From: Rhodoferax sp.
GTDB lineage: Bacteria; Pseudomonadota; Gammaproteobacteria; Burkholderiales; Burkholderiaceae_C
Direction: 5' to 3'
DNA length: 64,000 bases
Assembly: GCA_031291305.1 (NCBI GenBank)
Contig: JARLJH010000048.1
Coordinates: forward strand, 1 to 64,000
Shown: piece by piece, positions 1 to 64,000 of the stretch
Numbering within the stretch: the stretch's first letter is position 1
How the letters are laid out: the number at the start of each line of letters is the position of its first letter
Made by a program: the position numbers and the translations under genes
The notes under the pieces: model-generated
Databases searched by the model: none
Told to the model about the DNA's origin: nothing
Seen by the model: the letters and a program-made list of their open reading frames with translations, nothing else

Positions 1-1866
1 CGGACGCCTCCTTTTGATGAGCGCGTTCCATGGGTCGTGATTTGGGAAGATCACCGATGGATCCTTGTGCTCACTGCTATTGGGATGAGCCTGGTGGTCC
101 TGTGGATGATTGGGTTTCTGATACGCAACCGTCGGCAGCGTAAGCGCGCTGATGCGCAGCTACGCCAGGCCGCCAGCGTCTTTCAGCACGCCAGCGAAGG
201 CATTACCATCACCGATCCTCACGGGACAATTCTCGATGTTAACGAGGGCTTCACGCGCATTACTGGGTACAACCGGGAGGATGTTATTGGACAGAATCCT
301 CGCCTGCTCAGTTCCGGGCGTCAAGGTCCGGAGTTCTATGCGGCCATGTGGAAGGCACTCCTGCGCACCGATCAATGGCGCGGCGAGATGTGGAACAGAC
401 GCAAGAGCGGCGAAGTGTATGCAGAACTGCTGACGATCAGCACGGTCCGCGACAAAAACGGCGAAATTCAGCGCTACATCGGTCTTTTTTACGATATCAC
501 GGCCCTTAAGGAGCAACAACAGCACCTTGAACATATGGCGCATTACGACTCGCTAACGCGACTGCCTAACCGTGTGCTGCTCGCTGATCGCTTGGATCAA
601 GCTTTAGCGCGATCAAACCGCACGCATTCTCTGATCGCCGTGGCCTACATCGACCTCGATGGCTTTAAGGCCATCAACGACAGTTATGGCCACGAAGTCG
701 GGGATAAATTACTCGTTCAACTCGCCAATCGGATGAAGGAAACCTTGCGCGACGGCGATACGCTCTCTCGCCTTGGTGGAGACGAATTTGTTGCCGTCTT
801 GCCCGATCTGCAAAGCTCTGACGACAGCGTGCCGGTTCTTGAACGTCTTTTGGCCACTGCAGCACAGCCTGTGCACAGCGCTGAGCACGAGTTGCGCGTT
901 TCAGCCAGTATCGGCGTCACGTATTACCCACAGACCGAGGATATCGACGCTGATCAGTTGCTGCGTCAATCGGATCAGGCCATGTACCAGGCCAAAGTGG
1001 CTGGCAAGAACCGGTATCACATCTTTGATGCCGTTCATGACCGCGCCATACGCGGCCGTCGCGAGAGTATCGAGCGGGTTCGTGACGCGCTGATGTGCAG
1101 AGAATTTGTCCTGCATTACCAGCCCAAGGTCAATATGCGCATCGGGCAGGTCATCGGTGCAGAAGCGCTCATCCGTTGGCAGCATCCCGATCGCGGATTA
1201 TTGTCCCCTGCAGAATTCCTGCCGATCATTGAAGATGACGATGTCATCACAGCGGTTGGCGAATGGGTGATTGATACCGCACTGGCCCAAATGGAAGTGT
1301 GGCAGGTTCAAGGGTTGGCCATTGCCGTCAGTGTCAATGTCGCCTCGCGCCAGTTGCAGCAACCCGACTTTGTGGATCGTCTCAAATACGTTCTGGCAAA
1401 GCACCCCGAAGTCACTCCAGCCCGCCTGGAGCTTGAAGTGCTCGAAACCAGTGCTCTGGCAGATTTGGTCCACGTGTCAAAGGTTATTGAAGATTGCGCC
1501 CAACTCGGGGTGAAGTTTGCATTGGACGACTTTGGCACAGGCTACTCGTCACTCGCTTACCTTAAACATTTGCGCGCGTCCCAGATCAAGATCGACCAGA
1601 GTTTTGTTCGCGACATGCTCGACGACACCGATGACCTGGCCATCCTGAAAGGTGTCATCGGATTGGCCTCAGCTTTCAAACTTGAGGTGATTGCCGAAGG
1701 CGTGGAGACGGTGACGCATGGCAACATGTTGCTGCAAATGGGCTGCGAGCTGGCGCAGGGCTATGGCATAGCCCGACCCATGCCAGCCGATCAGTTCCCG
1801 ACTTGGGTCGCCACTTGGCAACCCGATGCCACATGGTCTGTATTTGCGAGCGCAGGCTCGAAGTAG
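1..1866 (+). CDS. PAS-GGDEF-EAL cyclic-di-GMP enzyme, 5' partial
   Basis: Membrane-associated c-di-GMP synthase/phosphodiesterase. The frame is open to the first base of the window, so the true start lies upstream; a GTG at 37 is only an internal candidate. From that GTG: a transmembrane helix (about residues 8-30), a PAS domain (about 45-160), GGDEF (about 175-335, with the intact motif RLGGDEF) and EAL (about 345-600, with EALIRWQHP). Both catalytic signatures look intact, so either activity is possible. The residues before the membrane helix (for example PPFDERVPW) may be the end of a periplasmic sensor domain. It is closely similar over PAS-GGDEF-EAL to the larger protein near 27-31 kb, so the two look like paralogues. 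It is convergent with comF. Confidence 0.9.
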   Translation, partial: RTPPFDERVPWVVIWEDHRWILVLTAIGMSLVVLWMIGFLIRNRRQRKRADAQLRQAASVFQHASEGITITDPHGTILDVNEGFTRITGYNREDVIGQNPRLLSSGRQGPEFYAAMWKALLRTDQWRGEMWNRRKSGEVYAELLTISTVRDKNGEIQRYIGLFYDITALKEQQQHLEHMAHYDSLTRLPNRVLLADRLDQALARSNRTHSLIAVAYIDLDGFKAINDSYGHEVGDKLLVQLANRMKETLRDGDTLSRLGGDEFVAVLPDLQSSDDSVPVLERLLATAAQPVHSAEHELRVSASIGVTYYPQTEDIDADQLLRQSDQAMYQAKVAGKNRYHIFDAVHDRAIRGRRESIERVRDALMCREFVLHYQPKVNMRIGQVIGAEALIRWQHPDRGLLSPAEFLPIIEDDDVITAVGEWVIDTALAQMEVWQVQGLAIAVSVNVASRQLQQPDFVDRLKYVLAKHPEVTPARLELEVLETSALADLVHVSKVIEDCAQLGVKFALDDFGTGYSSLAYLKHLRASQIKIDQSFVRDMLDDTDDLAILKGVIGLASAFKLEVIAEGVETVTHGNMLLQMGCELAQGYGIARPMPADQFPTWVATWQPDATWSVFASAGSK

Positions 1867-1891
1867 CGATCTGCGTTGAATGACTGCCACA

Positions 1892-2605
1892 TCACTCAGT
1901 TCGAGCAATCACCAACCCTGTGACATGGCTGGCTCCGGCGGTTTTGAGAACCCGCGCCGCCGTGTACAGCGAGGCACCGGTAGTCATCACATCATCCACC
2001 AGTACCACGCGCAACCCCTTCAGCACAGAAGCTAGTAGCGGCTCCACGGCAAAGGCGTGGTTCAGCGCGGTCAGGCGCTCGGCGCGTTTCAGGGTGTGCT
2101 GCGCTGGCGTGTCCTGAATGCGCAGCAGCACATCGGCGCGGGTTTTCTTTGGCTCCAACTGGCGTGCCAGCAGCAGTGCCTGGTTGTAACCACGCTCCTT
2201 GAGCCGGACGGCAGACAGTGGCATGGGCAGCAGCAGGTCAGCTTCGTCCAGCGCCGGTTCCACCCACGGTGCGGCGCGCAGCAGGGTGGCAAAACTGCGC
2301 ACCAGGCCGGGTTCGGCGTGAAATTTGTAGTCCTGAATCAGTGTCTGCCACGGGTAGGCGTAGGCCACGGCGGCCAGGCAGCGGTCCAGCGGCGGCGGGT
2401 TTTTCAGGCAGGCACCGCAGTGGCGCATGCCCGCAGGCAAGGGCAGGGCGCAGCTGATGCAGCGCGGGTGCGGCTGGGCGAATTGTCCTACGCAGGCTTC
2501 GCACACTGGCTGCGCGGGCCAGGAGTGGCACACCCGGCACTGGCTCGGCAGCGCAGATAGTTTCAGGCCTTGTGGCAACACCCCCGAGATCAGCTTGGCA
2601 AACAT
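1892..2605 (-). CDS. comF: ComF family phosphoribosyltransferase-like protein
   Basis: 237 aa, the normal size for ComF. The N-terminus has a cysteine-rich zinc-binding region (CRVC, CEAC, CISC and CGAC pairs, about residues 23-67). The C-terminus is a type I phosphoribosyltransferase fold with the PRPP-loop signature VVLVDDVMTTGAS (about 197-209). The family is linked to DNA uptake and transformation, but the enzymatic substrate is unsettled. The gene is divergent from the methyltransferase gene and no strong ribosome-binding site is visible before the ATG. The assignment is secure at family level; a role in competence here is inferred. Confidence 0.88.
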   Translation of the reverse strand: MFAKLISGVLPQGLKLSALPSQCRVCHSWPAQPVCEACVGQFAQPHPRCISCALPLPAGMRHCGACLKNPPPLDRCLAAVAYAYPWQTLIQDYKFHAEPGLVRSFATLLRAAPWVEPALDEADLLLPMPLSAVRLKERGYNQALLLARQLEPKKTRADVLLRIQDTPAQHTLKRAERLTALNHAFAVEPLLASVLKGLRVVLVDDVMTTGASLYTAARVLKTAGASHVTGLVIARTE

Positions 2606-2634
2606 TTAGTACTGCGCCTCGGGCGGGCAGGGCC

Positions 2635-2740
2635 ATGAAAACGTGGCTTTTCCTGCCTGGCGTTGTTGTTCGTCGTTGCCATAGCCTCGGCTATGTCGCC
2701 TCCTCTCGCCTAGCCAGCCAGAAAAATCCATCGTTTTCAT
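2635..2740. repeat. Imperfect long inverted repeat in the comF/methyltransferase gap
   Basis: The outer arms ATGAAAACG and CGTTTTCAT are perfect complements. Inside them the arms continue with mismatches (TTTTCCTGCCTGGCG against TAGCCAGCCAGAAAAAT). The centre holds CATAGCC-TC-GGCTATG. The whole can fold into one long cruciform or hairpin. It looks like a palindromic intergenic repeat; no second copy was noticed in this window. Confidence 0.6.
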
Positions 2741-2804
2741 TTTGTCCCTGTCCGTCTGAGTCGCAGTACCAATCAATATACTCCCAGCTCCCCAAGGTTT
2801 TTCG

Positions 2805-3686
2805 ATGTCCAAGCAAACGCCCCCCACCATTGACCCCATTGCCGCCCAGCGCTGGCAACAGGCCCCCGCCAACGAATCCCCCTGGCTGCACGAAGAAGTG
2901 GCGCAGCGTATGCAGGAACGACTGGAGTGGATCAAGGTGCAGCCTGCCAACTGGGTGCACTGGCAGCCGCTGCGGGGTGGTTTGCAGGCGCATGGCTTGA
3001 TCACGCAGCGCTACCCCAAAGCGGCTTGCACGGTGCTGGAGACAAGCGAGGTTGCAGTGGAACGAGCCGCCAAGACATTGGTGACTCCGCGCTGGAAGCC
3101 GCAGGCCTGGCTGCAGCCCAAAACCAGTGTTGTCACGCAGGTGGATCAGCCCGCGCAGATGCTGTGGTCCAACATGGCGCTGCACATGGCGGCTGATCCT
3201 CAAGGCTTGATGGCGCAATGGCATCAGGCGCTGGCCGTCGATGGGTTTTTGATGTTTTCCTGCCTGGGCCCTGACACGCTCAAGGAACTGCAAACACTTT
3301 ACAAGTCGTTGGGCTGGCCCGCACCTGCGCATGAGTTCACGGACATGCACGACTGGGGCGACATGCTGATGGGCGCCGGGTTTGCCGAGCCGGTGATGGA
3401 CGTGGAACGCATCACGCTCACCTTCGAGACGCCCGAGCGCCTGCTGCAAGAGCTGCGCGGCCTGGGGCGCAACCTGCACACCGGGCGCTTTGCGGCGCTG
3501 CGTGGTCGCGGCTGGCACCGGCAACTGTTGCAGGCACTGGCACAGCAGCCATTGCAGCTGAGTTTTGAAGTGATTTACGGCCACGCTTTCAAGCCTGCCC
3601 CGCGCCTGTCGGTCAGCGCGCACAGCGAGATCAGCCTGGACAGCATGCGCGCCTCGCTGGCGCGCGGGCGCGGGAAAGCCGTGTAG
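2805..3686 (+). CDS. BioC-like SAM-dependent methyltransferase
   Basis: 293 aa, with the length and layout of malonyl-ACP O-methyltransferase (BioC)-like proteins of Burkholderiales. Typical stretches are IAAQRW near the N-terminus, an SNMALHM segment in the position of the class I methyltransferase post-II motif, and FLMFSCLGPDTLKEL, which resembles the BioC family motif around FSTFGPGTL. The SAM-binding glycine motif is degenerate (LETSEVAVERA instead of DxGxGxG), so activity is less certain than in canonical BioC. Such proteins prime biotin synthesis by methylating malonyl-ACP. No other bio genes are nearby, so I leave the symbol empty. Confidence 0.7.
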   Translation: MSKQTPPTIDPIAAQRWQQAPANESPWLHEEVAQRMQERLEWIKVQPANWVHWQPLRGGLQAHGLITQRYPKAACTVLETSEVAVERAAKTLVTPRWKPQAWLQPKTSVVTQVDQPAQMLWSNMALHMAADPQGLMAQWHQALAVDGFLMFSCLGPDTLKELQTLYKSLGWPAPAHEFTDMHDWGDMLMGAGFAEPVMDVERITLTFETPERLLQELRGLGRNLHTGRFAALRGRGWHRQLLQALAQQPLQLSFEVIYGHAFKPAPRLSVSAHSEISLDSMRASLARGRGKAV

Positions 3687-3784
3687 ATGGGGGCAGCCAG
3701 CAGCGGATTCTCTGGCCGATGCTTGGCTGCGCGGCGTTTGGCGGTTAGCTGCCGACGCGTTCATTGACCCGTACTGCGAGGACT

Positions 3785-4408
3785 ATGATTCACACCATGA
3801 ATAAACGAAACGCTCTTAAATCAATAGCTATTTCTGTATTGTGGACGGGGGCTATCAGCCAATTAGCTGCTTGTGGAAAAGACACGCTGAAATTCACCGC
3901 CATCGACATCACCGGCGCTGACTATGCCAAAGACTTTGCCCTGACCGATCACAATGGCAAGCCGCGTACGCTGGCCGACTTTCGCGGCAAGATCGTCATG
4001 ATGTTCTTTGGTTACACCCAGTGCCCGGATGTCTGTCCCACCTCCATGACCGAGATGGTGGCCATCAAGAAGCTGCTGGGGCCGGACGGCGACAAACTGC
4101 AGGGCCTGTTTGTCACCGTGGACCCCGAGCGCGACAAGCCCGAGATGCTCAAGGCCTACATGGAAAACTTCGACCCGAGTTTTCTGGCGCTCTACACCAC
4201 GCCCGAAAAGACCGCCGCCATTGCCAAGGACTACAAGGTCTACTACAAAAAAGTGCCCGGCCCGACGCCCACCAGCTACACCATTGACCACACCGCTGGC
4301 AGCTATGTGTACGACACCCAAGGCCATTTGCGGCTGTTCACACGCTACGGCACGGCGCCAGAAAAGACCGCAGAAGACCTTCGCCTGTTGTTGCGGACGG
4401 TCAATTGA
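3785..4408 (+). CDS. SCO1/SenC family copper chaperone lipoprotein
   Basis: Periplasmic thioredoxin-fold protein that delivers copper to, or reduces, the CuA site of cytochrome c oxidase. It has an N-terminal signal with the lipobox LAAC, so it is probably a membrane-anchored lipoprotein. The copper-binding motif CPDVCP and the distal histidine (TIDHTAG) are both present. A GAGGA lies just 2 nt before the ATG at 3785 and 14 nt before a second ATG at 3797; neither spacing is ideal, so the start is uncertain between them. About 200 aa, normal for the family. It implies an aerobic haem-copper oxidase elsewhere in the genome. Confidence 0.88.
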   Translation: MIHTMNKRNALKSIAISVLWTGAISQLAACGKDTLKFTAIDITGADYAKDFALTDHNGKPRTLADFRGKIVMMFFGYTQCPDVCPTSMTEMVAIKKLLGPDGDKLQGLFVTVDPERDKPEMLKAYMENFDPSFLALYTTPEKTAAIAKDYKVYYKKVPGPTPTSYTIDHTAGSYVYDTQGHLRLFTRYGTAPEKTAEDLRLLLRTVN

Positions 4409-4424
4409 TCGCTGTAAATTGGAG

Positions 4425-4459
4425 AGCTACTTGCCCAATGAATACAAGGGCTAGAGGCC
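4425..4459. repeat. Intergenic repeat copy (GGGCTAGAGGCC family)
   Basis: Reads AGCTACTTGCCCAATGAAT followed by ACAAGGGCTAGAGGCC. It matches the copies after gph, between pgk and fba, and after fba. The segments CTTGCCC and GGGCTAG can pair with one mismatch around an A/T-rich loop. It lies just after the SCO1 gene. Confidence 0.7.
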
Positions 4460-4499
4460 GAAAAGACTGACAAATCTGGCGATGCCAGATCAGCCCCGT

Positions 4500-5489
4500 C
4501 TACGGGTTGCTGATGGCCAGTGTCTTGATCACGCCGCCAAACAGCGTCGTATCAGCCGTGATGCGGTTGGCCAGCCCTTGCGGTGACGAGCCCACCACCT
4601 GCCAGCCCTGCTGGTAGAGCTTTTCCCGCACCTCGGGCGAACGGGTGAGGTCGCTGACCAGGGCGGATATCCTGGCTACGATGGGGGCGGGCAGGCTCTT
4701 TGGCGCGACCAGTGCGTTCCAGATTTCCAGGTTGAAGTTGGCCACACCGGCCTCGCTCATACTGGGCAGCTCCGGGGCCAGGCTGCTGCGCCCGCTGGAG
4801 GTCACGCCGATGGCGCGCAGCTTGTCCCCCTTGACTTGCGCCATGGCCAGGGCTGGTGGCAGCATTGACAACTGCAGTTGCCCGCCGACCATGCCCCCCG
4901 CCACCTGTGCATAGCCGGGGTAGGGTACGTGCACCGCCTGGATGCCAGTTTTGGTTTTGAGCAACTCCATGCCGATATGCCCCACCGTGCCAACACCGGG
5001 CGAGCCATAGCTCCAGGTGTCACCTGCCCGTTTGGCTGCCGCCAGAAAAGCCTGCGCGGTAGCGCCCGGCGCGTTTTTCGGCGCCATCAGCACCAGCGGC
5101 GATACACCGATGAGGCTGATCGGCGCAAAGTCTTTCAATGGGTCGTAAGGCAGCTTGGGGTTGAGCAGTTTGGCCGTGGCCAGGTTGCCATTGATCATCA
5201 GGCCCAAGGTATGGTTGTCGGTGGCTTTGGCCACATAGTCAGCGGCGATATTGCCGCCCGCGCCGACCTTGTTTTCCACAATCACCGGCTGGCCCAGCGC
5301 CTTGGACAGGGGGGCGGCCAACGTGCGAGCTGTCAGGTCGGGCGACGAGCCGCCTGGAAAGCCGACGATGATGCGAACCGTTTTACTCGGCCAAACTGGC
5401 TCTTGTATGCTTTTTTGGGCAGTAGCCCAGGTGGATACTGTACAGATAGCTACAAAAAAAAGAGTATCTCGGCGGTTAACAAAAGTCAT
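4500..5489 (-). CDS. Tripartite tricarboxylate transporter (Bug/TctC) substrate-binding protein
   Basis: 329 aa periplasmic solute-binding protein with an N-terminal signal peptide (hydrophobic stretch LFFVAICTVSTWATAQ). Family signatures include WPSKTVRIIVGFPGGSSPD near the mature N-terminus and YGSPGVGTVGHI. Ligands of the family are usually carboxylates; the ligand here is unknown. I start at the ATG with a GGAG 7 nt upstream; longer versions would begin inside the rpoH terminator. No TctA/TctB membrane partners are next to it, which is normal for the many orphan Bug proteins of Burkholderiales. Confidence 0.9.
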   Translation of the reverse strand: MTFVNRRDTLFFVAICTVSTWATAQKSIQEPVWPSKTVRIIVGFPGGSSPDLTARTLAAPLSKALGQPVIVENKVGAGGNIAADYVAKATDNHTLGLMINGNLATAKLLNPKLPYDPLKDFAPISLIGVSPLVLMAPKNAPGATAQAFLAAAKRAGDTWSYGSPGVGTVGHIGMELLKTKTGIQAVHVPYPGYAQVAGGMVGGQLQLSMLPPALAMAQVKGDKLRAIGVTSSGRSSLAPELPSMSEAGVANFNLEIWNALVAPKSLPAPIVARISALVSDLTRSPEVREKLYQQGWQVVGSSPQGLANRITADTTLFGGVIKTLAISNP

Positions 5490-5510
5490 GAGATCGCTCC
5501 GGTCAGACAT

Positions 5511-5546
5511 AAAAAAACCCACCTGTCAGCGTGTGACAGGTGGGTT
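5511..5546 (-). terminator. Rho-independent terminator of rpoH
   Basis: A perfect 13-bp stem (AACCCACCTGTCA with TGACAGGTGGGTT) around a 5-nt loop is followed, in the minus direction, by a run of seven Ts. It lies about 40 nt after the rpoH stop codon. Confidence 0.92.
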
Positions 5547-5583
5547 GATTATCTGGGGCAGTCTGGCGTCTTAGCTGCGGTGT

Positions 5584-6525
5584 TCAGGCAAACTCAACCA
5601 GCGCCTTCTTCATCTTCTTCATCGCGGCGACTTCAATCTGGCGGATGCGCTCGGCGCTCACGCCATAGACAGCGGCCAGATCATGCAGCGTCATGCCGCC
5701 TGAGGTGTCGTCGTTCACCTTGAGCCAGCGCTCTTCCACAATGTGGCGGCTGCGTGCGTCCAGCGTGTCGAGCGCCAGTGCCAGGCCATCGCTGGCCAGC
5801 ACATCGCGGTGATGCGCTTCGATCATGGCGGTGGGCTCGTGCGACGCGTCGGTCAGGTAAGAGATCGGGCCGTAAGCGTCTTCGCCGTCGTCAGACGGAC
5901 TCGGGTCCAGCAACACGTCGCCACCAGACAGGCGGGCTTCCATCTCAATGACTTCTTCGCGCTTGACGTTCAACTGCGCCGCCATGGCGTCGATCTGGCT
6001 GTCGTTCAAGGTGTCGCGGTGGCTGTCCAAGTCAGCCATGGCGTCGTCACTGCGAAAGCGCTGCTTCATCGAGCGCAGGTTGAAAAACAGCTTGCGTTGT
6101 GCCTTGGTGGTGGCCACCTTGACCATGCGCCAGTTTTTCAGAATGTATTCGTGGATCTCTGCCTTGATCCAGTGCAGCGCGTAGCTCACCAGGCGCACAC
6201 CCTGGTCGGGGTCAAAGCGTTTGACGGCCTTCATCAGGCCCACATTGCCTTCCTGGATCAGGTCGCCATGCGGTAAGCCATAGCCCAAATATTGACGTGC
6301 GGTCGATACCACGAGGCGCAGGTGCGACAGCACCAGCTTTCCAGCGGCTTCCAGGTCGTTGTCGATGCGGTATTGGCGCGCAAACGTTTGCTCTTCTTCG
6401 AGGGTGAGCATCGGCATGCGGTTAACCGCCGAAATATAAGCGTCCAAGTTGCCAAGAGCGGGAACCAGTGCCCAGGGATTAGCCAGGGTCAGCGCATTGC
6501 TTGGGGTGCCAGTGTGATGAGTCAT
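5584..6525 (-). CDS. rpoH: RNA polymerase heat-shock sigma factor RpoH (sigma-32)
   Basis: 313 aa sigma-70 family factor that directs RNA polymerase to heat-shock promoters. Region 2 is intact (DLIQEGNVGLMKAVKRFDP, then SYALHWIKAEIHEYILKNW), followed by the RpoH box QRKLFFNLR that separates RpoH from other group 3 sigmas. Region 4 has its helix-turn-helix (TLHDLAAVYGVSAERIRQIE). A perfect CIRCE operator sits about 30 nt upstream of the start, so HrcA repression is expected. A strong terminator follows, so it is probably monocistronic. Identification is firm. Confidence 0.97.
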   Translation of the reverse strand: MTHHTGTPSNALTLANPWALVPALGNLDAYISAVNRMPMLTLEEEQTFARQYRIDNDLEAAGKLVLSHLRLVVSTARQYLGYGLPHGDLIQEGNVGLMKAVKRFDPDQGVRLVSYALHWIKAEIHEYILKNWRMVKVATTKAQRKLFFNLRSMKQRFRSDDAMADLDSHRDTLNDSQIDAMAAQLNVKREEVIEMEARLSGGDVLLDPSPSDDGEDAYGPISYLTDASHEPTAMIEAHHRDVLASDGLALALDTLDARSRHIVEERWLKVNDDTSGGMTLHDLAAVYGVSAERIRQIEVAAMKKMKKALVEFA

Positions 6526-6556
6526 GCCAGTACTCCTGATGATCTATGGTCAAATG

Positions 6557-6583
6557 TTAGCACTCCCTATGAGAGAGTGCTAA
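6557..6583 (-). promoter_or_regulatory. CIRCE operator (HrcA site) upstream of rpoH
   Basis: TTAGCACTC-N9-GAGTGCTAA, an exact match to the CIRCE consensus in both arms and in spacing. It lies in the rpoH leader. A sigma-32/70-like TTGAAC is visible just upstream on the minus strand, so the operator would overlap the core promoter. CIRCE is the HrcA-binding inverted repeat, normally at groESL or dnaK. HrcA itself is not encoded in this window. Confidence 0.95.
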
Positions 6584-6646
6584 TTAAAAAGTTCAATGAC
6601 CTATGTGTGCTATGTGTATTTGGACAAATGCTTGTCAATGTTGTCG

Positions 6647-6886
6647 ATGCGTGACACTGATCAGCCACTCCAAGTGGCCATCACCTGGGTTCAAGAACGG
6701 ACAGGAGTTTCATTGAAAGAAGATCAACCTTTGGCAGCGGGCGAGCCTAAGCGCAAATCGAACCAGCACACGCTTTTGTGGATTCTTGTGGGCTCGTTTG
6801 TCGTGGCATCCATCGGTGCCATGCTTGCGATCGACTATTTTTATGCCGGGGATCCAGCGACGGCGGTTAATGCCGTTGACGACTAG
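6647..6886 (+). CDS. Small single-pass membrane protein, hypothetical
   Basis: 79 aa from the ATG chosen, which has no good ribosome-binding site; a longer version could begin at 6596. A polar N-terminus (about 45 residues with AAGEPKRKSNQ) is followed by one transmembrane helix (LLWILVGSFVVASIGAML) and a short acidic tail. I do not recognise the family. It is divergent from rpoH and shares its intergenic region, so the CIRCE element could also affect it. The gene is plausible but not certain. Confidence 0.4.
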   Translation: MRDTDQPLQVAITWVQERTGVSLKEDQPLAAGEPKRKSNQHTLLWILVGSFVVASIGAMLAIDYFYAGDPATAVNAVDD

Positions 6887-6964
6887 AACTTGGATGTCAG
6901 CCCCATCGTTGATGGATTGGGCTGATCGCATCACGAACTCGCGCGATTGACTCTGATTCGGGGG

Positions 6965-7903
6965 TCAGTTCGTGCGCTCGGGCATGCCTGCCAGTGAGGC
7001 GGCTTCCAGAATTGGGTGGTCGATCTTGTGCAGGAAGCCCAGAGTGGCACGTGGCGAATTGTTCAGCAGCTTGGCAATGTCTTCCACATCGTCCGGCACG
7101 GCGGCGTTCTCCCAGTCCACCGCAGTGTGGCGTGCCAGGCGCACCGCCAGCACCACGCATTTGACGTTGCTGCGCTCTGCGTGGCGGTCGTCACTGATGT
7201 TGACCAGCAACTCGGGCAGGCGCCACAGCTTCATCAGTGCCTGGCGAAGGTCGGCCATTTCAATACCCAGCACCTCTTTCTGGATAACGGTGGAGCGCAG
7301 CGTGGAGTCAGCCGCCTGGGCATCGCGAATTTTCACGGCCAGGGTGGGTGCATGCAGCCAGATCAGCATTTCGGCAAAGTCGTTCAGGAACGCCGCCTGA
7401 TGGATGATGGTGGCATCCGTATCGCCACGATGCACCGCAAACCCAAGCGCAAACTGGCCTGCACGCTCTGCTCTTCGTAGCAATTGCTGCAGACCATTTT
7501 GCGCCTCGGGCTGGTCAGCCAGCCACTCCTCGACGGTGCGTTGCGGGCCGAAGTGCCGAAAAAACGGTGAAATCCCCATCAAGACCAACGCGGTCGTGAT
7601 GGACTCCGTCTCGGTGGCGTGGTCTGGTCGCCGCAGGCCGGCGGCAAAAGACAGCACCTTGAGCGTCATCAGCGGGTCGGCCTGAATCACCGATGTGATC
7701 ATGTTGGCATCGACATCATCTTCCTTGGCACGCAGGTCTTCCAGCGCCTTTGCGGTGGACGCCAGCACCGGAATCTCTGCTTTCAGAAAATAGTGCGTCC
7801 AGGCGCCAATGTGTGGCAAGGCCACCTTGAGATAGGTGGCAGGTGGCAGTGCCGGAGCTGCTGGCGCTGCGGCTGCATCTGGCAAAGCGTTGGAATCTGG
7901 CAT
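6965..7903 (-). CDS. HDOD domain signalling protein
   Basis: 312 aa. After an Ala/Pro-rich N-terminus (about residues 5-22) comes one HDOD domain (about 40-240): ASTAKALEDL, VIQADPLMTLKVLSFA and the helix containing TALVLMGISPFFRHFG. HDOD proteins are HD-GYP relatives that lack metal ligands and act as adaptors in two-component and c-di-GMP signalling. A GGAG lies 6 nt before the chosen ATG, which favours it over the ATG four codons upstream. Function beyond the domain is unknown. Confidence 0.85.
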   Translation of the reverse strand: MPDSNALPDAAAAPAAPALPPATYLKVALPHIGAWTHYFLKAEIPVLASTAKALEDLRAKEDDVDANMITSVIQADPLMTLKVLSFAAGLRRPDHATETESITTALVLMGISPFFRHFGPQRTVEEWLADQPEAQNGLQQLLRRAERAGQFALGFAVHRGDTDATIIHQAAFLNDFAEMLIWLHAPTLAVKIRDAQAADSTLRSTVIQKEVLGIEMADLRQALMKLWRLPELLVNISDDRHAERSNVKCVVLAVRLARHTAVDWENAAVPDDVEDIAKLLNNSPRATLGFLHKIDHPILEAASLAGMPERTN

Positions 7904-8037
7904 TTTTGTCTCCATTTTTAGAGTCGTCGCAGTATCTTCTCACGTATCAGCCGCGTCAAGCAATGAGCAAGCGCTACGCTTTTTATCGGCCATGGCAGCC
8001 GGATAATGAGGTTTTTCATCTTCAGATATGAAACGCC

Positions 8038-9147
8038 ATGGAAAACGCTGCACCCCATAACCCGCCTGTGACATCAACAACTGCAGCCAATGGCACGGCA
8101 GTGGTTCAGCCACGCCTGACCAGCCTGTCGCATGGCGGAGGCTGTGGCTGCAAGATTGCGCCTGGGGTGTTGTCGAGCATCCTCAAAGGCACCAGTGCCA
8201 TGCCGATTCCGAAGGAATTGCTGGTGGGCATTGAAACTGCCGACGATGCGGCGGTCTATCAGCTCAATGACGAGCAGGCACTGATCGCCACCACCGACTT
8301 TTTCATGCCCATCGTGGATGATCCGTTTGACTTTGGCCGCATCGCCGCCACCAACGCCATCAGCGACGTGTACGCCATGGGTGGCACGCCCATCATGGCG
8401 CTGGCGCTAGTGGGCATGCCGATTTCTGTGTTGTCCGTGGAAACCATTGGCCAAATCCTGGAAGGCGGTGCCAGCGTCTGCCGCGCCGCAGGCATCCCGA
8501 TTGCAGGCGGCCACACCATTGACTCGGTGGAGCCGATTTACGGTTTGGTGGCGCTTGGCCTGGTGCACCCCAGTCGCGTCAAGAAGAACGCCAGCGCCAA
8601 GGTGGGCGACAAGCTGATTCTGGGTAAGCCGATTGGTGTGGGCATTTTGTCGGCGGCGTTGAAAAAGAGCCAGTTGGATATAGCCGGTTATGCGCAAATG
8701 ATAGCGGTGACGACCCAGCTCAACACGCCTGGGCCGGTGCTGTCGGCCTTGCCCGGCGTGCACGCCATGACAGATGTCACCGGCTTTGGTCTGGCCGGGC
8801 ACGCGCTGGAAATCGCGCGCGGCGCCAAGTGCACGGTGGAACTGGACTGGCAGCGCGTGCCGCTGCTGTCCGGCGTGCGTGAACTGGCACTGGCAGGAAA
8901 TGTCACCGGCGCTTCCGGGCGCAACTGGGCAGCGTATGGCGCAGAGGTGCAGTTGCCGGGCGACTTTGCCGCGGTTGATCAGGCGCTGTTGTCGGACCCG
9001 CAAACCAGTGGCGGTCTGCTGGTGAGCTGTGCCCCCGACGCGGTGGATGCCGTGCTGGCCGTGTTCCGGCAGATGAGCTTTGACGCCGCGTGTGTGGTGG
9101 GCGAGGTCACGCCCGCGACATCGGGTGCCAAACTGGTGCTGAATTAG
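8038..9147 (+). CDS. selD: Selenide, water dikinase
   Basis: 369 aa enzyme that makes selenophosphate from selenide and ATP for selenocysteine or 2-selenouridine. The glycine-rich loop HGGGCGCKIAPG carries the catalytic Cys36 (not selenocysteine) and Lys39, equivalent to Cys17 and Lys20 of E. coli SelD. The ATP-grasp-like AIRS fold is complete (DFFMPIVDDPFDFGRIAATNA, GGHTIDS, MTDVTGFGLAGHA). The N-terminus is about 20 residues longer than E. coli's and the ribosome-binding site is weak, so the start is approximate. The usual partner mnmH (selU) is not adjacent. Confidence 0.95.
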   Translation: MENAAPHNPPVTSTTAANGTAVVQPRLTSLSHGGGCGCKIAPGVLSSILKGTSAMPIPKELLVGIETADDAAVYQLNDEQALIATTDFFMPIVDDPFDFGRIAATNAISDVYAMGGTPIMALALVGMPISVLSVETIGQILEGGASVCRAAGIPIAGGHTIDSVEPIYGLVALGLVHPSRVKKNASAKVGDKLILGKPIGVGILSAALKKSQLDIAGYAQMIAVTTQLNTPGPVLSALPGVHAMTDVTGFGLAGHALEIARGAKCTVELDWQRVPLLSGVRELALAGNVTGASGRNWAAYGAEVQLPGDFAAVDQALLSDPQTSGGLLVSCAPDAVDAVLAVFRQMSFDAACVVGEVTPATSGAKLVLN

Positions 9148-9208
9148 CTCGCTTAAGGCGCGGTTTGGTCGTTGCTGACCGTGTCGCGTGGTGCGCCAAA
9201 AGAGGGCG

Positions 9209-11467
9209 CTACCGTGTCAGCGCCATGAACAGTCTGGGCAACTGTTCGGGTAGCCGGGCGATGTTGTCGATCACTGTGTACTGCTTGCCAAAAATGTCGC
9301 TCACGTAGGCATCGGCGCTGGCATCCAGATTGATGCAGTAGGTGAAGATGCCTTGGTTGTCCAGCTCGCGCACCGCCACTTTGGCGTCTTCAATCAGCAG
9401 TCGCTCGTCTTTGACATCTATGTCTGAGGGCTGGCCGTCGGTCAGCACCAGCAGCAGCTTTTTGTCAGCGGCCTGGGTGTCCAGCGTGCGGGCGGCATGG
9501 CGCATGGCCGCGCCCATACGGGTGCTGTAACCGGCCTGCATGGCCGCCAGACGCGCCTTGACGTCGTCACCCCAGCGCTCGCCAAAACCCTTGATATGAA
9601 AGTAGCGCACGTCGTGGCGGGTGTTGGAGTGAAACCCGGCAATCGCCAGAGGGTCGCCCAGTTGCTCAATCGCCCAGGCCAGCAACGACACGGCTTCCTG
9701 GCTGAGCTGCAGCACGGTCTGTTCCGAACCACGCGCTTTTTCGTTGAGCGATTCCGACAGATCCAGCAGCAGCGTGACGGCGATGCTGCGGCCGTCGGTG
9801 GTGTGGCTCATGTTGATGCGCGGGTCGGGCTGGCTGCCGCTCCTTAAGTCAATCAGTGAGCGGATCGCCACGTCCAGATCCAGTTCGCTGCCATCTTCCT
9901 GAAAGCGCACGCGCCGCTTGTCTTGCGGTTTGAGCACATCCAGCAGGCGCTTGAGACGTTTGGCCAGCGCGGCGTGTTTGGCCAGCAGAGCGTCAATATC
10001 GGCCGGGTTGCCGCTGGGGTGCAGGCGCTCGTAAAGGCTGACCCAGTCCGGTCGCACGGTCTGGCTGCTGTAATCCCACTCGGGGTAATGGCGCGGCGGC
10101 AGGCTCTGGATTTCCTGCGTTGGCGGCGTCTGGTCGGCGTTGTCGAAGCTGTCTTCGTCGTCTGAGAGTTCGTGAAAGCGCCACAGGTGGCGGTTGTCGT
10201 CACGGTAATCGACCTCGGTGTCTTTGAACCAGGTGTCGGGCAACTGGTCGCTCTGCATGCGGGTTTTGCCCAGATAGCTCAGCGCCAGTCCGGCGATCTC
10301 GGTGGTGTTGGACGCACCTTGTGCCAGCAGGGCGTGAAAGCGCTGTACCCAGTCGGCCAGCTGCGGGCTCTCAAAGCGTTTGGGCGGGTCCAGCAAGGCG
10401 CGTGACAGCATGGCAAGGCGGTGTCGCAGGCACGAATGCGTGAGCGGGTTGCACGCGCCATCCACCGGCGTGGGATGCAGCGCCGAATAGATGCGCCGCA
10501 TGCCGGGGTAGTCCCGCAGCGTCAGCCAATCCACGCGGGCGTCTTCAAAACACTCGATGGCCAGGCGTTGCGCCGGACTGAAGTTGTCAGCAAAGATCGG
10601 GGTACTCCAGCGGCGGTGCGCGGCCATGTGGGCCAGTGCGGCGCGGTAGCGGTCCATGCCGGAGATGCCAGCCCGGTCGTCATACACATCGGGCAGGCGC
10701 ATGCCGTAGGCGTCAAAGTACGGCATGGGCTGGCGCTGCACATCGAAGGTGGTGGAGTAGGGCACCAGCACATCGCCGTCCTGCCAGAGTGCTCGCAGGT
10801 ACAAGTCCAGCGCGCGCGTGTGGTCCATCAGCAGCGTGCCGTGGCGCTCACGCTGCAGCACGGCGCGGCTGTCGTTGGATGCCAAGCTGAAGAAATCGCG
10901 CTGTTGTTCGGGGTGATGGCTGTAGTTGCGGATGCCGTAGTTCACCCAGTTGCTCAAGCCCTGCAGACTCAGCACGCCGAGCAGCAGCGGTGCCTTGTCG
11001 AAGAACACCGCCAGGCTCGGGCTGGGGTAGGTTTTGTGGATGCCATGGATCGAGCCGCTGGTGCGCTCCAGCAGCAATAGGCACAGGTCCATGTAATGCT
11101 GCAGTTGGGCTGGCGTCGGCAGACGCCGCGCCACGGCCGCCAGGGTTTGCAAAAATGGCGCAATGGCTTTGCCGTTGGGCGACTTGTTGATGAGCCGCAC
11201 CGTGGTCATGATGGCGTTGAGCGCGTCTTCGCCCAGGCTTTGCACCACCTGCGGCCATTCCTGCAAAAAGATCAGCACCGGCTCCACACCACGGCCCATC
11301 CTGCCCAGAAACCGCGCCTGGGTCAGAAACTCTTCCAGAGCCTCTGGGCTGAGTTTGACATAGGCCTCGGCCATGCAGGCCTCAAACACATCGTCAATCT
11401 GGGCAAAGCCGCAGTCAAGCTGGCGGCGCCAGTCCTGCAGTTGCTCTGGGCTGAGATGGGCTGTCAT
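9209..11467 (-). CDS. cbbO: RuBisCO activase subunit CbbO (von Willebrand A protein)
   Basis: 752 aa. It is the adaptor half of the CbbQO-type RuBisCO activase: CbbO docks on RuBisCO while the CbbQ hexamer supplies ATPase force. The N-terminal ~500 residues are the helical CbbO-specific region. The C-terminal ~200 are a vWA domain with a MIDAS signature (LLDLSES, then the GYSTRMGAAMRHA loop and LVLTDGQPSD). The length fits the CbbO/NorD family. It follows cbbQ by about 55 nt and lies downstream of form II RuBisCO, which makes CbbO rather than NorD the right call. Confidence 0.93.
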   Translation of the reverse strand: MTAHLSPEQLQDWRRQLDCGFAQIDDVFEACMAEAYVKLSPEALEEFLTQARFLGRMGRGVEPVLIFLQEWPQVVQSLGEDALNAIMTTVRLINKSPNGKAIAPFLQTLAAVARRLPTPAQLQHYMDLCLLLLERTSGSIHGIHKTYPSPSLAVFFDKAPLLLGVLSLQGLSNWVNYGIRNYSHHPEQQRDFFSLASNDSRAVLQRERHGTLLMDHTRALDLYLRALWQDGDVLVPYSTTFDVQRQPMPYFDAYGMRLPDVYDDRAGISGMDRYRAALAHMAAHRRWSTPIFADNFSPAQRLAIECFEDARVDWLTLRDYPGMRRIYSALHPTPVDGACNPLTHSCLRHRLAMLSRALLDPPKRFESPQLADWVQRFHALLAQGASNTTEIAGLALSYLGKTRMQSDQLPDTWFKDTEVDYRDDNRHLWRFHELSDDEDSFDNADQTPPTQEIQSLPPRHYPEWDYSSQTVRPDWVSLYERLHPSGNPADIDALLAKHAALAKRLKRLLDVLKPQDKRRVRFQEDGSELDLDVAIRSLIDLRSGSQPDPRINMSHTTDGRSIAVTLLLDLSESLNEKARGSEQTVLQLSQEAVSLLAWAIEQLGDPLAIAGFHSNTRHDVRYFHIKGFGERWGDDVKARLAAMQAGYSTRMGAAMRHAARTLDTQAADKKLLLVLTDGQPSDIDVKDERLLIEDAKVAVRELDNQGIFTYCINLDASADAYVSDIFGKQYTVIDNIARLPEQLPRLFMALTR

Positions 11468-11521
11468 GGCGCTGTTGCCGTGCTGTCGTTGCGGGACGGT
11501 CCTGCAACTGGGGCCGCGAGC

Positions 11522-12328
11522 CTAACCAAATACAGCGTCCACTGCATGGTCGAGCGTGGCGCGGATGTCGGCGTCGTCGGTGATGGGGCGCACCAGCGCC
11601 ATGCGGCAGGCGTCCAGCGGATCGACCTCTGCTTTGATCAGCGTGGCCGCGTACACCAGCAGGCGGGTGGAAATGCCTTCGTCCAGACCATGCCCTTTCA
11701 GCGCCCGCGCGGTTGCGCCAATTTTGACCAGCCGCACGGCATCGGTCATATTGACGCCGGTCTCGGTGGCGATGATGTTTGCTTCCAATTCTGCAGCAGG
11801 GTAGTCAAAGTCGAAGCCGACAAAGCGCTGTTTGGTGCTTTGTTTCAGGTCTTTCATCAGGCTCTGGTAGCCGGGGTTGTAGGAGATGACCAACTGGAAA
11901 TCCGGGTGCGCGTGGATCAGCTCGCCCTTTTTGTCGAGTGGCAACTGGCGTCGGTGGTCGGTGAGCGGGTGGATGACCACGGTGGTGTCTTGACGGGCTT
12001 CCACAATTTCGTCCAGGTAACAAATCGCGCCAATGCGTGCGGCGGTGGCCAGCGGCCCGTCGAGCCAGCGTGTGCCATTGGCTTCCAGCAGGTAGCGACC
12101 CACCAGATCAGAGGCGGTCATGTCCTCGTTGCAGGCCACGGTGATCAGCGGCTTGCACAGTTTGAAGGCCATGTATTCAATAAATCGCGATTTGCCACAG
12201 CCGGTGGGGCCTTTGACCATCACTGGCAGGCGGGCGTTGTACGCAGCTTCGTAGAGTGCGACTTCGTTGGATTGCTGCTGGTAGAAAGGCTCTTGGGTGA
12301 TGCTGTATTGCTGTGCCAGAGTTGTCAT
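11522..12328 (-). CDS. cbbQ: RuBisCO activase AAA+ ATPase CbbQ
   Basis: 268 aa MoxR-type AAA+ ATPase, the motor of the CbbQO activase that removes inhibitory sugar phosphates from RuBisCO. Walker A is [11 protein letters not shown] and Walker B is ICYLDEI; the family stretch [19 protein letters not shown] lies between them. The start chosen has an AGGA 7 nt upstream; an ATG seven codons earlier is the alternative. It is separated from cbbM by about 500 nt of non-coding DNA, so it may have its own promoter or an mRNA-processing site. Confidence 0.94.
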
Positions 12329-12829
12329 GGTGCTTTCCTGTGGGGGCATGTTGGAAGACAGAGTGCAGGGATGGTAGTTTGAGGTGCGCCTCTGTTGTGC
12401 CTCACAGCTTTAATGGATGTGACCCGCAGCGCACATTGGGTATCCGACTCCGCGGATGTCCCCCGGTTCGGGCCTGGCCCGAACCTCCTCCTTTATTTGG
12501 CAAAACCCCAAGTCCACGCTGCGTCAGACACCCAACGCACGCTGCTAGGCGGTGAGGTTTGCCTGTCTTAACTGAGTACCAAAGACGCCTCGGGCATGTT
12601 GTGATGGGGTGTCCTGCAAAGCGAAGTCAAGGAGGAGAAAGTGGCCGCAGGCCGCTTTCGGGGGACATGAGCGGCGCAGGGCACCCTGTCGCAACATGCC
12701 TTCCACAAAAATTTGAACAGGGCAGTCTGTCGCGACGGACCACCCCACACAAGCAGCCAAGCGGCTCACCGAAACGATCACCTCAGACCCTGAATTCAAT
12801 CGGCAACCTTGCGCTGCACAGTCCGGTGC
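12329..12829. other. Long non-coding gap between cbbM and cbbQ with a 9-bp perfect dyad
   Basis: No open frame here has a recognisable product or good start signals. The main feature is GGTTCGGGC-CTG-GCCCGAACC at 12465-12485, a perfect hairpin without a T-run. In the cbbM-to-cbbQ transcript it could stabilise upstream RNA or attenuate read-through, which would keep RuBisCO above its activase. This function is inferred. Confidence 0.5.
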
Positions 12830-14209
12830 TTACTTATGCACACCCAGCTTCTCACGCCAGCCCGGAAACAGCTTGTCAGCATCGCCCGGGAACGACTCGA
12901 ACGCACGGGCAAATTCCTTGTGCTCCTTGGCGAACTCGATTGGATCGGCACCTGACTTCCAGCACTCGTAAGACTGGCGCAACGACACCGCACCGGCTGC
13001 CGGAGAGTCGATATGACCATAAGCGCCACCGCCAGCGGTGTTGATCACATTGCCGTGCCCCAGATTCTTGAAGAAGCCGGGCAGGCGCAACGCGTTCATA
13101 CCGCCCGAGATGATCGGGGTGGTCGGCTTCATGCCATACCATTTCTGGAAGTACACCGGGCCCTGGCATTCGTCTCGCTCAATCATGTAGGCAATGCCGC
13201 GGTCGTCGCCTTCGCCTTCCATCTTGCCGTAGCCCATGGTGCCAACGTGGATGCCCGACGCCCCTTGCAGGCGACTCATCTTGGCCAGCACAAACGCGGT
13301 GTAGCCGCGCTTGGCACTGGGGGAAGTGATCATGCCGTGACCGGCGCGGTGGTAGTGCAGGTATTGGCTGGGGTACTGACGGCGTGCGGTGGTAATCATG
13401 CCGGGGCCGCCGACAAAGCCGTCCACCAGAAACGCCAGCTTGTCGGCGTCCGGACCAAAGGTTTCCAGTGCAAAGTCGGCACGGGCGCACATTTCGTAAT
13501 GGTCGTCGGCGGTGATGTTCATCGAGAACAGCTTGGCCTGGCCGGTTTCGTCCTGGGCGCGCTTGAGCGAGTCATACACCAGCGGCAGCACCTTCTTGAT
13601 CGGGGCGAACACCTGGTTGCCTTGCGGTTCGTCGTTTTTGATGAAGTCGCCACCCAGCCAGAACTGGTATGCCGCCTGGGCAAATGGCTCGGGGCGCAGG
13701 CCGAGTTTGGGCTTGATGATGGTGCCGGCAATGTAGCCGCCGTCCTTGACCGGGCGACCCAGGATGCGCCACAGGTCAGAGATATCCTTGGCTGGGCCGT
13801 CAAACATCTGGATGACGCGCTCGGGCATGTAAAAGTCGATCATCTTGGCGTGTTTGATGTCGCCCATGCCCTGGTTGTTGCCGATGACCAGCGTCAGGAA
13901 AGACACCAGCATGAAGCGGCCATCGGTCACATTGCGGTCGAACAGGTCAAGTGGGTACGCAATGCGCATGTCCTCAGTGGCTTCGTCGATGTAGTACACC
14001 AAGGCGTCCACGCCACGGGTGAAATCATCGGTGGTGCTCACTTCAACGTTGGTGCCGGTGGAGGATTCGGCAGCAAAGTGGGCAGCCGCTTCCAGATAGC
14101 CGTGGCCAGGTTTGGGAGCCATCTTGTACGCCACCAGAATGTGCTTGCCTGCGGCAATGAGCTCTTCTTCTTTGAGGCTCAGGTCGGCGTAACGGTTCGA
14201 TTGATCCAT
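12830..14209 (-). CDS. cbbM: Ribulose-bisphosphate carboxylase, form II large subunit
   Basis: 459 aa, the size of form II enzymes. It aligns from memory without gaps to Rhodospirillum rubrum CbbM over the catalytic core. The catalytic lysine is in [10 protein letters not shown] (Lys166) and the carbamylated lysine with the Mg ligands is in [10 protein letters not shown] (Lys191, Asp193, Glu194). Loop 6 reads [11 protein letters not shown]. It fixes CO2 onto ribulose 1,5-bisphosphate. AGGAGA lies 5 nt before the chosen ATG ([10 protein letters not shown]). No small subunit is present, as expected for form II. The low CO2/O2 specificity of this form suggests high-CO2 or low-O2 habitats. Confidence 0.98.
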
Positions 14210-14496
14210 GCATATCTCCTGTTGAGTTAGATTTGGCTGCTGATGAGCTGGACTATAGACACGGTTATTCATCATGAAAATTCAAATTAATTACCAATCG
14301 AATCAGGATTTTCTGATGAGTTGAGGTGAGCGGAGGGCAAGAGCGGACTTGCCCCACAGTCCCGGGGGTCATGCGTCTCACGCGTTGAAAGTGATTTCAC
14401 TTGAAGGCAAGACTGCGGTGATGACAGCGAAAAGCAAGTAAATTCAAAGACAATGCAAGCGTCTTGAACCTGATTGCAGTCTCAAAGGAGTCATGT
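14210..14496. other. cbbM promoter region and leader of the ParA-like gene
   Basis: AT-rich divergent region with no gene seen. It contains the putative CbbR half-site described separately and a strong AAAGGAG ribosome-binding site for the ParA-like gene. Confidence 0.5.
14265..14277. promoter_or_regulatory. Candidate CbbR half-site upstream of cbbM
   Basis: TTA-N7-TGA fits the TNA-N7-TNA pattern described for CbbR. It lies about 55 nt before the cbbM start in an AT-rich stretch. The same TTA-N7-TGA is found before the cbb operon. The pattern is degenerate, so chance matches are expected. Confidence 0.35.
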
Positions 14497-15264
14497 ATGC
14501 CTATTGTTGTGTTCAACCAAAAAGGGGGCGTTGGCAAGTCCACCATTACCTGCAACCTGGCCGCCATCAGTGCTAGCAAGGGCTTGCGCACTCTGGTGAT
14601 TGATTTGGACCCGCAAGGCAACTCCACCAGCTACCTGCTGGGGCAGCTTGTTACCGAAGATGTGCCTACTGTCGCTGATTTCTTTGAGCACACCCTGAGC
14701 TACAGCTTCAAGAGCAAGCCGCCCACGGATTTCATCCTCGAAACCCCTTTTGAGAATCTGGAGTTGATGGCGTCCAGGCCGGCGCTCAACGAGTTGCAGG
14801 TGAAGCTTGAATCGCGACAAAAAATCTACAAGCTGCGCGAGGCCCTGCAGCAGTTGGTTGAAAACTACGACCGCATTTACATCGACACCGCTCCAGCTCT
14901 GAACTTCTACACCCGTGCCGCCCTGATTGGCGCGGCGGGCTGCCTGATTCCTTTCGACTGCGACAGTTTCTCGCGTCAGGCGCTCTACACCCTGCTGGAA
15001 AACGTGCAGGAAATCCGTGCCGACCACAACCCGGACTTGCAGGTGGAGGGCATCGTGGTCAACCAGTTTCAGCCGCGCGCCAACTTGCCACAGCGCATGG
15101 TGGCCGAGTTGATTGAAGAAGGCCTGCCGGTGCTGCAGCCGTATCTGCCCTCATCGGTGAGGATTCGCGAGTCGCACGAGCAGTCTCTGCCCATGATCTA
15201 CCTCGACCCCAGCCACAAGATCACGCTGGCGTTGGTGGAGCTGCATGATGGGTTGCGGACCTAG
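14497..15264 (+). CDS. ParA-like ATPase, orphan
   Basis: 255 aa ParA/MinD-family ATPase with the deviant Walker A FNQKGGVGKST at the extreme N-terminus, Walker A' LVIDLDPQGNST and Walker B YIDTAPAL. There is no N-terminal DNA-binding domain, so it is a small soluble type. AAAGGAG lies 6 nt before the chosen ATG. No ParB, parS or replication genes are nearby. It sits between cbbM and cbbR, which recalls McdA, the ParA-like ATPase that positions carboxysomes, but no carboxysome genes are present and the RuBisCO is form II. The role is unknown. Confidence 0.85.
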   Translation: MPIVVFNQKGGVGKSTITCNLAAISASKGLRTLVIDLDPQGNSTSYLLGQLVTEDVPTVADFFEHTLSYSFKSKPPTDFILETPFENLELMASRPALNELQVKLESRQKIYKLREALQQLVENYDRIYIDTAPALNFYTRAALIGAAGCLIPFDCDSFSRQALYTLLENVQEIRADHNPDLQVEGIVVNQFQPRANLPQRMVAELIEEGLPVLQPYLPSSVRIRESHEQSLPMIYLDPSHKITLALVELHDGLRT

Positions 15265-15481
15265 ATCCAGGTTGGCGCGTGGATTTATCCACTTTGCCGG
15301 GTTGTATGGCCGTAGGCCATGTCAGATTTGAAGCCATGCGAATCCGCGGTTGAGTATGCCAGTTTCACCAATAACAATAGCGCATTGTCCTTGTTGTGTA
15401 AGGGATAGAAGGTATTTTGTTTAGTGAAATTATCCATGCGTTGTCGCTCAGCCATCAGGCGCGACCAACGCTGGTCAAGCC

Positions 15482-15676
15482 TTACACCTGCCGAGCCCAA
15501 GGCCCCAAGGTGAGTTGCTCAATCTTGCGCAGTTCTTGCGCAAACCGGGCGGATTTGAGTAAAGAGTGCTCGACGAATCCAAGCCGCACGGCTTGGGCGT
15601 AGTTGAATCGGGCTAAGTCAAACGGCAAGCCAAGGAGGAGACTTGCGGTCTGACCAAAGTTTGTCATGAGGGACAT
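15482..15676 (-). CDS. Small hypothetical protein next to cbbR
   Basis: 64 aa. I do not recognise it. A near-ideal GGAGGA lies about 7 nt before the ATG, the best evidence that it is translated. The protein looks amphipathic and helical (FGQTASLLLGLPFDLARFNYAQAV) and ends in a basic/aromatic tail. It follows the 92-aa gene by about 100 nt in the same direction, so they are probably co-transcribed. The remaining 200 nt toward the ParA-like gene show nothing clear. Confidence 0.6.
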   Translation of the reverse strand: MSLMTNFGQTASLLLGLPFDLARFNYAQAVRLGFVEHSLLKSARFAQELRKIEQLTLGPWARQV

Positions 15677-15775
15677 GGTGTGTCCTCCAAAAAAATCTCA
15701 GGTTCAGATCGGGGGTGGCCCGCTTTCCTGATGTGAAAATGGATATTTGTCTGCCACGGTCACGTGGCACAACAC

Positions 15776-16054
15776 TTATGCCTTGGCGGCGGCTTCCATC
15801 TCGTGACGGGTGGCGGCTGCGTAAAGATCCTGAGCGTAGCGTGGGTCGGCACGGTAGAGACTGTCAGCGTAGGCGCGCAGCTTGTCAGCTTCTTGACGCG
15901 CGGTTTCTTTAGGGCAAGGTTCCCGGCGTTGAGTGGTGGTTGCCCAGAGGGCGCTAACGAGGCGGCGGGTTGCCAGAGCGAGTTCGCGCAGCGCGAATGA
16001 AACGTTTTGGGCCTCTTGAGCCAACGTTGGGTGCTGCAGTGTGGTGTCTGTCAT
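15776..16054 (-). CDS. Small helical hypothetical protein upstream of cbbR's neighbour
   Basis: 92 aa, probably all helical, with an Ala/Arg/Glu-rich composition (AQEAQNVSFALRELALATRRL, then RQEADKLRAYADSLYRADPRY). GGAGGA lies 7 nt before the chosen ATG. No family is recognised. Its promoter region holds two short perfect dyads (16096-16149). It is the first gene of a likely two-gene operon between the ParA-like gene and cbbR. A link to CO2 fixation is inferred from position only. Confidence 0.65.
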   Translation of the reverse strand: MTDTTLQHPTLAQEAQNVSFALRELALATRRLVSALWATTTQRREPCPKETARQEADKLRAYADSLYRADPRYAQDLYAAATRHEMEAAAKA

Positions 16055-16095
16055 GATGGGTTCCTCCAGAAACAAACTATGTTGCAGTGCAGTAT

Positions 16096-16149
16096 AGGGT
16101 AAACCCTAATAACCATTGGGCTGACTTGGGTACGTTCCGGTTACGTACC
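16096..16149. promoter_or_regulatory. Two dyads upstream of the 92-aa gene
   Basis: AGGGT-AA-ACCCT (16096-16107) and GGTACGT-TCCGGTT-ACGTACC (16129-16149) are both perfect inverted repeats in the 125-nt gap between cbbR's end and the small gene. They look like operators for a dimeric regulator; no regulator can be assigned. Confidence 0.5.
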
Positions 16150-16179
16150 GATGAGTACTCAAATGGCATTGCTCATTCA

Positions 16180-17091
16180 CTAACTCCAGGTATCCATCAA
16201 TGCCCCGCCTTGCTCGATCAAAAAGTCTTTGAAAGCCCTGGCTGCTGGTGAGAGCTTCTTGTTGCGCAGATGTGTCACATACCAGTGATTGATCTGCGGC
16301 AGGCCTTGCACATCCAGCTGCGCGATGTGCCCGCTGGCCAGCTCATGGCGCATGGTGCGTTTGGACAGAAAGCTCAGACCCATGCCCGCCATGACTGCCT
16401 GTTTGATGGTTTCGTTGCTGGGCAGGCCCATCACAATCTTCAAGGGGGTCTGATTCTCATCAAACAGGCGTTGCATGGCAGCGCGGGTGCCTGAGCCGTC
16501 TTCTCGCACCACAAAACTGTAATCAGCCAGCGTGCTGAAGGGCAGGTTTTTACGCCTGGCCAGCGGGTGGTCCGGCGCTGACACCATGACCAGTGGGTTG
16601 GTGGCAAACACCGTCGCTTCGCAGTCGATATGGCTCGGCGACCGGCCCATCACCACCAGATCGGCTTCGCTGCGCGCCAGCATGCCAAGAATGTTTTCGC
16701 GGTTGTCAATATTGAGTTGCACGTCAATGCCGGGAAACAATTTGTTAAAGCGCACCAGCAGCATGGGAATGAAATACTTGGAGGTCGTTACCACGGCCAG
16801 ATCGATGCGGCCCTTTTTCAGGCCGACGTGATCGGCCATCAGGGCTTCCAGATCCTTGAACTGCCCCATGGCATTGGTGGCGTAGGTCAAAAAGGCCTCA
16901 CCTGCGGCTGTGAGTTGAATATTTCGGCCCAATGGTTCCACCAAGGGCACGCCAAACGCCTCTTCAAGTTGGCGAATTTGCATCGACACTGCAGGCTGCG
17001 TCACGAACAGCCGTTCGGCTGCTTTGGACACGGATCGCTGGCGCGCCACTTCCATGAAGGTTTGAACCTGCTTGAGGGTGTAGGGTCGCAT
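16180..17091 (-). CDS. cbbR: LysR-type regulator of CO2 fixation, CbbR
   Basis: 303 aa LysR family activator. The N-terminal winged helix-turn-helix (TLKQVQTFMEVARQRSVSKA, then AAERLFVTQPAVSMQIRQLE) is followed by a periplasmic-binding-like effector domain (about 90-300). It is divergent from the cbbY-fba operon, the classic CbbR position, and would activate it in response to metabolites. A GGAG lies 6 nt before the chosen ATG (MRPYTLKQ); earlier ATGs overlap an 8-bp dyad. It probably also controls cbbM. Confidence 0.92.
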   Translation of the reverse strand: MRPYTLKQVQTFMEVARQRSVSKAAERLFVTQPAVSMQIRQLEEAFGVPLVEPLGRNIQLTAAGEAFLTYATNAMGQFKDLEALMADHVGLKKGRIDLAVVTTSKYFIPMLLVRFNKLFPGIDVQLNIDNRENILGMLARSEADLVVMGRSPSHIDCEATVFATNPLVMVSAPDHPLARRKNLPFSTLADYSFVVREDGSGTRAAMQRLFDENQTPLKIVMGLPSNETIKQAVMAGMGLSFLSKRTMRHELASGHIAQLDVQGLPQINHWYVTHLRNKKLSPAARAFKDFLIEQGGALMDTWS

Positions 17092-17109
17092 CGGTGTCTC
17101 CATTCGTTT

Positions 17110-17127
17110 CATCAGCTGAAGCTGATG
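17110..17127. promoter_or_regulatory. Dyad in the cbbR/cbbY intergenic region
   Basis: CATCAGCT-GA-AGCTGATG, a perfect 8-bp inverted repeat just upstream of the chosen cbbR start. It may serve in autoregulation; unproven. Confidence 0.4.
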
Positions 17128-17146
17128 ACTTTTGAAAAAAACGTGA

Positions 17147-17159
17147 TTAGAGTTTATGA
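17147..17159. promoter_or_regulatory. Candidate CbbR half-site for the cbb operon
   Basis: TTA-N7-TGA, identical in pattern to the site before cbbM, about 70 nt before cbbY and 55 nt before cbbR. A GTTTA ... TAAAC pair brackets the following 20 nt. Confidence 0.4.
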
Positions 17160-17229
17160 GTCAAGGCGATTAAAGTAAACCCATACCGAATTTTCCGGCA
17201 CCCAAACGCTCAGCAAAGGACCTCATTCC

Positions 17230-17958
17230 ATGGCCAATGTCGTACTTCAAGCCTTGATTTTTGATGTCGATGGCACTTTGGCCGACACCGAGAGCGTGCA
17301 CATGGAAGCTTTTAACCATGCCTTTGCCGAAATGGGTATGGACTGGGTCTGGACCACCGACATGTACACCAAGCTGCTGGAGGTTTCTGGCGGCAAGGAG
17401 CGCATCCTGCACTACTGGAAGCAGGTCAATCCCGACATCAAGGAACTGGATGCCCATGCGCTGCAAGACCGTATCGACCGCATTCATGACCTGAAAACTG
17501 CCGCCTACGAGAGCGCTGTGAATGGCGGTGCCGTCGAGCTGCGCCCCGGCGTGCTCAGGCTCATGGACGAGGCGCTGGCAGCCGGCTTGCAGTTGGCCAT
17601 AGCTACCACGACCTCGCCGGTAAACATTGCCGCGCTGTTGCGCGGCGCTATCGGTGCCGACTGGCGCATGAATTTCACCGCCATTGGTGACGCCTCCACT
17701 GCGCCCATCAAGAAACCGCACCCGCAGGTGTATCTGCACATGCTCGAAGCCTTGCAATTACCAGCCAGCCAATGCCTGGCCATCGAAGATTCCAGCAATG
17801 GCTTGCGCGCAGCCACGGCAGCAGGGATAGGCACTGTCATCACTACTAACGCGTTTACCGCCCATCACGATTTCACGGGGGCGTTGCGGGTTGTTCCCGA
17901 CTTGAGTCATGTCACGCTGGCGCTATTGCGCGAGTGGCAGAATTCCGCGCCGGTCTGA
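17230..17958 (+). CDS. cbbY: CbbY family HAD phosphatase
   Basis: 242 aa haloacid-dehalogenase phosphatase. In Rhodobacter, CbbY degrades xylulose 1,5-bisphosphate, an inhibitor released by RuBisCO activase. Motif I is FDVDGTLADTE (Asp12 nucleophile, Asp14 acid/base). Motif II lies in ATTTSP, motif III lysine in KKPHPQVY, motif IV in IEDSSNG. The C1 cap helix region lies between residues 20 and 90. It is the first gene of the cbb operon, directly after the promoter shared with cbbR, and so works with CbbQO in RuBisCO maintenance. Confidence 0.92.
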   Translation: MANVVLQALIFDVDGTLADTESVHMEAFNHAFAEMGMDWVWTTDMYTKLLEVSGGKERILHYWKQVNPDIKELDAHALQDRIDRIHDLKTAAYESAVNGGAVELRPGVLRLMDEALAAGLQLAIATTTSPVNIAALLRGAIGADWRMNFTAIGDASTAPIKKPHPQVYLHMLEALQLPASQCLAIEDSSNGLRAATAAGIGTVITTNAFTAHHDFTGALRVVPDLSHVTLALLREWQNSAPV

Positions 17959-18009
17959 GCCACTCTGCCGCCAGTGCCATCTTTTTAACTTTTCAGAAAG
18001 CCTTTTTCC

Positions 18010-18708
18010 ATGAGCTCCACCCCCATCCTGCGCCTGGCACCGTCCATTTTGTCGGCCGATTTTTCCCGCCTGGGCGATGAAGTCCGCGCCATCGAAGCCG
18101 CTGGTTGCGACCTGGTGCATTTTGACGTGATGGACAACCATTACGTGCCCAACCTCACCATCGGCCCGCTGGTGTGCGAGGCCATTCGCCCGCATGTGAG
18201 CATTCCGATTGACGTGCACCTGATGGTTGAGCCGGTGGACGCCATCATTCCGCTGTTTGCCAAGGCCGGTGCCAACTTCATCACCTTTCACCCCGAAGCC
18301 TCCAAACATGTGGACCGCAGTCTGTCGATGATTCGCGAGTTGGGCTGCAAGGCTGGGCTGGTGTTCAACCCCGCCACGTCGCTGGATTGCCTGGATTACG
18401 TCATGGACAAGGTCGACATGATTTTGCTGATGAGCGTCAACCCCGGCTTTGGTGGCCAGAAGTTCATTCCCAGCACGCTGGCTAAATTGCGCCAGGTGCG
18501 CGCCAGGATTGATGCCCATGTGGCTGCAGGTGGCCAACCCATCTGGCTGGAAGTGGACGGCGGTGTCAAAACCGACAACATCCGCGAGATTGCGCAAGCC
18601 GGGGCCGATACCTTTGTCGCAGGCAGTGCTGTCTTTGGTGCACCTGATGCTGGCGGTGGCTACAAAACGGTAATGCAAGCTTTACGTGCTGCAGCCCAGG
18701 CTTCATAA
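18010..18708 (+). CDS. rpe: Ribulose-phosphate 3-epimerase
   Basis: 232 aa TIM-barrel enzyme interconverting xylulose 5-phosphate and ribulose 5-phosphate (cbbE). Signatures: [16 protein letters not shown], the metal and catalytic stretch [27 protein letters not shown] and EVDGGV. The metal-binding His and Asp residues are in place. It is in the cbb operon about 50 nt after cbbY. Confidence 0.96.
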
Positions 18709-18750
18709 GCTTCAAGCGATATAAAAATTCAATAACCAGGAGCAACCCCC

Positions 18751-19854
18751 ATGTCCATGACCCTTCGTTCCAACCGTTCGACGTTGACGCAATTCCTGAT
18801 CGAGGAGCGTCGGCGCTTTCCGAGCGCCAGCGGGGACTTCAACGCCCTGATTCTGGATGTGGCGCTGGCCTGCAAGGGGATTGCCCGGGCTGTGGCCTAT
18901 GGCGAGCTGGCGGGTGTCATGGGCAACCATGCCGCAGCCGATGGCGGTTCGGTCAACGTACAAGGTGAGACGCAGAAAACGCTCGATGTGCTGTCCAACG
19001 ATGTGTTCATGCAGCGTACCGAATGGGCTGGCAACCTGGCGGGCATGGCCTCCGAAGAGATGGATTTGCCCTATCAGATTCCGGCGCAGTATCCGCGCGG
19101 CAACTACCTGATCGTGTTTGATCCGCTGGACGGCTCCAGCAACATCGACGTGAATGTGTCGGTGGGTAGCATTTTCAGCATCTTGCGCGCACCCAAGGAT
19201 GTGATGGAGTCTGGTCGCGACGTGGTGGAGGCCGACTTTTTGCAGCCTGGCGCCCAGCAAGTGGCCGCTGGCTATGCGCTGTATGGCCCGACCACCATGC
19301 TGGTGTTGACCGTTGGCGATGGTGTCAACGGCTTCACGCTGGACCCCAATCTGGGCGAGTTCATGCTGACGCATCCCAAGCTGAGCATTCCCGAAGACAC
19401 GCACGAGTTCGCCATCAACGCCTCCAACGCCCGTTTCTGGGAAGCGCCGGTCAAGCGCTACGTGGACGAATGTCTGGCTGGCAAGACCGGCACGCGCGGC
19501 AAGGACTTCAACATGCGCTGGATCGCCTCCATGGTGGCAGAAGCGCACCGCATTCTGATGCGCGGCGGTGTCTTCATGTACCCGCGCGACACCAAAGACA
19601 CGTCCAAACCCGGTCGCCTGCGGCTGCTGTACGAAGCCAACCCTGTAGGCATGATCATGGAACAAGCCGGTGGCCGTGCCTCCACCGGCGAAATTCCGAT
19701 GCTGACCGTTCAGCCCACCGGCCTGCACCAGCGAATCGGCTTTGTGTTTGGCTCGAAGAACGAAGTTGAACGCATCGAGCGCTACCACCGCGAGCCAGTG
19801 AACGTCGAGCTAGCCAACCCGCTGTTCGCCGAGCGCAGCCTGTTCCGCGATTGA
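18751..19854 (+). CDS. fbp: Class I fructose-1,6-bisphosphatase
   Basis: 367 aa, cbbF. It hydrolyses fructose 1,6-bisphosphate, and in Calvin operons often sedoheptulose 1,7-bisphosphate too; no separate SBPase gene is seen. The active-site motif [11 protein letters not shown] and the metal loop with SEEM are present. The C-terminal substrate site includes MYPRDTKD and [15 protein letters not shown]. The AGGAG ribosome-binding site before the ATG is good. It lies in the cbb operon between rpe and prk. Confidence 0.96.
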
Positions 19855-19880
19855 TCAGAGGCAAGTTGCTCTATTTTAGA

Positions 19881-19915
19881 TAGCAGCTTTCCGTCGTCTT
19901 ATAAGGGCTGGAAGC
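19881..19915. repeat. Diverged copy of the GGGCTAGAGGCC intergenic repeat
   Basis: Contains TAGCAGCTTTCC and ATAAGGGCTGGAAGC, clearly related to the other copies but more diverged. It lies between fbp and prk. Confidence 0.45.
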
Positions 19916-19957
19916 TATTTTTATCAAAATTATCATTATCTTCAGGAGACACGCACC

Positions 19958-20833
19958 ATGTCCATACGCCATCCCATCATCGCCATCACCGGCTCCAGCG
20001 GCGCCGGTACCACGTCCGTGACCCGCACGTTTGACAACATTTTTCGTCGTGAGAACGTCAAGGCTGCCGTGATCGAAGGTGACAGCTTTCACCGCTATGA
20101 CCGCAAGGAGATGAAGCAAAAAGCTGCCGAGGCGGAAGCCGCTGGCAACATGAATTTCAGCCACTTTGGCCCGGAAAACAACCAGCTCTGCGATCTGGAG
20201 GCCCTGTTTCGCGACTACGCCGAAACCGGAACCGGCAAGCGCCGCAAATACCTGCACGACAGCGAAGAGGCGGCTCCCTACAAGCAGGACCCCGGCACGT
20301 TCACGCCATGGGAGGACGTGCCCGCTGGCACGGACTTGCTGTACTACGAAGGCCTGCATGGCGGCGTGGTCACTCCTGAGGTGAACGTGGCGCAATACCC
20401 GGACCTGCTGGTGGGCGTGGTGCCGGTCATCAACCTGGAGTGGATTCAAAAGCTCTGGCGCGACAAAAAGCAGCGCGGCTACAGCACCGAAGCCGTGACC
20501 GACACGATCCTGCGCCGCATGCCTGACTATGTGAACTACATCTGTCCGCAGTTCGTGCACACCCACGTGAACTTCCAGCGGGTGCCCATGGTGGACACCA
20601 GCAACCCGTTTATCGCCCGCGAAATCCCGACGGCGGACGAAAGCATGGTGGTGATCCGCTTTGCCAATCCCAAGGGCATCGACTTCCAATACCTGCGCAA
20701 CATGATCCACGACAGCTACATGAGCCGTGCCAACACCATTGTGGTGCCCGGTGGCAAGATGGAACTGGCCATGCAACTCATCTTCACGCCGTTTGTGTGG
20801 CGGATGATGGAACGCCAAAAGAAGGCCGCCTGA
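19958..20833 (+). CDS. prkB: Phosphoribulokinase
   Basis: 291 aa, cbbP. It phosphorylates ribulose 5-phosphate to the RuBisCO substrate, a diagnostic Calvin-cycle enzyme. The P-loop is TGSSGAGTTSVT, followed by the proteobacterial-type stretch EGDSFHRYDR with the catalytic Asp, and later YYEGLHGGVV. The length matches the octameric bacterial class I enzyme, which is regulated allosterically by NADH and AMP rather than by thioredoxin. It lies in the cbb operon. Confidence 0.97.
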   Translation: MSIRHPIIAITGSSGAGTTSVTRTFDNIFRRENVKAAVIEGDSFHRYDRKEMKQKAAEAEAAGNMNFSHFGPENNQLCDLEALFRDYAETGTGKRRKYLHDSEEAAPYKQDPGTFTPWEDVPAGTDLLYYEGLHGGVVTPEVNVAQYPDLLVGVVPVINLEWIQKLWRDKKQRGYSTEAVTDTILRRMPDYVNYICPQFVHTHVNFQRVPMVDTSNPFIAREIPTADESMVVIRFANPKGIDFQYLRNMIHDSYMSRANTIVVPGGKMELAMQLIFTPFVWRMMERQKKAA

Positions 20834-20985
20834 TCGTCAGCCACAAGCCTGGGGCAGCAAAACTTACTGGAAACTGATGGTGTGAGTGTTGCTGTTGCCA
20901 ACTGACTAAGATAGGGGCCCTGCAACCGACAGCAGATAGTGGCCGCGCCCTGTCCCGAACCCTTACAACTTACCTCCAACAAACC

Positions 20986-23055
20986 ATGACAACACCCACC
21001 CCTGAATTCGCCAGGCAGATGGCCAACGCTATCCGCATGCTCGCTGTTGATGCCGTTGAAAAAGCCAAGTCGGGCCACCCTGGCGCACCCATGGGCATGG
21101 CCGATATTGCCGAAGTGCTGTGGAACCGCCATCTCAAGCACAACCCCGCCAATCCGCATTGGGCCGATCGTGACCGTTTTGTGCTCTCCAACGGCCATGG
21201 CTCGATGCTGCTCTATGCTTTGTTGCACCTCACCGGCTATGACCTGCCGATGAGTGAGTTGAAAAACTTCCGCCAACTGCACAGCAAAACGGCGGGTCAC
21301 CCCGAATATGGTGTGACGCCCGGCGTCGAGACCACCACCGGCCCGTTGGGGCAGGGTGTTGCCAACGCCGTCGGCATGGCACTGGCTGAAAAGCTGCTGG
21401 CTACCGAGTTCAACAAGGCCGACCACGCCATCGTGGATCACTTCACCTACGTGTTTATGGGCGATGGCTGCATGATGGAAGGCATCAGCCACGAAGCCAG
21501 TGCGCTGGCGGGCACCTTGCGCCTGTCCAAACTGGTGGCGTTTTATGACGACAACGGTATCTCGATCGACGGTCATGTCGAAGGCTGGTTCACCGACGAC
21601 ACGCCCAAGCGCTTTGACGCTTACGGCTGGAACGTGATCCCGGCGGTGGACGGCCACAACCCGGCAGCCATTGACGCGGCTGTGAAAGCCGCCAAGGCGC
21701 AAGCCGTGCTGGCCAATGGCAAGCCCACCCTGATCTGCTGCAAAACCGTCATTGGTATGGGCTCACCCAACAAGGCTGGCACACACGATGTGCATGGCGC
21801 TGCTTTGGGCGCCGCTGAAGTGGCTGCCACTCGCGAAGCCCTGGGCTGGCCCTATGCACCGTTTGAAATCCCGGCTGACATTGCCACCGCATGGAATGCC
21901 ATCGCCCGTGGTGTGTCTGCCGAACACGCCTGGGATGCACGCTTTGCGGCTTACAGCGCCGCTTATCCGGCAGAGGCGGCCGAGTTCACGCGCCGCATGG
22001 CCGGTGATTTGCCTGCTGCCTATGCCGACAAACTGCCTGGCCTGCTCGAAGCCATTGCGGCCAACCCGACCGCATTTGCCACCCGCAAGTCCAGCCAAAA
22101 CGCGCTGGACGCGATTGCCCCGCTGTTGCCTGAGTTTTTTGGCGGCAGCGCCGATTTGACCGGCTCGAACTTGACCAACTTCAAAGGTTGTGTCAAGGCC
22201 GGTCGCGACAAATGGGGCAACCACATGAGCTACGGCGTGCGCGAATTCGGCATGGCCGCCATCATGAACGGCATCACGCTGCACGGCGGCTACATTCCTT
22301 ACGGCGGCACCTTCCTGACCTTTAGCGACTACAGCCGCAACGCGATTCGTATGGCCGCGCTGATGAAGATCCGTGTCATCCATGTGTTCACCCACGACAG
22401 CATCGGCCTGGGTGAAGACGGTCCCACGCACCAAAGCGTGGAGCACATCCCCAGCATGCGCATCATCCCTGGCCTGGACGTGTGGCGTCCCGCCGATGGT
22501 TTGGAGACTGCCGTGGCCTGGGCGCACGCCGTGGAGCGCCGTGACGGCCCCAGCGCCTTGTGCCTGTCGCGCCAGAACCTGCCGCGCCTGACCGACGTGA
22601 GTATGGTGGACAACATTCGCAAGGGTGGTTACATCCTGTCGGACATGGAAAACGTGCAGGCGGTGATCGTCTCCACCGGCTCGGAGCTGGAAATCGCCAT
22701 GAAGGCGCAGGCTGAACTGGCTGCTCTGGGTATTGCCACCCGTGTGGTGTCCATGCCCTGTACCAACGTGTTTGACCTCCAGACCGATGCCTATCAAGAG
22801 ATGGTGATTCCGTTCAACACGCCCGCGCTGGCGATCGAAGCCGCGCACCCGGACTTCTGGCGTAAGTACGTGGGCCGCCACGGCGTGGTGATCGGCATGT
22901 CCACGTTTGGCGAGTCGGCACCCGCGCCCAAGTTGTACCAGCACTTCGGCATCACGGTCGAGCGTGTGGTGGCCAATGTGCGCACCATCGTGCACCGGGC
23001 AGCCAGCAAACGTGCCGAGCCATTGCCCGATACGGTCATCCCTTCCGGCAACTGA
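20986..23055 (+). CDS. tkt: Transketolase
   Basis: 689 aa, cbbT. A thiamine-diphosphate enzyme that moves two-carbon units in the regenerative phase. The TPP motif [13 protein letters not shown] ... [11 protein letters not shown] is present, with the catalytic region [14 protein letters not shown] and the substrate site LPRLTD. The first 150 nt upstream show no gene. It overlaps nothing and is followed closely by gph. Confidence 0.97.
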
Positions 23056-23072
23056 TCGGCGCATTGGCAGAC

Positions 23073-23759
23073 ATGAAGCCGTTTGACCTCGTCATGTTTG
23101 ATCTGGATGGCACGCTGGTAGAGACCGCGCCCGAGATCATGGATGCGGTCAACGATGCATTGCGCCAGTTCGGTCTGCCCGATGTCGCGCAGAAGATGGT
23201 GGACGACTGGATTGGCCACGGCACGCAGGAGTTGCTGGTCAAAGCGCTGGCGCAGGTGACGCAATCGTCTGCTGAAGCGGTGCGCAGCGGCACCTTGTTG
23301 AGCCAGGTTGTTCCGGTCTACAACATGGCTTACAAAGCGCGCTGTGGCACGCGCAGCCATCTCTACCCGCAGGTGCGTGAAACCCTGCTTGCCTTGCAGC
23401 AACAGGGTGTCAAACTGGCGGTGGTGACCAACAAGGAAGGCCGCTACACCCAGATTGTGCTGGACGAGCACCAGTTGTCAGACCTGTTTGATGTGGTGAT
23501 CAGTGGCGACACCTTTGCCACCAAAAAGCCCACGCCGGTGGGTGTGGCGCACTGTCTTGCCCGCTTTGGCGTGAGGCCTGAGCGCGCGCTGTTTGTCGGT
23601 GATTCCAGCATTGACGTGGCCACCGCGCGCGCGGCTGGCGTGCCGGTGTGGATGTTGCCCTACGGCTACAACATGGGTGAGCCGATTGAAGCCTGCGCGC
23701 CAGACCGAATCATCCAGGATATCTCTGAACTATTGAAACAAGAGCTGCTTGCCCAATAA
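23073..23759 (+). CDS. gph: Phosphoglycolate phosphatase
   Basis: 228 aa HAD phosphatase, cbbZ. It removes 2-phosphoglycolate made by RuBisCO oxygenation. Motif I is MFDLDGTLVETAPEI; later VVTNKEG, KKPTPVGV and VGDSSIDVATA complete the HAD set. The nucleophile is Asp10 and the second Asp is Asp12. The ATG chosen gives 17 nt to the tkt stop. The last codons (GAGCTGCTTGCCCAA) fall inside a copy of the intergenic repeat, so the repeat seems to supply the C-terminus. Confidence 0.94.
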   Translation: MKPFDLVMFDLDGTLVETAPEIMDAVNDALRQFGLPDVAQKMVDDWIGHGTQELLVKALAQVTQSSAEAVRSGTLLSQVVPVYNMAYKARCGTRSHLYPQVRETLLALQQQGVKLAVVTNKEGRYTQIVLDEHQLSDLFDVVISGDTFATKKPTPVGVAHCLARFGVRPERALFVGDSSIDVATARAAGVPVWMLPYGYNMGEPIEACAPDRIIQDISELLKQELLAQ

Positions 23760-23777
23760 TCATAAGGGCTAGAGGCC
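23743..23777. repeat. Intergenic repeat copy overlapping the 3' end of gph
   Basis: AGCTGCTTGCCCAATAATC followed by ATAAGGGCTAGAGGCC. The first part encodes the last residues and the stop codon of gph. Confidence 0.7.
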
Positions 23778-23797
23778 GTTTTCATCATATTTTTTAG

Positions 23798-24817
<1,020 letters not shown>

Positions 24818-24819
24818 TC

Positions 24820-26013
24820 ATGAAAATATTGCGTTTTGCCGATGTGATTGCCAGTGGTGCTGCCAAGGGCAAGCGGGTGTTCATCCGCGCCGATTTGAAT
24901 GTGCCGCAGGACAAGCAGGGCAACATCACCGAAGACACCCGCATTCGTGCCAGCGTGCCGTGTATCCAGATGGCGCTGGACGCTGGTGCCGCCGTCATGG
25001 TCACCAGCCACCTGGGCCGCCCCACTGAAGGTGATTTCAAGCCGGAAGATTCTCTGGCTCCCGTGGCCAAACGCCTGGGCGAGCTGATGGGCCGCGAGAT
25101 TCCTGTGGTCGCCAACTGGGTGGACGGCGTGGACGTCAAACCCGGCCAACTGGTGATGCTGGAAAACTGCCGCGTCAACAAGGGTGAGAAGAAAAACAAC
25201 GAAGAGCTGGCCAAAAAAATGGCCGCGTTGTGCGACGTGTTTGTGCACGATGCCTTTGGCACCGCGCACCGCGCTGAAGGCACCACCTACGGCATCGCCC
25301 AGTTCGCGCCTATTGCCTGTGCTGGCCCCTTGCTGTCGGCTGAAATCGACGCCATCAACCAAGCCCTGGCCAACCCGAAGCGCCCATTGGTGGCGATTGT
25401 GGCGGGCTCCAAGGTGTCGACCAAGCTCACCATTTTGCAAGCCCTGGCCAAAAATGTGGACCAGCTCATCGTCGGTGGCGGCATTGCCAATACCTTCATG
25501 CTGGCCGCTGGTCTGAAGATCGGCAAGAGCCTGGCTGAACCCGATTTGCTGGGCGAAGCCACCGCCGTGATTGCCGCCATGAAGGCGCGCGGCGCCGACG
25601 TGCCAATCCCCACCGACGTGGTGTGTGCAAAAACCTTTGCGGCCGACGCGCCCGCTACCGTCAAGGCCGCTACCGATGTCGCTGACGACGACATGATTCT
25701 GGACATTGGCCCGGTGACTGCCGCCAAACTGGCTGAGCAGCTCAAAAAGGCCGGCACCATCGTCTGGAATGGCCCGGTGGGGGTGTTTGAGTTCCCGGCG
25801 TTTGAGAACGGCACCAAGACCATTGCCCATGCGATTGCCGAGTCCGATGCCTTTTCGCTGGCCGGTGGTGGCGACACCCTGGCAGCCATTGCCAAGTACG
25901 GCATCGAAAAAGACATGGGCTACATCTCGACGGGTGGCGGCGCGTTCCTCGAAGTGCTGGAAGGCAAGACCCTGCCGGCGTTCGAGATTCTGCAAAAGCG
26001 CGCCGAGGGCTGA
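24820..26013 (+). CDS. pgk: Phosphoglycerate kinase
   Basis: 397 aa, cbbK. It phosphorylates 3-phosphoglycerate with ATP. Signatures: [12 protein letters not shown] at the substrate side, [16 protein letters not shown], and the nucleotide-binding WNGPVGVFE and [12 protein letters not shown] lies 7 nt before the chosen ATG (MKILRF), immediately after the gap stop codon; a longer frame starting inside gap is not needed. It is in the cbb operon. Confidence 0.97.
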
Positions 26014-26147
26014 AGCGACGGGCTGACGGGGCATTGACCCGGGCTGCTCACCGTGACGCGTCCGACCACTGCGGCAGTCCAGCCTGCATGGATGGCTGCA
26101 GTGACTCGTCACGCCCGGGTGCTGCCAGTGTTTGCTAATTGATTGAT

Positions 26148-26181
26148 AGCTACTAGCCCAGTAAATATAAGGGCTAGAGCC
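26148..26181. repeat. Intergenic repeat copy between pgk and fba
   Basis: The best hairpin of the family: CTAGCCC and GGGCTAG pair perfectly around an 11-nt A/T-rich loop. The ~200-nt gap around it holds no gene. Confidence 0.75.
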
Positions 26182-26212
26182 ACTTTTTTCTTATAACCAC
26201 CAGGAGATCACC

Positions 26213-27250
26213 ATGGCCTTTGTTTCCCTTCGTCAAATGCTCGACCACGCCGCTGAAAACGGTTACGGCGTGCCCGCGTTCAACGTCAACAACCTGGAGC
26301 AAATCCAGGCCATCATGGAAGCCGCTGCCGCCACCGACAGCCCGGTGATCTTGCAAGCCAGCGCCGGTGCCCGCAAATACGCCGGTGAAGCCTACCTGCG
26401 CCACATGGTGCTGGCGGCGGTGGAATCGTTCCCCGACATCCCGGTGGTGCTACATCAGGACCACGGCGCAACGCCTGCGGTGTGCCAGCAGTCGATCCGC
26501 TCGGGTTTCACCAGCGTGATGATGGACGGCTCGCTCCTGGCCGACGCCAAGACGCCGGCCAGCTACGCGTACAACGTGGACGTGACAAGCAAGGTGTGTG
26601 AGATGGCGCATGCCGTGGGCGTGTCGGTGGAGGGCGAACTCGGTTGCCTGGGTTCACTGGAAACCGGTGAGGCCGGTGAAGAAGACGGCGTGGGTGCCGA
26701 AGGCAAACTCAGCCACGACCAGATGCTGACCGACCCGGTGCAGGCCAAAGACTTCGTTGAAAAAACCGGTGTGGATGCGCTGGCGATTGCCATTGGTACC
26801 AGCCACGGCGCCTACAAATTCACCCGCAAGCCCACAGGCGACATCCTGGCGATTGACCGCATCGCCCAGATTCACGCGCAAATTCCCAATACGCACCTGG
26901 TGATGCACGGCTCCAGCAGCGTGCCGCAAGAGTGGCTGGCCATCATTCGCCAGTATGGTGGTGACCTGAAAGAAACCTACGGCGTGCCGGTAGAAGAAAT
27001 CCAGCGCGGCATCAAGAGTGGCGTGCGCAAGGTCAACATCGACACCGACATCCGTCTGGCCATGACCGGTGCCATGCGCCAGAGCTTTGCCCAAAACCCG
27101 AGCGAATTCGACCCGCGCAAATCGCTGATTGCCGCCCGCAAGGCGGCGGCTGGTATTTGCAAACTGCGTTTTGAAGCTTTTGGCTGCGCAGGCATGGGCA
27201 GCAAGATCAAACCGATTCACCTGGATGTGATGGCAGCGCGCTACGCCTGA
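26213..27250 (+). CDS. fba: Class II fructose-bisphosphate aldolase
   Basis: 345 aa zinc-dependent aldolase, cbbA. It condenses triose phosphates, and erythrose 4-phosphate with DHAP in the Calvin cycle. The metal-binding stretch [11 protein letters not shown] and the second ligands in [10 protein letters not shown] and VMHGSSSVP are in place, and KVNIDTDIR binds phosphate. The subtype with Calvin-cycle function (CbbA-type, about 345 aa) fits. CAGGAG lies before the ATG. It is the last gene of the operon. Confidence 0.96.
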
Positions 27251-27296
27251 TCCCGCTTGCCAGGCTGAAAAAATCTCAGAACGCTATTTTTTGAAT

Positions 27297-27330
27297 AGCT
27301 TCTTGTTTAGTATTCAAAAGGGCTAGAGGC
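27297..27330. repeat. Intergenic repeat copy after fba
   Basis: AGCTTCTTGTTTAGTATTC followed by AAAAGGGCTAGAGGC; the first arm is diverged. It lies between the cbb operon end and the convergent c-di-GMP gene. A related degraded copy (TTGCAAGGGCTTAAGG) lies near 30950. Confidence 0.6.
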
Positions 27331-27361
27331 GAATTTCTTGGGTAGTAACCTGGCAGGCCAT

Positions 27362-30300
27362 TTAGCATAGCTGCCAGAGTTTTGACAGAAAGGCATCGCG
27401 CCGGGCATGGAGTTCCTCCAGCCGTTCCAGCGTCTGCTGGTGGTCGCCATCGGCATGGCGTTGGAGCAATTCAACTGCCAGTGCATGCGCCTGCAAATGC
27501 AGGCGCTCAATCTCCTGGAAGGCGGGATGCGCACGGTGGCGCGCCCGACCATCAGTGTTCAGCCAGATGCCAAAGCGGCACTGATGTTCGTCCAAGGGTG
27601 GAGGGGCGTCACGCTCGCCCTTGAAATAACTTTCAATCGCCACGATCCAGGCGCGGTGTTCGGCGCTGGCAAACAGCACCGGCAAATCCTCGCGGTGGAC
27701 TGCAGGCAGATGGAGCCATTGCGGGTCGGATTGCCACTGGGCTACCCATGACTGCACGGCCTCGGCGGACATCGGACGGGCGATGCCGTAGCCCTGAGCC
27801 AGTTCGCAGCCCAGCTTGAGCAGCATCGCGCCGTGCGCCACGGTTTCGACGCCTTCTGCGATGACTTGTCGGCGAAACGCATTGGATAGACCAATGACAC
27901 CGACCAGAATGGCCAAGTCATCCGGATCGTCGAGCATGTCGCGCACAAAGCTCTGGTCGATCTTGAGCAGGTCGACAGGTAGTCGTTTGAGGTAGGTGAG
28001 GGATGAATAGCCCGTGCCAAAGTCATCCAAAGCAAACTTGACGCCGATTTGGCGGCAGGCCTCGATGACGCGGGAGGCATGTACCAAGTCTTCCAGCGCA
28101 CTGGTTTCCAGCACTTCCATCGCCAGCCGACCCGGTGCTACCTGGGGGTGGCGACCCAGGATTTTGACGAGGTTCTCGACGAAATCCACCTGCTGCAAAT
28201 GGCGGGCGCTGATATTGACACTGACGTGCGTTTCCAGTCCGGCTATTTGCCAGGTCCCGATTTGTGTCAGAGCGGTGTTGATCACCCATTCTCCCAGCGT
28301 GACGGCCAGCGGGTGATCTTCGATCACGGGTAGAAAGACGGCAGGCGGTAAGAGGCCTTTTTTGGGGTGTTGCCAGCGAATCAAGGCTTCAAAGCCCAGG
28401 ATGTCACCGGTACGCATGTTGACTTTGGGCTGGTAATACAGCACGAATTCGTTCGCGGTAAGGGCTTCGCGAATGCGCTCCAGGCTTTCGTGGTGGCCGC
28501 GCACGTGGCGGTCCTGTTCGGCATCAAAAACGTGGTAACGGTTCTTTCCGGCCAGTTTGGCCTGGTACATGGACTGGTCCGCCTGGCGCAGCAGCAGGTC
28601 AGCGTCCACTTCTTCGGTCTGCGGAAAGAAGGTAACGCCCAGGCTGGCGGATACCTGCAGCATTTGACCATTCATGAGCGTTGGCTGGGCTGCAGCCGTT
28701 AGCAGGCGCGTGAGCATGGGGATGCTGGCGGCGACATCGGGCAGATCGAGCAACACGGCAACAAACTCATCGCCGCCCAGACGGGCGAGTGTGTCGCCTT
28801 CGCGCAGGGTCTGTTTCATACGGTTGGCCAGGTCAACCAACAGCTGATCGCCGGCGTCGTGGCCGTGGCGGTCGTTGATGGATTTGAAACCATCCAGGTC
28901 AAGGTAAACCACAGCCAGCAATTGATCACGTCGCTGAGCCTGGGTCATGGCTTGATGCAAGCGGTCTGCCAACAGAACGCGGTTGGGAAGATTGGTCAAC
29001 GCATCGTAGTGGGCAATGTGTTCCAGCTGGCTTTGGTGCTCTTTGAGTGGGGTGATGTCAGAGAACAGTGCGACGTATTGGAGCGTATGGCCCTGGGCAT
29101 CGCGCACGGCGCTGATGGTCTGCATCTCGGCATACACCTCACCATTTTTGCGTCGATTCCAGACTTCACCGTAGTAATGGCCTTCTTCAAGCAGGTGTCG
29201 CCACATGGTGGCGTAGAACTCTTTGCTCTGACGACCAGATTTCAGAATACGCGGGTTCTGGCCCAGCACATCGTCGCGTTTGTAGCCGGTGATGCGGGTG
29301 AAGGCATCGTTGACATCCAGGATGCTGCCGTCTGCATTGGTAACCATGATGGCCTCTCGGGCATGGGTGAAAACAGTGGCCGCCAGATAGAGCTTTTCTT
29401 CGGCCTGTTTTCGCTCATTGATGTCAACAATGACTCCAATGAGGCCGCGTTCTTTACCATCGACATCGATGAAGCGATTTCCTGTCAGATGACCCCAGAA
29501 TTCAGTTTGGTCGTGGCGCCAATAGGCCCGGTCCACGTCCACCAAGTGCACACTACTGCTTAGTAAGGCAAGCATGTTCTGACGGCCACTTTCATGCACG
29601 TCAGGGTGTAGAAGGGCGACGTATTCCTTGCCCTGCAGGTCGTCCACTGAACAATGAAACATTTCTGCCATGCGTTTGTTGGCAAGCGTGATGCGGCCTT
29701 GCAGGTCGATCAGGAAGATGGCCGCGCTCGAGGTATCGAGAATTTGTCGAAGAAAGTTCTCGCGGTGATTGATGGATCGCAGCAGCTTGTTAAAGCTGGT
29801 GATGAGTTCACCGATCTCGTCGTTGCGCTGAATGGGTAGCGGCACTGCGGGCTGGCCGGTGCTTGTCAGCACATCCAGCGTTCGTGCGGCTTGCAGCATG
29901 GGCTCGAACTGGCGTTTGAGCATCCACGCGGTCATCCACCAGATCAGGCCGCCAGCCAGCAGGGTCAGCACCAGCGTGGCCAACAGCATGCGCTGCTGCA
30001 GGTCGTGAACTGGGGCAAAGGCTTCCACCGTGGGCAGAATGATGGCCAAAAACCAGCCTGCGGCCGGAATGCCTTTGACGGCGGCGAGTTCCTCCACGCC
30101 GCGAGAGCTGACCGCGACGCCATACCCCTCAAACCCTTGCATGCAGCGGTCAAAAAAAGGGTTCACGCCCAATGCCGGTGTCGGCTGCATGATGCGGGTT
30201 TTGTCGGTGCCGGTGATAAACAGCTTGTGTTGCGGAGAGGTCAGTAAATAGCCACCGGACTTGCCATAGTGCGTCTGGACGATTTTGTCCAGAAAATTGG

Positions 30301-30865
30301 GCTTGCTCAGGTTGATAACTCCGAACAAGGCGCCAATGATTTGACCACGGGCATCCCGGATCGGCTCGGCAACGTTGAAAACCGGGGTTCTCAGGGTCTT
30401 GCCGATGACCGGCTTGCTGACGGTGGATCGACCCTCTTTGAGCGCAGCATGGATCGAGTCAACGTCCATGTAATTGACGCCGAGTCGGTTTGCAGAGAGC
30501 GGGACTTCTGCAACGGCGGTGCCATCGGCACGCACGACGAGGACACCGGCGTTGAACAGGTCCAGAAGGTGAGGGCGTTGCTCCAGGATGGACTGGAATA
30601 CAACCGGACTGTCCTGCGCCACAGAGCCCATGTTGACGGCAATGTTTTGTAAAGCTTTGATCCGGTCGCTCAAGTCTTCATTGAGTTTGTCTGCGACGAG
30701 TGACACCGTGGCAAACTGCTGCTGTCCCAGCAGACGTTGCATGTCGTCGCGCAGTATCCGCGTGGTGTAAAAAGCCAGCGCCCAAATGCCAATCAGAAAA
30801 ATGGCCAGTGTGAAAAGCGTGAACCTGGTTTTGAGCGACTGCCGGTGAATGAAGTTGAAGTTCAT
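27362..30865 (-). CDS. Cache-HAMP-PAS-PAS-GGDEF-EAL-CZB c-di-GMP protein
   Basis: 1167 aa inner-membrane signalling enzyme. Order: transmembrane helix (about 15-35), periplasmic double-Cache sensor (about 40-285), second transmembrane helix (about 290-312), HAMP-like linker, two PAS domains (about 370-490 and 500-620), GGDEF (about 635-790, motif RLGGDEF), EAL (about 810-1060, EALIRWQHP) and a C-terminal CZB zinc-binding domain (about 1075-1160). CZB ligands visible are Cys1096 in HQCRFGIWL and His1123/His1127 in an HxxxH, plus a His upstream. It is likely controlled by a periplasmic ligand and by zinc or oxidation. It is a paralogue of the first gene of the window. Confidence 0.92.
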   Translation of the reverse strand: MNFNFIHRQSLKTRFTLFTLAIFLIGIWALAFYTTRILRDDMQRLLGQQQFATVSLVADKLNEDLSDRIKALQNIAVNMGSVAQDSPVVFQSILEQRPHLLDLFNAGVLVVRADGTAVAEVPLSANRLGVNYMDVDSIHAALKEGRSTVSKPVIGKTLRTPVFNVAEPIRDARGQIIGALFGVINLSKPNFLDKIVQTHYGKSGGYLLTSPQHKLFITGTDKTRIMQPTPALGVNPFFDRCMQGFEGYGVAVSSRGVEELAAVKGIPAAGWFLAIILPTVEAFAPVHDLQQRMLLATLVLTLLAGGLIWWMTAWMLKRQFEPMLQAARTLDVLTSTGQPAVPLPIQRNDEIGELITSFNKLLRSINHRENFLRQILDTSSAAIFLIDLQGRITLANKRMAEMFHCSVDDLQGKEYVALLHPDVHESGRQNMLALLSSSVHLVDVDRAYWRHDQTEFWGHLTGNRFIDVDGKERGLIGVIVDINERKQAEEKLYLAATVFTHAREAIMVTNADGSILDVNDAFTRITGYKRDDVLGQNPRILKSGRQSKEFYATMWRHLLEEGHYYGEVWNRRKNGEVYAEMQTISAVRDAQGHTLQYVALFSDITPLKEHQSQLEHIAHYDALTNLPNRVLLADRLHQAMTQAQRRDQLLAVVYLDLDGFKSINDRHGHDAGDQLLVDLANRMKQTLREGDTLARLGGDEFVAVLLDLPDVAASIPMLTRLLTAAAQPTLMNGQMLQVSASLGVTFFPQTEEVDADLLLRQADQSMYQAKLAGKNRYHVFDAEQDRHVRGHHESLERIREALTANEFVLYYQPKVNMRTGDILGFEALIRWQHPKKGLLPPAVFLPVIEDHPLAVTLGEWVINTALTQIGTWQIAGLETHVSVNISARHLQQVDFVENLVKILGRHPQVAPGRLAMEVLETSALEDLVHASRVIEACRQIGVKFALDDFGTGYSSLTYLKRLPVDLLKIDQSFVRDMLDDPDDLAILVGVIGLSNAFRRQVIAEGVETVAHGAMLLKLGCELAQGYGIARPMSAEAVQSWVAQWQSDPQWLHLPAVHREDLPVLFASAEHRAWIVAIESYFKGERDAPPPLDEHQCRFGIWLNTDGRARHRAHPAFQEIERLHLQAHALAVELLQRHADGDHQQTLERLEELHARRDAFLSKLWQLC

Positions 30866-31295
30866 GAAGTGCGCGCCTTCAGGCGCGTGTCGAATCTGCG
30901 GGTCAAGCTTGGCTATGCTACTAATTATGTATCTTGCTATTCAGTATTTGCAAGGGCTTAAGGGGTGTTTTATGTCTCATTTCTGAGTAACCCCGAGTGA
31001 CTTGGATTCTGGTCGAAAGAGGGTGCCCCCATCGTTGGGCGGGCCATCCATATCGCCGGGCGGTACGGCATCACAGAAATTTCGACAAGATTCGATCATA
31101 GTCGCGAGGCTGAGGTTGGCGTGCGTAAACGGCTGCTCCAATCAGGGGAGTCGTGATTTTTGGGTCACTGCCATCGTCACGGATGGCCTGCATTGCCTGG
31201 GCGCCGGACACAGAATGGGCGTTGTGTTGGCGAAAAAAAAGCAACCTGGGTTGCTTTTTTTTTTTGCGGCTTGAGCGCCGATGTTGGTGCGCTGA
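30866..31295. other. 430-nt non-coding region
   Basis: Holds a degraded intergenic-repeat copy near 30914-30965 and, at its right end, the bidirectional terminator. Between them (about 30970-31230) I see no convincing frame. A small RNA ending at the terminator on the plus strand is possible but unsupported. Confidence 0.4.
31233..31265 (-). terminator. Terminator of the soe operon, probably bidirectional
   Basis: AAAAAAAAGCAAC-CTGG-GTTGCTTTTTTTT: a GC core stem extended by A/T pairs, with long T-runs on both strands. It lies 30 nt after the stop of the last minus-strand gene. Confidence 0.9.
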
Positions 31296-31934
31296 TTACC
31301 AGAACGCCAACAAACGCCCTTTGACCACCTTGGACTCAATGCGTGTCAAGCCGGTTTTTCCTTTTTTGATGCAGTTGCCGTTGTGGGCATCGAACTGCCA
31401 CTCGTGCTTCGGGCACGTCAGGGTCGTGCCCTTGATCGCCAGCTCGGGAATATTGGTGCTTTGGTGCGGGCAGTGGCTGTCATAGACTTGGTAAGTCTTG
31501 CCATCACGGTAGACAAACAGGCCACGGCCTTGGCATTCGGTGCGGGCGACTTCACCGTCTTTCACGTCCTTGCTGGCCATGATATCGCGCCACTCGGCAG
31601 GCGCCGCGGCCTTACCGGTGATGACATCAGGCTCAAACCCTGGAATGTTCATGTCCAGAATGATGTCCACTGCCCAGGTGATTTTGGCCAGACCCAGTGC
31701 CGGGAAGGCCATCAGCAACGCGTCCAGTACTTCCATGGGGCTGCAGCCTTCGCGCAGGGCGCGGCCTAGGTATTGGCGAAAACCCCGGTCGGTTTGGGAA
31801 TGCACCTTGGTAATCACCGAAATCAGGTTTCTGGTTTTAGGGTCCAGATGGGTACCGGTTTCTTTGAGAAACGCAAAGTAGTGGCTGATGGTTTCTGGCC
31901 GGGTCTTGATCAGGTAGTTAAGTGCGTCACTCAT
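31296..31934 (-). CDS. Carboxymuconolactone decarboxylase-like / Rieske [2Fe-2S] fusion protein
   Basis: 212 aa. The N-terminal ~110 residues match the CMD/AhpD-like fold (RNLISVITKVHSQTDRGFRQ, LDALLMAFPALGLAKI) but lack the CxxC of peroxidatic AhpD. The C-terminal ~95 residues are a Rieske ferredoxin domain with Cys155-x-His157 and Cys174-xx-His177. GGAG lies 9 nt before the chosen ATG. It has no signal peptide, so it is cytoplasmic. It is the last gene of the soe operon, which suggests an electron-transfer or redox-protection role in sulfite metabolism; the actual function is unknown. Confidence 0.85.
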   Translation of the reverse strand: MSDALNYLIKTRPETISHYFAFLKETGTHLDPKTRNLISVITKVHSQTDRGFRQYLGRALREGCSPMEVLDALLMAFPALGLAKITWAVDIILDMNIPGFEPDVITGKAAAPAEWRDIMASKDVKDGEVARTECQGRGLFVYRDGKTYQVYDSHCPHQSTNIPELAIKGTTLTCPKHEWQFDAHNGNCIKKGKTGLTRIESKVVKGRLLAFW

Positions 31935-31956
31935 GGAAAAGGTCTCCGTTAAAAAA

Positions 31957-32781
31957 TCAGGACAAATTGAGAACGAGCACCGGCTTTTCGGATAAACCGA
32001 TGACCTTTTGAGCCACACCGCCAATCATGGCATGCCGAATGTGGTTGTCGCTGCGGCTACCGATGACCAGCAGGTCAGCTTGGTGCGCCGTGGCCGATGC
32101 CAGTATTTCCGTAAAGGCCTTGCCGCTGCGAAGATCCACCTGCAGCTTGACCCCAAGCTGCAAGGCGGCAGCGATGGCCGTTGCCAGAAAACCGTCGGTG
32201 TCTGGTGGCTTTGTTTCACCGGCCATGACAAAAACCAGGTGCAAGGGCAGCCCGCACTCGGCGGCCACGGCAGCGGCTGTTCTGACCAGCCGCAGGCCCT
32301 GCTCGCCGGGTTCAGCCGCAACCAGCACGGCCTGCTTCCACATGTGTGCATCCCGTGGCGCGAACAAGACGTGGCAGGGCGCGTGGGTTAGTACTTTGCT
32401 GACCGTTTCACCGATCAGCAGGTTGGCCAGAAAACCGCGTTTTCCGCGTTGGCGGACGATGATGACTTCGGACTTGCGTTCACGGGCTTCATCGACGATT
32501 TCACGGTAAGGCTCTTCACCGCGACGCACGCGCAGGTCGATGGTGACCCCTTGGGCAGCCGCTTGAGCGCGGATATTGGCGATGTTGGAGGCGGCTTCCA
32601 GTTCGGCACGCATGGCAATCTGGGGCGCCAGCGATTCATATTCGGGGTTGCTCACCAGCGGCAACACAGTGGCCAGGGGCAACTGGCAACGCTCGGCCAT
32701 GCTGATGGCCAAGTTCTCGGCCCCGGTGTCAAATTCGGTGTGTTCAGTGGCCAGCAAAAGGCGGGTGAATAGCTGACTCAT
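31957..32781 (-). CDS. Tandem universal stress protein
   Basis: 274 aa with two UspA domains (about 1-145 and 150-274). The second keeps an ATP-binding-type signature (VIGSRSDNHIRHAMIGGVAQ); the first is similar but less canonical (QRGKRGFLANLLIGETVSKV). USPs bind ATP and act in stress adaptation without a known single reaction. GAGGA lies about 9 nt before the ATG chosen (MSQLFTRL), which is 12 nt after the DUF1634 gene. It belongs to the soe operon. Confidence 0.9.
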   Translation of the reverse strand: MSQLFTRLLLATEHTEFDTGAENLAISMAERCQLPLATVLPLVSNPEYESLAPQIAMRAELEAASNIANIRAQAAAQGVTIDLRVRRGEEPYREIVDEARERKSEVIIVRQRGKRGFLANLLIGETVSKVLTHAPCHVLFAPRDAHMWKQAVLVAAEPGEQGLRLVRTAAAVAAECGLPLHLVFVMAGETKPPDTDGFLATAIAAALQLGVKLQVDLRSGKAFTEILASATAHQADLLVIGSRSDNHIRHAMIGGVAQKVIGLSEKPVLVLNLS

Positions 32782-32792
32782 GGTTCGCGTCC

Positions 32793-33212
32793 TCAGGATA
32801 GACGGCCGGACGCCGCCAGCACCAGCACCAGAACAATCATGGCGCAAATGCCTGCATAGACATAGTCCCGTCGCTTCAAGTACAGCCAGACAAGACCCAG
32901 CATGGGTGGCACCGAACACCCCGACAGAATGGCAATGCCGACCAGATTGAGCACGTCACCCTTGCCCGCCAGTGCCAGCCAGCCCCAACCGGTGGGTGTG
33001 CCGGTTTTTTTAAGGTAGACGGCAACCGGCTGATTCCAGAGTTGAGGCAATTCACGGAGGGAAACCAGAGGCGTCATGAAGCCCAGCACGTAGGCAGCAA
33101 AGCCCACGATGAGCACCACCAGCCCGATGCGGCTGCCCCATTCGAGCAAAAACGCGTAATAAGACGCTTCAAGCTTTTGTAGTTGAGCGTTATCAGAGAC
33201 GGGTTCAATCAC
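32793..33212 (-). CDS. DUF1634-type small membrane protein
   Basis: 139 aa with three predicted transmembrane helices (about 28-50, 85-105 and 117-136). It resembles DUF1634 proteins, which are typically encoded beside TauE/SafE (TSUP) transporters, as here. The function is unknown; it may be an accessory subunit of the adjacent exporter. It lies 16 nt after the tauE stop on the same strand. Confidence 0.7.
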   Translation of the reverse strand: MIEPVSDNAQLQKLEASYYAFLLEWGSRIGLVVLIVGFAAYVLGFMTPLVSLRELPQLWNQPVAVYLKKTGTPTGWGWLALAGKGDVLNLVGIAILSGCSVPPMLGLVWLYLKRRDYVYAGICAMIVLVLVLAASGRLS

Positions 33213-33228
33213 GATTTATTTGTTTCCT

Positions 33229-34218
33229 TCAAACCCAGATACCCAAACCCTTGAGCAAGGCGCGAACACCAGCAAACAGCAGCAGGCCGATCACCATATG
33301 GCGGATGACAGATGCTTTAAGTACATGCAGCAAACGGGCGCCAATGCGTGCGCCGAGCATCATCCCGACCACCGATGGTACGGCAACCATCGGCAAAACG
33401 GCCCCCTCATTGAGGTAGTACCAACTGGCAGACGAGCTTGCAACAGAGAGAATCAATCCCGATGTGCCAGCGGCGACTTTCAGGGGAACACCCATGACCA
33501 GGTTGAGAACAGGAACATTCGCCCAACCCGCACCGATGCCAAAAAGCCCACCCAAAAAGCCAATCAAAAGAAACAGAAAGAGGCCCAAAGGGGTGTTATG
33601 TATTTGCCAGTTGATGGCTTGACCACTGGCACGATCATTGAAAACGCCATGAATGCCCAAGGCGCTGGATAGGCGGTCTGGTTGCGCCACGATGGGAAAT
33701 TCGGACTTTTTGGCAGTCAACATCAGGGCTACGATGGCCAAAACGATGGTGCCCAGCGCCGTCTGGACGACCGAGGCAGGCAAGATCAGCCCAACCATGG
33801 CGCCGACGACTGAACTCATGGACGCCAGCAACGCCAGGGGTAGCGCAAGTCGCAAACTCGCAAGACCTCCGCGCAGCAAGAAAGGCCCAGCGGCCAGAGC
33901 GCTGGCCAGCGCCACCAGTAACCCGGCGCCTCGCACAAAATCGAGATTGAAGGGGAAAAAACCACCGATGATGGGAACAAACAGCGTGCCTCCGCCAATG
34001 CCTGCGGGAATGGCCACGATGCCAATGAAAAAACAGGTGACGAACAGCGCGAGCGGCCAGAACCACCAGGGCAGGTTTGACGATGGCAATAGGCTCACCA
34101 TAGCAGCGTGCGCCGGACTGACCACCAGTGTGAATGTCGCCAGCAAGACGAGGCTGCGCGCCACCAGGATCAGTTTCTTGCGTGCAGGTTGATTACTACA
34201 CCTGCCAGGACTATTCAT
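33229..34218 (-). CDS. tauE: TauE/SafE (TSUP) family sulfite/organosulfonate exporter
   Basis: 329 aa membrane protein with a possible N-terminal signal/anchor and about eight transmembrane helices. The two TSUP half-repeats show as GIVAIPAGIGGGTLFVPII and LIGFLGGLFGIGAGWANVPV. Family members export sulfite, sulfoacetate or related anions. The much longer frame reading upstream lies over soeC coding sequence and is rejected; I start at the ATG of MNSPGRC, whose GGGGA is close. Placement directly after soeABC supports a sulfite-related substrate, an inference. Confidence 0.88.
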   Translation of the reverse strand: MNSPGRCSNQPARKKLILVARSLVLLATFTLVVSPAHAAMVSLLPSSNLPWWFWPLALFVTCFFIGIVAIPAGIGGGTLFVPIIGGFFPFNLDFVRGAGLLVALASALAAGPFLLRGGLASLRLALPLALLASMSSVVGAMVGLILPASVVQTALGTIVLAIVALMLTAKKSEFPIVAQPDRLSSALGIHGVFNDRASGQAINWQIHNTPLGLFLFLLIGFLGGLFGIGAGWANVPVLNLVMGVPLKVAAGTSGLILSVASSSASWYYLNEGAVLPMVAVPSVVGMMLGARIGARLLHVLKASVIRHMVIGLLLFAGVRALLKGLGIWV

Positions 34219-34301
34219 GGTCCCCGTTGGACATGGTTGTTGACATTGATATTCCATCGGTGGGCAATGCGCCGTTTCACGTGTTTCAAACCACGTCCTG
34301 A

Positions 34302-35243
34302 CTAGGAGATGGTTTGGTAGTATAGGTTTTGCGGGTGATTGGCCTGGGCAAAAAAGAACCAGCGTTCGGCCAGCAGACCGATATATTGCAATACAAACGC
34401 GCTGCTCAAGAGGCCTGCAGACGAGACGGCTAAACCGCTGCCCAGCAACAATAGGGGCAGAGGGAACACCAGCAGCAAAAAGCCCCATTTGACCGAGCGT
34501 AACAAGCTGGCGGTGCGACCATGGAAAAACTCCCGTGTGTTGAAAGAACCGCCCATCAATCCCTGCGACTTTTGAACGATGCGAGGGTGTTTGATACCAA
34601 TGGCAGTTTGCAGGCTGGACTTCGATTTCAGTCTGGCGTTGCGTAACAGGGATGCCGTGCGCGTGATCCAGCCCAGCAGGGTGACCCCTGAAGCCGCGAT
34701 GGCATAGGGCACCACCAACGCTGGGAAGCCGGTGAGCGCCGCCAGAGCGGTGGCCAGGGTCAGACCCGACGCGCATCCCAGCAAAAAGTAGTTCACCAGC
34801 GTCAAGGCACTGGCCCACTCCTGCAAAAAGCGAATCGAGGCATAGATCATGGCGGTGCAGACGAACAGGGTCAGGCAGGCGACCATGGTTAGGGCACCGA
34901 TCCATCGGGTGCCACCCAGGCTCAGCATGTGGCTGGCGCCGTACACGAACAGGCCCGCCATAAAGACCGGCAAGGCGATCACTTCACGCGACAGCCAGGA
35001 GGTGCGCCACATCGCCGCAGCGCGCCAGGCGCGTTCAGGATGCCCCAGGTGAAAGAACGAAGCAATTAGCCCCAGCACGGTCAACACCAGCGCGACGACG
35101 CTGCCAGTCAATAGGAACTGCTGGCTCTGCGATACGTCCAGCGCGCCGATACCCGACAGTTCCGTGCCGTAGAGTGCCAGAAAAAGGCCTTGCGCGGCAC
35201 CCGTGAGGGTGGTGAGGAAGATGACAGAAAAAGCGGGTTGCAT
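34302..35243 (-). CDS. soeC: Sulfite dehydrogenase membrane anchor SoeC (DmsC-like)
   Basis: 313 aa integral membrane protein of the DmsC/NrfD superfamily with about eight helices. It anchors the SoeAB complex at the inner face of the membrane and passes electrons to quinone. The conserved stretch ASFFHLGHPERAWRA is a DmsC hallmark. The start chosen (MQPAFSVIF) leaves 22 nt to soeB; its ribosome-binding site is weak. The assignment to Soe rather than DMSO reductase rests on context: TauE next door and dsr nearby. Confidence 0.85.
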   Translation of the reverse strand: MQPAFSVIFLTTLTGAAQGLFLALYGTELSGIGALDVSQSQQFLLTGSVVALVLTVLGLIASFFHLGHPERAWRAAAMWRTSWLSREVIALPVFMAGLFVYGASHMLSLGGTRWIGALTMVACLTLFVCTAMIYASIRFLQEWASALTLVNYFLLGCASGLTLATALAALTGFPALVVPYAIAASGVTLLGWITRTASLLRNARLKSKSSLQTAIGIKHPRIVQKSQGLMGGSFNTREFFHGRTASLLRSVKWGFLLLVFPLPLLLLGSGLAVSSAGLLSSAFVLQYIGLLAERWFFFAQANHPQNLYYQTIS

Positions 35244-35265
35244 GATAGATGGTAGCTGGTGTGTT

Positions 35266-35991
35266 TCAGGTAGCAAAGTCTTCGCGACCGCCACCACGGT
35301 AGTTGTCGGACAACTTGGTATCGATCTTCAAGGGGTTGTCAATGCGTTCCAGATCTTCAGGGTGGATGCGCATTTCAGTTTTGCGACGTGGCAGATAGTG
35401 GTTCGATGGACTGGTGCCCCACTCGGGCATCAGTTGATAGCCGCCGCGTTCGGCAATGGCCTTTGAAACGACGGACTCGGGGTTATGCACATCGCCAAAC
35501 AAGCGTGCATTGGCTGGGCAGGCCAACACGCACGATGGTTTGCGCTCAGCCTCTGGCAAGGTGGTGCTGGTGACGCGGTCCACGCACAAGGTGCATTTGG
35601 TCATGACCTTGCGTTGTTCATCCAATTCGCGAGCGCCATAAGGACAGGCCCAGCTGCAGTATTTGCAGCCGATGCACTTGTCATAGTCCACCAGAACGAT
35701 GCCATCTTCGACCCGCTTGTAGCTGGCGCCGGTAGGGCACACCGGCACGCACGGCGGGTCTTCGCAGTGCAGGCAGGATTTGGGGAAATGCACGGTCTGT
35801 GTGTTGGGAAACTCGCCCACTTCAAAGGTTTGGACCCGGTTGAAGAAGGTGCCGCTGGGGTCGGCGTCATAGGGATTGAGGTCCGTCAGTGGCCCGGCTG
35901 AGCCGGAGGTGTTCCACTGCTTGCAACTGGTCACGCAGGCATGGCAGCCGACGCAGACATTCAGGTCAATGACCAAAGCCAACTGGGTCAT
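35266..35991 (-). CDS. soeB: Sulfite dehydrogenase iron-sulfur subunit SoeB
   Basis: 241 aa DmsB-type electron-transfer subunit with four [4Fe-4S] cysteine groups: CVGCHACVTSCK, CLHCEDPPCVPVCP, CIGCKYCSWACP and CTLCVDR...CVLACP. There is no Tat signal, consistent with the cytoplasmic SoeABC described in Allochromatium vinosum. It carries electrons from the molybdenum subunit to SoeC. Its start overlaps the soeA stop by 4 nt, indicating translational coupling. Confidence 0.88.
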   Translation of the reverse strand: MTQLALVIDLNVCVGCHACVTSCKQWNTSGSAGPLTDLNPYDADPSGTFFNRVQTFEVGEFPNTQTVHFPKSCLHCEDPPCVPVCPTGASYKRVEDGIVLVDYDKCIGCKYCSWACPYGARELDEQRKVMTKCTLCVDRVTSTTLPEAERKPSCVLACPANARLFGDVHNPESVVSKAIAERGGYQLMPEWGTSPSNHYLPRRKTEMRIHPEDLERIDNPLKIDTKLSDNYRGGGREDFAT

Positions 35992-38909
35992 TTCTGCATT
36001 CCCTTGCCTGCAAACCAGGCCTGCCAGCGTGGCAAGATGGTTTGAACCCCCGGTGCCGCGGGTACCGCCTTGAATTGTGGAAAGGTCTGCTGCGGTTCAT
36101 CTGCTTCGGCCTTGAAGATGCGGACCCGCACGTCGTACCAGGCGGCCTGACCAGTGATGGGGTCAGAGTTGGACAAGGATGCGCCGTCACCGGAGGGCGG
36201 CAATTCTTCGGAAATCAGGTGGTTGAGCAAGAAACCGCGCTGCGATTCGTTGGCTTCTGGTGTCAGGTTCCAGGCACCTTTGGATTTGCCAATGGCGTTC
36301 CAGGTCCAGACTGTGCCGGGTTCCACAGCTTCTGAGTAACGGCACAGGCAGCGTACTTTGCCCCATTGCGATTCAACCCACATCCAGCCGCCGTCTTCAA
36401 TACCCTGGATACGGGCGGTTTTGGGGTTAACGAACAGGTAATTGTGCGCGTGAATTTGGCGCAGCCAGGCGTTTTGCGAGTCCCAGGAGTGGTACATCGC
36501 CATCGGGCGCTGTGTGATGGCGTTCAGCGGGAATCGCGCTTTGTCGGTGGCTTGCTCTTCCAATGGTGCGTAATAGAACGGCAGCGGATCAAAATAGGTT
36601 TCGACCCGTTTGCGCAGCGGGTCTGGCGGCTGCTTGCCGACCCGCTTGCCTTGCGCTGCGCGGCGAAAGTCTTGCAGAAATTCCGAGTAAATGTGAATGA
36701 CGACGGGGTCCTTGTCACGGCGGATGCCGACGCTCTGTGCCCATTCCATGTAGCCTTTATTCCAGTTACGCATGTACTGGTATTCATGGGGCATCTCGTG
36801 GTGAAAGAAACAATTGTTCTTTTCGTACATTTCCCATTGTTTGGGATTGGGTTCGCCGCGCATCGATTTTTCGCCACCCTTGCCCCGCCAGCCTGCCAGA
36901 AAGCCGATGCCAGAGCCTGGTGCAGTTTCGTAGTTGACGATGAAATCGGGGTAGCTTTTGAACTTGCGAGCGCCGTCGGCCTGGGTAAACGCAGGAAGCT
37001 GAAGACGACCTGCCAGCTCAATCAGCACCTCCTGGAACGGCTTGCAGTCACCCTTGGGTGGCAGGATCGGGATGCGCACCGCATCGACCGGCCCGTCAAA
37101 CTCGGAAATCGGCCGGTCCAGCATGGACATGGTGTCGTGCCGCTCCAGATAAGTGGTGTCAGGCAGGATCAGGTCAGCAAAGGCTGTCATCTCGGACTGG
37201 TACGCATCGCACACCACCAGGAACGGAATTTTGTACTCACCTGCCTTGTCGCCCTCAACATGCTTGTCGTTGAGCATCTTGCGCACCTCAGAGGTGTTCA
37301 TGGTGGAGTTCCAAGCCATGTTAGCCATGAAGATCAGCAGGGTGTCAATGTGATAGGGGTCACCACGCCAGGCATTGGTGATGACGTTGTGCATCAAACC
37401 GTGCGCTGACAGCGGGTGTTCCCAGGAAAAGCCCTTGTCGATGCGCACGGGCTGCCCGTGGTTGTCAACAAACAAGTCATCCGGGCTTTCCGGCCAGCCT
37501 AGCGGCGCACCATCCAGCGGTGTGTTGGGTTTGATGGCTTGCGGGCTTTTGGGCGGGCGGGCGTTGGGCGGTACGGCACGCGGGTAGGGCGCCTTATGCC
37601 GAAAGCCGCCCGGGCGGTCAATTGTGCCCAGCAAGGACATCAGTATGGACAGTGCCCGGATGGTCTGAAATCCATTGGAGTGTGCTGCCAGGCCGCGCAT
37701 GGCGTGAAAAGCCACTGGGTTGCCGGTGACGGATTCGTGGCGCTTGCCCCAGCTGTCGGTCCAGGCAATGGGGAGCTCTATTTTTTGATCCCGCGCGGTG
37801 ATGCCCATCTCGTGCGCCAGGCGTCGGATGGTGGCCGCCGGTATGCCGGTAATGCCCTCAGCCCACTCCGGGGTGTAGGCCTTGACACGGTCTTGCAGCA
37901 ATTGAAATGCTGGCACAGCGGTGGTGCCATCAGGCATTTTGAAGTGACCCAGCAGTGCCGGGTCAGAACCTTCGGTGTGGTCGGCCACTGCAGTATCGGT
38001 GTGGCGGTCCCACCAATGGAAATTGGCCGGGCGCAAGGGGTTGACAAGGTCACCGTCTGCATTGCGCAGAAACATGCCGAAGGCGTCGCTCGCCGTATCC
38101 TGGTTCACCAACTGACCGGCGTTGGTGTAGCGGGTCAAGAATTCACGGTCATACAGCCCTTGCTTGATCAACTCGTGGGTCAGCGCCAGGATCAGGGCGC
38201 CGTCTGTGCCGGGCTTGATCGGTACCCACTCGTCGGCAATGGCCGAATAGCCGGTGCGCACGGGATTGATGGATACAAAGCGGCCACCATTTCGCTTGAA
38301 CTTGGACAGTTCGCGTTTCATGGGGTTGGAGTGATGGTCCTCGGCGGTACCGATCATCACGAACAGTTTGGCTCTTTCAAGGTCCGGACCACCAAACTCC
38401 CAAAAAGAGCCGCCGATGGTGTAGATCATGCCTGCGGCCATGTTGACCGAGCAAAAACCACCGTGCGCCGCGTAATTGGGGGTTCCAAACTGCCTGGCGA
38501 ACAGCCCGGTCAGTGCCTGCATCTGGTCACGGCCGGTGAACAAGGCAAACTGTTTGGGGTCGGTCGCGCGAATGTGTCTGAGCCGTTGTTCAAGCGTGGA
38601 AAACGCTTCTTCCCAACTGATTTCCTCAAACTCGCCATCGCCGCGTTCGCTGCCCGTCTTTCTCTTCAATGGTTTTGTCAGGCGGGCGGGTGAATACTGT
38701 TTCATGATGCCCGATGAGCCTTTGGCACAGATGATGCCTTGGTTCAACGGGTGCTCAGGATTGCCTTCGATGTAACGGACTTCGCCGCCTCTGAGGTGGA
38801 CCCGAATGCCACAGCGGCAGGCGCACATGTAGCAAGTGGTGGTGCGCGTCTCGGTTGACGCGCCAGGCAAGGGCGGAGCTGCCGGGTCGTGTAGATGTGC
38901 GGAAGGCAT
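35988..38909 (-). CDS. soeA: Sulfite dehydrogenase molybdopterin subunit SoeA
   Basis: 973 aa molybdopterin oxidoreductase of the DMSO-reductase family that oxidises sulfite to sulfate in the cytoplasm. The N-terminal [4Fe-4S] cysteines are in CYMCACRCG and ICAKG. Bis-MGD-binding stretches follow (FALFTGRDQMQAL, YAAHGGFCSVNMAAG), and the C-terminal molydopterin-dinucleotide-binding domain covers about residues 770-960. There is no twin-arginine leader, unlike periplasmic DmsA or PhsA. It is the first gene of a seven-gene operon. Thiosulfate, polysulfide or arsenic substrates are the less likely alternatives. Confidence 0.87.
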   Translation of the reverse strand: MPSAHLHDPAAPPLPGASTETRTTTCYMCACRCGIRVHLRGGEVRYIEGNPEHPLNQGIICAKGSSGIMKQYSPARLTKPLKRKTGSERGDGEFEEISWEEAFSTLEQRLRHIRATDPKQFALFTGRDQMQALTGLFARQFGTPNYAAHGGFCSVNMAAGMIYTIGGSFWEFGGPDLERAKLFVMIGTAEDHHSNPMKRELSKFKRNGGRFVSINPVRTGYSAIADEWVPIKPGTDGALILALTHELIKQGLYDREFLTRYTNAGQLVNQDTASDAFGMFLRNADGDLVNPLRPANFHWWDRHTDTAVADHTEGSDPALLGHFKMPDGTTAVPAFQLLQDRVKAYTPEWAEGITGIPAATIRRLAHEMGITARDQKIELPIAWTDSWGKRHESVTGNPVAFHAMRGLAAHSNGFQTIRALSILMSLLGTIDRPGGFRHKAPYPRAVPPNARPPKSPQAIKPNTPLDGAPLGWPESPDDLFVDNHGQPVRIDKGFSWEHPLSAHGLMHNVITNAWRGDPYHIDTLLIFMANMAWNSTMNTSEVRKMLNDKHVEGDKAGEYKIPFLVVCDAYQSEMTAFADLILPDTTYLERHDTMSMLDRPISEFDGPVDAVRIPILPPKGDCKPFQEVLIELAGRLQLPAFTQADGARKFKSYPDFIVNYETAPGSGIGFLAGWRGKGGEKSMRGEPNPKQWEMYEKNNCFFHHEMPHEYQYMRNWNKGYMEWAQSVGIRRDKDPVVIHIYSEFLQDFRRAAQGKRVGKQPPDPLRKRVETYFDPLPFYYAPLEEQATDKARFPLNAITQRPMAMYHSWDSQNAWLRQIHAHNYLFVNPKTARIQGIEDGGWMWVESQWGKVRCLCRYSEAVEPGTVWTWNAIGKSKGAWNLTPEANESQRGFLLNHLISEELPPSGDGASLSNSDPITGQAAWYDVRVRIFKAEADEPQQTFPQFKAVPAAPGVQTILPRWQAWFAGKGMQK

Positions 38910-38983
38910 GCAGGGACGCTTTTTTGGGTGGTTTGTTCAGAACTCGCGGTGAGCGCCTATTAGATTCATGGGCACCCAAATCC

Positions 38984-39027
38984 GTCTATCACCGACACGG
39001 GTAATCCGGTGCTACCCATTTGGGTAG
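38984..39027 (+). promoter_or_regulatory. Shared sulfur-promoter element, soeA/two-component copy
   Basis: GTCTATCACC-N5-GGGTAA-N17-GGGTAG. The right part also contains the perfect palindrome GCTACCCA-TT-TGGGTAGC (39011-39028). The element lies between the divergent soeA and sensor-kinase genes, about 75 and 90 nt from their starts. Matching elements occur before dsrA and before tusA. The TACCC half-sites resemble NarL/FixJ-family heptamers. Confidence 0.8.
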
Positions 39028-39115
39028 CGGCGATGTGCAGACATAGAGGCTTCGGGTTTTTACGCTTTATAAGTGTCCGGCAATGCATTAGCATGCAACG
39101 AATCCTTTGGCGCCC

Positions 39116-40342
39116 ATGAGATACGTTAAAACACCTGTTCCCGCTTCTATCCGCGCAGCACCGAAACAACAACACCCTTCTGGTGTTGTTGTTTCGGAAT
39201 TGACCGCAGAACTGGCTGGTGGGCGCGACGTGGAATTGTTGCTGGAGCAATTCCTGCTTCCCATCGTCGCGATGGTGGGTGCACAGGCTGGCGCTGTACG
39301 CGTGTTGACCGATGATGGCGCGCACATGCGCCTAGTGAGTCAACTGGGGTTGCCTGCAGATATGGCGGAATCTGAGCGTCTGGTTGAGACTGGCTGCGGC
39401 GTGTGTGGCTTGGCCGCGAGCAGCGATATGCTGGTTTGGATGGATGATTTTGGAAACTGCAGCCACCGTAACGGGCCGAATTATTTCGGCCTCCAGTGTC
39501 AGCGTGTACTGGCTATTTCGCTGGTTCACAATGGCGAGATACTTGGCATCTATAACTTGTTCTTTGAATCTGCTAGCCCCCTGAGCGCACAGCTCGAAAC
39601 CATGTTGCGCCTGATAGGTCAACTTCTGGGCCTGTCACTGTATAACGCTAGAGTTGAACGTGATCGGATGCGCCAGACGGTGATCAAAGAACGGCAGGAA
39701 ATGGTCAATGAAGTGCATGATGTGATTGCGCAAACATTGGCATACGTCAACATGCGCTTGCCACTGCTGAATGACGCGATGCTTGCACATGATGACCGCA
39801 AGTCCATCAAGTACTTTACCGACGTGAAAGATGCGGTCAGTGAGGTGCATCACAATTTGCGCGAGGTGATGACCTATTTTCGGGTGCAGATGGATCCTAT
39901 GGGGCTGTTGTGTGCGTTGGAGGGAATAGCGGAGGGTTTTTTTGATCGCACGGGGATTAAGCTTGAAATAAGAAATTCCGCTGGAAAGCTGGGACTGAAT
40001 GAGAAACAGGAGGTTCAGGTTTTTCACGTCGTTCAGGAGGCCTTGGCCAATACGGCCAAGCACTCCATGGGCAGGCATGCCACAGTCGCTATTGAACGAA
40101 CTGCGCATGGTCTTGAATTCGTGGTTGAAGATGATGGATTGGGCATGGTTGCGCCATCGGTTTCAACCATTGTGACGACGGCCAAGGGGATGACGGTGTC
40201 AACGCATTTTGGTCTAGAAATCATGAAGAGCCGAGCGCAGCGTCTTGGTGGAAGTGTGGATGTAAGCACGAATGAAGGTGGTGGTACCAAGGTTCGGCTG
40301 CTGCTGCCAGTCGATGCGTCGTATGCGGGGTCTTGCCCATGA
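39116..40342 (+). CDS. GAF-domain sensor histidine kinase, NarX/DegS type
   Basis: 408 aa cytoplasmic kinase without membrane helices. The GAF domain (about 45-185) has clustered cysteines at 94, 97, 115 and 128 (CGVC and others), a possible redox or Fe-S site. The HisKA_3 dimerisation helix has the phospho-acceptor His201 in NEVHDVIAQTL, followed by a HATPase domain (about 300-400: ALANTAKHS, DDGLGM, GGGTKVRL). The ATG is chosen over a TTG nine bases earlier. Its stop overlaps the start of the regulator gene. Divergent placement from soeA suggests that it senses sulfur or redox state; that is inference. Confidence 0.88.
   Translation: MRYVKTPVPASIRAAPKQQHPSGVVVSELTAELAGGRDVELLLEQFLLPIVAMVGAQAGAVRVLTDDGAHMRLVSQLGLPADMAESERLVETGCGVCGLAASSDMLVWMDDFGNCSHRNGPNYFGLQCQRVLAISLVHNGEILGIYNLFFESASPLSAQLETMLRLIGQLLGLSLYNARVERDRMRQTVIKERQEMVNEVHDVIAQTLAYVNMRLPLLNDAMLAHDDRKSIKYFTDVKDAVSEVHHNLREVMTYFRVQMDPMGLLCALEGIAEGFFDRTGIKLEIRNSAGKLGLNEKQEVQVFHVVQEALANTAKHSMGRHATVAIERTAHGLEFVVEDDGLGMVAPSVSTIVTTAKGMTVSTHFGLEIMKSRAQRLGGSVDVSTNEGGGTKVRLLLPVDASYAGSCP
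39161..39197. repeat. Perfect 16-bp inverted repeat inside the kinase coding start
   Basis: CCGAAACAACAACACC and GGTGTTGTTGTTTCGG are exact complements separated by CTTCT. It begins 45 nt inside the kinase gene and encodes APKQQHPSGVVVS. There is no T-run after it. A hairpin this strong near the start codon could limit translation. Confidence 0.85.
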
Positions 40343-41028
40343 CTGAAAATGTACGAGTGATGCTGGTGGATGATCATGCACTTTGCCGCAACGGACTGAC
40401 AGAGTTGCTGGTGGAACGAGGGGGCATGGACGTGGTTGGGGCGACGGGCAATCCTGATCAGGTGGCGTCCATGTTGCATGAGCTCCAACCCGATTTGGCG
40501 GTGCTGGATCTGCGTCTGGCAAGCACGGACGGACTGAGTTTGTTGCGGCATTTGCGATCACAAGGCTGTAACACCCCAGTTGTTATTCTGACCATGAGTG
40601 ACAGTGAGGCCGATTTGTCTGCAGCGCTTCGGGCTGGTGCTCGAGGCTATCTTCTGAAGGATATGCAGCCGGAGGAAATGATGGATGCCATTGGGCGTGC
40701 AGCCCGTGGCGAAATGGTAGTGGCCTCTGCCATGACACTCAAACTTGCACAAATGCTGCAGTCCGGCCCCAAAGTATCTGCCAGAGGAGATTTGGTGGCT
40801 TCATTGACTGACCGGGAACGTGAGGTGCTGAACCACGTCGCCCATGGACAAAGCAACAAAGTGATCGCCAAAGCGCTTGACATCAGCCACAACACAGTTA
40901 AGTTGCACGTTCATCACATCATGGACAAACTCAACTTGCGCTCTCGCGTGGAGGCAGCCGTTTTTGCGTTTGAATTGAGAAATGAAACCGACAGCGGCAA
41001 AGACGCGAATACAAAAAGCGGCGCTTGA
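40339..41028 (+). CDS. NarL/FixJ family response regulator
   Basis: 229 aa partner of the preceding kinase. The receiver domain (1-125) has acidic pocket Asp11/Asp12, phospho-acceptor Asp57 in LAVLDLRL and Lys in GYLLKDM. The LuxR-type helix-turn-helix (about 155-220) includes LTDREREVLNHVAHGQSNKV and HNTVKLHVHHIMDKL. The ATG overlaps the kinase stop (ATGA). NarL relatives bind TACC-rich heptamers, which matches the shared element found before soeA, dsrA and tusA, so this is the leading candidate regulator of the sulfur genes here. Confidence 0.92.
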   Translation: MTENVRVMLVDDHALCRNGLTELLVERGGMDVVGATGNPDQVASMLHELQPDLAVLDLRLASTDGLSLLRHLRSQGCNTPVVILTMSDSEADLSAALRAGARGYLLKDMQPEEMMDAIGRAARGEMVVASAMTLKLAQMLQSGPKVSARGDLVASLTDREREVLNHVAHGQSNKVIAKALDISHNTVKLHVHHIMDKLNLRSRVEAAVFAFELRNETDSGKDANTKSGA

Positions 41029-41029
41029 T

Positions 41030-41836
41030 TCAGACCACCGCCAATCGCGGTTCCTGGCATGCAGTTTGAGGATTGAACCAAGCCAATTCGTGGTGCAGGT
41101 TGACCACTTCGCCAACGATAGTCAGGCAGGGTGATTTCAATTTGGCATGGCTGACCCTTTCAGCGATGTCGGCCAGCGTTCCTGTGACAACTTTCTGGGT
41201 TGCAAGGCTGCCCTCTTGAACCACGGCGACTGGTCGTGTTGCAGGGGCACCGTGGAGCACCAGTTCTCGGCAGATTTCGGCCAGACCTCCCAGTCCCATG
41301 TAGATGACAACCGTCTGATTCGGGCGAACCATACAGGGCCAGTCCAGGTCTGCGGTGCCATTTTTCAGGTGACCCGTGACAAAGACACAGCTTTGAGCAT
41401 AGTCGCGGTGGGTCAATGGGATGCCTGAATAGCTGGAAACGCCAGATGCCGCCGTCACACCAGGGATGACTTCAAATGCAACACCGTGGGCAGCCAATGC
41501 CTGCAGCTCCTCACCGCCGCGCCCAAAAATAAATGGATCACCGCCTTTGAGCCGGACAACCTGCTTGCCTTCAGAGGCCAGTTTGATAAGCAAGGTATTG
41601 ATCTGCTCCTGCCTCATGGTGTGCTCATTACGTCGCTTGCCAGCGTAAATGCGTTCTGCAGAAGGTGGCACAAAGTCCATGATCTGGATTGGCACCAGGT
41701 TGTCATAGACCACAACGTCGGCCCGTTGCAGTAGCCGAACTGCACGCAATGTCAACAGTTCGGGATCACCTGGGCCAGCACCGACCAGAAATACGCGGCC
41801 AGCAGCTTGATAGGGTTGAGAGTCGGACGTTTTCAA
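41030..41836 (-). CDS. cobA: Uroporphyrinogen-III C-methyltransferase (SUMT)
   Basis: 268 aa enzyme that methylates uroporphyrinogen III to precorrin-2, the first step to sirohaem, the cofactor of DsrAB. Signatures: [42 protein letters not shown] and GIPLTHRD. I choose a TTG start because it has GGAG at a good distance and overlaps the dsrR stop by a few bases; an ATG 17 codons upstream is the alternative. No fused CysG domains, so precorrin-2 oxidation and ferrochelation must come from elsewhere. It is convergent with the response-regulator gene, with a 1-nt gap. Confidence 0.93.
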
Positions 41837-42195
41837 TGGATGCTCCCTGATTGACTGCTGCAATTGCTGCAACCGCCACTGCCGCAATGACCGGCCGAGG
41901 TAGGCTCTGAGAGGCTCTCGTCAATAAAAATGAAATTGACTTGGCCGGGCTGCAACTCAACAAAATCCAGCGTCGTGTTGAGCAGAAGTTCCTGATGCTC
42001 AGCCCCAATGACAATGGCAACGCCATTCAAATCAAGCTTCAGATCCATCTCCCTGGGTTCGTCAAACCCCATGCCATATTGAATACTGCCATCCGTGTCG
42101 ATTTTGGCGGCTACGCGCAAAGCCAAGTGCTGCGCAGCGCTGGCATTGGCCGCTTGTTGAATCTGGCGCGTCGCTGCGTCGGTGAGGGTAAACAT
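41833..42195 (-). CDS. dsrR: DsrR, A-type scaffold-like protein
   Basis: 120 aa IscA-fold protein. The cysteine of A-type carriers in the first half is missing, as in A. vinosum DsrR, which does not bind Fe-S and affects dsr expression after transcription. The C-terminus carries a short Cys/Gly/Ser-rich tail ([11 protein letters not shown]) that could still bind metal. Its position after dsrN matches the canonical operon order dsrN-dsrR. Confidence 0.88.
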
Positions 42196-42214
42196 GTTTT
42201 GCTCCTTCTATGTA

Positions 42215-43960
42215 TCAATGCTCGCCTTTGGTTTTCCAAAGACCGGCGAGTCGATTGCCCTGTTTTTGTGGTCCACCAATCGGGAACAGCGCATGCAGTT
42301 GGTGATTGTTTCCGCGTTCTGTTCCCCATGCCGAGGCAAAGTGTTTAATCATCGTGCGCACTTGAGCCTGCACGCGGTGTTCGTCAAAATGATCGCGCAG
42401 AAAACGGATGACCTCCCAGTGAGAATCGGTCAGTTTAAGGTTTTCCTGGCGCGCCTGAGCTTGGGCAAACTCTTCGGACCAGTCGTTTAAATGGACTAAA
42501 TAGCCTTCCATGTCAGTCGCTATAGGGCGACCATTGACCTCAATACTTTGGGTCGGTGATGTCGAGTCTGCAAGGGCTGCGTCGCTGCTGGCTTTTTGGG
42601 ATCGAACGAAGCTCACAAATCCTTTTGCCCAGTCAGAGCCCGCGCCGCTACGCAAGTGGGCGTAGGACGCCAGCACATTGCGGTACACAATTCCGTCGTT
42701 TTGTCCGTCCACACCGTGCCCGCGTTGCACACGGTAGGCAAATTTCAGGTCTGCAGATATGTTCTCCAGGCTGGAATAGTGGAACTCATGGCCCCGAACC
42801 ACCTCTTCTCCAGACCCCGTTGACCAGGGCGCTTCGCCAGTCAGTTTCAGCTCCACATAGCCACGTCCCACCGGACGCGGGTGCATTTGAACGTCGGCGG
42901 GTAGTGCCCCCACCATCTCGCAAGCCTTGTCGTGCCACCGGATGCTGCGTGCCAGATACATCATTCCGCCACATTCTGCATAGACGGGCAGGTCATCTTC
43001 AATGGCGGCCCGAATGCTGGTGCGCATCGAGATGTTGGCCGCCAGCTCTGCCATGAATACCTCGGGAAAGCCTCCGCCGATGAACAGACCATCTACAGGA
43101 GGTAACTGTTGATCATGCAGCGTGTCAAACGGAACAATCTCGGCACCGGCTTGTTCCAGCACCTGCAAATCGTCAGAATAGTAGAAGCCAAAAGCTTTGT
43201 CACGAGCTACACCGATGCGGACTTTTTGAAGATCAGGTTGGACTGCTTCTGCCGATGTTGCTGGCAATGCCATGGGTGCGGCAGACGCTGCCACCTGCAA
43301 CAGTCGTGGCAAATCAACCTGTGCTGCAATGCGTTCACCGATGGCACAAACACGCTGTCTCGCGTCGTCCAACTCATGGTTGGGCATGAGCCCCAGGTGA
43401 CGCTCCTGCACCGCGAGCAATGGATCACAGCCTACGGCACCCAACACCTGAACATCGGTGTAGTGTTCAATGACTGCGCGCAGTTTGGATTCGTGGCGGG
43501 CACCACCCAGTTGATTCAAGACAACACCTGCAATTTTGATGCGCGGATCAAAGGCTTGGTAACCCAGAATCAAGGGCGCAATTCCGCGCGTCATGCCTCT
43601 TGCATCAAGCACCAGGATCACCGGCAAATCCAGCAAGTGGGCCAGAGCCGCATTGCTATTGCTGCCATCCAGCGCCAACCCATCGTAAAGGCCTTTATTA
43701 CCCTCAACGATGCTGATGTCTGAAGTCGCGGACGCACGGCCATAGCACGATTGAATTTGCTCGCCGCTCATCAAATAGGGGTCCAGATTGAAGCAGTCAC
43801 GCCCGCTGGCCTGCGACAGCCACATCGGATCAATGTAATCTGGTCCCTTCTTGAAAGGTTGAACCTTCAGACCCTGGCCCGTCAAAGCGGCGCACAAACC
43901 CAAGGTAATCGTCGTCTTGCCCGACGATTTATGTGCTGCAGAAATCAGAAGGCGTGACAT
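42215..43960 (-). CDS. dsrN: DsrN (cobyrinate a,c-diamide synthase-like) fused to a cysteine-less DsrC-like domain
   Basis: 581 aa, over 100 longer than a plain DsrN. Residues 1-~450 are a CbiA/CobB-type amidotransferase: P-loop SAAHKSSGKTTIT, then a glutamine-amidotransferase half (FIGGGFPEVF, YAECGGMMYLA with the nucleophile Cys). It is thought to amidate sirohaem for DsrAB. Residues 472-581 align end to end with DsrC/TusE (LTDSHWEVIRFLRDHF, then HALFPIGGPQKQGNRLAGL), but both DsrC cysteines are absent and the tail ends KTKGEH. It lies between dsrP and dsrR with short gaps. Confidence 0.92.
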   Translation of the reverse strand: MSRLLISAAHKSSGKTTITLGLCAALTGQGLKVQPFKKGPDYIDPMWLSQASGRDCFNLDPYLMSGEQIQSCYGRASATSDISIVEGNKGLYDGLALDGSNSNAALAHLLDLPVILVLDARGMTRGIAPLILGYQAFDPRIKIAGVVLNQLGGARHESKLRAVIEHYTDVQVLGAVGCDPLLAVQERHLGLMPNHELDDARQRVCAIGERIAAQVDLPRLLQVAASAAPMALPATSAEAVQPDLQKVRIGVARDKAFGFYYSDDLQVLEQAGAEIVPFDTLHDQQLPPVDGLFIGGGFPEVFMAELAANISMRTSIRAAIEDDLPVYAECGGMMYLARSIRWHDKACEMVGALPADVQMHPRPVGRGYVELKLTGEAPWSTGSGEEVVRGHEFHYSSLENISADLKFAYRVQRGHGVDGQNDGIVYRNVLASYAHLRSGAGSDWAKGFVSFVRSQKASSDAALADSTSPTQSIEVNGRPIATDMEGYLVHLNDWSEEFAQAQARQENLKLTDSHWEVIRFLRDHFDEHRVQAQVRTMIKHFASAWGTERGNNHQLHALFPIGGPQKQGNRLAGLWKTKGEH

Positions 43961-43971
43961 GTTAGGCCGAG

Positions 43972-45201
43972 TCAGGCGTGCGCTGCGCTTGTAAGCTTCT
44001 GATCTGTGACAACTTCAATGTCGTCGGCCAGATCGGCTGGTAAGAAGCCCAAGACTTTGAGGGACAACAGAACAATGATGCCCACGATGGCAACGCCACC
44101 CAATCCCAGGAGCCATTCCGGCATTGTTGGAGAGTAATTGTTGATCACTCCATCAAAGAAAGTGCTGCTGACTTGGCGCCCAGGGAAGATCACGAGCGGA
44201 AAGGCTTGTCCGCCAATGATGGTGACATACAACTGAGCAAAACCACCCGCTACCACCAAACCTGCGCACAGGACGATGCGCTTGCGCATTTGCCCAATTT
44301 GCGGATGCAACAGCAACACCAGCGGCAAAATGCCGCCCAACAACACGGGACCTAGCCAAAAAAGGTAGGTGTAGACGCTCCCGCTGAGCAAAATGAAGTG
44401 ATCAAACGCATGATGCCGAGTGAAATACAAGTTGGTCAGGTAATAAATCGTGACAAAGTAAAGCCCCGCGGAAATAAAGATGACCTGCAGGCGCGCGAAA
44501 CGGGCCATCATTGCATCGCCAATGGGGCGCGCACTTCCCAGACTGGCGGCCATCAATACGAGAAGAAATACAGCCAGTCCGTAACTGAATGAGAGTGCAA
44601 TGAAGAGTGGTGCCAGCAAGGCGGAGTCATACGCCTGACGCGCGACAAGAAACCCAAAGATGGATCCGGTCCCTGTTGTCAGAGCCATGCGCCAAATGAA
44701 CGCTACCAGTCCAGCCAGTGGCGTGAATTGATTCATACGGTGCTCCATCATGGTCCACAGGTAAACAATGACAAAGCCAGTGAACCCAGAGTAGAGAAAA
44801 ATATTCAAGGCGAATATCGACTTGAAGTTGTAGTAGGTCATGGCGACGATCAACCGGTCAGGCCGACCCAAGTCAAGCATCAATACGGTCAAGCCACCCA
44901 GCAAAAGTGAGATGGCCAGCATGCCCGAAAGAGGCGCCAACGGTTTGAATTCGGTTTTGCCAAAAACGGAAGCCATGGATGCCACGTTAAGTGCGCCAGA
45001 AGCCGCTACAACCAAAAAAACTGCAAAAACATGTGGCAGCCCCCAAACAATCTGGTTGTTCATGCCCGTCACAATGTGGCCACGGTGCTCCATGTACCAC
45101 GCAGCGCCCAGGCCAATCAAGGCGATCAGCGCAAAGCCACCGAGCAACATGTAGTAGCCCGGGCTACTGCCTTTGAGTTCACGCAGAGTAATTCTCTTCA
45201 T
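43972..45201 (-). CDS. dsrP: DsrP, NrfD-like membrane subunit
   Basis: 409 aa polytopic membrane protein with about ten helices, of the NrfD/PsrC superfamily. It is the quinone-interacting subunit of the DsrMKJOP complex, paired with DsrO and DsrJ on the periplasmic side. The ATG chosen has GGGGG 7 nt upstream; a GTG two codons earlier overlaps the dsrO stop. Helix-rich stretches such as YYMLLGGFALIALIGLGAAW are clear. Position and family are both diagnostic. Confidence 0.93.
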   Translation of the reverse strand: MKRITLRELKGSSPGYYMLLGGFALIALIGLGAAWYMEHRGHIVTGMNNQIVWGLPHVFAVFLVVAASGALNVASMASVFGKTEFKPLAPLSGMLAISLLLGGLTVLMLDLGRPDRLIVAMTYYNFKSIFALNIFLYSGFTGFVIVYLWTMMEHRMNQFTPLAGLVAFIWRMALTTGTGSIFGFLVARQAYDSALLAPLFIALSFSYGLAVFLLVLMAASLGSARPIGDAMMARFARLQVIFISAGLYFVTIYYLTNLYFTRHHAFDHFILLSGSVYTYLFWLGPVLLGGILPLVLLLHPQIGQMRKRIVLCAGLVVAGGFAQLYVTIIGGQAFPLVIFPGRQVSSTFFDGVINNYSPTMPEWLLGLGGVAIVGIIVLLSLKVLGFLPADLADDIEVVTDQKLTSAAHA

Positions 45202-45203
45202 GT

Positions 45204-45983
45204 TCACACCCCCAGGTAACGTACGCCAGTGTCGAGGTCCAGGTTTTCCCTCATTTGACGTGATGGATACAGTGCGACCCGTTTGGAGATTTCACTGCTG
45301 GGGTCGTTGAGATCACCAAAAACGATGGCTTCATGCCCAGCCTTGGCACACGCTGACACGCAGGCAGGTTGTTCTCCTCGATCTACTCTATGGACACACA
45401 GGGTGCATGCTTCGACGGTGCCCATACCTCTCGGTACATCAGGGTTCTGGTTGGTTTGGGGGGAGTGAACGAAAGATCGCGCTTTGTAAGGGCATGCCAT
45501 CATGCAATAGCGACAGCCGATGCAAATGTGTTTGTCCACCAGCACGATACCGTCTGCGCGTTTGAAAGAGGCGCCTGTTGGACAGACATCAACACATGGT
45601 GGTTCTGCGCAATGCTGGCACATCATTGGTAGGGACTGCGTCTCACCGCTACGAATTTGCTTGATTTCAATTTTTCGTATCCACTGCGAATCCGTTGGCA
45701 GCGTTCCACCCGAGAGTCCGTTTTCAGTGTTGCAGGCCGTGACGCAGTCGTTACAACCGGCAGTGCACTTGCCACTGTCGATCAGCATGCCCCAGCGCAC
45801 TTTGCTACTGGCGCCGGGACTTGGCGCACGGGGCTCTGACGCCGCTTGGGCGATTTCAATCAGCCGAACACCTGGCGCGATCAGAATACCTGCCAGACCA
45901 ACGGCTGCAACGCCAAGAAAACCCCTTCGACTGGCAACTGACGCGTCTGAGGGGCTTGTGTTCTTTGTGTCGTCAGATTTCAT
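45204..45983 (-). CDS. dsrO: DsrO, periplasmic Fe-S subunit
   Basis: 259 aa with a Tat signal (SRRGFLGVAAVGLAG), so it is exported folded. Four ferredoxin-type cysteine groups are visible: CTAGCNDCVTACN, CQHCAEPPCVDVCP, CIGCRYCMMACP and CTLCVHR...CVSACAKAGHE. It relays electrons between DsrJ and DsrP. Its ATG overlaps the dsrJ stop by 4 nt. Confidence 0.94.
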   Translation of the reverse strand: MKSDDTKNTSPSDASVASRRGFLGVAAVGLAGILIAPGVRLIEIAQAASEPRAPSPGASSKVRWGMLIDSGKCTAGCNDCVTACNTENGLSGGTLPTDSQWIRKIEIKQIRSGETQSLPMMCQHCAEPPCVDVCPTGASFKRADGIVLVDKHICIGCRYCMMACPYKARSFVHSPQTNQNPDVPRGMGTVEACTLCVHRVDRGEQPACVSACAKAGHEAIVFGDLNDPSSEISKRVALYPSRQMRENLDLDTGVRYLGV

Positions 45984-46450
45984 GGCTTGACCTGCGGGGG
46001 TGTCAACAACGCTTGTGACGAGATGTCGTGACCGGGTGATGGCCTGTGAGCCGGTTGACTGGCGTGGCACCCAAAACAATCCAGGGAAACCGCAGCGTAG
46101 TTGTGACAACTTTGGCAGAAATTGGTGTCGCTCGCGTTAACGCTATTGGTTGTCTGGCTGGCGTGACAGGCGATGCATTCCTTCAGACTGTATTTGCCGG
46201 TTCGTATGCCACCACGCAGGGTGTCACTGCGCTGGTGTTTCAGCAGCACCATATGGTTTCGCCGCATAAAGGCCGGATCTCCCACGCATTGGCCGCCTCG
46301 GGCGGCTTCAATCACCGGCATCGGGACACGTCCCGTATCGGTTGGTGTGGCAGGTACACCCGCACTGGCTGCCAGGCAGCTTGCTAAACACAGGGCTGCA
46401 CAGAACCGTTGCCGCAGGGCAGAGATAGAAAAAGCAGCGCTCTGTGACAT
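45980..46450 (-). CDS. dsrJ: DsrJ, triheme cytochrome c
   Basis: 156 aa periplasmic cytochrome with an N-terminal signal/anchor and three CxxCH haem sites: CIACH (92-96), CQSCH (112-116) and CFGCH (125-129). Cys55 in GGQC matches the cysteine that ligates one haem in A. vinosum DsrJ. It is thought to perform sulfur chemistry or electron transfer on the periplasmic face of DsrMKJOP. The start follows the dsrL stop closely, with GGGGGA 8 nt upstream. Confidence 0.93.
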   Translation of the reverse strand: MSQSAAFSISALRQRFCAALCLASCLAASAGVPATPTDTGRVPMPVIEAARGGQCVGDPAFMRRNHMVLLKHQRSDTLRGGIRTGKYSLKECIACHASQTTNSVNASDTNFCQSCHNYAAVSLDCFGCHASQPAHRPSPGHDISSQALLTPPQVKP

Positions 46451-46454
46451 CTGC

Positions 46455-48413
46455 TTAGTCCCCCAAGCCCATTTGGATGTAGCCGGTGGGGCACACGTCC
46501 GCGCATATATGGCAACCGATGCACTTGTTGTAGTTGGTGTCCACATAGCGCCCCGTGGTGGATTTGGATTTCGGCACCTTGAATACCGCCACTTGCGGGC
46601 AATACACCACACAGTTGTCACACTCGAAACACAGGCCGCAACTCATGCAACGCTTGGCTTCAGCAACGGCTTGTGCTTCCAACAGGGGCTGCAAGCGTTC
46701 CTGAAAATTGTTTAACGCCTCAGCCGCTGTCAGCGACACCATGCTACGGCGATTGCGCGCCACAAACGGAAAGTGACCCAGAAACAGTTCCTTGTGCGAA
46801 ATCACATAACGGTCTGAGCGATCATCATAGTTATGGATGGCTGCAGTGCTGTTGCAGGTGCCGCGCATCGGTTCACTGGCTTCGGTGAAGGCGTAACCTT
46901 TATCGAGCATTTTGCGTTTCAGATCAAACGCATGGACATCGATCTTCGGGCGTTTTTCCAGCGGCTCGTTTTGCAGGAAGCGGTCAATGCCGTCAGCCGC
47001 AATCGCCCCATGGCCGATCGCCGTGGTCAACAAGTGCGGACGGATGACATCACCACCGACAAAACAGCCAGGCTGTCCTTGTACTTGGTAGTTCTTGTCG
47101 TTGTTGATCGCTCCCTTGCCATTGTTGAACTCTTCGAGTCCCGTGAAATCCACCGCCTGACCAATGGCGGATACGATCAAATCCGCCGGAATGTCTTCTT
47201 CGGTGCCCGCAATGTTCTTGATCTCCAGCCGCCCACTGACGATTTTGGCCTCGCACTGAATGATGCGCAGTGCGGTTGCTCGTCCGGTCTCGTCTCGAAT
47301 CACCCCAATAGGGGCCATACCACCACGAATCGTGATGCCCTCAGACTGCGCATGCTCCACCTCATGGCGGCTGGCCTGCATCTTGTCGACGGCAAAAATG
47401 GATGTCAGGGTCACGTCTGCGCCTTGACGAACAGAAGCCTCTGCAACGTCGTGTGCCAGTTGGCCGCCAATGATGTTCTCCGGGCGTTCAGACTCATGAA
47501 TCTTGTCGATATGGCCCAAGCGGCGAGCCACGGTAGCCACGTCAATCGAGGTGTCACCGCCGCCGACGACGACGATGCGCTTGCCCACGTGGCGCAGGCG
47601 GCCATCGTTAAACGCCTTGAGGAATGCAGTGGCCGTGACGCAATTGGGGGCATCCGCACCGTCCACCGGCAGCGCACGACCGGCTTGGGCACCAAGGCCC
47701 AAAAAGACGGCGTCGAAGTCCGCACGAATTTGCGCCATGGTGATATTGGTGCCAATGCGGCAGTTCATGCGGGTTTCAATACCCAAGTCAAGAATGCGCT
47801 GAATTTCGGCATCCAGAATGTCGCGCGGAGTACGGAAGCCTGGAATGCCGTAACGCATCATGCCGCCTAGCTCAGCACGCTCGTCAAACAGCGTCACGGC
47901 GTGGCCTTTCAGGGCCAGTTGGTAGGCCGCCGACAAGCCAGCAGGCCCACCACCAATCACCGCCACGGATTTGCCGCTTGGCTGTGCGGGTTTGTTGAAT
48001 GCCAGTTTGTTTTGTACTGCGTAGTCGCCCAGAAAGTGCTCAACGCTGTTGATGCCCACAAAATCCTCAACCTGGTTGCGGTTGCAGCCTGACTCGCAGG
48101 GTGCCGGGCAGACACGCCCCATTACCGAGGGAAACGGGTTAGCTTCGGTCAGGCGGCGGAAGGCATATTCCTGCCAATTCATGCCTGCGGGTGGCTTTTC
48201 GATACCCCGCACGATGTTCAGATAACCCCGAATATCTTCACCCGCTGGACAACTTCCCTGGCAGGGTGGGGTGCTTTGGATGTAGGTGGGGCATTTGTGG
48301 GAATGTCCGGCGTCAAAAATCTCTTTTTGCCAGGAGCGCACCTTGTTATCACCGTCTTTGTAGCGACGGAAGTTGAGTGGCTTGACGGTGCTGGTATCTG
48401 CGGACGCTGTCAT
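46455..48413 (-). CDS. dsrL: DsrL, NAD(P)H:acceptor oxidoreductase
   Basis: 652 aa iron-sulfur flavoprotein related to GltD. Order: N-terminal Fe-S region (CQGSCP, CPAPCESGCN), FAD-binding GGGPAGLSAAYQLAL, NAD(P)-binding VVGGGDTSIDVA, second FAD site and a C-terminal ferredoxin domain (CGLCFECDNCVVYCP, CIGCHICADVCP). In sulfur oxidisers DsrL takes electrons from DsrAB to NAD+. The C-terminal ferredoxin fits the oxidative DsrL type. This gene and dsrEFH mark the operon as oxidative. Confidence 0.95.
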   Translation of the reverse strand: MTASADTSTVKPLNFRRYKDGDNKVRSWQKEIFDAGHSHKCPTYIQSTPPCQGSCPAGEDIRGYLNIVRGIEKPPAGMNWQEYAFRRLTEANPFPSVMGRVCPAPCESGCNRNQVEDFVGINSVEHFLGDYAVQNKLAFNKPAQPSGKSVAVIGGGPAGLSAAYQLALKGHAVTLFDERAELGGMMRYGIPGFRTPRDILDAEIQRILDLGIETRMNCRIGTNITMAQIRADFDAVFLGLGAQAGRALPVDGADAPNCVTATAFLKAFNDGRLRHVGKRIVVVGGGDTSIDVATVARRLGHIDKIHESERPENIIGGQLAHDVAEASVRQGADVTLTSIFAVDKMQASRHEVEHAQSEGITIRGGMAPIGVIRDETGRATALRIIQCEAKIVSGRLEIKNIAGTEEDIPADLIVSAIGQAVDFTGLEEFNNGKGAINNDKNYQVQGQPGCFVGGDVIRPHLLTTAIGHGAIAADGIDRFLQNEPLEKRPKIDVHAFDLKRKMLDKGYAFTEASEPMRGTCNSTAAIHNYDDRSDRYVISHKELFLGHFPFVARNRRSMVSLTAAEALNNFQERLQPLLEAQAVAEAKRCMSCGLCFECDNCVVYCPQVAVFKVPKSKSTTGRYVDTNYNKCIGCHICADVCPTGYIQMGLGD

Positions 48414-48457
48414 TACTTTGTCTCCTGAAATTGGTAGTCGCAGCTAAGGGGGTAGGG

Positions 48458-49951
48458 CTACTTGTCCCCTAATCGGATGGCCTTGCTGACCAACTGGTGA
48501 ACGCCACCCACCATGCTCATATCAAAGCCGTAGTAGGGCAGCACTTTGGTGAATTGAGCCTTGCAAATGGCGCAAATGGTGGCCATGAAATTCACGCCGT
48601 GATCGTCCACGACATGTTTGAGTGCTTCCATGCGTGGCAAGGCTCCCTTGACACGCACTTCCATCAAATCATCAGTGAGTACGCCGCCGCCGCCGCCGCA
48701 GCAAAACGTGCTCTCATGGATGGTTTCAGGCGCCATATCAAGAAAATTGTTGGCCACGGCCGTGATGATGCGACGCGGAATCACGAACTGCCCGCCAGGC
48801 ATATTGCCCATGCGCGAGGCGCGGGCGACGTTGCAGGAGTCGTGGAAGGTAATGATGCGGTTGTCGTTTTGCTCTTTGTCGAACTTCAGTGCACCACGCT
48901 GGATCAGGTCGTCGGTCAATTCGCAAATGTGTTGTGGAATGGGATAGCGCTGGTCCAGATAGTCGAAGGGGCCGATCAGCGTGTTCCAGAAGCTGTAGGC
49001 CACACGCCAGGCGTGTCCGCACTCACCAACCACGATACGCTTGACACCCAGTTCCAACGCCGCATCGCGGATGCGCATGGAGTTCTTGCGCATGTGTTCG
49101 TAGTTACCAATGAACAGGCCAAAATTTCCGGCTTCCGATGCATATGAACTGAGTGTCCAGCTGATTCCGGCGGCATGGAAGACCTTGGCATAACCGATCA
49201 GGCTCTCCACATGCGGCTCAGAAAAAAAATCCGCCGAAGGAGTGATCAGGAGGACTTCCGCGCCCTTGACGTCGAGAGGGAATTTCACATCAATGCCCGT
49301 GTCGTCCTTGGTGTCTTCCTCCAGACCTTCCAGCGTATTGGCCAGGGCAGGCTCGGGAATGCCCAGGTTGTTGCCGATGCGTTGCAACTTCCCAATAATT
49401 TCGTTGGCGTATTTTTGGCCCATGCCAATTGAAGCCATGATCTCGCGTGCCGCCATGGTGACTTCGGCGGTATCAATGCCGTAGGGGCAGAATACCGAGC
49501 AGCGGCGGCACTCAGAGCACTGATAGAAATAGCTGTACCACTCGTCGAGGACTTCACGCGTCAGGTCAACAGCACCGACAAGTTGGGGAAAATACTTGCC
49601 TGCTACCGTAAAGTAGCGTCGATAGATTTTTCGCATCAAATCTTGACGCGCGACAGGCATGTTTTTGGGATCAGCGGTGCCCAGGAAGTAGTGACATTTG
49701 TCAGAGCAGGCGCCGCAATGCACGCAGGCATCCATATAGACTTGCAAAGAGCGATATTTACCCAGCATCTCGCCCATTTTTGCAATGGCTTTTTCTTGCC
49801 AGTTGTCAACCAGCTCTTCTGGGAAACCCATTGCCTTCTGAATGGGGGCCGATGCCACAAACGACCTGACGTGTGACATCGCCCCAACCTGTATCAGTGG
49901 AATGACAGGGTAGCTTTTCAGCGTTGGGGTTTCGAATTTTGCGGTTGCCAT
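48458..49951 (-). CDS. dsrK: DsrK, HdrD-like catalytic subunit
   Basis: 497 aa cytoplasmic Fe-S protein. Two [4Fe-4S] groups (CVHCGACSDKCH, CSECRRCSVFCPYG) precede two CCG-type regions (FHDSCNVAR, TFCCGGGGG and ICAICKAQF) that bind the unusual catalytic [4Fe-4S] cluster. It is thought to act on the DsrC trisulfide or disulfide in the DsrMKJOP complex. It is encoded just after dsrM. Confidence 0.95.
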   Translation of the reverse strand: MATAKFETPTLKSYPVIPLIQVGAMSHVRSFVASAPIQKAMGFPEELVDNWQEKAIAKMGEMLGKYRSLQVYMDACVHCGACSDKCHYFLGTADPKNMPVARQDLMRKIYRRYFTVAGKYFPQLVGAVDLTREVLDEWYSYFYQCSECRRCSVFCPYGIDTAEVTMAAREIMASIGMGQKYANEIIGKLQRIGNNLGIPEPALANTLEGLEEDTKDDTGIDVKFPLDVKGAEVLLITPSADFFSEPHVESLIGYAKVFHAAGISWTLSSYASEAGNFGLFIGNYEHMRKNSMRIRDAALELGVKRIVVGECGHAWRVAYSFWNTLIGPFDYLDQRYPIPQHICELTDDLIQRGALKFDKEQNDNRIITFHDSCNVARASRMGNMPGGQFVIPRRIITAVANNFLDMAPETIHESTFCCGGGGGVLTDDLMEVRVKGALPRMEALKHVVDDHGVNFMATICAICKAQFTKVLPYYGFDMSMVGGVHQLVSKAIRLGDK

Positions 49952-49966
49952 GGTAGATACAGGTGC

Positions 49967-50701
49967 TCAGGGACGTTTGTCGAGTGCTGCTGCCCATGCA
50001 GAGATATGCCGAACTTCACGGGGGTTGTCGGTTTGATTGCGCGTTGGGCTAAAAAACAGTCCAGGTGCGTGCAGTAGCTTGCTCATCGGAAAAATGATCA
50101 TCAGCACAGCCACCAATCCCAGATGAACCAGCAAAATGGGGTCTTCCGGTAGCGGTTGCCAGTCAAAGCGCAGCAGGCCCAACATGAAGATCTTGACGGC
50201 GACGATGTCTGTATGAGCGACGAAACGCATCATGAGTCCAGAGGAGCCGATCAGCATCAGCAGTACCAGGTGCAAGTGATCTGACGGAGTGGAGATGTAT
50301 CGCACCCGATCAACCAGCCAACGGCGGGCCCATAAACCAGCCAGCGCCGCCACCATGACAAATCCGGCGTAGGTTCCAAAGGGTTGTATCAGAACGACTG
50401 GCAGCCACACCGGATTTTGGACGTAGCGCAGGTGTCGCAGCAACACCAGCACCAAGGTGAAGTGAAAGGCCCAGCCAAAAATCCAGGTCCATTTACTGGA
50501 CTTGAACAAGCTTTCAAAATAGACAACTTCCCGAACCAAGCGCCAATAGACACCGCTTTGTGTAATGGGGGCCGGCGTTGTGGGGATTTTCAACGGGGCT
50601 GGACTGACCACATAACGGCGAATTTTGTTGCCTATGCCTGCAACCAGTACGACAGCAGCAACATTGAACAAGACTGCGGAAAAGATGGACAACATCGACA
50701 T
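49967..50701 (-). CDS. dsrM: DsrM, cytochrome b subunit
   Basis: 244 aa membrane protein of the NarI/HdrE type with five to six helices. Histidines within helices (FHFTLVLVLLRHLRY, LLVHLGLVAVLM) are candidate haem b ligands. It connects DsrK to the quinone pool. About 15 nt separate it from dsrK. Confidence 0.93.
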   Translation of the reverse strand: MSMLSIFSAVLFNVAAVVLVAGIGNKIRRYVVSPAPLKIPTTPAPITQSGVYWRLVREVVYFESLFKSSKWTWIFGWAFHFTLVLVLLRHLRYVQNPVWLPVVLIQPFGTYAGFVMVAALAGLWARRWLVDRVRYISTPSDHLHLVLLMLIGSSGLMMRFVAHTDIVAVKIFMLGLLRFDWQPLPEDPILLVHLGLVAVLMIIFPMSKLLHAPGLFFSPTRNQTDNPREVRHISAWAAALDKRP

Positions 50702-50758
50702 GGCAAAACCAGTGCTTACTCAGCGAATGATCAGGGAAGTGATGCGGCGCTAGATGCT

Positions 50759-51091
50759 TTAGATGCACCCAGTCGGCTTGGGCAAGCCGGCGATCTTGCA
50801 GGCTTGCTTGGCTGGGCCGTAGGGGAACAGGTCATACAGATATTTACTGTTGCCCTTTTCCTCGCCAAACTGCTTGCCGATGGCCTTGGTTAACACACGC
50901 ACGGCCGGAGCGATCTGGTATTCGTTGTAGTACTCACGCAGGAAATTGATCACCTCCCAGTGGTTGTCGGTCAAAGCAACCTTTTCTTCTTCAGCCAGGT
51001 GCTCTGCGGCATCCGTTGTCCATTCAGCCAGATTCAGCAGATAGCCTTCTTCATCTGTATCGTATGTTTTGCCGTTGATTTCAAAGCTCAT
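50759..51091 (-). CDS. dsrC: DsrC, sulfur-carrier protein
   Basis: 110 aa. The central sulfur carrier: it holds persulfide or trisulfide on its flexible C-terminal arm between DsrEFH, DsrAB and DsrK. Both functional cysteines are present, Cys98 (QACKIAG) and the penultimate Cys109 (PTGCI), with the canonical spacing of ten residues. GGAG lies 6 nt before the ATG. It is the only one of three DsrC-family sequences in the window with both cysteines. Confidence 0.97.
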   Translation of the reverse strand: MSFEINGKTYDTDEEGYLLNLAEWTTDAAEHLAEEEKVALTDNHWEVINFLREYYNEYQIAPAVRVLTKAIGKQFGEEKGNSKYLYDLFPYGPAKQACKIAGLPKPTGCI

Positions 51092-51135
51092 AAGGTTCTC
51101 CAGTAAAAGTGAAAGGTAACTGTCTATCTGGTCAT

Positions 51136-51435
51136 TCAAAGCCAGGAATGTGAGGTGCTGTATTGCACGGTCAGATCAACAAAACCACCGTAGTCCACCA
51201 GCGTGATGCCATTCATCAGCTTGGGCGTCACGCCACGGGCATCCATGTCAGGTTGCAGCGCATAAAACTTGATGGAGGCGCTGGCCTGGCGGACGTCGGC
51301 CTCAATGGTGGAACCCTGGGTTGCGCCATAGACACCGTCTTCGATCAGCAGCACGGCGCTACCGGGCTGTGCCATAGCCAGACAGCTCTTCAAAGTGCTG
51401 GTCTGAAAGGGCGATTTGTTCACAATATGCAACAT
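51136..51435 (-). CDS. dsrH: DsrH (TusB-like)
   Basis: 99 aa member of the DsrEFH/TusBCD hexamer that relays sulfur to DsrC. Cys18 in LKSCLAMA is near the position of the cysteine noted in A. vinosum DsrH. The order dsrE-dsrF-dsrH-dsrC is canonical. Confidence 0.93.
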   Translation of the reverse strand: MLHIVNKSPFQTSTLKSCLAMAQPGSAVLLIEDGVYGATQGSTIEADVRQASASIKFYALQPDMDARGVTPKLMNGITLVDYGGFVDLTVQYSTSHSWL

Positions 51436-51463
51436 CGTCTGTTTCCTTGATAGGCAGCGTTGA

Positions 51464-51859
51464 TCAGAAACTCAGAATCACATCCTGCTCGGCCATCAGC
51501 TGCCCCATTGCCTGGGAGTCAAGCACCTCGACAGGTACCAGCAAGTCCTTTTCAGACAGGCCACGTTGCGCCAGGGATGCCTGGTCAACATACAGTTTTT
51601 CAATGTCGTAGCCGTCGAGCGCTCGGTAGGATGGCGAAAAGTTCTTGATGCCGATATCTTTGGTTTGCTGCCCCTTGACCAGCTCATAAACACCGTCGTC
51701 CATGAACACCAGGCTGACATCCTGGTCGAAGGTCGCGGTGATCAGCACCACCTCCAGGCTTTCGAGCGCGTAGATGGTGCCGTAGGGGGCCTTGCGGTTG
51801 ACAAACATGAACTTCTTCACTTTCGGACCGCTGGCCGGGGTTGCTTGCTGTTCGCTCAT
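51464..51859 (-). CDS. dsrF: DsrF (TusC-like)
   Basis: 131 aa. Structural partner in the DsrEFH complex, with no catalytic cysteine, as in the family. Stretches FVNRKAPYGTIYALESLEV and VSLVFMDDGVYELVKGQ are characteristic. The ATG chosen (MSEQQA) drops ten unlikely N-terminal residues. Confidence 0.92.
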   Translation of the reverse strand: MSEQQATPASGPKVKKFMFVNRKAPYGTIYALESLEVVLITATFDQDVSLVFMDDGVYELVKGQQTKDIGIKNFSPSYRALDGYDIEKLYVDQASLAQRGLSEKDLLVPVEVLDSQAMGQLMAEQDVILSF

Positions 51860-51878
51860 TTGCGTATGTCTTTCTCGA

Positions 51879-52238
51879 TTAGTCGCCAAATGTGATCAGT
51901 CGATCCGCCTTGATGCCGCTATCGACCAGCTGGCCCAAACCGGAGATGCGAAAGCCCGGTGCCAGCACCTCTTCCTTGATGCCACGGCGCAAGGCCGCAG
52001 CCACACAAACCACCAGATCCACCTTGTGCTCTGCTGCCATGGCCGACCAGCGATTCACCACATGGCGGTCATCCTGTGGCGGCTCGGTCAATCGGGTCGC
52101 GTTATTGACACCATCATGGTAGAAAAAGACACGCTGAATTTCATGGCCCTTGGCCAGTGCGGCGACCACAAACTGGTAAGCGCTGTCCGATGCCTGGTGC
52201 GTGTAAGGGCCTTCACTGACAAGTAAGCCGAATTTCAT
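51879..52238 (-). CDS. dsrE: DsrE (TusD-like)
   Basis: 119 aa. The sulfur-binding subunit of DsrEFH, with the active Cys78 in DLVVCVAAALRRG, matching Cys78 of A. vinosum DsrE. It accepts sulfur from TusA and passes it to DsrC. Confidence 0.94.
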   Translation of the reverse strand: MKFGLLVSEGPYTHQASDSAYQFVVAALAKGHEIQRVFFYHDGVNNATRLTEPPQDDRHVVNRWSAMAAEHKVDLVVCVAAALRRGIKEEVLAPGFRISGLGQLVDSGIKADRLITFGD

Positions 52239-52261
52239 GGTTGTGTGGGCTCCGGGGTGGG

Positions 52262-53332
52262 TCAGAAACGAATGTGGGTCGATGCATTCAAACTCGAACG
52301 CGAACCACGCCAGTCGTCGATCAGGTACTTGGTAAACGGCAGGTCACACTTCTCAAAGAACGCGGGCCAGCCAATGCGTTCGATCCAGTCGGACACGCGC
52401 TCCCAGGACCGTGCGTCCTCCTTGTAGGTGTAGAGAATTTTCTTCACCATGGCGGACACTTCTGGCCAGCGTGGTGGGTTGTTGGGCAGGCCCGATGCCA
52501 CCATCTTCATGAAGGTAGGTTTGCCTCGTGCGTTGGAATTCTTGCCACCCACCCAGATCGCCAGCTTGCTGTGCTCGGGGTCGTTGATTTGCATGGGCGG
52601 GCAAGGTGGGTAGCAGGCTCCGCAGCACATGCATTTGGCTTCATCAATTTCAAGCGATGGTTTGCCATTGACCATCGCGGGGCGAATGGCGGCCACGGGG
52701 CAACGTGCCACCACGGTGGGGCGTTCGCACATGTTGGCCACCAGGTCATGGTTGATCTTGGGTGGCTTGGTGTGCTGGATGATGATGGCAATGTCGGCCT
52801 GACCACCGCAATTGATTTCGCAGCAGGACGTGGACAGGTGCACGCGGTTGGGCATTTCTTCCTTGATGAACTCTGCGTGCAGGTCGTCCATCAACGCTTT
52901 CACTGCGCCCGAGGCGTCGGTACCTGGAATGTCGCAGTGCAGCCAGCCTTGGGTGTGCGCAATGGACGATACCGAATTGCCGGTGCCGCCGACGGGGAAA
53001 CCGTTTGTTGTCAGGGCTTCCACCAGTGGTGCCACCCGAGCGGGGTCGGCCACCATGTATTCGATATTGCTGCGAATTGTGAAGCGCACATGGCCATCGG
53101 CATAGGTGTCCGCAATATCGCATAGCTTGCGAATCGTGAACACGTCCATTTGCCGTTGCGTGCCAGCACGAACCGTCCAGATTTCGTCACCGGAGTGGGC
53201 GATGTGGTGCAATACACCCGGTCGTGGCCGGTCGTGGTATTTCCAGTTGCCATAGTTCTTCTTCATCAGCGGGTGCAGAAACTGCTTGTTGTCTGGTACG
53301 CCACTCTCAACGGGGGTGCGCAAAGTTGCCAT
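52262..53332 (-). CDS. dsrB: Dissimilatory sulfite reductase beta subunit DsrB
   Basis: 356 aa. With DsrA it forms the sirohaem reverse sulfite reductase that oxidises DsrC-bound sulfur to sulfite. The sirohaem-[4Fe-4S] region contains TSCCEINCGG, and the ferredoxin domain CMCCGACYPPCPPM lies near residue 240. It follows dsrA by about 33 nt. Confidence 0.97.
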   Translation of the reverse strand: MATLRTPVESGVPDNKQFLHPLMKKNYGNWKYHDRPRPGVLHHIAHSGDEIWTVRAGTQRQMDVFTIRKLCDIADTYADGHVRFTIRSNIEYMVADPARVAPLVEALTTNGFPVGGTGNSVSSIAHTQGWLHCDIPGTDASGAVKALMDDLHAEFIKEEMPNRVHLSTSCCEINCGGQADIAIIIQHTKPPKINHDLVANMCERPTVVARCPVAAIRPAMVNGKPSLEIDEAKCMCCGACYPPCPPMQINDPEHSKLAIWVGGKNSNARGKPTFMKMVASGLPNNPPRWPEVSAMVKKILYTYKEDARSWERVSDWIERIGWPAFFEKCDLPFTKYLIDDWRGSRSSLNASTHIRF

Positions 53333-53365
53333 GTTGATCTTCCTTTGTTCTTGAAGGTTGGGGTT

Positions 53366-54646
53366 TCAGGCCGCTGCTTTGCGAGCGTTGAGCTTGGCCA
53401 CTTCATCGTCCCAGCCATCGGTGCGGACATACGGATTGGTGCGGGGGGTAGAAACCATGTTGGGATCGATCTCCAGACCAATTCCTTCCAGGAAGTTGAT
53501 CAGGCCAATGCGTTCGATCATTTCGCCGGTGCGCTCGTGCTCCAGCGCGTTTTCGGCAAAGAAGTCGATGGACTTCTGCGCCAAATCCACCAGGGCTTCG
53601 TAATCTTCATCTGACGCCATGGGCATGAACGGAATCACCACCGTACCCATCAGGTCACCGATTTTGAGGGTGCGCTTGCCGCCCATCAACACTGTCACCC
53701 CCTTGTCCGTGCCGGTTGCCAGTGCACCGGTCATGACGTTGATGCAATGCATGCAGCGCACACAGTTGCCGTTGTCGATTTCAAGGGCCTGGGTGTCGTT
53801 GATCGCCACACTGGAAGTCTTGGCACCGGTTCCGACATCCTTGATTTCTTTCAGCATGATGGCCTTGGTTGGGCAGCGGCTGACCACATCGTTCACCAGT
53901 TCGGTCATGCCGTGCTTGGCAAGCCACTTCTTGGCCATGGCTTCGTCGGTGCGGATGTTGTCACGCCAGGTGCCAATCACCGCCATATCCGCACGCTGAA
54001 TGGAATTCATGCAGTCGTTGGGGCAGCCTGAGAACTTGAACTTGAACTTGTAAGGCAACGCCGGGCGGTGCATGTCATCCAGGAACGTGTTGACGACTTG
54101 GCGGTGTGCACGCGCCTCGTCAAAGCACGACTGCTCGCAGCGCGCAGCGCCCACACACGACATCGAGGTGCGCACCGCCGGCCCGGCACCGCCCAAGTCA
54201 AAACCCAGCTCGTTGAGTTCATCGAACGCACCTTGCACATTGGCGGTGCTGGCGCCCTGGAACATGATGTCGCCCGACTGGCCGTGAAACGCGATCAGGC
54301 CCGAGCCGTGCTTTTCCCAGATGTCGCACATTTTGCGCAACACCGCGGTGTCGTAGTGCATGCCAGCAGGCGGCTGGATGCGCAGCGTGTGGAACTCTTT
54401 AGAAGCAGGAAACATCTCGGCCACCTCGGAAAAGCGCGGAATCACGCCGCCGCCGTAACCAAATACGCCCACCGTCCCGCCCTTCCAATAGCCCTTGCGG
54501 GTTTTGTAGGAGTGCTCCAGCTGACCCATCAGGTCTGTCATGTAGTCATTGTCTTTGGCCAGACGTTTCAAACCCGTCACGAAGCTGGGCCATGGACCGC
54601 TTTCGAGCTGATCCAGCATGGGGGTGTCATGGGGTTGTTTGCTCAC
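53366..54646 (-). CDS. dsrA: Dissimilatory sulfite reductase alpha subunit DsrA
   Basis: 426 aa. The sirohaem/Fe-S cysteines lie in CVGAARC (C-x5-C) and SGCPNDC (C-x3-C), followed by a ferredoxin domain (NCVRCMHCINVM). The start is GTG with AGGAGA about 6 nt upstream. It is the first gene of the fifteen-gene dsr operon. The presence of dsrEFH and dsrL downstream points to the oxidative enzyme rather than a sulfate reducer's. Confidence 0.97.
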   Translation of the reverse strand: MSKQPHDTPMLDQLESGPWPSFVTGLKRLAKDNDYMTDLMGQLEHSYKTRKGYWKGGTVGVFGYGGGVIPRFSEVAEMFPASKEFHTLRIQPPAGMHYDTAVLRKMCDIWEKHGSGLIAFHGQSGDIMFQGASTANVQGAFDELNELGFDLGGAGPAVRTSMSCVGAARCEQSCFDEARAHRQVVNTFLDDMHRPALPYKFKFKFSGCPNDCMNSIQRADMAVIGTWRDNIRTDEAMAKKWLAKHGMTELVNDVVSRCPTKAIMLKEIKDVGTGAKTSSVAINDTQALEIDNGNCVRCMHCINVMTGALATGTDKGVTVLMGGKRTLKIGDLMGTVVIPFMPMASDEDYEALVDLAQKSIDFFAENALEHERTGEMIERIGLINFLEGIGLEIDPNMVSTPRTNPYVRTDGWDDEVAKLNARKAAA

Positions 54647-54959
54647 GGCGAATCTCCTGTCAGGTGCGAATATGAGACGTTGATGGGACGAACTAGCTGT
54701 CGCACTTCGGCGAACTTGTCAGCATGAACTCGTCAGCATTTCTTACGCGATGAATAGTACGGTTCGCTATGGGCTGGCTGCTATCACCCTCGTTGAGTAG
54801 ATGAGGCTACCCATTCGGTATATGCCCGCTTACCCGAGCCGGTGATAGACGTGATGCGCGCAATTGCGCCAAATAGGACATGTTGCGGCAACTAGCCCAT
54901 TCCCCGAGTTGGAGCGTGGGTGAGGGTTGCGTCCATGACCACCAAGAAATGCAGACCTT
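54647..54959. other. dsrA / accessory-operon divergent promoter region
   Basis: No gene seen. It carries the shared sulfur-promoter element (below), plus a further GCTATCACCCTCG near 54780 that forms an inverted partner to the element's GGTGATAGAC, so two regulator sites may face each other. Confidence 0.6.
54807..54850 (-). promoter_or_regulatory. Shared sulfur-promoter element, dsrA copy
   Basis: Read on the minus strand: GTCTATCACC-N5-GGGTAA-N17-GGGTAG, with exactly the same spacings as the soeA and tusA copies. It points toward dsrA and ends about 160 nt before its GTG. Confidence 0.8.
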
Positions 54960-55217
54960 ATGTTCAGTGTCATACCCCTAGATAAATTTGTCTCCCCGCT
55001 CGGGGGGCAGGTGATAGAGCTCCAGCAACTTGACTACGATGCCGGTGGCATGAGCTTGTTGCGCACGCGTATCCGTGAGAACAGTCGGTTTACTGTTTTT
55101 GAGGTGGATCCGCTGATTGCCAGGCAGTGGGGTGAAGCTTTGCTGCGCTGGGCGCAGGCACAACCCGAGACGCAAGCGACTACTTCGGCGCCCACGCCCA
55201 CGCCCACGCTGCCATGA
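54960..55217 (+). CDS. Small hypothetical protein, first gene of the dsr-divergent operon
   Basis: 85 aa, unrecognised. The central region is compact (GGMSLLRTRIRENSRFTVFEVD, in two parts around residues 29-50), followed by QWGEALLRWAQAQ and a Thr/Pro-rich low-complexity end (PTPTPTLP). Its stop overlaps the start of the Cmx6-like gene by 4 nt (ATGA), so the two are translationally coupled, which supports that both are real. The function is unknown. Confidence 0.7.
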   Translation: MFSVIPLDKFVSPLGGQVIELQQLDYDAGGMSLLRTRIRENSRFTVFEVDPLIARQWGEALLRWAQAQPETQATTSAPTPTPTLP

Positions 55218-55828
55218 ATGATGTTGACAGCTTGACTGCGACGGCCGTTGACGCGATTTTTTCGCTAGAGGGGCTGAGCCTGCCGCACGATCATGCGCAG
55301 GCGCTGCAGCTTGCGTTGTGCGCCGCGTTGCCTTGGCTTCAAACGGACGCTATTGCTGCGGTGTTGCCTTTGAAACTGGCACCTGGTGATCCCGATCAGG
55401 GCCTGTTGTCCAAGCGTACGCAACTGATTTTGCGGGTGGCGGCACACCGGATGAACGAACTGAGGGCGCTGGCGGGTGCTGAGCTGTTGGTTGCCGGGTG
55501 TCGCTTGCGGCTGGATGACCCGCACCCCCGTGCGTTGCGGCCCATGGCCACTTTGTACGCCTACAAGGTCGCGGCCGACAACGATGACGAATTTTCTTTC
55601 ATGCAGGACATGGAAAAGGAGCTGACCGAGCTGGCCATTGGTGGCGAACGGGTGTGTGGCAAGCGCGGGCAAATGGTGTTGTCAGGCCGGGTGCAAAGCA
55701 CCTTCAGTCTGATGCTGCACGGATTAAGGCCAGAGCAATCTTTGCGCTTGCAACACTTCGGATTGGGGCCACACCGTCTGTTGGGTTGTGGGGTATTTGT
55801 ACCTCACAAGTCGGCAACCGCCGTGTGA
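55214..55828 (+). CDS. Orphan Cas6/Cmx6 (type I-MYXAN) family protein
   Basis: 204 aa. Family hallmarks, recognised from memory: VDAIFSLEGLSLPHDHAQAL (15-31, with a His in the usual N-terminal position), LPWL, LLSKRTQLILRV, and the C-terminal glycine-rich loop LQHFGLGPHRLLGCGVFVPH. Cas6 proteins are RAMP-fold endoribonucleases that cut CRISPR repeats. No CRISPR array or other cas gene is visible in this window. It is locked into an operon with a DsrC paralogue, divergent from dsrAB, so it may act on another RNA. Family call good; function unknown. Confidence 0.82.
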   Translation: MNDVDSLTATAVDAIFSLEGLSLPHDHAQALQLALCAALPWLQTDAIAAVLPLKLAPGDPDQGLLSKRTQLILRVAAHRMNELRALAGAELLVAGCRLRLDDPHPRALRPMATLYAYKVAADNDDEFSFMQDMEKELTELAIGGERVCGKRGQMVLSGRVQSTFSLMLHGLRPEQSLRLQHFGLGPHRLLGCGVFVPHKSATAV

Positions 55829-55858
55829 TTTTTTGTTGATTGACATGGAGACCTGAGC

Positions 55859-56188
55859 ATGAGCTACAACATTGGTGGTGTTGAACATGAGACGGATGAA
55901 CAAGGTTATCTGATCGAGCCGGTTTTTGATGACGAGGCGGTGCGGGTCATCGCTGCAGCTGAAAACATTGAACTGACCGATGCGCATTGGGAAGTCGTCA
56001 ACTACCTGCGTGACCAATACCGTGAAAACGGCCACACCCCCAACTTCCGGGCCATGCTCAAGGGCATGGCAGAAATTCGCCCTGAAGTCGATAGCAAATA
56101 CCTCTACGACCTGTTCCCGGTTGGCCCAGCCAAACAAGGCCCCAAGGTGGCAGGCTTGCCGCAGCCGCTGGGTAAGGGCGGTTACTAA
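55859..56188 (+). CDS. DsrC/TusE paralogue lacking both cysteines (RspA-like)
   Basis: 109 aa, clearly DsrC family (DEQGYLIEP, LTDAHWEVVNYLRDQYRENG, YLYDLFPVGPAKQGPKVAGL). The two functional cysteines of DsrC are replaced: Pro95 and Lys106 occupy their aligned positions. It cannot carry sulfur by the known mechanism. DsrC homologues without cysteines have been proposed to be regulatory (called RspA). It lies 30 nt after the Cmx6-like gene. Confidence 0.92.
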   Translation: MSYNIGGVEHETDEQGYLIEPVFDDEAVRVIAAAENIELTDAHWEVVNYLRDQYRENGHTPNFRAMLKGMAEIRPEVDSKYLYDLFPVGPAKQGPKVAGLPQPLGKGGY

Positions 56189-56197
56189 AAGCCGACC

Positions 56198-56815
56198 ATG
56201 GCCAAAATACGCATCAAAAGTCAGTGGTTTCGCAGTGGTGTCGCCAAGACACCCCAACAAACCGCCAGCGCCATGGCGTTCATTGCCTGGCTGGTGGCGC
56301 AGAACATGCTCAAGCAGATGCGTTTGGCGCATTTTGATATCGAAATAGGAGCGCAGTATTTTGCATTCACGCGGGAGGTGCTGGTGTTTTTGACACAAGT
56401 GCTGGATCGCATGGCCTTTGAGCGAATGGGGCCTGAAGGCCGCGCCGAATTCATCACCGCACTGGTCAAGCGTGTGGCAGAGATCTTGCAGGACAACGAA
56501 GACGGTCTGCTGGGCGTGCCTGCTGCGGGTCTACCCAGCTATTACGAGCAATTCATTGACCTGTTCAATGCGTTGGCAGACCACTATGCCGACTTTGGTT
56601 TTGATGCCGATGGACCAGACTTTGCATTTGTCCGGTATTTTGGCCACCGCATCGAGTCGTTGATGCCCCAGAAAGACCAGCGCTGGGTGGTGGACCAGAT
56701 CATGGCCGCCGAGGTTCCTGACGCTGTGTCGTATTTGCAGCGCGCCATGCAAGGCGTTTTGTCCACAGAGGCCAGGCCCGCGCGAGCTGCGCGTGCTGAA
56801 GCATCCGGCGATTGA
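56198..56815 (+). CDS. Conserved-looking helical protein of unknown function
   Basis: 205 aa, predominantly helical, soluble, no motif recognised. It has a basic N-terminus (MAKIRIKSQWFRSGVAKT), then long amphipathic helices (FTREVLVFLTQVLDRMAFERM, about 60-80) and a low-complexity C-terminus rich in Ala/Arg. It starts 9 nt after the DsrC paralogue and ends 9 nt before the dioxygenase gene, so it is co-translated with them. No signal peptide. Confidence 0.8.
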   Translation: MAKIRIKSQWFRSGVAKTPQQTASAMAFIAWLVAQNMLKQMRLAHFDIEIGAQYFAFTREVLVFLTQVLDRMAFERMGPEGRAEFITALVKRVAEILQDNEDGLLGVPAAGLPSYYEQFIDLFNALADHYADFGFDADGPDFAFVRYFGHRIESLMPQKDQRWVVDQIMAAEVPDAVSYLQRAMQGVLSTEARPARAARAEASGD

Positions 56816-56824
56816 CGACAACTT

Positions 56825-57748
56825 ATGCCTCTCTATCCTTTTGATCTGGCGGCGTCTGCCGACTACCTGCGCTGGCGTGACGGCAAGCTGGGCACACAGC
56901 CAGCGCGCGTCACCGAATTGATCGTCGACATCGCCGATCCTTTCCATTTGACAGACCGGGAGCGCGACGCCTTGCTTCAACGCTGCGCCACGACCAATAT
57001 GGCCATCTATCGCAGCCCTTTGCGGCATGAAGACAAAAGCATTGCGCTGCAATTGGGGCGGCAAGTGGGCTTGAACCGGCTCGACGGCAATTGGCTGGCC
57101 GACGAAGACGGCGTTTCACAAATCGAGGTGGCGCCACCGGTTGGTGACCGCATGGCCTTTATTCCGTACACCAATCGGCCCATCAAGTGGCATACCGATG
57201 GGTATTACCAGCCCCCCGAGAGACTGATTCGGGCGATGATTCTGCATTGTGTTCGCTCGGCGGGCGCAGGCGGTGAGAGCGCCTTGATGGACCATGAAAT
57301 GGCCTATATCGCCCTGCGCGATGCCAATCCCGACTGGATTCGTGCCTTGATGCAGCCCGATGCGATGACGATCCCTGCGCGCGAAGACGACGACGGCGTG
57401 GCACGCCCCGAACAGGCTGGCCCGGTGTTTTCTGTCAGCGGCAGCGACGGCACGCTGCACATGCGTTACACCGCACGCACCCGCAGCATTCAGTGGAAAG
57501 ACGATGCCCCCACGCGTGAGGCGGTGGCGTTTCTGGAGCAACTGCTGTCGGGGGATGGCCCCGGCATTTGGCGCTTGCGGCTGGAGCCAGGCATGGGGCT
57601 GCTGTGCAACAACGTGCTGCATGACCGCTCGGGCTTTGTCGATGACCCGCTGCAACCGCGGTTGATGTATCGCGCTCGTTATCTGGATCGAGTCATGTCT
57701 GCGCCGGCTCAAAGCACCAGTGTCATGACTGCAGAGTTATATGCATAA
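56825..57748 (+). CDS. TauD/TfdA-like Fe(II)/2-oxoglutarate dioxygenase
   Basis: 307 aa. The metal triad is visible as His123-x-Asp125 in IKWHTDGYY and a distal His in NNVLHDRSGF; the 2-oxoglutarate Arg is in RLMYRARYLDRV. Relatives hydroxylate taurine, alkylsulfates or other substrates, sometimes releasing sulfite. The substrate here is unknown, and sequence identity to true TauD looks low. Its place in the accessory operon beside dsrAB suggests an organosulfur substrate that feeds sulfite, or a protein/RNA modification. O2-dependent. Confidence 0.82.
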   Translation: MPLYPFDLAASADYLRWRDGKLGTQPARVTELIVDIADPFHLTDRERDALLQRCATTNMAIYRSPLRHEDKSIALQLGRQVGLNRLDGNWLADEDGVSQIEVAPPVGDRMAFIPYTNRPIKWHTDGYYQPPERLIRAMILHCVRSAGAGGESALMDHEMAYIALRDANPDWIRALMQPDAMTIPAREDDDGVARPEQAGPVFSVSGSDGTLHMRYTARTRSIQWKDDAPTREAVAFLEQLLSGDGPGIWRLRLEPGMGLLCNNVLHDRSGFVDDPLQPRLMYRARYLDRVMSAPAQSTSVMTAELYA

Positions 57749-57809
57749 TTGGCATGTGGTCCTAGTAAATGCTTGTTTTTAAGCTATTTAATATATAGCA
57801 AAGGCAAAT

Positions 57810-59285
57810 ATGTCGCATCAGGTCAGTGTTTGGCGAGCGGCGCAGTTGGTGGGTGTTGCACGCGGCGTGCTGCAGCAGCAAGTGCGTGAGGGCACCCTCA
57901 TGGTGAATGATGGACTGGTGTCCACGGATACCTTGGTGCAGCTCTACCCGGACGCGCAGTTGGAAGAGTCCGGCATGCTGGAGCGCGTTGTCCAAATTCG
58001 GGACGAGGCATTCGGCAAACGGCTACGCGAGCGCCTCTTGCCCAGTCAGGAGGTCCTTGCCCAGCGTCTATTCGCCCAAAGCCAGGAGTTGGGCGATGTG
58101 CGGCGGCATCTTCAGCGTTACCACGGCCTGGTCATTGCGGTGCAAAAGCGCGTCCGGGAGCTGGCGGCGCTTCACCCGGATGATGCGGATTTACGAGCGT
58201 TGGAACAACAGGTGACCGGTGGGCTGGCTGAGGCGCTGGCGACGAAGTCGGTTGGCATGCTGGAAGTGATGGACGATATGCTCAAAGTGATGGCGGCACA
58301 GGTCACGGTGCGACCCAGCGGGCACCAATTTTTGGTGGAGGGACATGCCAATTTGCTGCAATCGGGTCTGCACTCCGGGCTCAAGCTCAACTACGGCTGT
58401 GGCAACGGCAGTTGCGGCATGTGCAAGGTTCGGGTCATCTCTGGCGAGGTGGCCAGAACCCAGCATTCCGACTACCTGTTGTCGGAATCGGAAAAAGCCC
58501 AGGGTTACACCCTGATGTGTTGCCACACGGCCGCCAGCAGCGAACTCGTGCTGGAGCTGCTGGAGGCCGACGGGCCGCAAGACATCCCGCAGCAGCAGAT
58601 CGTGGCCCAAGTGCGTGCTGTCAGTGAACTCGCCCCCAACACCCGGCTGCTGCACCTGCAGACACCGCGCTCACATCGCCTGCGCTTTCTGGCCGGGCAG
58701 TCGGTATCACTGGGATGGACGCGCGCTGGGCAGGACGACGTCTCTAGCACCTACCCGGTGGCCAGTTGCCCGTGTGACGACCGCAACCTGCTCTTCTTCA
58801 TTGCACGCGATGCCACCGACGACCTGGCGCGCCACTTGTTTGCGGGCGACATCAAAGCCGGGTCGCCCGTAACCGTGGTCGGCCCGATGGGCGAGTTTGT
58901 ACTGGCTGAGGGTCATCGTCCCCTGGTTTTTGCCGCCTGTGACGGTGGATTTGCGCCCATCAAGAGCTTGATCGAATACGCGTTGTCGTTGGATGCCGCG
59001 CCGTCTTTGTCCCTGTTCTGGCTGGCCACGCGCAGTGATGGGCACTTTCTGGAGAACCAGTGCCGCGCCTGGAGCGAGGCGCTGGACCAGTTTGAATACG
59101 AGCTGGTGGCCCATGCAGATGTTGAAGCCGGTGCCAGGGAAATCGCCCTGGCCATGCGCGCTGACCTGTTTGACATTGAATGCGACTTCTATCTGGCTGG
59201 CCCGCCGGACTTCATTCACACGCTGCACCATGAATTGCGCGCATCTGGCGTGGCTGCGGCGCAGATATTTACTCAGACACTTTGA
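57810..59285 (+). CDS. Fusion: helical N-domain, [2Fe-2S] ferredoxin, FAD/NAD(P) reductase
   Basis: 491 aa. Residues 1-~160 are helical; the first 45 (VWRAAQLVGVARGVLQQQVR) look like a winged or helix-turn-helix module, followed by a coiled-coil-like stretch. Residues ~165-255 are a plant-type ferredoxin with Cys197, Cys202, Cys205 and Cys237. Residues ~260-491 are a ferredoxin-reductase-like FAD and NAD(P) module (STYPVASCP, VVGPMGEF, YLAGPPDFI). It may pass electrons from NAD(P)H to the dioxygenase before it, or be a redox-sensing regulator. A 61-nt AT-rich gap precedes it. Confidence 0.82.
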   Translation: MSHQVSVWRAAQLVGVARGVLQQQVREGTLMVNDGLVSTDTLVQLYPDAQLEESGMLERVVQIRDEAFGKRLRERLLPSQEVLAQRLFAQSQELGDVRRHLQRYHGLVIAVQKRVRELAALHPDDADLRALEQQVTGGLAEALATKSVGMLEVMDDMLKVMAAQVTVRPSGHQFLVEGHANLLQSGLHSGLKLNYGCGNGSCGMCKVRVISGEVARTQHSDYLLSESEKAQGYTLMCCHTAASSELVLELLEADGPQDIPQQQIVAQVRAVSELAPNTRLLHLQTPRSHRLRFLAGQSVSLGWTRAGQDDVSSTYPVASCPCDDRNLLFFIARDATDDLARHLFAGDIKAGSPVTVVGPMGEFVLAEGHRPLVFAACDGGFAPIKSLIEYALSLDAAPSLSLFWLATRSDGHFLENQCRAWSEALDQFEYELVAHADVEAGAREIALAMRADLFDIECDFYLAGPPDFIHTLHHELRASGVAAAQIFTQTL

Positions 59286-59311
59286 GTCCACCATCTTTTG
59301 ACGAGTTGCTC

Positions 59312-59716
59312 ATGCATCACCCAACCACATGGCCGACAGCAAACCGTGCGGCGCACACGGATGCCACATCGTTCGCCGCTGCGGCTGCTGCCGAGGCCGA
59401 TGATGCGCCGGACTGTGCGGGAGGCGAGTCCTTTGCGCTGATGGTGCTGGGGCACAGCATGGCCCCCGAGTTCCTAGAGGGAGAAATCATCATCATCGAA
59501 CCCGATGGACTGGCCAAGGACGGCTCCTTTGTGCTGGCCTGGCACCAGAACGAATGGACCTTCAGGCAGTTGATTCGTTCGGCCACCGGCTGGTCGCTGC
59601 ATCCGCTGAACCCGGCTTTTCAGGATCAAGCGCTGGACAGCCTGGACGCCGTGCGCGGCGTCATCATTCAGAAGGCGCTGCCAGGTCGGCGTTGCGCGTC
59701 CAAACATTACATCTGA
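59312..59716 (+). CDS. S24/LexA-like domain protein without catalytic lysine
   Basis: 134 aa. An Ala-rich N-terminus (about 40 residues) is followed by an S24/LexA-type fold: VLGHSMAPEFLEGEIIII carries the nucleophile Ser49, and TFRQLIRS aligns with the LexA lysine region (VKRL), where Arg85 replaces the lysine. Self-cleavage is therefore doubtful. There is no DNA-binding domain. A TTG ten codons upstream is an alternative start. It follows the reductase by about 26 nt and may serve as a binding or regulatory module of the operon. Confidence 0.75.
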   Translation: MHHPTTWPTANRAAHTDATSFAAAAAAEADDAPDCAGGESFALMVLGHSMAPEFLEGEIIIIEPDGLAKDGSFVLAWHQNEWTFRQLIRSATGWSLHPLNPAFQDQALDSLDAVRGVIIQKALPGRRCASKHYI

Positions 59717-59743
59717 AAACACGCACCTTCAAGGCTGAGCACC

Positions 59744-59962
59744 ATGCCGTACTACCTCTACCTGATCAAACCCTTTATGCAATTGGAAAAACTGTCCGAG
59801 TTCGGGTCTTTCAGTGAAGCCTCGACGGCGGCCAAAGCCTTGCGGGCCCAACAGCCGCCAGGGGTCACAGACAAAGTCAAGGTCATGTTTGCGGACAATG
59901 AACGACTTGCCGAAGATCTGCTGTGCCAAGTGCGCACGCCGGGTCCGAGAGGTGATGATTAA
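59744..59962 (+). CDS. Small hypothetical protein, last gene of the accessory operon
   Basis: 72 aa (begins MPYYLYLIKPFMQLEKL). It looks like a compact alpha/beta domain with a segment VTDKVKVMFADNERLAEDLL. No family is recognised. It starts 27 nt after the S24-like gene and ends just before the convergent secreted-protein gene. Confidence 0.68.
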   Translation: MPYYLYLIKPFMQLEKLSEFGSFSEASTAAKALRAQQPPGVTDKVKVMFADNERLAEDLLCQVRTPGPRGDD

Positions 59963-59998
59963 GCGTTTCGGTCCCGTCAATGGCCTCTGTCTTCCCCG

Positions 59999-60868
59999 CT
60001 ATTTCGCGCCGCCAGCAACCCGCACCAGCGTGGCGCGGATGGCATCGGGTGCATTGATGATGCCCATGAACTGTCCCATACCCAACGCCGGCCAGGCCAG
60101 TGCAATGCGGTAGCGGGCATACAGGGCATACACCTTGTTGCCAACGATAAATACTTCATAGGGCAGGCCCGCCATGTGGTCAGCGCCAATCTTGTTGACC
60201 CACCAGCCTTCGCCGTCGCTGCTGTTCAAGGCCACGCCAAAAACTGCGGTCTGGTTTTCCGGGGATACCACCTCATAGACACGACTGGTTTCGCCGACTC
60301 CGCTGGCCAGGTTGTCCCGCACGGCCTTCAACGCCTCTTCAAAATTGGCATGCGTCGCAATTTCACTGTTGGCAGAGTCAAATCGTTCCATGCCAAACAT
60401 GTAGTGGTAATTTTCCAAGTCCGCTTCTGGTACATCACCACCCAAAGTGCCGCCGTCACCCAGCGCTTTGGCCAGCCGCGTTCGGACCGACTTGAGGGCA
60501 GGCTGTGCCGACTTGTACTGACCCCGCAGGTAGGCGCGGTACCAGTAGTCCGGGTTCATATACGTCACGGCTCCGTCATTGGTGAGCCCCACGCGGATGC
60601 CTGATGCGATCACGGCAGATCCACCTGCCGCGCGAATTGCCGTCAGTGCGTCTGGGTCTGTCACGATCAGGGTGGCGTGCCCGGGTAGTCCCTTTGGGGT
60701 ATGCCGACCAATGACGGTAAAGCCTTCTGCTTGCAGCTTTTTTTCCAGCTGCGCTAACTGCACGGGCAGTTCCGCCGCAGCCAGCTTGTCTCCCTTGATG
60801 TAGGGAGCCAATGCGAGGCAGGCTTGCGCCGAACAGACCAGCAGACACCACAGGATCAGTCTTTTCAT
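59999..60868 (-). CDS. Secreted protein of unknown function, downstream of tusA-dsrE2
   Basis: 289 aa with an N-terminal signal peptide (MKRLILWCLLVCSAQACLA), so periplasmic. Two similar alpha/beta halves are suggested (FTVIGRHTPKGLPGHATLIV and later FGVALNSSDGEGWWVNKIG). No cofactor or catalytic motif is recognised. The start is chosen at the signal peptide; the upstream frame is unlikely. It lies about 110 nt after dsrE2 on the same strand, so it may be the third gene of the tusA operon. Confidence 0.75.
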   Translation of the reverse strand: MKRLILWCLLVCSAQACLALAPYIKGDKLAAAELPVQLAQLEKKLQAEGFTVIGRHTPKGLPGHATLIVTDPDALTAIRAAGGSAVIASGIRVGLTNDGAVTYMNPDYWYRAYLRGQYKSAQPALKSVRTRLAKALGDGGTLGGDVPEADLENYHYMFGMERFDSANSEIATHANFEEALKAVRDNLASGVGETSRVYEVVSPENQTAVFGVALNSSDGEGWWVNKIGADHMAGLPYEVFIVGNKVYALYARYRIALAWPALGMGQFMGIINAPDAIRATLVRVAGGAK

Positions 60869-60976
60869 GGAATTTCTCGGTAGGGGTTTGACTCGCCATT
60901 TTTTTTGGCGAGATATGCCCTGCGGATCAGCCGCAAAGCATGGATGACTCAAGCAACTATCGTTGCTGGCGTTGTG

Positions 60977-61447
60977 CTAAATGAACAGACAGACGTCTGA
61001 TTCGCCAGCAAACTTCATGAAAGTGGCGGCACCACCGTATTCCACGTCCTTGATGAACTCGCTGGTTTCAAACTCGAACAGGTCGACCGTCATCTGGCAG
61101 GCCACAAACTTGACATCCGACTCCAGGCAGATGTCGCGCAACTCCTGCAGCGATGCAACGCCTTTGGATTTCATCTTGTTCTTCATCATCATGGTGGCCA
61201 TGGACTCCATGCCCGGCAGCATCTGGACCATCACGGGCATCGGCACGGGCATCGGCATGGCCGGATTGGCCAACGGGCTGATCTTGATGTCATCCAGGTT
61301 TTTGCGCAGCAACTGCAGACCATAGAAGGTGAAGAAAATTTGCACATCCCAGCCCAACGCTGCGGCGGTGGATGCCAGAATGAACGGCGGATAAGCCATG
61401 TCCAGCGTGCCTTTGGTCGCGATGAGCGCCATCTTTTTTGTTGCCAT
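60977..61447 (-). CDS. dsrE2: DsrE2-family sulfur-trafficking protein
   Basis: 156 aa DsrE/F-like protein of the DsrE2 subgroup, with hydrophobic helices in the first half (YPPFILASTAAALGWDVQIF) and a Met/Pro-rich loop. The conserved cysteine is in KFVACQMTVDLF. DsrE2 proteins pass sulfur together with TusA. GGAG precedes the chosen ATG by about 10 nt; the upstream extension overlaps tusA and is rejected. The rhodanese gene often found with tusA-dsrE2 is not here. Confidence 0.9.
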   Translation of the reverse strand: MATKKMALIATKGTLDMAYPPFILASTAAALGWDVQIFFTFYGLQLLRKNLDDIKISPLANPAMPMPVPMPVMVQMLPGMESMATMMMKNKMKSKGVASLQELRDICLESDVKFVACQMTVDLFEFETSEFIKDVEYGGAATFMKFAGESDVCLFI

Positions 61448-61488
61448 GCGTTGCTTGCTCCGTAAGGTGTCGTGGTAAGGGCTGGAGG

Positions 61489-61716
61489 TCAGGCTTTCTT
61501 GAGGTAGAAAACGAATTTGCTGTTTTCGGTGCTTTGTTCCAGCAGGGCATTGCCCGTCTGTTCGGCAAACGCGGCCATGTCGCATACCGAGCCGGGATCG
61601 GTGGCAATCACGCGTAGCACCTGTCCTGATGTCATGTCAGAGAGCGCTTTTTTGGTTTTGACGATAGGCAAAGGGCAGGACAGGCCCGACGCGTCAAATT
61701 CTTTGCTGAATTCCAT
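61489..61716 (-). CDS. tusA: TusA family sulfur carrier
   Basis: 75 aa. The persulfide-carrying Cys14 lies in SCPLPIVKTKKAL, the TusA signature. In sulfur oxidisers TusA receives sulfane sulfur from rhodaneses and gives it to DsrE2 or DsrEFH. It is the first gene of the tusA-dsrE2 unit and lies about 125 nt from the shared promoter element. Confidence 0.95.
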   Translation of the reverse strand: MEFSKEFDASGLSCPLPIVKTKKALSDMTSGQVLRVIATDPGSVCDMAAFAEQTGNALLEQSTENSKFVFYLKKA

Positions 61717-62140
61717 GCTTGTCTCCGGTGGCTGTCATGTGCAGCCGGTTGTGTATGTAGGGCCAGAAGTTGCAGTGACGCCATCCAATCGTTTGGAGGG
61801 TCGACCACAGGTTTGATTCTTGAGGAGGCCCTTGCCTACGTCTATCACCACGAAGGGTAATCTTTGGTAAACCATATGGGTGATATGGTAATTGAGTGGA
61901 CCACCAAATCAGCAGGCCATGACCCATCGGGTGCGTTTGTGGCCATGAATTTGCCAATCTGCTGGACTGCCACGTGATCCAACGTACTGACAACGCCACG
62001 CATCAGGCCTATGATGGCACTTGGACAATGAGCGAGATCGCACGGATCCTCATCATGTGCCGCGGCAACGCCTTCAAGGTACCCGGTGCCCTACAGTGAA
62101 GCCGCTAGTCAAGGCCGTGCTTTTACATGGAGAGGTCATC
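61717..62140. other. tusA / DUF1840 divergent region
   Basis: About 420 nt. It contains the shared sulfur-promoter element. To its right, one frame (about 61923-62100) reads like the end of a protein (DGTWTMSEIARILIMCRGNAF) without a good start, so it may be a gene remnant or chance. Confidence 0.45.
61840..61883 (+). promoter_or_regulatory. Shared sulfur-promoter element, tusA copy
   Basis: GTCTATCACC-N5-GGGTAA-N17-GGGTGA, with the same spacing as the two other copies. It is followed by GATATGG. It lies about 125 nt before tusA and about 260 nt before the DUF1840 gene. Confidence 0.78.

Positions 62141-64000
<1,860 letters not shown>

Follow-up and report, generated by a model that had tools for sequence, protein, structure and literature searches.

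A conserved promoter element unites sulfur-oxidation genes of many Burkholderiales and is most likely operated by an adjacent NarL-family two-component pair

The window analysed here, i.e., the whole stretch of 64,000 nucleotides from Rhodoferax sp., contains three groups of sulfur-oxidation genes, each of which is preceded by a copy of one composite element. The first copy (38983..39028, plus strand) consists of two dyads and is located between soeA (35988..38909, minus strand) and a histidine kinase gene. soeA encodes a molybdopterin oxidoreductase with a score below the NCBIfam cut-offs, and its sulfite-oxidising role is assigned by context. It is followed by soeB (35266-35991) and soeC (34302-35297), named as in the initial annotation. 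The histidine kinase has GAF, HisKA_3 and HATPase_c domains (39116..40342, plus strand), and the next gene encodes a NarL-family response regulator with Response_reg and GerE domains, the proposed activator (40339..41028, plus strand). The second copy (54806..54851, minus strand), detected by pattern and model, lies between dsrA (53366..54646, minus strand), the first gene of the dsr operon, and DUF6967 (54960..55217, plus strand), the first gene of a divergent accessory operon that also contains a cas6-like gene (55214-55828, plus strand) and a TusE/DsrC-like gene (55859-56188, plus strand). The third copy (61839..61884, plus strand), again detected by pattern and model, precedes tusA (61489..61716, minus strand), which is followed by dsrE2 (60977-61585).

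The pattern GTCTATCACC-N5-GGGTAA-N17-GGGTRR, which the initial annotation had reported for these three sites, was indeed present there with 0 mismatches, at 38984-39027 (plus), 54807-54850 (minus) and 61840-61883 (plus), and the exact copies all fall into a stretch of 23 kb. The pattern scan revealed no fourth match in the window even with up to 3 mismatches, and 0 matches were obtained in 100 dinucleotide shuffles of the window. Also in the whole host genome (G000; 4,984,719 bases, 69 contigs) matches with at most 3 mismatches were found only at the same three sites, and the reversed pattern, which was used as a control, had 0 matches in this genome. The additional claim that all three copies lie in divergent regions of sulfur genes has to be corrected for tusA/DUF1840, as DUF1840 has no known sulfur role; among 54 tusA copies with the element, DUF1840 was detected opposite tusA only in the host genome.

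A fourth, weaker copy was found with the sequence-only model at G000:C9:10398-10431 (23 bits, E about 3.6e-4 to 4.1e-4), and the next-best match in the host genome had an E of 0.49. It lies on contig C9 upstream of a second tusA-dsrE2 pair that is 92% and 94% identical to the pair of the window, and all four copies at E ≤ 1e-3 in the host genome precede sulfur genes. The fourth copy may no longer work, because both of its ends are degenerate: CACACG stands in place of the -35 box (see below) and the final GGGT is gone; the -10 at 17 bp is kept. The second tusA-dsrE2 pair is found at 1131-1866 of locus L230 (G000:C9:8400-12500), and an ORF at 2404-2868 of this locus resembles an IS200-type transposase by our own reading.

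Relatives were searched with two models and a script matrix. Model R1 had 27 genus sites as training set, including those of the window, and model R2 as well as the script matrix had 36 training sites from genus and family; the independent tests of the element are the family matches of R1 and the order-wide matches of R2 outside the family. Five exact-pattern matches, one each in G053, G034 (contig C434), G007, G028 and G092, were judged to be false and were excluded before model building. None of the 12 window genes used as queries was found near the false exact matches L020 and L024-L026, and the four false matches of the genus were not among the matrix matches listed (to about E 0.55). The first model (27 loci) was also built without L007, and 21 more exact-pattern matches were without a locus at that stage. 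The filters were stricter in the scans over 40 genomes, and therefore weak copies of the element were missed there. A copy in G552 was found by R2 and was not recovered by the script matrix.

In the genus, the matrix scan detected the element at E ≤ 1e-4 in 30 of 89 genomes. dsrA is present in 28 of the 89, and the element was found in all 28 of these, versus 2 of the 61 genomes without dsrA (G021 and G042). In a family sample of 399 genomes, 36 genomes from 18 of 141 genera had the element at E ≤ 1e-3, and the regulator as well as dsrA were each found in 36 genomes. An order sample of 389 genomes yielded 13 with a match, 11 of which were new and belong to three further families. Orthologous genes in four families have the element at the corresponding position.

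The facing genes were recorded for 154 matches at E ≤ 1e-3 (86 from the genus and 68 from the family, the repeats of G000 and G010 having been removed from the family list); most of the family matches lie outside the genus used for model training. A sulfur-oxidation gene or the linked kinase gene faces 151 of the 154 matches (85 of 86 in the genus, 66 of 68 in the family). These 151 sites include 54 at tusA, 43 at soeA (with the kinase gene opposite in 40), 40 at DUF6967/dsrA, 5 at sat (with the kinase gene opposite in 4), and one each at the kinase gene alone, a TauE-like gene and a SulP gene. soxY is faced by 14 of the 151, 8 of which are opposite tusA and were counted under tusA. The three matches without a facing sulfur gene are located within an ORF (G031:C166) or 246 bases from a contig end (G499:C129), or are partial (G514:C22). 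Also the 15 new order-wide matches were all found in sulfur neighbourhoods, i.e., at tusA (5), at kinase/regulator genes (5), at dsrA (2) and at Pyr_redox_2 proteins that we read as SQR-like (2). At the 15th (L360, G096:C32:4500-12000) a gene that is transposase-like by our own reading of the sequence lies between the element and tusA and apparently parts the promoter from the gene.

Between DUF6967 and dsrA the element was present at 31 of 32 dsrA promoters and absent in L209 (G284); 31 of these promoters stem from the 36 dsrA-bearing family genomes and one from G002, and some of them are training rows of the matrix. Kinase loci were collected independently of the element, with two peptide patterns derived from 13 aligned kinases, in the genomes of 84,980 species. 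The resulting 50 loci belong to Rhodoferax, Polaromonas, Hydrogenophaga, or organisms named to higher ranks only. In the model scan every kinase gene had a single element upstream, which gave exactly 50; many of the loci are from the same genomes as the training set of the model. The gene opposite the kinase is soeA in 47 of the 50 loci. In G047 and G059 it is sat, and in four genomes of family f38 it is TauE-like. Of the two neighbours of the element, the kinase-regulator pair is the more constant, and the opposite gene changes.

The initial annotation had proposed a likely sulfur regulon and had named two observations that would speak against it, namely many matches in coding DNA and a lack of conservation before the same genes in relatives. 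Both points were checked. The matches are not scattered in coding DNA, as 151 of 154 have a facing sulfur-oxidation or linked kinase gene, and the same genes keep the element in relatives (31 of 32 dsrA promoters, 50 of 50 kinase promoters), which supports the proposal. The element is a conserved promoter switch that unites sulfur-oxidation genes of many Burkholderiales. Sox is a variable member of this regulon: the element was found at 8 of 25 soxY loci (7 by script and L378), L386 starts at a contig end, and no element is present at the soxY locus of the host genome. Upstream of soxY in L382-L385 a variant element, (K)GTCTAGTATCCC..., was observed, in which the -35 box and the second dyad are largely intact and the first dyad is altered.

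The consensus of the 138 sites with standard spacing is CGTCTAT-N-ACCG-NNAN-GGGTRR-N7-TAGCCC-ANAT-GGGTAR; among the 151 sites the inter-dyad distance is one base longer in 11 and two bases longer in 2. The dyads are 23 bp apart, and both have a core of 4 bp. Read outward from the GTCTAT end, the box is TAGACG in 130 of 151 sites and TGGACG in 12; the -35 consensus is TTGACA. A -10-like hexamer ending with AAT (NNNAAT) was found exactly 17 or 18 bp from this box in 148 of the 151 sites, and also in 14 of 15 script-found copies from other families (11 from f38, 3 from f39, 1 from f25). At the other spacings examined (8-44) the AAT share was 0-3%, and on the opposite side it was never above 7%. 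The three exceptions are G049, with a hydrolase gene on that side, G461, with no recognised gene and also the -35 lost, and G465 (sat), so that two of the three have no recognised sulfur gene on the -35 side. Of the 151 sites, 149 have a recognised gene on the -35 side and 99 have one on the other side. Given the nearly constant position of the AAT, CGTCTA (TAGACG in the opposite orientation) behaves by its spacing as a -35 box and not as an operator, which would explain its invariance outside the dyads. The reading of GTCTATCACC as one operator half was rejected, as the spacing analysis placed its first six bases as the -35 box.

Within the window, the -35 box TAGACG of the soeA promoter (38983..38988, minus strand) lies at the GTCTAT end and was assigned from the spacing peak over the 151 sites and the sequence; the -10-like TCTAAT (38959..38964, minus strand) follows at 18 bp. 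The spacing analysis likewise assigned TAGACG at 54846..54851 (plus strand) to the DUF6967-cas6-tusE promoter, with CCAAAT (54869..54874, plus strand) as -10-like hexamer, and TAGACG at 61839..61844 (minus strand) to the tusA promoter, with AAGAAT (61816..61821, minus strand), both at 17 bp. The best hexamer at 15-20 bp agreed with the -10 consensus TATAAT in at least 4 of 6 positions in 107 of 151 sites (shuffles: mean 19, largest 28), and in no case in 6 of 6. The arrangement is that of a sigma-70 promoter with an abutting upstream operator, the -35 and -10 boxes being about 17 bp apart and the operator lying just upstream of the -35 box. In the usual promoter numbering, and relative to a start position that we infer, the dyads would be centred near -43.5 and -66.5 with a spacer of 17 bp and one base further with 18 bp. 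Such positions are occupied by class-II activators.

On the dsrA side a third half-site, GGGKGAT, was found exactly 16 bases past the element in 33 of the 40 DUF6967/dsrA loci, comprising 26 of the 27 genus loci and 7 of the 13 family loci. In the window it is GGGTGATAG (54781..54789, minus strand), 23 bp past the second GGGT, and three GGG triplets thus lie at 0, +23 and +46. The third dyad is imperfect, being one base longer inside. The best -10-like hexamer, which was sought 18-29 bases past the third half-site, was located at 21-23 in 33 of 33 cases, close to the half-site-to--10 distance on the other side; in the window it is TACTAT (54754..54759, minus strand). Given the fixed offset of the third half-site and this hexamer, one array would serve two divergent promoters. 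On the kinase side a 23-bp repeat was looked for by eye and none was seen.

The response regulator has the two domains of the NarL/FixJ type (PF00072, 1.9e-25; PF00196, 8.6e-22), its Asp59 is invariant in 27 of 27 aligned sequences, and the best solved structure by sequence is NarL (1a04). For the kinase, the Pfam search (E ≤ 0.001) revealed GAF, HisKA_3 and HATPase_c domains and no PAS domain. Counted from the TTG at 39107, it contains cysteines at positions 97, 100, 118 and 131, which are conserved in 61 of 61, 60 of 61, 61 of 61 and 55 of 61 sequences, respectively. As three GAF cysteines are nearly invariant and the fourth is usual, the kinase may sense reduced sulfur or the redox state. 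Its most hydrophobic 19 residues (49-67) have a borderline mean of 1.8 and lie inside the Pfam GAF match (45-176), and therefore the kinase is probably cytosolic and a membrane segment unlikely. The AlphaFold model has a mean pLDDT of 61.7, which is too weak to place the cysteines, and Foldseek with this model retrieved mainly histidine-kinase cores.

The element and the regulator occur together in 27 of the 89 genus genomes (element alone 3, regulator alone 1) and in 34 of the 399 family genomes (element alone 2, regulator alone 2). In both regulator-only family genomes, G235 and G385, the script matrix, which allows extra bases, revealed a looser copy upstream of the kinase gene. The single contig of G145 carries the regulator at about 1.69 Mb, dsrA at about 0.88 Mb and tusA at about 2.79 Mb, i.e., 0.8 Mb or more apart, and the element is still present at dsrA and tusA; no element was found near its kinase gene. 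G021 (91% complete) has the element, yet neither the regulator nor dsrA, G229 has dsrA and elements and no regulator at E ≤ 1e-60, G008 and G040 (82% and 69% complete) have elements, yet no regulator was detected in them, and in G009 the regulator is diverged and a strong element is missing. As the sulfur genes mostly travel as one cluster, the co-occurrence is not independent and is alone no proof of the regulator.

The initial annotation had also linked the element to the NarL-like regulator. The gene adjoins one copy, is conserved and co-occurs with the element, and binding to the element is predicted; the operator, in contrast, is not of the NarL 7-2-7 type, because the core has 4 bp. NarL of E. 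coli binds DNA in its phosphorylated form. Its operator is TACCC-N6-GGGTA, the engineered best site being TACCCCTAAAGGGGTA (PMC4549865), and its heptamer is given as TACYYMT (PMC4886647). Like NarL, the regulator consists of a receiver and a GerE output domain, the half-site ATGGGTA, taken as its reverse complement, agrees with the heptamer (PMC4886647), and the position of the element resembles the napF and yeaR sites (PMC4549865). Unlike NarL, the dyads are N4 (7-0-7) instead of N6 (7-2-7), the regulator scores 217.6 bits, below the NF007935 cut-off of 250, the kinase has a cysteine-bearing GAF domain and the targets are sulfur genes. From the fit of the half-sites, the 4-bp core and the score it looks as if the regulator works like NarL, yet is not NarL. 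Also the kinase scores below the cut-offs of the NarX/NarQ nitrate sensors (134 versus 553 bits for NF008184, 106 versus 578 bits for NF007896), which are membrane-spanning and sense in the periplasm. In the recognition helix, families f38 and f25 differ from f1 and f39 by a Gln/Leu exchange, which might go along with GGGGG versus GGGTR half-sites; this is a lead only, as the exchange follows lineage and the pattern is not clean.

The nearest functional parallel found is NreBC of Bacillus licheniformis, a sulfide-responsive two-component pair that activates sqr and pdo (PMC9918477). Its sensor NreB has a PAS domain, in contrast to the GAF domain here, and its control is described there as local to sqr-pdo, atop the YrkD repressor, and thus differs from that of an rDsr/Soe/TusA set. 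Coordinate control of sulfur-oxidation genes is also known for Hyphomicrobium denitrificans; its SoxR and sHdrR are, however, described in PMC12423496 as ArsR-type repressors responsive to sulfane sulfur and acting on the sHdr pathway.

Taken together, the evidence points to the adjacent GAF-Cys kinase and the NarL-family regulator as the most likely pair to control the element. We assign a probability of roughly 0.8 to the reading that it is the sigma-70-type promoter module of a sulfur-oxidation regulon, which the regulator (40339-41028) would activate after phosphorylation by the kinase (39116-40342). Binding, phosphotransfer, activation and the signal, which we infer, would be connected as follows. 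The kinase would phosphorylate the response regulator, dimers of which would bind both dyads and assist the polymerase where the promoter is poor, in the manner of NarL at sites beside the -35 box. CGTCTA would serve as the -35 box of the gene on its side (soeA, tusA, DUF6967 or sat), with a weak NNNAAT -10 box at 17-18 bp, and the third half-site, again 23 bp on, would give dsrA a like geometry in the opposite direction. Even chances are given to the wider proposal of an undescribed two-component master regulon of lithotrophic sulfur oxidation in Burkholderiales. Here, the four-cysteine GAF kinase would sense intracellular reduced sulfur or the redox state, and its NarL-type partner would switch on reverse dsr, TusA delivery and the sulfite-oxidising route of the species (soeABC or sat) via 7-0-7 dyads that are arrayed with a 23-bp phase and joined directly to the core promoter.

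The element could also be a true operator of a sulfur regulon that is read by another regulator, e.g., an unlinked factor or an ArsR-type repressor similar to SoxR/sHdrR; the kinase pair would then be one target among others. Another sulfur oxidiser uses ArsR-type repressors (PMC12423496), and the elements of G021 and G229, where no regulator was detected, as well as the missing element near the kinase gene of G145 would fit. We regard this as unlikely, because the element stays with the kinase pair when the opposite gene changes and the half-sites resemble NarL heptamers. In addition, the operator borders on the -35 box and leaves it free, as would be expected for an activator, and the -35 and -10 boxes are weak. 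No ArsR domain was found by the Pfam scan among 30 window proteins.

That the NarL-type regulator binds the dyads and chiefly represses, e.g., under oxic or heterotrophic conditions, would have a precedent in NarL itself, which represses frdA from sites near the start (PMC4549865). This is quite improbable, as the dyads lie upstream of the -35 box in every class and never over the start, and as the core promoter is weak, with a -10 box matching at 4 or more positions in 107 of 151 sites and at all six in none. The clustering of the three exact copies within 23 kb might also suggest chance or a mobile repeat that was copied within the cluster, which has next to no probability in view of the 0 matches in shuffles and controls and the position before orthologous genes in four families. 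Chance, a transposed repeat and an artefact of coding DNA were rejected on the basis of the shuffles, the genome control and the 151 of 154 matches with a facing gene.

Activation by the NarL-type pair is the preferred reading. Among the open-licence literature matches listed, no earlier description of a regulator for this gene set was found, and also no account of the mechanism that turns on the reverse dsr pathway. The NarL-type two-component regulon is the known part; an operator geometry of its own and a new target set are the new part. The analysis offers a candidate regulator pair and a 46-bp operator-promoter with base-level roles; it also predicts the member genes in many genera and provides a sequence by which sulfur-oxidation operons can be recognised. 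The regulatory unit is kept while enzymes are swapped, i.e., the kinase promoter is opposite soeA in most genomes and opposite sat or a TauE-like gene in others. Hydrogenophaga aromaticivorans D2P1 (L117), the record of which has no metagenome-assembly mark, is apparently available as a cultured host.

Several further genes of the window were noticed. The gene at 55214-55828 (plus strand) in the accessory operon divergent from dsrA encodes a Cas6-family protein (PF09559, E 6.5e-49). tblastn revealed it beside dsrA also in other genera and in family f38, and a role of the Cas6 family in sulfur oxidation is not mentioned in the titles of the literature matches listed. Near the end of the accessory operon, 59282-59716 (plus strand) encodes a Peptidase S24-like domain, without a helix-turn-helix by Pfam. 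At 42215-43960 (minus strand) a CbiA/CobB-type amidotransferase (DsrN-like) is fused to a C-terminal DsrC domain; as a query the protein matches relatives, and the fusion itself was read in the window only. Upstream of the sulfur cluster, at 16180-27250, a LysR-type regulator lies beside Calvin-cycle-type genes (FBPase, transketolase, GAPDH, PGK, aldolase). Directly after DUF1840, 62446-63933 (plus strand) encodes the beta subunit of an alternate F1F0 ATPase (TIGR03305, 881 bits, cut-off 752).
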